The translations under genes were made by a program, and so were the position numbers. Of a stretch of DNA of 32,653 bases, positions 1-32,653 are shown one piece after another. The notes under the pieces were generated by a model. That model did no database searches. It saw nothing but the letters and a program-made list of their open reading frames with translations, and had not been told where the DNA came from. The first letter of the stretch is position 1. Each line of letters starts with the position of its first letter. The stretch is from Saccoglossus kowalevskii (Eukaryota > Hemichordata > Enteropneusta > Harrimaniidae): NCBI RefSeq assembly GCF_000003605.2, contig NW_003145211.1, forward strand, positions 1-32,653, read 5' to 3'.

Positions 1-4
1 ATTT

Positions 5-250
5 CAGCACAAAATTGTATTTACCTGCATGTACACCCTAAGCATAGTGTACATTTCAGTACATGGTTGTGTTTACCTCCATGCATACCCTAGGCACAGT
101 GTACATTTCAGCACATGGTTGTGTTTACCTTCATGTATACCCTAGGCATAGTGTACATTTCAGTACATGGTTGTGTTTACCTCCATGTATACCCTAGGCA
201 TAGTGTACATTTCAGCACATGGTTGTGTTTACCTGCGTGTATACTCTAGG
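5..250 (+). repeat. K cassette, internally deleted
   Basis: K is defined by the CAAAATTGTATTT monomer with TAAGCAT, then CACGTGG, CATATTG, CTCCATGCATA with GGCACAG, CCTTCATG, CCTCCATG and GCGTGTATACTC. Here the first monomer runs directly into the CTCCATGCATA monomer, so about three monomers are missing. GGCACAG is at 92. Confidence 0.8.
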
Positions 251-368
251 CATAGTGTACATTTCAGCACATGGTTGTGTTTACCTGCATGTATACCCTA
301 GGCATAGTGTACATTTCAGCACATGGTTGTGTTTAGCTGCATGTATACCCTAGGCATAGTGTACATTT

Positions 369-524
369 CAGCACAAGATTGTGTTTACCTGCATGCATAC
401 CCTGGGCATAGTGTACATTTCAGCACATGGTTGTGTTTACCTGCATGTATACCCTAGGCATAGTTTACATTTCAGCATATAGTTGTGTTTACCTGCATGT
501 ATACCCTAGGCATAGTGTACATTT
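369..524 (+). repeat. S1 cassette (three monomers)
   Basis: S1 is a CAAGATTGTG monomer with GCATGCATACCCTGGGC, then a CATAGTTTAC monomer, then one starting CAGCATATAGTTG. The same trio occurs at 7178 and 17207 with the same 104-bp internal spacing. Confidence 0.75.
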
Positions 525-835
525 CAGCACATGGTTGTGTTTACCTGCATGTATACCCTAGGCATAATTTACATTTAAGCACAAGATTTTGTTTACCTGC
601 ATGTATACCCTAGCATAGTGTACATTTCAGCACGTGGTTGTGTTTACCTGCATGTATACCCTAGGCATAGTGTACATTTCAGCACATGGTTGTGTTTACC
701 TGCATGTACACCCTAGGCATAGTGTACATTTCAGCACATGGTTGTGTTTACCTGCATGTACACCCTAGGCATAGTGTACATTTCAGCACATGGTTGTGTT
801 TACCTGCATGTACACCCTAGGCATAGTGTACATTT

Positions 836-1185
836 CAGCACAAAATTGTATTTACCTGCATGTACACCCTAAGCATAGTGTACATTTCAGCACGTGGTTG
901 TGTTTACCTGCATGTATACCCTGGGCATAGTGTACATTTCAGCACATGGTTGTGTTTACCTGCATGCATACCCTAGGCATATTGTACATTTCAGTACATG
1001 GTTGTGTTTACCTCCATGCATACCCTAGGCACAGTGTACATTTCAGCACATGGTTGTGTTTACCTTCATGTATACCCTAGGCATAGTGTACATTTCAGTA
1101 CATGGTTGTGTTTACCTCCATGTATACCCTAGGCATAGTGTACATTTCAGCACATGGTTGTGTTTACCTGCGTGTATACTCTAGG
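836..1185 (+). repeat. K cassette, complete
   Basis: All markers are present in order: CAAAATTG at 838, TAAGCAT, CACGTGG near 892, CATATTG, GGCACAG at 1027, CCTTCATG, CCTCCATG and GCGTGTATACTC at the end. M follows 555 bp from its start. Confidence 0.85.
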
Positions 1186-1390
1186 CATAGTGTACATTTC
1201 AGCACATGGTTGTGTTTACCTGCATGTATACCCTAGGCATAGTGTACATTTCAGCACAAGATTTTGTTTACCTGCATGTATACCCTAGGCATAGTGTACA
1301 TTTCAGCACATGGTTGTGTTTACCTGCATGTATACCCTAGGCATAGTGTACATTTCAGTACATGGTTGTGTTTAGCTGCATGTATACCCT

Positions 1391-1600
1391 ATGCATAATG
1401 TACATTTCAGCACAAGATTGTGTTTACCTGCATGTACACCCTATGCATTGTGTACATTTCAGCACATGGTTGTGTTTACCTGCATGTACACCCTAGGTAT
1501 AGTGTACATTTCAGTACATGGTTGTGTTTACCTGCATGTATACCCTAGGCATAGTGTACATTTCAGCATATGGTTGTGTTTAGCTGCATGTATGCCCTAG
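1391..1600 (+). repeat. M cassette
   Basis: M is marked by CCCTATGCATAATG, then CCCTATGCATTGTG, CCCTAGGTATAG and CAGCATATGG with TATGCCCTAGG. Because CTATGC replaces CTAGGC, a stop codon is lost and a 69-codon + frame opens. It has no gene-like features, and I treat it as a repeat by-product. Confidence 0.8.
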
Positions 1601-1683
1601 GCATAGTGTACATTTCAGTACATGGTTGTGTTTAGTTGCATGTATACCCTAGGCAGAGTGTACATTTCAGCACAAGATTTTGT

Positions 1684-1800
1684 TTACCTGCATGTATACC
1701 CTAGGCATAGTGTACATTTCAGCACATGGTTGTGTTTACCTGCATGTATACCATAGGCATAATTTACATTTAAGCACATGTTTGTGTTTACCTGCATGCA
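1684..1800 (+). repeat. L core, partial
   Basis: The CCATAGGCATAATTTAC monomer with TTTAAGCAC is at about 1750 and is followed by CATGTTTG. The array then switches to GCATGCATA/CATATTG instead of the L continuation with CATTGTTG and CCCTCGG, so the cassette breaks off here. Confidence 0.7.
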
Positions 1801-1965
1801 TACCCTAGGCATATTGTACATTTCAGTACATTGTTTTGTTTACCTGCATGTATACCCTAGGCATAGTTTACATTTCAGCACAAGATTTTGTTTACCTGCA
1901 TGTACACCCTAGGCATAGTTTACATTTCAGTACATGGTTGTGTTTACCTGCATGCATACCCTAGG

Positions 1966-2187
1966 CATATTGTACATTTCAGTACATGGTTGTGTTTACC
2001 TGCATGTATACCCTAGGCATAGTGTACATTTCAGCACATGGTTGTGTTTACCTGCATGTACACCCTAAGCATAGTGTACATTTCAGCACATGGTTGTGTT
2101 TACCTGCATGTACACCCTAGGCATAGTGTACATTTCAGCACATGGTTGTGTTTACCTGCATGTACACCCTAGGCATATTGTACATTT
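1966..2187 (+). repeat. Q-like cassette, partial
   Basis: A CATATTG monomer is followed by a CAGTACATGG monomer and several GTACACC monomers before a K-like start. The usual CATAGTTTAC and CATAGATTAC members of Q are missing or displaced. The call is less certain than for the copies after 10 kb. Confidence 0.5.
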
Positions 2188-2300
2188 CAGTACAAAATTG
2201 TATTTACCTCCATGTACACCCTAAGCATAGTGTACATTTCAGCACGTGGTTGTGTTTACCTGCATGTATACCCTAGGCATAGATTACATTTCAGCACATG
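2188..2300 (+). repeat. K fragment with variant start
   Basis: It begins CAGTACAAAATTG (T instead of C) and has CCTCCATG in the same monomer, then TAAGCAT and CACGTGG. It then joins a CATAGATTAC monomer typical of Q. This is a K-to-Q exchange product. Confidence 0.6.
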
Positions 2301-2447
2301 GTTGTGTTTACCTGCATGTACACCCTAGGCATAGTGTACATTTCAGCACATGGTTGTGTTTACCTGCATGTACACCCTAGGCATAGTGTACATTTCAGCA
2401 CATGGTTGTGTTTACCTGCATGTGCACCCTAGGCATAGTGTACATTT

Positions 2448-2798
2448 CAGCACAAAATTGTATTTACCTGCATGTACACCCTAAGCATAGTGTACATTTC
2501 AGCACGTGGTTGTGTTTACCTGCATGTATACCCTAGGCATAGTGTACATTTCAGCACATGGTTGTGTTTACCTGCATGCATACCCTAGGCATATTGTACA
2601 TTTCAGTACATGGTTGTGTTTACCTCCATGCATACCCTAGGCACAGTGTACATTTCAGCACATGGTTGTGTTTACCTTCATGTATAATCCTAGGCATAGT
2701 GTACATTACAGTACATGGTTGTGTTTACCTCCATGTATACCATAGGCATAGTGTACATTTCAGCACATGGTTGTGTTTACCTGCGTGTATACTCTAGG
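2448..2798 (+). repeat. K cassette, complete
   Basis: This is the 31-monomer tandem duplicate of the copy at 836. Private changes include a one-base insertion making TATAATCCTAGG near 2690 and CATTACAG nearby. M follows 556 bp from the start, the extra base being that insertion. Confidence 0.85.
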
Positions 2799-3003
2799 CA
2801 TAGTGTACATTTCAGCACATGGTTGTGTTTACCTGCATGTATACCCTAGGCATAGTGTACATTTCAGCACAAGATTTTGTTTACCTGCATGTATACCCTA
2901 GGCATAGTGTACATTTCAGCACATGGTTGTGTTTACCTGCATGTGTACCCTAGGCATAGTGTACATTTCAGTACATGGTTGTGTTTAGCTGCATGTATAC
3001 CCT

Positions 3004-3213
3004 ATGCATAATGTACATTTCAGCACAAGATTGTGTTTACCTGCATGTACACCCTATGCATTGTGTACATTTCAGCACATGGTTGTGTTTACCTGCATGT
3101 ACACCCTAGGTATAGTGTACATTTCAGTACATGGTTGTGTTTACCTGCATGTATACCCTAGGCATAGTGTACATTTCAGCACATGGTTGTGTTTAGCTGC
3201 ATGTATACCCTAG
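3004..3213 (+). repeat. M cassette
   Basis: It is the duplicate of the copy at 1391. Its final monomers have the ordinary CAGCACATGG and TATACCC rather than CAGCATATGG and TATGCCC, as in the copy at 22756. Confidence 0.8.
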
Positions 3214-3228
3214 GCATAGTGTACATTT

Positions 3229-3500
3229 CAACACATGTTTGTGTTTAGCTGCATGTATACCCTAGGCATAGTGTACATTTCAGCACAAGATTGTGTTTAC
3301 CTGCATGCATACCCTGGGCATAGTGTACATTTCAGCACATGGTTGTGTTTACCTGCATGTATACCCTAGGCATAGTGTACATTTCAGCACATCGTTGAGT
3401 TTACCTGCATGTATACCCTAGGCATAGTGAACATTTCAGCACATTGTTGTGTATACCTGCATGTACACCCTCGGCATAGTGTATATTTCAGCACAAGATT
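3229..3500 (+). repeat. S2 cassette (about five monomers)
   Basis: The markers are CAACACATGTTTG, GCATGCATACCCTGGGC, CACATCGTTGAG, CATAGTGAAC and CATTGTTGTGTATACC with CCCTCGG. An equivalent block lies at 17623 at a constant offset of 14394 bp, so this is a distant duplication. Confidence 0.75.
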
Positions 3501-3626
3501 TTGTTTACCTGCATGTACACCCTAGGCATAGTTTACATTTCAGCACATGGTTGTGTTTACCTGCATGTATACCCTAGGCATAGTGTACATTTCAGTACAT
3601 GGTTGTGTTTAGCTGCATGTATACCC

Positions 3627-3965
3627 TAGCATAGTGTACATTTCAGCACAAGATTGTGTTTACCTGCATGTACACCCTAGGCATAGTGTACATTTCAGTA
3701 CATGGTTGTGATTAGCTGCATGTATACCCTAGGCATAGTGTACATTTCAGCACAAGATTTTGTTTAGCTGCATGTATACCCTAGGCATAGTGTACATTTC
3801 AGCACATGGTTGTGTTTAGCTGCATGTATACCCTAGGCATAGTGTACATTTCAGTACAAGATTTTGTTTAACTGCATGTATACCCTAGGCATAGTGTACA
3901 TTTCATCACAAGATTTTGTTTACCTGCATGTATACCCTAGGCATAGTGTACATTTCAGCACGTGG
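3627..3965 (+). repeat. B-R cassette, complete
   Basis: It starts at the 51-bp monomer marked by TAGCATAG (one G lost) and runs 225 bp to the R marker CAGTACAAGATTTTG with TTTAACTGC, then 107 bp to CACGTGG. It is preceded by the L-type CCCTCGG monomer although the L core itself is replaced by S2. CATCACAAG at about 3905 is private. Confidence 0.8.
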
Positions 3966-4045
3966 TTGTGTTTACCTGCATGTATACCCTAGGCATAGTG
4001 TACATTTCAGCACATGGTTGTGTTTACCTGCATGCATACCCTAGG

Positions 4046-4220
4046 CATATTGTACATTTCAGTACATGGTTGTGTTTACCTGCATGTATACCCTAGGCAT
4101 AGTTTACATTTCAGCACATGGTTGTGTTTACCTGCATGTATACCCTAGGCATAGATTACATTTCAGCACATGGTTGTGTTTACCTGCATGTACACCCTAG
4201 GCATAGTGTACATTTCAGCA
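4046..4220 (+). repeat. Q cassette, shortened, leading into N
   Basis: CATATTG, CATAGTTTAC and CATAGATTAC follow in sequence, but two monomers of the full Q are absent. It joins N instead of K. Confidence 0.7.
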
Positions 4221-4959
4221 CATGCTTGTGTTTACCTGTATGTATACCCTAGGCATAGTGTACATTTCAGCACATGGTTGTGTTTACCTGCATGTACACC
4301 CTCGGCATAGTGTATATTTCAGCACATGGTTGTATTTACCTGCATGTGCACCCTAGGCATAGTTTACATTTCAGCACATGGTTGTGTTTACCTGCATGTA
4401 TACCCTTGGCATAGTGTACATTTCAGTACATGGTTGTGTTTACCTGAATGTATACCCTAGGCATAGTTTACATTTCAGTACATGGTTGGGTTTACCTGTA
4501 TGTATACCCTAGGCATAGTATACATTTCAGCACATGGTTGTGTTTACCTGCATGCATACCCTAGGAATAGTGTACATTTCAGTACATGGTTGTGTTTAGT
4601 TGCATGTATACCCTAGGCATAGTGTACATTTCAGCACATCGTTGAGTTTACCTTCACGTATACCTTAGGCATAGTGTACATTTCAGCACAAGATTTTGTT
4701 TACCTGCATGTATACCCTAGGCATAGTGTACATTTCAGCACATGGTTGTGTTTACCTGCATGTATACCCTAGGTATAGTGTACATTTCAGTACATGGTTG
4801 TGTTTACCTGCATGTATACCCTAGGCATAGTGTACATTTCAGCACATGGTTGTGTTTAGCTGCATGTATACCCTAGGCATAGTGTACATTTCAGTACATG
4901 GTTGTGTTTAGCTGCATGTATACCCTAGGCAGAGTGTACATTTCAGCACAAGATTTTGT
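4221..4959 (+). repeat. N cassette, copy 1
   Basis: N (739 bp) carries a private series of variants: CATGCTTGTG, GTATTTACC with GTGCACCC, CCCTTGGC, CCTGAATG, GGTTGGGTTT, CATAGTATAC, CTAGGAATAG and CATCGTTGAG with CCTTCACG. The copy at 5884 repeats it at +1663 bp. N replaces the K-M half of the canonical HOR and is followed by L. Confidence 0.85.
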
Positions 4960-4960
4960 T

Positions 4961-5104
4961 TACCTGCTTGTATACCCTAGGCATAGTGTACATTTCAGCA
5001 CATGGTTGTGTTTACCTGCATGTATACCATAGGCATAATTTACATTTCAGCACATTGTTGTGTATACCTGCATGTATACCCTCGGCATAGTGTATATTTC
5101 AGCA
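4961..5104 (+). repeat. L core lacking one monomer
   Basis: CCATAGGCATAATTTAC runs straight into CAGCACATTGTTG, so the CATGTTTG monomer is deleted. This accounts for the 52-bp difference between the 1663-bp and 1715-bp spacings of this HOR and the next. Confidence 0.8.
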
Positions 5105-5237
5105 CAAGATTTTGTTTACCTGCATGTACACCCTAGGCATAGTTTACATTTCAGCACATGGTTGTGTTTACCTGCATGTATACCCTAGGCATAGTGTACA
5201 TTTCAGTACATGGTTGTGTTTAGCTGCATGTATACCC

Positions 5238-5524
5238 TAGCATAGTGTATATTTCAGCACAAGATTGTGTTTACCTGCATGTACACCCTAGGCATAGTGT
5301 ACATTTCAGTACATGGTTGTGTTTAGCTGCATGTATACCCTAGGCATAGTGTACATTTCAGCACAAGATTTTGTTTAGCTGCATGTATACCCTAGGCATA
5401 GTGTACATTTCAGCACATGGTTGTGTTTAGCTGCATGTATACCCTAGGCATAGTGTACATTTCAGTACAAGATTTTGTTTACCTGCATGTATACCCTAGG
5501 CATAGTGTACATTTCAGCACGTGG
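5238..5524 (+). repeat. B-R cassette lacking one monomer
   Basis: The 51-mer is followed by GTGTATATTT, a subvariant also seen at 19533, 27848 and 28991. The R marker is 225 bp on, but CACGTGG comes after 55 bp instead of 107, and R reads TTTACC rather than TTTAAC. Confidence 0.75.
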
Positions 5525-5604
5525 TTGTGTTTACCTGCATGTATACCCTAGGCATAGTGTACATTTCAGCACATGGTTGTGTTTACCTGCATGCATACCC
5601 TAGG

Positions 5605-5883
5605 CATATTGTACATTTCAGTACATGGTTGTGTTTACCTGCATGTATACCCTAGGCATAGTTTACATTTCAGCACATGGTTGTGTTTACCTGCATGTAC
5701 ACCCTAGGCATAGTGTACATTTCAGTACATGGTTGTGTTTACCTGCATGCATACCCTAGGCATATTGTACATTTCAGTACATGGTTGTGTTTACCTGCAT
5801 GTATACCCTAGGCATAGATTACATTTCAGCACATGGTTGTGTTTACCTGCATGTACACCCTAGGCATAGTGTACATTTCAGCA
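5605..5883 (+). repeat. Q cassette leading into N
   Basis: It has the order CATATTG, CATAGTTTAC, CAGTACATGG, second CATATTG, CATAGATTAC and one GTACACC monomer. The remaining GTACACC monomers of full Q are absent where N begins. Confidence 0.75.
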
Positions 5884-6622
5884 CATGCTTGTGTTTACCT
5901 GTATGTATACCCTAGGCATAGTGTACATTTCAGCACATGGTTGTGTTTACCTGCATGTACACCCTCGGCATAGTGTATATTTCAGCACATGGTTGTATTT
6001 ACCTGCATGTGCACCCTAGGCATAGTTTACATTTCAGCACATGGTTGTGTTTACCTGCATGTATACCCTTGGCATAGTGTACATTTCAGTACATGGTTGT
6101 GTTTACCTGAATGTATGCCCTAGGCATAGTTTACATTTCAGTACATGGTTGGGTTTACCTGTATGTATACCCTAGGCATAGTATACATTTCAGCACATGG
6201 TTGTGTTTACCTGCATGCATACCCTAGGAATAGTGTACATTTCAGTACATGGTTGTGTTTAGTTGCATGTATACCCTAGGCATAGTGTACATTTCAGCAC
6301 ATCGTTGAGTTTACCTTCACGTATACCTTAGGCATAGTGTACATTTCAGCACAAGATTTTGTTTACCTGCATGTATACCCTAGGCATAGTGTACATTTCA
6401 GCACATGGTTGTGTTTACCTGCATGTATACCCTAGGTATAGTGTACATTTCAGTACATGGTTGTGTTTACCTGCATGTATACCCTAGGCATAGTGTACAT
6501 TTCAGCACATGGTTGTGTTTAGCTGCATGTATACCCTAGGCATAGTGTACATTTCAGTACATGGTTGTGTTTAGCTGCATGTATACCCTAGGCAGAGTGT
6601 ACATTTCAGCACAAGATTTTGT
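5884..6622 (+). repeat. N cassette, copy 2
   Basis: It repeats all N markers at +1663 bp from copy 1. A private change is GTATGCCC near 6115. The L core follows exactly at the end. Confidence 0.85.
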
Positions 6623-6820
6623 TTACCTGCTTGTATACCCTAGGCATAGTGTACATTTCAGCACATGGTTGTGTTTACCTGCATGTATACCATAGGCATA
6701 ATTTACATTTAAGCACATGTTTGTGTTTACCTGCATGCATACCCTAGGCATAGTGTACATTTCAGCACATTGTTGTGTATACCTGCATGTACACCCTCGG
6801 CATAGTGTATATTTCAGCAC
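6623..6820 (+). repeat. L core, complete
   Basis: The markers run GCTTGTATACC, CCATAGGCATAATTTAC, TTTAAGCACATGTTTG, CACATTGTTGTGTATACC, CCCTCGG and GTGTATATTT. On the minus strand the two L-specific changes CCCTAGG to CCATAGG and TTCAG to TTAAG each remove a stop, opening a 65-codon frame. The 51-bp monomer follows 133 bp after the end. Confidence 0.85.
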
Positions 6821-6952
6821 AAGATTTTGTTTACCTGCATGTACACCCTAGGCATAGTTTACATTTCAGCACATGGTTGTGTTTACCTGCATGTATACCC
6901 TAGGCATAGTGTACATTTCAGTACATGGTTGTGTTTAGCTGCATGTATACCC

Positions 6953-7170
6953 TAGCATAGTGTACATTTCAGCACAAGATTGTGTTTACCTGCATGTACA
7001 CCCTAGGCATAGTGTACATTTCAGTACATGGTTGTGTTTAGCTGCATGTATACCCTAGGCATAGTGTACATTTCAGCACATGGTTGTGTTTACCTGCATG
7101 TATACCCTAGGCATAGTGTACATTTCAGCACATGGTTGTGTTTAGCTGCATGTATACCCTAGGCATAGTG
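6953..7170 (+). repeat. 51-bp monomer and B remnant
   Basis: TAGCATAG occurs 133 bp after the L core, with CAAGATTGTG next, as in full B. The R marker never appears. The array passes to ordinary monomers and then S1. Confidence 0.65.
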
Positions 7171-7177
7171 TACATTT

Positions 7178-7333
7178 CAGCACAAGATTGTGTTTACCTG
7201 CATGCATACCCTGGGCATAGTGTACATTTCAGCACATGGTTGTGTTTACCTGCATGTATACCCTAGGCATAGTTTACATTTCAGCATATAGTTGTGTATA
7301 CCTGCATGTATACCCTAGGCATAGTGTACATTT
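7178..7333 (+). repeat. S1 cassette (three monomers)
   Basis: It matches the trio at 369. Its third monomer reads GTTGTGTATACC, like the copy at 17207 and unlike the first copy (GTGTTTACC), so these two are closer relatives. Confidence 0.75.
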
Positions 7334-7420
7334 CAGCACATGGTTGTGTTTACCTGCATGTATACCCTAGGCACAGTGTACATTTCAGTACATGGTTGTG
7401 TTTACCTGCATGTATACCCT

Positions 7421-7630
7421 ATGCATAATGTACATTTCAGCACAAGATTGTGTTTACCTGCATGTACTCCCTATGCATTGTGTACATTTCAGCACATGGT
7501 TGTGTTTACCTGCATGTACACCCTAGGTATAGTGTACATTTCAGTACATGGTTGTGTTTACCTGCATGTATACCCTAGGCATAGTGTACATTTCAGCATA
7601 TGGTTGTGTTTAACTGCATGTATGCCCTAG
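7421..7630 (+). repeat. M cassette
   Basis: It carries GTACTCCC in place of GTACACCC in its second monomer, shared only with the copy at 9759, and TTTAACTGC in its last monomer. A GGCACAG monomer precedes both copies, so they descend from one duplication. Confidence 0.8.
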
Positions 7631-7710
7631 GCATAGTGTACATTTCAGTACATGGTTGTGTTTACTTGCATGTATACCCTAGGCAGAGTGTACATTTCAG
7701 CACAAGATTT

Positions 7711-7808
7711 TGTTTACCTGCATGTATACCCTAGGCATAGTGTACATTTCAGCACATGGTTGTGTTTACCTGCATGTATACCCTAGGCATAATTTACATT
7801 TAAGCACA
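7711..7808 (+). repeat. L core, partial and hybrid
   Basis: CATAATTTAC and TTTAAGCAC are kept but the preceding bases are CCCTAGG, not CCATAGG, and the CATGTTTG monomer is replaced by CATGGTTG. Only one of the two antisense stops is therefore lost. Confidence 0.65.
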
Positions 7809-7991
7809 TGGTTGTGTTTACCTGCATGTATACCCTAGGCATATTGTACATTTCAGTACATGGTTGTGTTTACCTGCATGTATACCCTAGGCATAGATTA
7901 CATTTCAGCACATGATTGTGTTTACCTGCATGTACACCCTAGGCATAGTGTACATTTCAGCACATGGTTGTGTTTACCTGCATGTACACCC

Positions 7992-8216
7992 TAGCATAGT
8001 GTACATTTCAGCACATGGTTGTGTTTACCTGCATGTACACCCTAGGCATAGTGTACCTTTCAGCACAAAATTGTATTTACCTGCATGTACACCCTAGGCA
8101 TAGTGTACATTTCAGCACATGGTTGTGTTTACCTGCATGTACACCCTAGGCATAGTGTACATTTCAGCACATGGTTGTGTTTACCTGCATGTACACCCTA
8201 GGCATAGTGTACATTT
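7992..8216 (+). repeat. GTACACC-rich segment with a 51-bp monomer and a lone K start
   Basis: The one-base-deleted TAGCATAG monomer here lies in a GTACACC background, unlike every other copy, and so may be an independent deletion. A CAAAATTGTATTT monomer at 8061 lacks the TAAGCAT that normally follows. Confidence 0.6.
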
Positions 8217-8566
8217 CAGCACAAAATTGTATTTACCTGCATGTACACCCTAAGCATAGTGTACATTTCAGCACGTGGTTGTGTTTACCTGCATGTATAC
8301 CCTAGGCATAGTGTACATTTCAGCACATGGTTGTGTTTACCTGCATGCATACCCTAGGCATATTGTACATTTCAGTACATGGTTGTGTTTACCTCCATGC
8401 ATACCCTAGGCACAGTGTACATTTCAGCACATGGTTGTGTTTACCTTCATGTATACCCTAGGCATAGTGTACATTTCAGTACATGGTTGTGTTTACCTCC
8501 ATGTATACCCTAGGCATAGTGTACATTTCAGCACATGGTTGTGTTTACCTGCGTGTATACTCTAGG
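8217..8566 (+). repeat. K cassette, complete
   Basis: It has the same marker order as the copy at 836, with GGCACAG at 8408. It is followed by an L core at 8857 without an M between them, so an exchange has skipped M. Confidence 0.85.
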
Positions 8567-8684
8567 CATAGTGTACATTTCAGCACATGGTTGTGTTTAC
8601 CTGCATGTATACCCTAGGCATAGTGTACATTTCAGCACAAGATTTTGTTTACCTGCATGTATACCCTAGGCATAGTGTACATTT

Positions 8685-8736
8685 CAGCACATGGTTGTGT
8701 TTACCTGCATGTATACCCTAGGCATAGTGTACATTT
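8685..8736 (+). repeat. exemplar consensus monomer (52 bp)
   Basis: This copy matches the majority base at every position and can serve as the reference monomer. It carries three 6-bp palindromes, GTATAC, CCTAGG and TGTACA (the last completed at the TACATTT end), and one TGTTTAC word. The phase starting at CAG is arbitrary. Confidence 0.9.
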
Positions 8737-8856
8737 CAGCACATGGTTGTGTTTAGCTGCATGTATACCCTAGGCATAGTGTACATTTCAGTACATGGTT
8801 GTGTTTAGTTGCATGTATACCCTAGGCAGAGTGTACATTTCAGCACAAGATTTTGT

Positions 8857-9054
8857 TTACCTGCATGTATACCCTAGGCATAGTGTACATTTCAGCACAT
8901 GGTTGTGTTTACCTGCATGTATACCATAGGCATAATTTACATTTAAGCACATGTTTGTGTTTACCTGCATGTATACCCTAGGCATAGTGTACATTTCAGC
9001 ACATTGTTGTGTATACCTGCATGTACACCCTCGGCATAGTGTATATTTCAGCAC
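8857..9054 (+). repeat. L core, complete
   Basis: The translated antisense frame is identical to those at 10052, 13688, 30220 and 31938. The 51-mer follows at 9187, 133 bp after the end. CATGTCAG near 9150 is shared with the copy after 13688. Confidence 0.85.
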
Positions 9055-9307
9055 AAGATTTTGTTTACCTGCATGTACACCCTAGGCATAGTTTACATTT
9101 CAGCACATGGTTGTGTTTACCTGCATGTATACCCTAGGCATAGTGTACATGTCAGTACATGGTTGTGTTTAGCTGCATGTATACCCTAGCATAGTGTACA
9201 TTTCAGCACAAGATTGTGTTTACCTGCATGTACACCCTAGGCATAGTGTACATTTCAGTACATGGTTGTGTTTAGCTGCATGTATACCCTAGGCATAGTG
9301 TACATTT

Positions 9308-9553
9308 CAGCACATGGTTGTGTTTACCTGCATGCATACCCTAGGCATATTGTACATTTCAGTACATGGTTGTGTTTACCTCCATGCATACACTAGGCAC
9401 AGTGTACATTTCAGCACATGGTTGTGTTTACCTTCATGTATACCCTAGGCATAGTGTACATTTCAGTACATGGTTGTGTTTACCTCCATGTATACCCTAG
9501 GCATAGTGTACATTTCAGCACATGGTTGTGTTTACCTGCGTGTATACTCTAGG
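9308..9553 (+). repeat. K cassette, 3' part
   Basis: The CAAAATTG and CACGTGG monomers are missing. GGCACAG at 9395 and M at 9759 keep the canonical K-to-M register exactly (364 bp). CACTAGGCAC is private. The upstream join is to a 51-mer-type monomer. Confidence 0.8.
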
Positions 9554-9758
9554 CATAGTGTACATTTCAGCACATGGTTGTGTTTACCTGCATGTATACC
9601 CTAGGCATAGTGTACATTTCAGCACAAGATTTTGTTTACCTGCATGTATACCCTAGGCATAGTGTACATTTCAGCACATGGTTGTGTTTACCTGCATGTA
9701 TACCCTAGGCACAGTGTACATTTCAGTACATGGTTGTGTTTAGCTGCATGTATACCCT

Positions 9759-9968
9759 ATGCATAATGTACATTTCAGCACAAGATTGTGTTTACCTGCA
9801 TGTACTCCCTATGCATTGTGTACATTTCAGCACATGGTTGTGTTTACCTGCATGTACACCCTAGGTATAGTGTACATTTCAGTACATGGTTGTGTTTACC
9901 TGCATGTATACCCTAGGCATAGTGTACATTTCAGCATATGGTTGTGTTTAGCTGCATGTATGCCCTAG
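9759..9968 (+). repeat. M cassette
   Basis: It has GTACTCCC as in the copy at 7421, and CAGCATATGG with TATGCCC in the last monomers. L starts 293 bp after M starts. Confidence 0.85.
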
Positions 9969-10051
9969 GCATAGTGTACATTTCAGTACATGGTTGTGTT
10001 TAGTTGCATGTATACCCTAGGCAGAGTGTACATTTCAGCACAAGATTTTGT

Positions 10052-10249
10052 TTACCTGCATGTATACCCTAGGCATAGTGTACATTTCAGCACATGGTTG
10101 TGTTTACCTGCATGTATACCATAGGCATAATTTACATTTAAGCACATGTTTGTGTTTACCTGCATGTATACCCTAGGCATAGTGTACATTTCAGCACATT
10201 GTTGTGTATACCTGCATGTACACCCTCGGCATAGTGTATATTTCAGCAC
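10052..10249 (+). repeat. L core, complete
   Basis: It lies 1195 bp (23 monomers minus one base) after the core at 8857. It is the typical form, with all markers and the 51-mer at 10382. Confidence 0.85.
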
Positions 10250-10381
10250 AAGATTTTGTTTACCTGCATGTACACCCTAGGCATAGTTTACATTTCAGCA
10301 CATGGTTGTGTTTACCTGCATGTATACCCTAGGCATAGTGTACATTTCAGTACATGGTTGTGTTTAGCTGCATGTATACCC

Positions 10382-10564
10382 TAGCATAGTGTACATTTCA
10401 GCACAAGATTGTGTTTACCTGCATGTACACCCTAGGCATAGTGTACATTTCAGTACATGGTTGTGTTTAGCTGCATGTATACCCTAGGCATAGTGTACAT
10501 TTCAGCACAAGATTTTGTTTACCTGCATGTATACCCTAGGCATAGTGTACATTTCAGCACTTGG
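10382..10564 (+). repeat. B-R cassette lacking three monomers
   Basis: From TAGCATAG to the CACTTGG variant is 176 bp rather than 332. CACTTGG replaces CACGTGG, and CATGGATGTG follows at 10612. The same pair of variants occurs at 19865-19919 and 29323-29377. Confidence 0.75.
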
Positions 10565-10644
10565 TTGTGTTTACCTGCATGTATACCCTAGGCATAGTGT
10601 ACATTTCAGCACATGGATGTGTTTACCTGCATGCATACCCTAGG

Positions 10645-11022
10645 CATATTGTACATTTCAGTACATGGTTGTGTTTACCTGCATGTATACCCTAGGCATA
10701 GTTTACATTTCAGCACATGGTTGTGTTTACCTGCATGTACACCCTAGGCATAGTGTACATTTCAGTACATGGTTGTGTTTACCTGCATGCATACCCTAGG
10801 CATATTGTACATTTCAGTACATGGTTGTGTTTACCTGCATGTATACCCTAGGCATAGATTACATTTCAGCACATGGTTGTGTTTACCTGCATGTACACCC
10901 TAGGCATAGTGTACATTTCAGCACATGGTTGTGTTTACCTGCATGTACACCCTAGGCATAGTGTACATTTCAGCACATGGTTGTGTTTACCTGCATGTAC
11001 ACCCTAGGCATAGTGTACATTT
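10645..11022 (+). repeat. Q cassette, complete
   Basis: Full Q runs CATATTG, CATAGTTTAC, GTACACC/CAGTACATGG, second CATATTG, CATAGATTAC and three GTACACC monomers, reaching K after 378 bp. The length equals that of the copies at 19952, 23798, 28059 and 31492. Confidence 0.85.
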
Positions 11023-11110
11023 CAGCACAAAATTGTATTTACCTGCATGTACACCCTAAGCATAGTGTACATTTCAGTACATGGTTGTGTTTACCTGCAT
11101 GTATACCCTA
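11023..11110 (+). repeat. K start, truncated
   Basis: CAAAATTGTATTT and TAAGCAT are followed by CAGTACATGG. The CACGTGG monomer and the rest of K are lost, and an L core follows. Confidence 0.75.
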
Positions 11111-11130
11111 GGCATAGTGTACATTTCAGC

Positions 11131-11286
11131 ACATGGTTGTGTTTACCTGCATGTATACCATAGGCATAATTTACATTTCAGCACATGTTTGTGTTTACCT
11201 GCATGTATACCCTATGCATAGTGTACATTTCAGCACATTGTTGTGTATACCTGCATGTACACCCTCGGCATAGTGTATATTTCAGC
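11131..11286 (+). repeat. L core, variant
   Basis: CCATAGGCATAATTTAC is present but is followed by TTTCAGCAC instead of TTTAAGCAC, so one antisense stop is restored. CCCTATGC replaces CCCTAGGC in the next monomer. CCCTCGG and GTGTATATTT close it normally, and the 51-mer is at 11421. Confidence 0.75.
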
Positions 11287-11541
11287 ACAAGATTTTGTTT
11301 ACCTGCATGTACACCATAGGCATAGTTTACATTTCAGCACATGGTTGTGTTTACCTGCATGTATACCCTAGGCATAGTGTACATTTCAGTACATGGTTGT
11401 GTTTAGCTGCATGTATACCCTAGCATAGTGTACATTTCAGCACAAGATTGTGTTTACCTGCATGTACACCCTAGGCATAGTGTACATTTCAGTTCATGGT
11501 TGTGTTTACCTGCATGTATACCCTAGGCATAGTGTACATTT

Positions 11542-12410
11542 CAGCACAAGATTTTGTTTAGCTGCATGTATACCCTAGGCATAGTGTACATTTCAGCACA
11601 TGGTTGTGTTTACCTGCATGTATACCATAGGCATAGTGTACATTTCAGCACATGGTTGTGTTTACCTGCATGTATACCCTAGGCAGAGTGTACATTTCAG
11701 CACAAGATTTTGTTTACCTGCATGTATACCCTAGGCATAGTGTACATTTCAGCACATGGTTGTGTTTACCTGCATGTATAACCTAGGCATAGTGTACATA
11801 TCAGCACATGGTTGTGTTTACCTGCATGTATACCCTAGGCATAGTGTACATTTCAGCACAAGATTTTGTTTACCTGCATGTATACCCTAGGCATAGTGTA
11901 CATTTCAGCACATGGTTGTTTTTACCTGCATGCATACCCTAGGCATAGTGTACATTTCAGCACATAGTTGTGTTTACCTGCATGTATACCCTAGGCAGAG
12001 TGTACATTTCAGCACAAGATTTTGTTTACCTGCATGTATACCCTAGGCATAGTGTACATATCAGCACATGGTTGTGTTTACCTGCATGTATACGCTAGGC
12101 ATAGTGTATATTTCAGCACATGGTTGTGTTTACCTGTATGCATACCCTAGGCATATTGTATATTTCAGTACATGGTAGTGTTTACCTGCATGTATACCCT
12201 AGGCATAGTGTACATTTCAGCACATTATTGTGTTTACCTGCATGTACACCCTAGGCATAGTGTACATTTCAGCACATGGTTGTGTTTAACTGCATGTATA
12301 CCCCAGGCATAGTGTACATTTCAGCACATGGTTGTGTTTACATGCATTTACACCCTAGGCATAGTGTACATTTCAGTACATGGTTGTGTTTACCCGCATG
12401 TATACCCTAG
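11542..12410 (+). repeat. P cassette, copy 1 (869 bp)
   Basis: The markers are CCATAGGCATAGTG, CATATCAGCAC, GTTGTTTTTACC, CACATAGTTG, TATACGCTAGG, CATTATTGTG, TACCCCAGGC, CATGCATTTACACC and TTTACCCGC. The block recurs at 14243 with three fewer monomers. It occupies the position of R-Q-K in the canonical ring and is followed by M. Confidence 0.8.
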
Positions 12411-12615
12411 GCATAGTGTACATTTCAGCACATGGTTGTGTTTACCTGCATGTATACCCTAGGCATAGTGTACATTTCAGCACAAGATTTTGTTTACTGC
12501 ATGTATACCCTAGGCATAGTGTACATTTCAGCACATGGTTGTGTTTACCTGCATGTATACCCTAGGCATAGTGTACATTTCAGTACATGGTTGTGTTTAG
12601 CTGCATGTATACCCT
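12411..12615 (+). repeat. ordinary monomers with a one-base deletion
   Basis: These are near-consensus monomers between P and M. TTTACTGCATG at about 12494 lacks one C, giving a private 51-bp monomer that shifts the + strand frame and produces two overlapping open frames here. Confidence 0.7.
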
Positions 12616-12825
12616 ATGCATAATGTACATTTCAGCACAAGATTGTGTTTACCTGCATGTACACCCTATGCATTGTGTACATTTCAGCACATGGTTGTGT
12701 TTACCTGCATGTACACCCTAGGTATAGTGTACATTTCAGTACATGGTTGTGTTTACCTGCATGTATACCCTAGGCATAGTGTACATTTCAGCATATGGTT
12801 GTGTTTAGCTGCATGTATGCCCTAG
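12616..12825 (+). repeat. M cassette
   Basis: It is the typical form with CAGCATATGG and TATGCCC. The next monomer has the private change CTAGGCTTAG. L starts 293 bp after M starts. Confidence 0.85.
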
Positions 12826-12908
12826 GCTTAGTGTACATTTCAGTACATGGTTGTGTTTAGTTGCATGTATACCCTAGGCAGAGTGTACATTTCAGCACAA
12901 GATTTTGT

Positions 12909-13106
12909 TTACCTGCATGTATACCCTAGGCATAGTGTACATTTCAGCACATGGTTGTGTTTACCTGCATGTATACCATAGGCATAATTTACATTTAAGC
13001 ACATGTTTGTGTTTACCTGCATGCATACCCTAGGCATAGTGTACATTTCAGCACATTGTTTTGTATACCTGCATGTACACCCTCGGCATAGTGTATATTT
13101 CAGCAC
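12909..13106 (+). repeat. L core, complete
   Basis: The third monomer has GCATGCATA, as at 6623, and CATTGTTTTGTATACC is private. The 51-mer is at 13239, exactly 133 bp after the end. Confidence 0.85.
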
Positions 13107-13238
13107 AAGATTTTGTTTACCTGCATGTACACCCTAGGCATAGTTTACATTTCAGCACATGGTTGTGTTTACCTGCATGTATACCCTAGGCATAGTGTAC
13201 ATTTCAGTACATGGTTGTGTTTAGCTGCATGTATACCC

Positions 13239-13400
13239 TAGCATAGTGTACATTTCAGCACAAGATTGTGTTTACCTGCATGTACACCCTAGGCATAGTG
13301 TACATTTCAGTACATGGTTGTGTTTACCTGCATGTATACCCTAGGCATAGATTACATTTCAGCACATGGTTGTGTTTACCTGCATGTACACCCTAGGCAT
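13239..13400 (+). repeat. B-to-Q fusion with ten monomers deleted
   Basis: From TAGCATAG to CATAGATTAC is 107 bp (13239 to 13346), against 627 bp in the canonical unit at 23379, a loss of exactly 520 bp. The identical junction occurs at 30550-30657. Confidence 0.8.
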
Positions 13401-13687
13401 AGTGTACATTTCAGCACATGGTTGTGTTTACCTGCATGTACACCCTAAGCATAGTGTACATTTCAGCACATGGTTGTGTTTACCTGCATGTACACCCTAG
13501 GTATAGTGTACATTTCAGTACATGGTTGTGTTTACCTGCATGTATACCCTAGGCATAGTGTACATTTCAGCACATGGTTGTGTTTAGCTGCATGTATACC
13601 CTAGGCATAGTGTACATTTCAGTACATGGTTGTGTTTAGCTGCATGTATACCCTAGGCAGAGTGTACATTTCAGCACAAGATTTTGT

Positions 13688-13885
13688 TTACCTGCATGTA
13701 TACCCTAAGCATAGTGTACATTTCAGCACATGGTTGTGTTTACCTGCATGTATACCATAGGCATAATTTACATTTAAGCACATGTTTGTGTTTACCTGCA
13801 TGTATACCCTAGGCATAGTGTACATTTCAGCACATTGTTGTGTATACCTGCATGTACACCCTCGGCATAGTGTATATTTCAGCAC
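13688..13885 (+). repeat. L core, complete
   Basis: It lies only 779 bp (15 monomers minus one base) after the previous core. CTAAGCAT in its first monomer is private. The 51-mer is at 14018, and the monomer after it reads CAAAATTGTGTTT, as at 21532 and 24493. Confidence 0.85.
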
Positions 13886-14242
13886 AAGATTTTGTTTACC
13901 TGCATGTACACCCTAGGCATAGTGTACATTTCAGCACATGGTTGTGTTTACCTGCATGTATACCCTAGGCATAGTGTACATGTCAGTACATGGTTGTGTT
14001 TAGCTGCATGTATACCCTAGCATAGTGTACATTTCAGCACAAAATTGTGTTTACCTGCATGTACACCCTAGGCATAGTGTACATTTCAGTACATGGTTGT
14101 GTTTAGCTGCATGTATACCCTAGGCATAGTGTACATTTCAGCACAAGATTTTGTTTAGCTGCATGTATACCCTTGGCATATTGTACATTTCAGCACATGG
14201 TTGTGTTTACCTGCATGTATACCCTATGCATAGTGTACATTT

Positions 14243-14952
14243 CAGCACAAGATTTTGTTTAGCTGCATGTATACCCTACGCATAGTGTACATTTCAGCAC
14301 ATGGTTGTGTTTACCTGCATGTATACCATAGGCATAGTGTACATTTCAGCACATGGTTGTGTTTACCTGCATGTATACCCTAGGCAGAGTGTACATTTCA
14401 GCACAAGATTTTGTTTACCTGCATGTATACCCTAGGCATAGTGTACATTTCAGCACAAGATTTTGTTTACCTGCATGTATACCCTAGGCATAGTGTACAT
14501 TTCAGCACATGGTTGTTTTTACCTGCATGCATACCCTAGGCATAGTGTACATTTCAGCACATAGTTGTGTTTACCTGCATGTATACCCTAGGCAGAGTGT
14601 ACATTTCAGCACAAGATTTTGTTTACCTGCATGTATACCCTAGGCATAGTGTACATATCAGCACATGGTTGTGTTTACCTGCATGTATACGCTAGGCATA
14701 GTGTATATTTCAGCACATGGTTGTGTTTACCTGTATGCATACCCTAGGCATAGTGTACATTTCAGCACATTATTGTGTTTACCTGCATGTACACCCTAGG
14801 CATAGTGTACATTTCAGCACATGGTTGTGTTTAACTGCATGTATACCCCGGGCATAGTGTACATTTCAGCACATGGTTGTGTTTACATGCATTTACACCC
14901 TAAGCATAGGTGTACATTTCAGTACATGGTTGTGTTTACCCGCATGTATACC
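14243..14952 (+). repeat. P cassette, copy 2 (710 bp)
   Basis: It repeats P copy 1 at offsets of 2701, then 2597, then 2545 bp. The steps show the loss of two monomers and then one. Private changes are CTACGCATAG, TACCCCGGGC and a one-base insertion in GCATAGGTGTAC near 14909. Confidence 0.8.
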
Positions 14953-15235
14953 CTCGGCGTAGTGTACATTTCAGCACATGGCTGTGTTACCTGTATGTAT
15001 ACCCTAGGCATAGTGTACATTTCAGCACATGATTGTGTTTACCTGTATGTACACCCTAGGCATAGTGTACATTTCAGCACATGGTTGTGTTTACCTGTAT
15101 GTATACCCTAGGCATAATTTATATTTCAGCACATGGTTGTGTTTACCTGCATGTACACCCTCGGCATTGTGTACATTTCAGCACAAGGTTGTGTTTACCT
15201 GCATGTGCACCCTAGGCATAGTGTACATTTCAGCA
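14953..15235 (+). repeat. variant-rich bridge between P and N
   Basis: Several changes are not seen elsewhere: CTCGGCGTAG, GGCTGTGTTACC (one T lost), CATAATTTATATTT, CTCGGCATTGTG and CACAAGGTTG. With GTATGTA variants they open two overlapping + frames of 96 and 98 codons, the longest in the window. Their peptides are the usual repeat translation, so I do not call a gene. Confidence 0.7.
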
Positions 15236-15974
15236 CATGCTTGTGTTTACCTGTATGTATACCCTAGGCATAGTGTACATTTCAGCACATGGTTGTGTTT
15301 ACCTGCATGTACACCCTCGGCATAGTGTATATTTCAGCACATGGTTGTATTTACCTGCATGTGCACCCTAGGCATAGTTTACATTTCAGCACATGGTTGT
15401 GTTTACCTGCATGTATACCCTTGGCATAGTGTACATTTCAGTACATGGTTGTGTTTACCTGAATGTATACCCTAGGCATAGTTTACATTTCAGTACATGG
15501 TTGGGTTTACCTGTATGTATACCCTAGGCATAGTATACATTTCAGCACATGGTTGTGTTTACCTGCATGCATACCCTAGGAATAGTGTACATTTCAGTAC
15601 ATGGTTGTGTTTAGTTGCATGTATACCCTAGGCATAGTGTACATTTCAGCACATCGTTGAGTTTACCTTCACGTATACCCTAGGCATAGTGTACATTTCA
15701 GCACAAGATTTTGTTTACCTGCATGTATACCCTAGGCATAGTGTACATTTCAGCACATGGTTGTGTTTACCTGCATGTATACCCTAGGTATAGTGTACAT
15801 TTCAGTACATGGTTGTGTTTACCTGCATGTATACCCTAGGCATAGTGTACATTTCAGCACATGGTTGTGTTTAGCAGCATGTATACCCTAGGCATAGTGT
15901 ACATTTCAGTACATGGTTGTGTTTAGCTGCATGTATACCCTAGGCAGAGTGTACATTTCAGCACAAGATTTTGT
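15236..15974 (+). repeat. N cassette, copy 3
   Basis: It carries all N markers at a constant +9352 bp from copy 2 and has the same 739-bp length. TATACCCTAGG after CCTTCACG is restored to consensus (copies 1 and 2 have TACCTTAGG), and TTTAGCAGC near 15873 is private. The homology starts abruptly at CATGCTTGTG. Confidence 0.85.
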
Positions 15975-16172
15975 TTACCTGCTTGTATACCCTAGGCATA
16001 GTGTACATTTCAGCACATGGTTGTGTTTACCTGCATGTATACCATAGGCATAATTTACATTTAAGCACATGTTTGTGTTTACCTGCATGTATACCCTAGT
16101 TATAGTGTACATTTCAGCACATTGTAGTGTATACCTGCATGTACACCCTCGGCATAGTGTATATTTCAGCAC
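15975..16172 (+). repeat. L core, complete
   Basis: It has GCTTGTATACC like the other N-linked copy at 6623. CATTGTAGTG is shared only with 25648. CTAGTTATAG is private. The 51-mer is at 16305. Confidence 0.85.
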
Positions 16173-16304
16173 AAGATTTTGTTTACCTGCATGTACACCC
16201 TAGGCATAGTTTACATTTCAGCACATGGTTGTGTTTACCTGCATGTATACCCTAGGCATAGTGTACATTTCAGTACATGGTTGTGTTTAGCTGCATGTAT
16301 ACCC

Positions 16305-16560
16305 TAGCATAGTGTACATTTCAGCACAAGATTGTGTTTACCTGCATGTACACCCTAGGCATAGTGTACATTTCAGTACATGGTTGTGTTTAGCTGCATG
16401 TATACCTTAGGCATAGTGTACATTTCAGCACAAGATTGTGTTTAGCTGCATGTATACCCTAGGCATAGTGTACATTTCAGCACATGGTTGTGTTTAGCTG
16501 CATGTATACCCTAGGCATAGTGTACATTTCAGTACAAGATTTTGTTTAACTGCATGTATA
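16305..16560 (+). repeat. B-R cassette, 3' end lost
   Basis: The R marker is at 16530, 225 bp after TAGCATAG. ACCTTAGG at 16403 and CAAGATTGTG with TTTAGC are shared with 26076. CACGTGG and Q are absent: two GTACACC monomers lead straight to K. A one-base insertion gives TACCCCTAGG near 16612. Confidence 0.75.
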
Positions 16561-16738
16561 CCCTAGGCATAGTGTACATTTCAGCACATGGTTGTGTTTA
16601 CCTGCATGTATACCCCTAGGCATAGTGTACATTTCAGCACATGGTTGTGTTTACCTGCATGTACACCCTAGGCATAGTGTACATTTCAGCACATGGTTGT
16701 GTTTACCTGCATGTACACCCTAGGCATAGTGTACATTT

Positions 16739-17088
16739 CAGCACAAAATTGTATTTACCTGCATGTACACCCTAAGCATAGTGTACATTTCAGCACGTGG
16801 TTGTGTTTACCTGCATGTATACCCTAGGTATAGTGTACATTTCAGCACATGGTTGTGTTTACCTGCATGCATACCCTAGGCATATTGTACATTTCAGTAC
16901 ATGGTTGTGTTTACCTCCATGCATACCCTAGGCACAGTGTACATTTCAGCACATGGTTGTGTTTACCTTCATGTATACCCTACGCATAGTGTACATTTCA
17001 GTACATGGTTGAGTTTACCAACATGTATACCCTAGGCATAGTGTACATTTCAGCACATGGTTGTGTTTACCTGCGTGTATACTCTAGG
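16739..17088 (+). repeat. K cassette, CTACGC/CCAACATG subtype
   Basis: It has GGCACAG at 16930, then the subtype markers CTACGCATAG, GGTTGAGTTT and ACCAACATG. These occur only here, at 18333 and at 20572. CTAGGTATAG after CACGTGG is shared with 19015. Confidence 0.85.
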
Positions 17089-17206
17089 CATAGTGTACAT
17101 TTCAGCACATGGTTGTGTTTACCTGCATGTATACCCTAGGCATAGTGTACATTTCAGCACATGGTTGTGTTTAGCTGCATGTATACCCTAGGCATAGTGT
17201 ACATTT

Positions 17207-17362
17207 CAGCACAAGATTGTGTTTACCTGCATGCATACCCTGGGCATAGTGTACATTTCAGCACATGGTTGTGTTTACCTGCATGTATACCCTAGGCATA
17301 GTTTACATTTCAGCATATAGTTGTGTATACCTGCATGTATACCCTAGGCATAGTGTACATTT
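17207..17362 (+). repeat. S1 cassette (three monomers)
   Basis: It is the third copy of the trio, ending in CATATAGTTGTGTATACC. It joins directly to an L core, so the L first monomer is the monomer after CAGCATATAG. Confidence 0.75.
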
Positions 17363-17524
17363 CAGCACATGGTTGTGTTTACCTGCATGTATACCATAGG
17401 CATAATTTACATTTAAGCACATGTTTGTGTTTACCTGCATGTATACCCTAGGCATAGTGTACATTTCAGCACATTGTTGTATATACCTGCATGTACACCC
17501 TCGGCATAGTGTATATTTCAGCAC
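17327..17524 (+). repeat. L core, fused to S1
   Basis: All L markers from CCATAGGCATAATTTAC onward are present, with TTGTATATACC private. The antisense frame runs eight codons further (to 17303) because the S1 join removes the usual stop. No 51-mer follows: the array goes to a CCTCCATG monomer and S2. Confidence 0.8.
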
Positions 17525-17622
17525 AAGATTTTGTTTACCTGCATGTACACCCTAGGCATAGTGTACATTTCAGTACATGGTTGTGTTTACCTCCATGTAT
17601 ACCCTAGGCATAGTGTACATTT

Positions 17623-17894
17623 CAACACATGTTTGTGTTTAGCTGCATGTATACCCTAGGCATAGTGTACATTTCAGCACAAGATTGTGTTTACCTGCAT
17701 GCATACCCTGGGCATAGTGTACATTTCAGCACATGGTTGTGTTTACCTGCATGTATACCCTAGGCATAGTGTACATTTCAGCACATCGTTGAGTTTACCT
17801 GCATGTATACCCTAGGCATAGTGAACATTTCAGCACATTGTTGTGTATACCTGCATGTACACCCTCGGCATAGTGTATATTTCAGCACAAGATT
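17623..17894 (+). repeat. S2 cassette (about five monomers)
   Basis: It repeats the block at 3229 at +14394 bp, including CAACACATG, CATCGTTGAG and CATAGTGAAC. It is followed by CATAGTTTAC and a run of GTACACC monomers leading to K. Confidence 0.75.
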
Positions 17895-18090
17895 TTGTTT
17901 ACCTGCATGTACACCCTAGGCATAGTTTACATTTCAGCACATGGTTGTGTTTACCTGCATGTACACCCTAGGCATAGTGTACATTTCAGCACATGGTTGT
18001 GTTTACCTGCATGTACACCCTAGGCATAGTGTACATTTCAGCACATGGTTGTGTTTACCTGCATGTACACCCTAGGCATAGTGTACATTT

Positions 18091-18440
18091 CAGCACAAAA
18101 TTGTATTTACCTGCATGTACACCCTAAGCATAGTGTACATTTCAGCACGTGGTTGTGTTTACCTGCATGTATAGCCTAGGCATAGTGTACATTTCAGCAC
18201 ATGGTTGTGTTTACCTGCATGCATACCCTAGGCATATTGTACATTTCAGTACATGGTTGTGTTTACCTCCATGCATACCCTAGGCACAGTGTACATTTCA
18301 GCACATGGTTGTGTTTACCTTCATGTATACCCTACGCATAGTGTACATTTCAGTACATGGTTGAGTTTACCAACATGTATACCCTAGGCATAGTGTACAT
18401 TTCAGCACATGGTTGTGTTTACCTGCATGTATACTCTAGG
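18091..18440 (+). repeat. K cassette, CTACGC/CCAACATG subtype
   Basis: It lies 1352 bp (26 monomers) after the copy at 16739. GCATGTATACTC replaces GCGTGTATACTC at the end, and TATAGCCTAGG near 18173 is private. Confidence 0.85.
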
Positions 18441-18506
18441 CATAGTGTACATTTCAGCACATGGTTGTGTTTAGCTGCATGTATACCTTAGGCATAGTGT
18501 ACATTT

Positions 18507-18575
18507 CAGTACAAGATTTTGTTTACCTGCATGTATGTATACCCTATGCATAGTGTACATTTCAGCACGTGGTTG
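18507..18575 (+). repeat. R fragment with a 4-bp insertion
   Basis: CAGTACAAGATTTTG is followed by GCATGTATGTATACC, a tandem copy of GTAT that makes a 56-bp monomer, and then CACGTGG at 18566. The insertion shifts all later K spacings by +4, visible in the 836-bp GGCACAG interval from 18282 to 19118. Confidence 0.8.
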
Positions 18576-18652
18576 TGTTTACCTGCATGTATACCCTAGG
18601 CATAGTGTACATTTCAGCACATGGTTGTGTTTACCTGCATGCATACCCTAGG

Positions 18653-18926
18653 CATATTGTACATTTCAGTACATGGTTGTGTTTACCTGCATGTATACCC
18701 TAGGCATAGTTAACGTTTCAGCACATGGTTGTGTTTACCTGCATGTACACCCTAGGCATAGTGTACATTTCAGTACATGGTTGTGTTTACCTGCATGCAT
18801 ACCCTAGGCATATTGTACATTTCAGTACATGGTTGTGTTTACCTGCATGTATACCCTAGGCATAGATTACATTTCAGCACATGGTTGTGTTTACCTGCAT
18901 GTACACCCTAGGCATAGTGTACATTT
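18653..18926 (+). repeat. Q cassette lacking two monomers
   Basis: Only one GTACACC monomer precedes K, so its length is 274 instead of 378 bp. CATAGTTAACG at about 18706 is shared only with 20005. Confidence 0.8.
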
Positions 18927-19276
18927 CAGCACAAAATTGTATTTACCTGCATGTACACCCTAAGCATAGTGTACATTTCAGCACGTGGTTGTGTTTACCT
19001 GCATGTATACCCTAGGTATAGTGTACATTTCAGCACATGGTTGTGTTTACCTGCATGCATACCCTAGGCATATTGTACATTTCAGTACATGGTTGTGTTT
19101 ACCTCCATGCATACCCTAGGCACAGTGTACATTTCAGCACATGGTTGTGTTTACCTTCATGTATACCCTAGGCATAGTGTACATTTCAGTACATGGTTGT
19201 GTTTACCTCCATGTATACCCTAGGCATAGTGTACATTTCAGCACATGGTTGTGTTTACCTGCGTGTATACTCTAGG
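18927..19276 (+). repeat. K cassette, complete
   Basis: It has GGCACAG at 19118, the ordinary CCTCCATG form, and CTAGGTATAG after CACGTGG. A downstream stretch at 19320-19510 (CATATTG, CATAGATTAC, CATAGTTTAC, GTTTTTAGC) recurs in the same order at 28780-28975. Confidence 0.85.
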
Positions 19277-19532
19277 CATAGTGTACATTTCAGCACATGG
19301 TTGTGTTTACCTGCATGTATACCCTAGGCATATTGTACATTTCAGTACATGGTTGTGTTTACCTGCATGTATACCCTAGGCATAGATTACATTTCAGCAC
19401 ATGGTTGTGTTTACCTGCATGTACACCCTAGGCATAGTTTACATTTCAGCACATGGTTGTGTTTACCTGCATGTATACCCTAGGCATAGTGTACATTTCA
19501 GTACATGGTTGTTTTTAGCTGCATGTATACCC

Positions 19533-19871
19533 TAGCATAGTGTATATTTCAGCACAAGATTGTGTTTACCTGCATGTACACCCTAGGCATAGTGTACATT
19601 TCAGTACATGGTTGTGTTTAGCTGCATGTATACCCTAGGCATAGTGTACATTTCAGCACAAGATTTTGTTTAGCTGCATGTATACCCTAGGCATAGTGTA
19701 CATTTCAGCACATGGTTGTGTTTAGCTGCATGTATACCCTAGGCATAGTGTACATTTCAGTACAAGATTTTGTTTAACTGCATGTATACCCTAGGCATAG
19801 TGTACATTTCAGCACAAGATTTTGTTTACCTGCATGTATACCCTAGGCATAGTGTACATTTCAGCACTTGG
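19533..19871 (+). repeat. B-R cassette, complete, CACTTGG form
   Basis: TAGCATAG with GTGTATATTT is followed by the R marker at 19758 (225 bp) and CACTTGG at 19865 (107 bp). GTTTTTAGC just upstream is shared with 27826, 28971 and 31257. Confidence 0.85.
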
Positions 19872-19951
19872 TTGTGTTTACCTGCATGCATACCCTAGGC
19901 ATAGTGTACATTTCAGCACATGGATGTGTTTACCTGCATGCATACCCTAGG

Positions 19952-20329
19952 CATATTGTACATTTCAGTACATGGTTGTGTTTACCTGCATGTATACCCT
20001 AGGCATAGTTAACGTTTCAGCACATGGTTGTGTTTACCTGCATGTACACCCTAGGCATAGTGTACATTTCAGTACATGGTTGTGTTTACCTGCATGCATA
20101 CCCTAGGCATATTGTACATTTCAGTACATGGTTGTGTTTACCTGCATGTATACCCTAGGCATAGATTACATTTCAGCACATGGTTGTGTTTACCTGCATG
20201 TACACCCTAGGCATAGTGTACATTTCAGCACATGGTTGTGTTTACCTGCATGTACACCCTAGGCATAGTGTACATTTCAGCACATGGTTGTGTTTACCTG
20301 CATGTACACCCTAGGCATAGTGTACATTT
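19952..20329 (+). repeat. Q cassette, complete
   Basis: It has the full 378-bp form, with CATAGTTAACG replacing CATAGTTTACA. CATGGATGTG precedes it at 19919. Confidence 0.85.
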
Positions 20330-20679
20330 CAGCACAAAATTGTATTTACCTGCATGTACACCCTAAGCATAGTGTACATTTCAGCACGTGGTTGTGTTTA
20401 CCTGCATGTATACCCTAGGCATAGTGTACATTTCAGCACATGGTTGTGTTTACCTGCATGCATACCCTAGGCATATTGTACATTTCAGTACATGGTTGTG
20501 TTTACCTCCATGCATACCCTAGGCACAGTGTACATTTCAGCACATGGTTGTGTTTACCTTCATGTATACCCTACGCATAGTGTACATTTCAGTACATGGT
20601 TGAGTTTACCAACATGTATACCCTAGGCATAGTGTACATTTCAGCACATGGTTGTGTTTACCTGCGTGTATACTCTAGG
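20330..20679 (+). repeat. K cassette, CTACGC/CCAACATG subtype, complete
   Basis: It has GGCACAG at 20521 and CTACGC at 20572. It opens the full-length canonical HOR, and M follows 555 bp from its start. Confidence 0.85.
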
Positions 20680-20884
20680 CATAGTGTACATTTCAGCACA
20701 TGGTTGTGTTTACCTGCATGTATACCCTAGGCATAGTGTACATTTCAGCACAAGATTTTGTTTACCTGCATGTATACCCTAGGCATAGTGTACATTTCAG
20801 CACATGGTTGTGTTTACCTGCATGTATACCCTAGGCATAGTGTACATATCAGTACATGGTTGTGTTTAGCTGCATGTATACCCT

Positions 20885-21094
20885 ATGCATAATGTACATT
20901 TCAGCACAAGATTGTGTTTACCTGCATGTACACCCTATGCATTGTGTACCATTCAGCACATGGTTGTGTTTACCTGCATGTATACCCTAGGCATAGTGTA
21001 CATTTCAGCACATGGTTGTGTTTACCTGCATGTACACCCTAGGCATAGTGTACATTTCAGCACATGGTTGTGTTTACCTGCATGTATACCCTAG
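20885..21094 (+). repeat. M cassette, hybrid 3' part
   Basis: The first two monomers are typical, with TACCATTCAG a private change. The CTAGGTATAG and CAGTACATGG monomers are replaced by ordinary and GTACACC monomers. Length and spacing to L (293) are unchanged, which looks like gene conversion rather than deletion. Confidence 0.8.
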
Positions 21095-21177
21095 GCATAG
21101 TGTACATTTCAGCACATGGTTGTGTTTAGCTGCATGTATACCCTAGGCAGAGTGTACATTTCAGCACAAGATTTTCT

Positions 21178-21375
21178 TTACCTGCATGTATACCCTAGGC
21201 ATAGTGTACATTTCAGCACATGGTTGTGTTTACCTGCATGTATACCATAGGCGTAATTTACATTTAAGCACATGTTTGTGTTTACCTGCATGTATACCCT
21301 AGGCATAGGGTACATTTCAGCACATTGTTGTGTATACCTGCATGTACACCCTCGGCATAGTGTATATTTCAGCAC
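21178..21375 (+). repeat. L core, complete
   Basis: Private changes are GGCGTAATTT, CATAGGGTAC and, just upstream, GATTTTCTTTACC. The 51-mer is at 21508. Confidence 0.85.
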
Positions 21376-21507
21376 AAGATTTTGTTTACCTGCATGTACA
21401 CCCTAGGCATAGTTTACATTTCAGCACATGGTTGTGTTTACCTGCATGTATACCCTAGGCATAGTGTACATTTCAGTACATGGTTGTGTTTACCTGCATG
21501 TATACCC

Positions 21508-21846
21508 TAGCATAGTGTACATTTCAGCACAAAATTGTGTTTACCTGCATGTACACCCTAGGCATAGTGTACATTTCAGTACATGGTTGTGTTTAGCTGC
21601 ATGTATACCCTAGGCATAGTGTACATTTCAGCACAAGATTTTGTTTAGCTGCATGTATACCCTAGGCATAGTGTACATTTCAGCACATGGTTGTGTTTAG
21701 CTGCATGTACACCCTAGGCATAGTGTACATTTCAGTACAAGATTTTGTTTAACTGCATGTACATCCTAGGCATAGTGTACATTTCAGCACAAGATTTTGT
21801 TTACCTGCATGTATACCCTAAGCATAATGTACATTTCAGCACGTGG
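21508..21846 (+). repeat. B-R cassette, complete
   Basis: It has canonical spacings 225 and 107. The monomer after the 51-mer reads CAAAATTGTGTTT. GTACATCCTAGG and CTAAGCATAATG are private. Confidence 0.85.
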
Positions 21847-21926
21847 TTGTGTTTACCTGCATGTATACCCTAGGCATAGTGTACATTTCAGCACATGGTT
21901 GTGTTTACCTGCATGCATACCCTAGG

Positions 21927-22304
21927 CATATTGTACATTTGAGTACATGGTTGTGTTTACCTGCATGTATACCCTAGGCATAGTTTACATTTCAGCACAT
22001 GGTTGTGTTTACCTGCATGTACACCCTAGGCATAGTGTACATTTCAGTACATGGTTGTGTTTACCTGCATGCATACCCTAGGCATATTGTACATTTCAGT
22101 ACATGGTTGTGTTTACCTGCATGTATACCCTAGGCATAGATTACATTTCAGCACATGGTTGTGTTTACCTGCATGTACACCCTAGGCATAGTGTACATTT
22201 CAGCACATGGTTGTGTTTACCTGCATGTACACCCTAGGCATAGTGTACATTTCAGCACATGGTTGTGTTTACCTGCATGTATACCATAGGCATATTGTAC
22301 ATTT
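21927..22304 (+). repeat. Q cassette, full length, altered last monomer
   Basis: It has the 378-bp register. CATTTGAGTAC replaces CATTTCAGTAC at about 21945. The last monomer is CCATAGGCATATTG where GTACACC is expected, marking the join to a shortened K. Confidence 0.8.
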
Positions 22305-22550
22305 CAGTACATGGTTGTGTTTACCTCCATGCATACCCTAGGCACAGTGTACATTTCAGCACATGGTTGTGTTTACCTTCATGTATACCCTAGGCATAGT
22401 GTACATTTCAGTACATGGTTGTGTTTACCTCCATGTATACCCTAGGCATAGTGTACATTTCAGTACATGGTTGTGTTTACCTCCATGTATACCCTAGGCA
22501 TAGTGTACATTTCAGCACATGGTTGTGTTTACCTGCGTGTATACTCTAGG
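22281..22550 (+). repeat. K cassette, 5' truncated with a doubled monomer
   Basis: The CAAAATTG, CACGTGG and CATATTG monomers are missing. GGCACAG is at 22340. The CAGTACATGG/CCTCCATG monomer occurs twice in a row, a single-monomer tandem duplication. Confidence 0.8.
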
Positions 22551-22755
22551 CATAGTGTACATTTCAGCACATGGTTGTGTTTACCTGCATGTATACCCTA
22601 GGCATAGTGTATATTTCAGCACAAGATTTTGTTTACCTGCATGTATACCCTAGGCATAGTGTACATTTCAGCACATGGTTGTGTTTACCTGCATGTATAC
22701 CCTAGGCATAGTGTACATTTCAGTACAAGGTTGTGTTTAGCTGCATGTATACCCT

Positions 22756-22965
22756 ATGCATAATGTACATTTCAGCACAAGATTGTGTTTACCTGCATGT
22801 ACACCCTATGCATTGTGTACATTTCAGCACATGGTTGTGTTTACCTGCATGTACACCCTAGGTATAGTGTACATTTCAGTACATGGTTGTGTTTACCTGC
22901 ATGTATACCCTAGGCATAGTGTACATTTCAGCACATGGTTGTGTTTAGCTGCATGTATACCCTAG
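22756..22965 (+). repeat. M cassette
   Basis: It is the same subtype as 3004, with CAGCACATGG and TATACCC in the last monomers. CAGTACAAGG just upstream is private. Confidence 0.85.
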
Positions 22966-23048
22966 GCATAGTGTACATTTCAGTACATGGTTGTGTTTAG
23001 TTGCATGTATACCCTAGGCAGAGTGTACATTTCAGCACAAGATGTTGT

Positions 23049-23246
23049 TTACCTGCATGTATACCCTAGGCATAGTGTACATTTCAGCACATGGTTGTGT
23101 TTACCTGCAAGTATACCATAGGCATAATTTACATTTAAGCACATGTTTGTGTTTACCTGCATGTATACCCTAGGCATAGTGTACATTTCAGCACATTGTT
23201 GTGTATACCTGCATGTACACCCTCGGCATAGTGTATATTTCAGCAC
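23049..23246 (+). repeat. L core, complete
   Basis: GCAAGTATACC and, upstream, GATGTTGTTTACC are private. It is 1871 bp after the previous core. The 51-mer is at 23379. Confidence 0.85.
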
Positions 23247-23378
23247 AAGATTTTGTTTACCTGCATGTACACTCTAGGCATAGTTTACATTTCAGCACAT
23301 GGTTGTGTTTACCTGCATGTATACCCTAGGCATAGTGTACATTTCAGTACATGGTTGTGTTTAGCTGCATGTATACCC

Positions 23379-23717
23379 TAGCATAGTGTACATTTCAGCA
23401 CAAGATTGTGTTTACCTGCATGTACACCCTAGGCATAGTGAACATTTCAGTACATGGTTGTGTTTAGCTGCATGTATACCCTAGGCATAGTGTACATTTC
23501 AGCACAATATTTTGTTTAGCTGCATGTATACCCTAGGCATAGTGTACATTTCAGCACATGGTTGTGTTTAGCTGCATGTATACCCTAGGCATAGTGTACA
23601 TTTCAGTACAAGATTTTGTTTAACTGCATGTATACCCTAGGCATAGTGTACATTTCAGCACAAGATTTTGTTTACCTGCATGTATACCCTAGGCATAGTG
23701 TACATTTCAGCACGTGG
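23379..23717 (+). repeat. B-R cassette, complete
   Basis: It has canonical spacings 225 and 107. CATAGTGAACATT and CACAATATTTTG are private. Confidence 0.85.
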
Positions 23718-23797
23718 TTGTGTTTACCTGCATGTATACCCTAGGCATAGTGTACATTTCAGCACATGGTTGTGTTTACCTGCATGCATACCCTAGG

Positions 23798-24175
23798 CAT
23801 ATTGTACATTTCAGTACATGGTTGTGTTTACCTGCATGTATACCCTAGGCATAGTTTACATTTCAGCACATGGTTGTGTTTACCTGCATGTACACCCTAG
23901 GCATAGTGTACATTTCAGTACATGGTTGTGTTTACCTGCATGCATACCCTAGGCATATTGTACATTTCAGTACATGGTTGTGTTTACCTGCATGTATACC
24001 CTAGGCATAGATTACATTTCAGCACATGGTTGTGTTTACCTGCATGTACACCCTAGGCATAGTGTACATTTCAGCACATGGTTGTGTTTACCTGCATGTA
24101 CACCCTAGGCATAGTGTACATTTCAGCACATGGTTGTGTTTACCTGCATGTACACCCTAGGCATAGTGTACATTT
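23798..24175 (+). repeat. Q cassette, complete
   Basis: It is the reference form: CATATTG 23798, CATAGATTAC 24006, then three GTACACC monomers to K at 24176. Confidence 0.85.
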
Positions 24176-24240
24176 CAGCACAAAATTGTATTTACCTGCA
24201 TGTACACCTTAAGCATAGTGTACATTTCAGCACGTGGCTT
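24176..24240 (+). repeat. K start fused to L
   Basis: CAAAATTG and CACGTGG are followed at once by the L monomer CCATAGGCATAATTTAC, so the rest of K and all of M are deleted. ACACCTTAAGC and an extra C in GTGGCTTGTG are private. The same fusion point occurs at 26987. Confidence 0.8.
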
Positions 24241-24390
24241 GTGTTTACCTGCATGTATACCATAGGCATAATTTACATTTAAGCACATGTTTGTGTTTAC
24301 CTGCATGTATACCCTAGGCATAGTGTACATTTCAGCACATTGTTGTGTATACCTGCATGTACACCCTCGGCATAGTGTATATTTCAGCAC
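24193..24390 (+). repeat. L core, K-fused
   Basis: It is typical from CCATAGG on. The inserted C at the fusion shifts the antisense frame, which runs on into K (to 24175). The following 51-mer is at 24471, 81 bp after the end instead of 133, so one monomer is missing. Confidence 0.8.
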
Positions 24391-24470
24391 AAGATTTTGT
24401 TTACCTGCATGTACACCCTAGGCATAGTGTACATTTCAGCACATGGTTGTGTTTACCTGCATGTATACCC

Positions 24471-24809
24471 TAGCATAGTGTACATTTCAGCACAAAATTG
24501 TGTTTACCTGCATGTACACCCAAGGCATAGTGTACATTTCAGGACATGGTTGTGTTTAGCTGCATGTATACCCTAGGCATAGTGTACATTTCAGCACAAG
24601 ATTTTGTTTAGCTGCATGTATACCCTAGGCATAGTGTACATTTCAGCACATGGTTGTGTTTAGCTGCATGTACACCCTAGGCATAGTGTACATTTCAGTA
24701 CAAGATTTTGTTTAACTGCATGTATACCCTAGGCATAGTGTACATTTCAGCACAAGATTTTGTTTACCTGCATGTATACCCTAGGCATAGTGTACATTTC
24801 AGCACGTGG
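24471..24809 (+). repeat. B-R cassette, complete
   Basis: It has canonical spacings (R 24696, CACGTGG 24803). CACCCAAGGC and CAGGACATGG near 24530 are private. Q is missing afterwards: GTACACC monomers lead directly to K. Confidence 0.85.
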
Positions 24810-25007
24810 TTGTGTTTACCTGCATGTATACCCTAGGCATAGTGTACATTTCAGCACATGGTTGTGTTTACCTGCATGTACACCCTAGGCATAGTGTACA
24901 TTTCAGCACATGGTTGTGTTTACCTGCATGTACACTCTAGGCATAGTGTACATTTCAGCACATGGTTGTGTTTACCTGCATGTACACCCTAGGCATAGTG
25001 TACATTT

Positions 25008-25260
25008 CAGCACAAAATTGTATTTACCTGCATGTACACCCTAAGCATAGTGTACATTTCAGCACGTGGTTGTGTTTACCTGCATGTATACCGTAGGCAT
25101 AGTGTACATTTCAGCACATGGTTGTGTTTACCTGCATGCATACCCTAGGCATATTGTACATTTCAGTACATGGTTGTGTTTACCTCCATGCATACCCTAG
25201 GCACAGTGTACATTTCAGCACATGGTTGTGTTTACCTTCATGTATACCCTAGGCATAGTG
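25008..25260 (+). repeat. K cassette, 3' truncated
   Basis: It is complete through GGCACAG (25199) and CCTTCATG, then ordinary monomers replace CCTCCATG and GCGTGTATACTC. ACCGTAGGC is private. Confidence 0.8.
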
Positions 25261-25647
25261 TACATTTCAGCACATGGTTGTGTTTACCTGCATGTATACC
25301 CTAGGCATAGTGTACATTTCAGCACATGGTTGTGTTTACCTGCATGTATACCCTAGGCATAGTGTATATTTCAGCACAAGATTTTGTTTACCTGCATGTA
25401 TACCCTAGGCATAGTGTACATTTCAGTACATGGTTGTGTTTACCTGCATGTATACCCTAGGCATAGTGTACATTTCAGCACATGGTTGTGTTTACCTGCA
25501 TGTATACCCTAGGCATAGTGTACATTTCAGCACATGGTTGTGTTTACCTGCATGTATACCCTAGGCATAGTGTACATTTCAGTACATGGTTGTGTTTAGC
25601 TGCATGTATACCCTAGGCAGAGTGTACATTTCAGCACAAGATTTTGT
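25261..25647 (+). repeat. ordinary monomers between K and L
   Basis: These are about seven near-consensus monomers with one CAAGATTTTG and one GTGTATATTT, then the GCAGAGTG monomer that always precedes L. M is absent. Confidence 0.7.
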
Positions 25648-25845
25648 TTACCTGCTTGTATATCCTAGGCATAGTGTACATTTCAGCACATGGTTGTGTT
25701 TACCTGCATGTATACCATAGGCATAATTTACATTTAAGCACATGTTTGTGTTTACCTGCATGTATACCCTAGGCATAGTGTACATTTCAGCACATTGTAG
25801 TGTATACCTGCATGTACACCCTCGGCATAGTGTATATTTCAGCAC
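25648..25845 (+). repeat. L core, complete
   Basis: CATTGTAGTG is shared with 15975 at +9673 bp, and GCTTGTATATCC is private. The 51-mer is at 25978. Confidence 0.85.
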
Positions 25846-25977
25846 AAGATTTTGTTTACCTGCATGTACACCCTAGGCATAGTTTACATTTCAGCACATG
25901 GTTGTGTTTACCTGCATGTATACCCTAGGCATAGTGTACATTTCAGTACATGGTTGTGTTTAGCTGCATGTATACCC

Positions 25978-26218
25978 TAGCATAGTGTACATTTCAGCAC
26001 AAGATTGTGTTTACCTGCATGTACACCCTAGGCATAGTGTACATTTCAGTACATGGTTGTGTTTAGCTGCATGTATACCTTAGGCATAGTGTACATTTCA
26101 GCACAAGATTGTGTTTAGCTGCATGTATACCCTAGGCATAGTGTACATTTCAGTACATGGTTGTGTTTAGCTGCATGTATACCCTAGGCAGAGTGTACAT
26201 TTCAGCACAAGATTTTGT
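25978..26218 (+). repeat. B remnant returning to L
   Basis: TAGCATAG, CAAGATTGTG, ACCTTAGG (26076) and a second CAAGATTGTG match 16305-16450. It then jumps back to a GCAGAGTG monomer and a second L core, so L is locally duplicated (11 monomers, 571 bp). Confidence 0.75.
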
Positions 26219-26416
26219 TTACCTGCTTGTATACCCTAGGCATAGTGTACATTTCAGCACATGGTTGTGTTTACCTGCATGTATACCATAGGCATAATTT
26301 ACATTTAAGCACATGTTTGTGTTTACCTGCATGTATACCCTAGGCATAGTGTACATTTCAGCACATTGTTGTGTATACCTGCATGTACACCCTCGGCATA
26401 GTGTATATTTCAGCAC
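26219..26416 (+). repeat. L core, complete
   Basis: This is the tandem duplicate of the core at 25648, with the normal CATTGTTGTG rather than CATTGTAGTG. No 51-mer follows: CATGGATGTG at 26572 leads into Q. Confidence 0.85.
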
Positions 26417-26604
26417 AAGATTTTGTTTACCTGCATGTACACCCTAGGCATAGTTTACATTTCAGCACATGGTTGTGTTTACCTGCATGTATACCCTAGG
26501 CATAGTGTACATTTCAGTACATGGTTGTGTTTAGCTGCATGTATACCCTAGGCATAGTGTACATTTCAGCACATGGATGTGTTTACCTGCATGCATACCC
26601 TAGG

Positions 26605-26930
26605 CATATTGTACATTTCAGTACATGGTTGTGTTTACCTGCATGTATACCCTAGGCATAGTTTACATTTCAGCACATGGTTGTGTTTACCTGCATGTAC
26701 ACCCTAGGCATAGTGTACATTTCAGTACATGGTTGTGTTTACCTGCATGCATACCCTAGGCATATTGTACATTTCAGTACATGGTTGTGTTTACCTGCAT
26801 GTACACCCTAGGCATAGTGTACATTTCAGCACATGGTTGTGTTTACCTGCATGTACACCCTAGGCATAGTGTACATTTCAGCACATGGTTGTGTTTACCT
26901 GCATGTACACCCTAGGCATAGTGTACATTT
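26605..26930 (+). repeat. Q cassette lacking one monomer
   Basis: The CATAGATTAC monomer is deleted, so the length is 326 bp. The same deletion is seen in the copy at 29410. Confidence 0.8.
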
Positions 26931-27000
26931 CAGCACAAAATTGTATTTACCTGCATGTACACCCTAAGCATAGTGTACATTTCAGCACGTGGTTGTGTTT
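26931..27000 (+). repeat. K start fused to L
   Basis: CAAAATTG and CACGTGG join CCATAGGCATAATTTAC at the same point as at 24240, but without the extra C. Confidence 0.8.
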
Positions 27001-27144
27001 ACCTGCATGTATACCATAGGCATAATTTACATTTAAGCACATGTTTGTGTTTACCTGCATGTATACCCTAGGCATAGTGTACATTTCAGCACATTGTTGT
27101 GTATACCTGCATGTACACCCTCGGCATAGTGTATATTTCAGCAC
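26947..27144 (+). repeat. L core, K-fused
   Basis: Its antisense frame ends in K sequence. CCCTCGGC is used twice in succession, the second just after 27170. The 51-mer is at 27277, 133 bp after the end. Confidence 0.8.
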
Positions 27145-27276
27145 AAGATTTTGTTTACCTGCATGTACACCCTCGGCATAGTTTACATTTCAGCACATGG
27201 TTGTGTTTACCTGCATGTATACCCTAGGCATAGTGTACATTTCAGTACATGGTTGTGTTTAGCTGCATGTATACCC

Positions 27277-27615
27277 TAGCATAGTGTACATTTCAGCACA
27301 AGATTGTGTTTACCTGCATGTACACCCTAGGCATAGTGTACATTTCAGTACATGGTTGTGTTTAGCTGCATGTATACCCTAGGCATAGTGTACATTTCAG
27401 CAAAAGATTTTGTTTAGCTGCATGTATACCCTAGGCATAGTGTACATTTCAGCACATGGTTGTGTTTAGCTGCATGTATACCCTAGGCATAGTGTACATT
27501 TCAGTACAAGATTTTGTTTAACTGCATGTATACCCTAGGCATAGTGTACATTTCAGCACAAGATTTTGTTTACCTGCATGTATACCCTAGGCATAGTGTA
27601 CATTTCAGCACGTGG
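27277..27615 (+). repeat. B-R cassette, complete
   Basis: It has canonical spacings (R 27502, CACGTGG 27609). CAGCAAAAGATTTTG is shared with the copy at 32269. Confidence 0.85.
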
Positions 27616-27695
27616 TTGTGTTTACCTGCATGTATACCCTAAGCATAGTGTACATTTCAGCACATGGTTGTGTTTACCTGCATGCATACCCTAGG

Positions 27696-27825
27696 CATAT
27701 TGTACATTTCAGTACATGGTTGTGTTTACCTGCATGTATACCCTAGGCATAGTTTACATTTCAGCACATGGTTGTGTTTACCTGCATGTATACCCTAGGC
27801 ATAGTGTACATTTCAGTACATGGTT
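27696..27825 (+). repeat. Q cassette, truncated
   Basis: CATATTG and CATAGTTTAC are present, then the array jumps to a GTTTTTAGC monomer and a 51-mer at 27848. Confidence 0.7.
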
Positions 27826-27847
27826 GTTTTTAGCTGCATGTATACCC

Positions 27848-28058
27848 TAGCATAGTGTATATTTCAGCACAAGATTGTGTTTACCTGCATGTACACCCTA
27901 GGCATAGTGTACATTTCAGTACATGGTTGTGTTTAGCTGCATGTATACCCTAGGCATAGTTTACATTTCAGCACATGGTTGTGTTTACCTGCATGTATAC
28001 CCTAGGCATAGTGTACATTTCAGCACATGGTTGTGTTTACCTGCATGCATACCCTAGG
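27848..28058 (+). repeat. B remnant leading back to Q
   Basis: TAGCATAG with GTGTATATTT and CAAGATTGTG is followed by a CATAGTTTAC monomer and ordinary monomers. R and CACGTGG are absent. Confidence 0.65.
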
Positions 28059-28436
28059 CATATTGTACATTTCAGTACATGGTTGTGTTTACCTGCATGT
28101 ATACCCTAGGCATAGTTTACATTTCAGCACATGGTTGTGTTTACCTGCATGTACACCCTAGGCATAGTGTACATTTCAGTACATGGTTGTGTTTACCTGC
28201 ATGCATACCCTAGGCATATTGTACATTTCAGTACATGGTTGTGTTTACCTGCATGTATACCCTAGGCATAGATTACATTTCAGCACATGGTTGTGTTTAC
28301 CTGCATGTACACCCTAGGCATAGTGTACATTTCAGCACATGGTTGTGTTTACCTGCATGTACACCCTAGGCATAGTGTACATTTCAGCACATGGTTGTGT
28401 TTACCTGCATGTACACCCTAGGCATAGTGTACATTT
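28059..28436 (+). repeat. Q cassette, complete
   Basis: It has the 378-bp form. With the following K it repeats 18653-19276 but has two more GTACACC monomers and the ordinary CATAGTTTACA. Confidence 0.85.
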
Positions 28437-28740
28437 CAGCACAAAATTGTATTTACCTGCATGTACACCCTAAGCATAGTGTACATTTCAGCACGTGGTT
28501 GTGTTTACCTGCATGTATACCCTAGGCATAGTGTACATTTCAGCACATGGTTGTGTTTACCTGCATGCATACCCTAGGCATATTGTACATTTCAGTACAT
28601 GGTTGTGTTTACCTCCATGCATACCCTAGGCACAGTGTACATTTCAGCACATGGTTGTGTTTACCTTCATGTATACCCTAGGCATAGTGTACATTTCAGT
28701 ACATGGTTGTGTTTACCTCCATGTATACCCTAGGCATAGT
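28437..28740 (+). repeat. K cassette lacking the last monomer
   Basis: It has GGCACAG at 28628, 9510 bp after the copy at 19118. The GCGTGTATACTC monomer is deleted, which lowers the offset to 9458 bp downstream (19919 to 29377). Confidence 0.8.
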
Positions 28741-28990
28741 GTACATTTCAGCACATGGTTGTGTTTACCTGCATGTATACCCTAGGCATATTGTACATTT
28801 CAGTACATGGTTGTGTTTACCTGCATGTATACCCTAGGCATAGATTACATTTCAGCACATGGTTGTGTTTACCTGCATGTACACCCTAGGCATAGTTTAC
28901 ATTTCAGCACATGGTTGTGTTCACCTGCATGTATACCCTAGGCATAGTGTACATTTCAGTACATGGTTGTTTTTAGCTGCATGTATACCC

Positions 28991-29329
28991 TAGCATAGTG
29001 TATATTTCAGCAAAAGATTGTGTTTACCTGCATGTACACCCTAGGCATAGTATACATTTCAGTACATGGTTGTGTTTAGCTGCATGTATACCCTAGGCAT
29101 AGTGTACATTTCAGCACAAGATTTTGTTTAGCTGCATGTATACCCTAGGCATAGTGTACATTTCAGCACATGGTTGTGTTTAGCTGCATGTATACCCTAG
29201 GCATAGTGTACATTTCAGTACAAGATTTTGTTTAACTGCATGTATACCCTAGGCATAGTGTACATTTCAGCACAAGATTTTGTTTACCTGCATGTATACC
29301 CTAGGCATAGTGTACATTTCAGCACTTGG
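28991..29329 (+). repeat. B-R cassette, complete, CACTTGG form
   Basis: It is the counterpart of 19533-19871, with R at 29216 and CACTTGG at 29323. GTGTTCACC, CAAAAGATTG and CATAGTATAC nearby are private. Confidence 0.85.
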
Positions 29330-29409
29330 TTGTGTTTACCTGCATGTATACCCTAGGCATAGTGTACATTTCAGCACATGGATGTGTTTACCTGCATGCA
29401 TACCCTAGG

Positions 29410-29735
29410 CATATTGTACATTTCAGTACATGGTTGTGTTTACCTGCATGTATACCCTAGGCATAGTTTACATTTCAGCACATGGTTGTGTTTACCTGCA
29501 TGTACACCCTAGGCATAGTGTACATTTCAGTACATGGTTGTGTTTACCTGCATGCATACCCTAGGCATATTGTACATTTCAGTACATGGTTGTGTTTACC
29601 TGCATGTACACCCTAGGCATAGTGTACATTTCAGCACATGGTTGTGTTTACCTGCATGTACACCCTAGGCATAGTGTACATTTCAGCACATGGTTGTGTT
29701 TACCTGCATGTACACCCTAGGCATAGTGTACATTT
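29410..29735 (+). repeat. Q cassette lacking one monomer
   Basis: CATAGATTAC is deleted, as in the copy at 26605. CATGGATGTG precedes both, so the two share descent. Confidence 0.8.
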
Positions 29736-29830
29736 CAGCACAAAATTGTATTTACCTGCATGTACACCCTAAGCATAGTGTACATTTCAGCACGTGGTTG
29801 TGTTTACCTGCATGTATACCCTAGGCATAG
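29736..29830 (+). repeat. K start joined to M
   Basis: CAAAATTG, TAAGCAT and CACGTGG are present, then two ordinary monomers lead to M. The K-to-M distance is 191 bp instead of 555, a loss of seven monomers. Confidence 0.8.
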
Positions 29831-29926
29831 TGTACATTTCAGTACATGGTTGTGTTTACCTGCATGTATACCCTAGGCATAGTGTACATTTCAGTACATG
29901 GTTGTGTTTAGCTGCATGTATACCCT

Positions 29927-30136
29927 ATGCATAATGTACATTTCAGCACAAGATTGTGTTTACCTGCATGTACACCCTATGCATTGTGTACATTTCAGCA
30001 CATGGTTGTGTTTACCTGCATGTACACCCTAGGTATAGTGTACATTTCAGTACATGGTTGTGTTTACCTGCATGTATACCCTAGGCATAGTGTACATTTC
30101 AGCATATGGTTGTGTTTAGCTGCATGTATGCCCTAG
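29927..30136 (+). repeat. M cassette
   Basis: It is the typical form with CAGCATATGG and TATGCCC. L starts 293 bp after M starts. Confidence 0.85.
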
Positions 30137-30219
30137 GCATAGTGTACATTTCAGTACATGGTTGTGTTTAGTTGCATGTATACCCTAGGCAGAGTGTACA
30201 TTTCAGCACAAGATTTTGT

Positions 30220-30417
30220 TTACCTGCATGTATACCCTAGGCATAGTGTACATTTCAGCACATGGTTGTGTTTACCTGCATGTATACCATAGGCATAATT
30301 TACATTTAAGCACATGTTTGTGTTTACCTGCATGTATACCCTAGGCATAGTGTACATTTCAGCACATTGTTGTGTATACCTGCATGTACACCCTCGGCAT
30401 AGTGTATATTTCAGCAC
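30220..30417 (+). repeat. L core, complete
   Basis: It is typical. Just downstream GATTTTATTTACC, ACACCTTAGG and TTTACGTGC are private. The 51-mer is at 30550. Confidence 0.85.
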
Positions 30418-30549
30418 AAGATTTTATTTACCTGCATGTACACCTTAGGCATAGTTTACATTTCAGCACATGGTTGTGTTTACGTGCATGTATACCCTAG
30501 GCATAGTGTACATTTCAGTACATGGTTGTGTTTAGCTGCATGTATACCC

Positions 30550-30722
30550 TAGCATAGTGTACATTTCAGCACAAGATTGTGTTTACCTGCATGTACACCC
30601 TAGGCATAGTGTACATTTCAGTACATGGTTGTGTTTACCTGCATGTATACCCTAGGCATAGATTACATTTCAGCACATGGTTGTGTTTACCTGCATGTAC
30701 ACCCTAGGCATAGTATACATTT
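30550..30722 (+). repeat. B-to-Q fusion with ten monomers deleted
   Basis: From TAGCATAG to CATAGATTAC is 107 bp, the same junction as at 13239. It ends at the diverged island. Confidence 0.8.
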
Positions 30723-31087
30723 CAGCACAAGGTTGTGAGTACGTGCATGCATACCTTGGGCATAGTGTACATTTCAGGACACGGAGCTGTTTACCTGGAG
30801 GTATACCCTAGGCATAGTTAACATTTCAGTACGTGGTGGAGTGTGCCTGTATGTATTCCGTAGGCATTGTCCACATTTCAGCACATGGTTGTGTTTAGGG
30901 GCATGCATACCCTAGGCATAGTGTACATTTCCACACATGGTTATGTTTAGTTGCATGTATACCCTAGGCATAGTGTACATTTCGGCACATCCAGGAGTGT
31001 ACCTGCAAAGTATACGTTAGGCATAGTGTACATTTCGGCACAAGATTGTGTTTCCCTGCATGTATACCCTAGGCATAGTGTACATTT
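30723..31087 (+). repeat. island of seven strongly diverged monomers
   Basis: CAG-equivalent positions (30723, 30775, 30827, 30879, 30931, 30983, 31036, 31088) keep the 52-bp phase, with one 53-bp unit. The bases differ from consensus at many sites: GTGAGTACGTGC, CACGGAGCTG, GTGGAGTGTGCC, GTCCACATTT, CACATCCAGGAG, GCAAAGTATACG and others. Several changes create CpG. No cassette assignment is possible. Divergence is far above that of any neighbour and falls back to normal after 31088. Confidence 0.9.
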
Positions 31088-31491
31088 CAGCACATGGTTG
31101 TGTTTACCTGCATGTATACCCTAGGTATAGTGTACATTTCAGTACATGGTTGTGTTTACCTGCATGTATACCCTAGGCATAGTGTACATTTCAGCACATG
31201 GTTGTGTTTACCTGCATGTATACCCTAGGCATAGTGTACATTTCAGTACATGGTTGTTTTTAGCTGCATGTATACCCTTAGCATAGTGTATATTTCAGCA
31301 CAAGATTGTGTTTTACTTGCATGTACACCCTAGGCATAGTGTACATTTCAGTACATGGTTGTGTTTACATGCATGTATACCCTAGGCATAGTTTACATTT
31401 TCAGCACATGGTTGTGTTTACATGCATGTATACCTTAGGCATAGTGTACATTTCAGCACATGGTTGTGTTTACCTGCATGCATACCCTAGG
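31088..31491 (+). repeat. ordinary monomers with several one-base insertions
   Basis: It includes CTAGGTATAG, GTTTTTAGC with a CCCTTAGCATAG relative of the 51-mer at about 31268, GTGTTTTACTTGC near 31311 and CATTTTCAG near 31397. These insertions open a 78-codon + frame that I do not consider a gene. Confidence 0.75.
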
Positions 31492-31869
31492 CATATTGTA
31501 CATTTCAGTACATGGTTGTGTTTACCTGCATGTATACCCTAGGCATAGTTTACATTTCAGCACATGGTTGTGTTTACCTGCATGTACACCCTAGGCATAG
31601 TGTACATTTCAGTACATGGTTGTGTTTACCTGCATGCATACCCTAGGCATATTGTACATTTCAGTACATGGTTGTGTTTACCTGCATGTATACCCTAGGC
31701 ATAGATTACATTTCAGCACATGGTTGTGTTTACCTGCATGTACACCCTAGGCATAGTGTACATTTCAGCACATGGTTGTGTTTACCTGCATGTACACCCT
31801 AGGCATAGTGTACATTTCAGCACATGGTTGTGTTTACCTGCATGTACACCCTAGGCATAGTGTACATTT
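31492..31869 (+). repeat. Q cassette, complete
   Basis: It has the 378-bp form and leads to a truncated K. Confidence 0.85.
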
Positions 31870-31960
31870 CAGCACAAAATTGTATTTACCTGCATGTACA
31901 CCCTAAGCATAGTGTACATTTCAGCACGTGGTTGTGTTTACCTGCATGTATACCCTAGGC
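31870..31960 (+). repeat. K start, truncated
   Basis: CAAAATTG, TAAGCAT and CACGTGG are kept, then one ordinary monomer and the L core follow. This fusion point is one monomer later than at 24240 and 27000. Confidence 0.8.
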
Positions 31961-32135
31961 ATAGTGTACATTTCAGCACATGGTTGTGTTTACCTGCATG
32001 TATACCATAGGCATAATTTACATTTAAGCACATGTTTGTGTTTACCTGCATGTATACCCTAGGCATAGTGTACATTTCAGCACATTGTTGTGTATACCTG
32101 CATGTACACCCTCGGCATAGTGTATATTTCAGCAC
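31938..32135 (+). repeat. L core, complete
   Basis: It has all markers. The next monomer has the private GTTTAAAATTTCAG with one extra base, so the 51-mer is 134 bp after the end instead of 133. Confidence 0.85.
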
Positions 32136-32268
32136 AAGATTTTGTTTACCTGCATGTACACCCTAGGCATAGTTTAAAATTTCAGCACATGGTTGTTTTT
32201 ACCTGCATGTATACCCTAGGCATAGTGTACATTTCAGTACATGGTTGTGTTTAGTTGCATGTATACCA

Positions 32269-32607
32269 TAGCATAGTGTACATTTCAGCACAAGATTGTG
32301 TTTACATGCATGTACACCGTAGGCATAGTGTACATTTCAGTACATGGTTGTGTTTAGCTGCATGTATACCCTAGGCATAGTGTACATTTCAGCAAAAGAT
32401 TTTGTTTAGCTGCATGTATACCCTAGGCATAGTGTACATTTCAGCACATGGTTGTGTTTAGCTGCATGTATACCCTAGGCATAGTGTACATTTCAGTACA
32501 AGATTTTGTTTAACTGCATGTATACCCTAGGCATAGTGTACATTTCAGCACAAGATTTTGTTTACCTGCATGTATACCCTAGGCATAGTGTACATTTCAG
32601 CACGTGG
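32269..32607 (+). repeat. B-R cassette, complete
   Basis: The short monomer reads CCATAGCATAG here. R is at 32494 (225 bp) and CACGTGG at 32601 (107 bp). GTTTACATGC and CACCGTAGG are private. Confidence 0.8.
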
Positions 32608-32640
32608 TTGTGTTTACCTGCATGTATACCCTAAGCATAG

Positions 32641-32653
32641 TGTACATTCATGA
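32641..32653 (+). other. possible right edge of the array
   Basis: The final bases read TGTACATTCATGA where the consensus gives TGTACATTTCAGC: one T is lost and the last three bases do not fit. With 13 bases this could be the array boundary, a private indel or a sequence-end error. Confidence 0.3.

What the first reader, a model, noticed from the sequence alone, without database searches (positions are those of the whole stretch)
20330..24175. A 38-monomer (1975-bp) higher-order repeat can be reconstructed from constant marker spacings
Seven independent intervals recur to the base across the window: K-M 555, M-L 293, L end-51-mer 133, 51-mer-R 225, R-CACGTG 107, CACGTG-Q 87, Q-K 378. They close into a ring of 37 x 52 + 51 bp. 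K at 20330 and 24176 are 3846 bp apart, which is two rings minus exactly two monomers. Higher-order organisation on so short a monomer, with so many members per unit, is notable.
Basis: seen in the sequence. Interest (0 to 1): 0.75.

Follow-up and report, generated by a model that had tools for sequence, protein, structure and literature searches.

The report
Scrambled 38-unit order in 52-bp satellite
A stretch of short tandem DNA repeats in an invertebrate genome follows a hidden circular order of about 38 repeat variants, cut up by deletions and duplications; this is a known kind of repeat evolution, in a well-resolved example.

Summary
The window is one whole contig made of a 52-bp satellite: 628 monomers, in a 572-Mb assembly. 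Monomer order is far from random. An unbiased cyclic fit levels off at 38-39 monomers; its best 38-monomer seed is 19546-21520, exactly 1975 bp. Fit cost is 804, against 1567-1587 in four shuffles. A ring learned on half of the window predicts the other half. However, only 1 of 22 spacings between 51-mers is 1975 bp (median 1247). The array is a mosaic with about 66 jumps along the ring. The satellite's core was found on only two other contigs: one mostly follows a second order of unsettled length, mixed with pieces of ring A; the other holds the array edge beside ordinary sequence. Best explanation: a higher-order satellite eroded by unequal exchange; this mechanism is inferred. No function is shown. 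HORs of 52 and 59 monomers are in print, so this is a known kind.

The parts
1..32653 (+). 52-bp satellite array filling the whole contig (628 full monomers plus 8 bases)
   Evidence: TRF period 52, 628.1 copies, 1-32648; wrap-around alignment: 596 monomers of 52, 23 of 51, 8 of 53, 1 of 56 bp; contig C3604 is 32653 bp
19546..21520 (+). the only spacing between 51-mers that is one full ring A: 38 monomers, 1975 bp
   Evidence: (best seed of the unbiased 38-monomer fit)
21521..23391 (+). next ring A copy, 36 monomers (three lost, one gained)
   Evidence: 51-mer spacing 1871; jumps at 22249 and 22405
24176..24193 (+). marker K, second of the pair, 3846 bp on
21470..21520 (+). 51-mer (one G lost in CCTAGGCATAG): one of 23 monomers of 51 bp in the window, 18 of them at ring position 37
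11590..12421 (+). 16 monomers that fit the second order (ring B) better than ring A
   Evidence: joint two-ring path; coordinates worked out
14187..15070 (+). 17 monomers of ring B type, including a 703-bp exact match to contig C494
   Evidence: (14200 in window = 8399 in C494); coordinates worked out
30719..31083 (+). seven divergent monomers inside the array, 4-12 substitutions each from the consensus
   Evidence: counted on the printout

Best explanation
This is non-coding satellite DNA with an imperfect higher-order organisation. Shown: about 38 (or 39) variants of a 52-bp monomer stand in a fixed cyclic order (ring A). Most of the array is made of collinear pieces of that ring, joined mostly in frame with the monomer. 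Another contig of the same satellite mainly uses a second order (ring B), and pieces of both orders occur on both contigs. Inferred: a block of diverged monomers was amplified as a unit into a higher-order repeat. Later unequal exchange between misaligned copies (sister chromatids or homologues), or equivalent in-register deletion and duplication, removed or doubled whole monomers, so that few copies still hold all 38. Larger segments were then duplicated and spread some of the junctions. No molecular function is shown or needed. It may be heterochromatin near a gene-bearing region.
For: Cyclic fit: cost drops to 804 at ring size 38 and is then level (39: 802; 40: 825; 41: 799; 42: 799), against 1567-1587 for 4 shuffles. 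Ring learned on the second half predicts the first half: 1.548 per monomer for R=38 and 1.503 for R=39, against at least 2.742 for 30 order-permuted rings of each of those sizes. The raw ring fitted to the other 590 monomers costs 1004, against at least 1752 in 300 permuted rings. Monomers at the same ring position differ by 1.62 of 52 bases on average, at different positions by 4.73 (positions were assigned by similarity, which helps this contrast). Register: 61 of 66 junctions in the window have no monomer of odd length (53 or 56 bp) beside them. Ten of 76 junction types recur, and 15-to-32 occurs in both contigs. Locus and direction: 865 of 865 core matches (up to 3 mismatches) lie on three contigs, all on the + strand, and C3178 ends with the array edge.
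Against: Junctions are not placed where the two partners are more alike than elsewhere on the same diagonal (3.89 against 4.06 mismatches, p 0.17), and hybrid monomers gain little over the null (0.58 against 0.42); both would be expected of homology-driven exchange if the tests had power. Similarity does not fall with distance (Spearman 0.02, p 0.10, over 5258 pairs that are not independent), so purely local exchange does not explain the pattern. Wrap-around steps in the fit (21) are no more frequent than in shuffles (1-25). At least three of the ten recurring junction types come from one block that is present three times. On C494 ring A beats 500 permuted rings in cost (746 against at least 834) but not in number of jumps (56; permuted mean 62, least 42). 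Long-read assembly of such arrays can itself drop or add units, and no reads were available.
Confidence: 0.8

Rival explanations
1. Amplification by extrachromosomal circles: ring A (and B) were copied by rolling-circle replication and reinserted, which gives whole rings, and the jumps arose later.
For: A closed monomer order fits; similar copies lie far apart (lags 16838, 25003 and others); no decay of similarity with distance.
Against: Only one full-length spacing of 22; rolling circles predict long runs of complete rings. Nothing here separates this from old unequal exchange.
Confidence: 0.25
2. The jumps are largely assembly errors: the true array is a regular 38-mer HOR whose copies were collapsed or misjoined.
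For: The three contigs are unjoined, two of them satellite nearly from end to end; arrays of near-identical units are often misassembled (general knowledge); 5 junctions sit beside odd-length monomers.
Against: Junction 15-to-32 occurs twice in the window and once in C494. 61 of 66 junctions have no odd-length monomer beside them, but collapse would also be in register, so this does not decide. Ring positions are unevenly kept (8-25 copies each), which random collapse would not favour (inference).
Confidence: 0.2
3. There is no higher-order unit at all: random local segmental duplications of an unordered monomer field give the recurrent runs.
For: No enrichment at lag 38; many different lags between best matches; larger rings still gain slowly (731 at 56).
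Against: A ring of 38-39 fits both halves of the window and beats permuted order by a wide margin; improvement is steep up to 38 and nearly stops there.
Confidence: 0.05
4. The satellite is a functional centromere or pericentromere whose order is kept by selection, for example by a protein that binds one variant at intervals.
For: Higher-order satellites are typical of primate centromeres (PMC8122249, passages).
Against: The assembled amount found is only about 47 kb in 572 Mb; array edge about 5.5 kb from a channel-like coding stretch; no chromatin data; order is poorly kept.
Confidence: 0.12

Closest known systems
Alpha-satellite HORs of primates, including 52-mer and 59-mer and 'cascading' HORs
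   Same: Diverged monomers in a fixed order, units far more alike than neighbouring monomers (PMC8122249 passages); subfragments and repeated monomer types within copies (PMC12385485 abstract); a 59-mer in orangutan (PMC11276891, listing only).
   Different: Monomer 52 bp instead of about 171 bp; monomers at different ring positions already about 91% alike; one full-length spacing only; no centromere evidence.
Human beta satellite (68-bp monomer)
   Same: Short monomer in tandem arrays of several kb (passages of PMC7767330 and PMC8122249). HOR units of about 2.0-2.5 kb are recalled from Waye and Willard 1989; no call showed this.
   Different: Sequence relation not tested.
Chenopodium 40-bp satellite family with HOR units up to 332 bp
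   Same: Higher-order units built on a monomer of similar length, several HORs formed side by side (PMC6429384 abstract and passages).
   Different: Units of about 3-8 monomers by length, not 38.
Meloidogyne satellite HORs with long and short variants
   Same: HOR variants that differ by loss of a monomer, monomers shuffled between arrays (PMC3694981 passages).
   Different: HORs there mix different satellite families with conserved junction motifs; here all monomers are one family.

Membership tests
Satellite higher-order repeat (HOR) | Head-to-tail array of one monomer family | tested here: met
   628 monomers, period 52; 865 core matches forward, 0 reverse
Satellite higher-order repeat (HOR) | Recurrent order of distinct monomer variants | tested here: met
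Satellite higher-order repeat (HOR) | Corresponding monomers of different units much more alike than monomers within a unit | tested here: met
   1.62 against 4.73 mismatches of 52
Satellite higher-order repeat (HOR) | Units of constant length repeated in tandem (regular HOR) | tested here: not met
   1 of 22 spacings is 1975 bp; spacings 11 to 62 monomers; lag 38 z -0.1
Centromeric satellite | Occupied by centromeric histone, located at primary constrictions | not testable with these tools
   no chromatin or cytogenetic data
Centromeric satellite | CENP-B box or similar motif | not tested
   no motif scan was run
Protein-coding tandem repeat | Open frame through the repeats | tested here: not met
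   31 ORFs of 60 aa or more, longest 98 aa in 32653 bp, table 11
Structured RNA repeat | Match to an Rfam family or unusually stable fold | tested here: not met
   0 Rfam matches at gathering threshold; DNA fold of two consensus monomers z -0.26; no RNA fold was run

The most novel reading that the evidence does not exclude
In a deuterostome lineage for which two narrow literature searches listed no HOR satellite (probably a hemichordate), two competing higher-order orders, one of about 38 monomers and one of about 35-38, occupy one locus, recombine in register and are homogenised across at least 30 kb without any decline with distance; such a locus would be a natural record of how one HOR replaces another.
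Probability: 0.3. Interest if true: 0.45.

Novelty: new member of a known kind. Interest (0 to 1): 0.3.

Why it matters
It shows that a large higher-order order can be recovered on a monomer of only 52 bp even when plain autocorrelation sees nothing at that period, because whole-monomer losses and gains blur the lag. The same one-direction satellite holds two orders and mosaic pieces of both, which makes it a compact record for testing models of unequal exchange. It does not reveal a new kind of element.

Tried and rejected
Plain autocorrelation: unsuited, since each 51-mer shifts phase and the broad hump near 1195 probably reflects phase. Monomer lag spectrum: nothing at 38, modest peaks elsewhere (43, z 4.7; 66, z 5.5). 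Rings taken raw from single blocks: best cost levelled off around 35-39 without fixing the size, and longer blocks did better again, so the consensus ring was re-estimated. Cost plus 8 per ring monomer also favours 38 (1108, next 39 with 1114), but the penalty was my choice. Held-out data favour 39 slightly over 38 (1.503, 1.548), with 42 close (1.567). Size of ring B is not settled: on C494 cost plus 8R is 671-693 for the sizes tried from 30 to 38, least at 37, and the lag spectrum there peaks at 46 and 100, with a lesser peak at 35. Hybrid-monomer and junction-homology tests gave no clear support for homology-driven exchange. Distance decay: none. tRNA, ORF and Rfam scans: nothing that explains the array. 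Coding and RNA readings rejected.

Organism: not named by the tools. The 17037-bp mitochondrial contig has nad5 next to cob, nad6 and cox1 on the other strand and no AGG in the frames of cox1, cob, nad1, nad2 and nad5 (genes other than cox1 read off the translations by eye). A paper notes nad5-cob adjacency in Xenoturbella, two hemichordates and, separately, birds (PMC2697986 passages), hence 'probably hemichordate'. Lancelets of the genus Asymmetron have another order (PMC2034537 passages). The small-subunit rRNA search did not complete and was dropped. Literature searches for hemichordate satellites or HORs listed 3 papers and 1 paper, none on the subject by title; this is a narrow search.

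Rows dropped: the last 8 bases of the window; end fragments of C494 (272 of 274 monomers kept). Monomers with more than 5 mismatches were left out of consensus building, not out of the fit. Repeated junctions were counted once in the homology test (57 distinct junctions).

Full report
What is there. The window is the complete contig C3604 (32653 bp) of a 572-Mb assembly of 4830 contigs. It is one satellite array, period 52, from base 1 to 32648. A wrap-around alignment gives 628 full monomers: 596 of 52 bp, 23 of 51, 8 of 53 and 1 of 56, with 190 distinct sequences counting the last 8-base fragment. The longest ORF is 98 aa; there are no tRNAs and no Rfam matches at gathering threshold.

Checking the observation. 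Several of the intervals recur often, but K-M 555 follows only 2 of 16 K and Q-K 380 only 5 of 40 Q. The stretch 19546-21520 is 38 monomers and 1975 bp. The next copy has 36 monomers, threaded as loss of three and gain of one, which explains 'two rings minus two monomers'.

Is the order more than chance? Yes. There are 88 collinear runs of eight or more monomers with at most one mismatch each, against none in 20 shuffles. The next monomer type is far more predictable than in shuffles (1.67 against 3.36 bits). Threading all 628 monomers on the raw 38-ring costs 1004, against 1985-2011 in three shuffles. For the 590 monomers outside the reference copy the cost is 1004 in true order and at least 1752 over 300 permuted rings.

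Is the ring 38? Twenty-one ring sizes from 14 to 56 were tried with many seeds and a re-estimated consensus. Cost falls, with small reversals, from 1451 (14) to 841 (37) and 804 (38), then stays level: 802 (39), 825 (40), 799 (41), 799 (42); larger rings gain slowly (789 at 44, 731 at 56). Four shuffles give 1567-1587. Jumps are 69, against 86-110 in the shuffles; wrap-arounds (21, against 1-25) say nothing. Trained on the second half and tested on the first, R=38 costs 1.548 per monomer and R=39 1.503, against 1.605 at 37, 1.646 at 40 and 1.567 at 42, with permuted rings near 2.9-3.0. So 38 or 39 is best supported.

But the physical unit is not constant. Spacings between successive 51-mers are 11 to 62 monomers, median 1247 bp, with 1975 bp once in 22. 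The monomer lag of 38 is at the shuffle mean (z -0.1), and 1975 is no local peak at base level. It refutes a regular 1975-bp HOR, not the cyclic order.

Two orders. Contig C494 (14168 bp) is satellite from base 9 to its end. It fits ring A poorly (746 with the raw ring, 692 with the re-estimated one; 500 permuted raw rings at least 834, but with a least jump count of 42 against 56 for the true order), though ring A pieces are present. A second ring of 35 monomers taken from C494 and re-estimated on it costs 434 there and 2153 on the window. A wider seed search gives 412 at 35, against 649-672 in three shuffles. With both rings allowed, the window is 95% A and 5% B (66 jumps, 0.75 mismatches per monomer), and C494 is 32% A and 68% B (23 jumps, 0.57 mismatches). 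Ring B's length is not settled: larger rings up to 38 fit somewhat better (371 at 38), and with a penalty of 8 per monomer the sizes from 30 to 38 lie at 671-693. The longest exact match between the two contigs is 703 bp.

Where it lies. Allowing three mismatches in a 32-base core pattern, 865 matches exist in the whole assembly, all forward. The window has 598, C494 has 262 and the last 10 kb of C3178 has 5, which add up to 865. More diverged copies would be missed. C3178 is 167195 bp long; its array starts within its last 285 bp or so, next to ordinary sequence. The same direction in all three is compatible with one locus, but the contigs are not joined and I cannot show it. A stretch matching Pfam Ion_trans_2 (412 codons, E 4.5e-25) ends about 5.5 kb before the array; it reads to me like a two-pore potassium channel, which no call named.

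How it most likely arose. Same-position monomers differ by 1.62 bases of 52, different positions by 4.73: the hallmark of a higher-order repeat, with the caveat that positions were assigned by similarity. Of 65 jumps within ring A over both contigs, 43 skip 18 monomers or fewer, and 22 skip 19 or more, equivalent to short duplications. Of 66 junctions in the window, 61 have no odd-length monomer beside them, so most breaks keep the 52-bp register, as expected of pairing between repeats. Ten of 76 junction types are seen more than once. Of these, 14-to-6, 11-to-22 and 23-to-27 come from a block present three times that does not follow ring A, and 15-to-32 occurs in both contigs. This fits unequal exchange or an equivalent process followed by larger duplications, the classical model of Smith (passages of PMC8122249). 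Two direct tests of homology at the junctions were not significant or weak, and similarity does not fall with distance. The mechanism is therefore inferred, and circles or old amplification stay possible.

What it is not shown to be. No chromatin, expression or cytogenetic evidence was available. A centromeric role is open but unsupported: the assembled satellite is about 47 kb, though arrays are often under-assembled.

Comparison. HORs with many members are known: a 52-mer alpha-satellite HOR and 'cascading' HORs with subfragments (PMC12385485 abstract) and a 59-mer in orangutan (PMC11276891, listing only). HOR units on a 40-bp monomer are known in Chenopodium (PMC6429384 passages), and HOR variants lacking a monomer in nematodes (PMC3694981 passages). 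This array is a further member of that kind, with a short monomer, a large unit and heavy erosion.

Verdict. Interest is moderate to low.

Noticed in passing
L035 and L036 (contig C494, 14168 bp): A second contig of the same satellite follows mainly another monomer order (ring B, length not settled, about 35-38 monomers), mixed with pieces of ring A.
   Followed up: partly
L037:9715-10000 (end of contig C3178): Edge of the satellite array beside ordinary sequence, with a channel-like coding stretch (Pfam Ion_trans_2) at L037:2951-4189.
   Followed up: partly
4161-4680, 5824-6343, 15176-15695: A block that does not follow ring A in order (threaded only as short pieces) occurs three times (lags 1663 and 11015); the longest exact repeat in the window, 593 bp at 4455 and 6118, overlaps it.
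   Followed up: partly
30719-31083: Seven strongly diverged monomers in an island near the contig end; real old monomers or poor consensus cannot be told apart.
   Followed up: no
2652, 14863, 16578, 18503, 24224, 30979, 31292, 31397, 32126: Nine monomers of 53 or 56 bp; five of the 66 ring junctions have such a monomer beside them. Whether that is more than chance was not tested.
   Followed up: no
L039 and L040 (contig C4830, 17037 bp): Mitochondrial genome with nad5-cob adjacent, nad6 and cox1 on the opposite strand and nad2 before nad1 (genes read by eye): a rearranged deuterostome-type order, probably hemichordate.
   Followed up: partly
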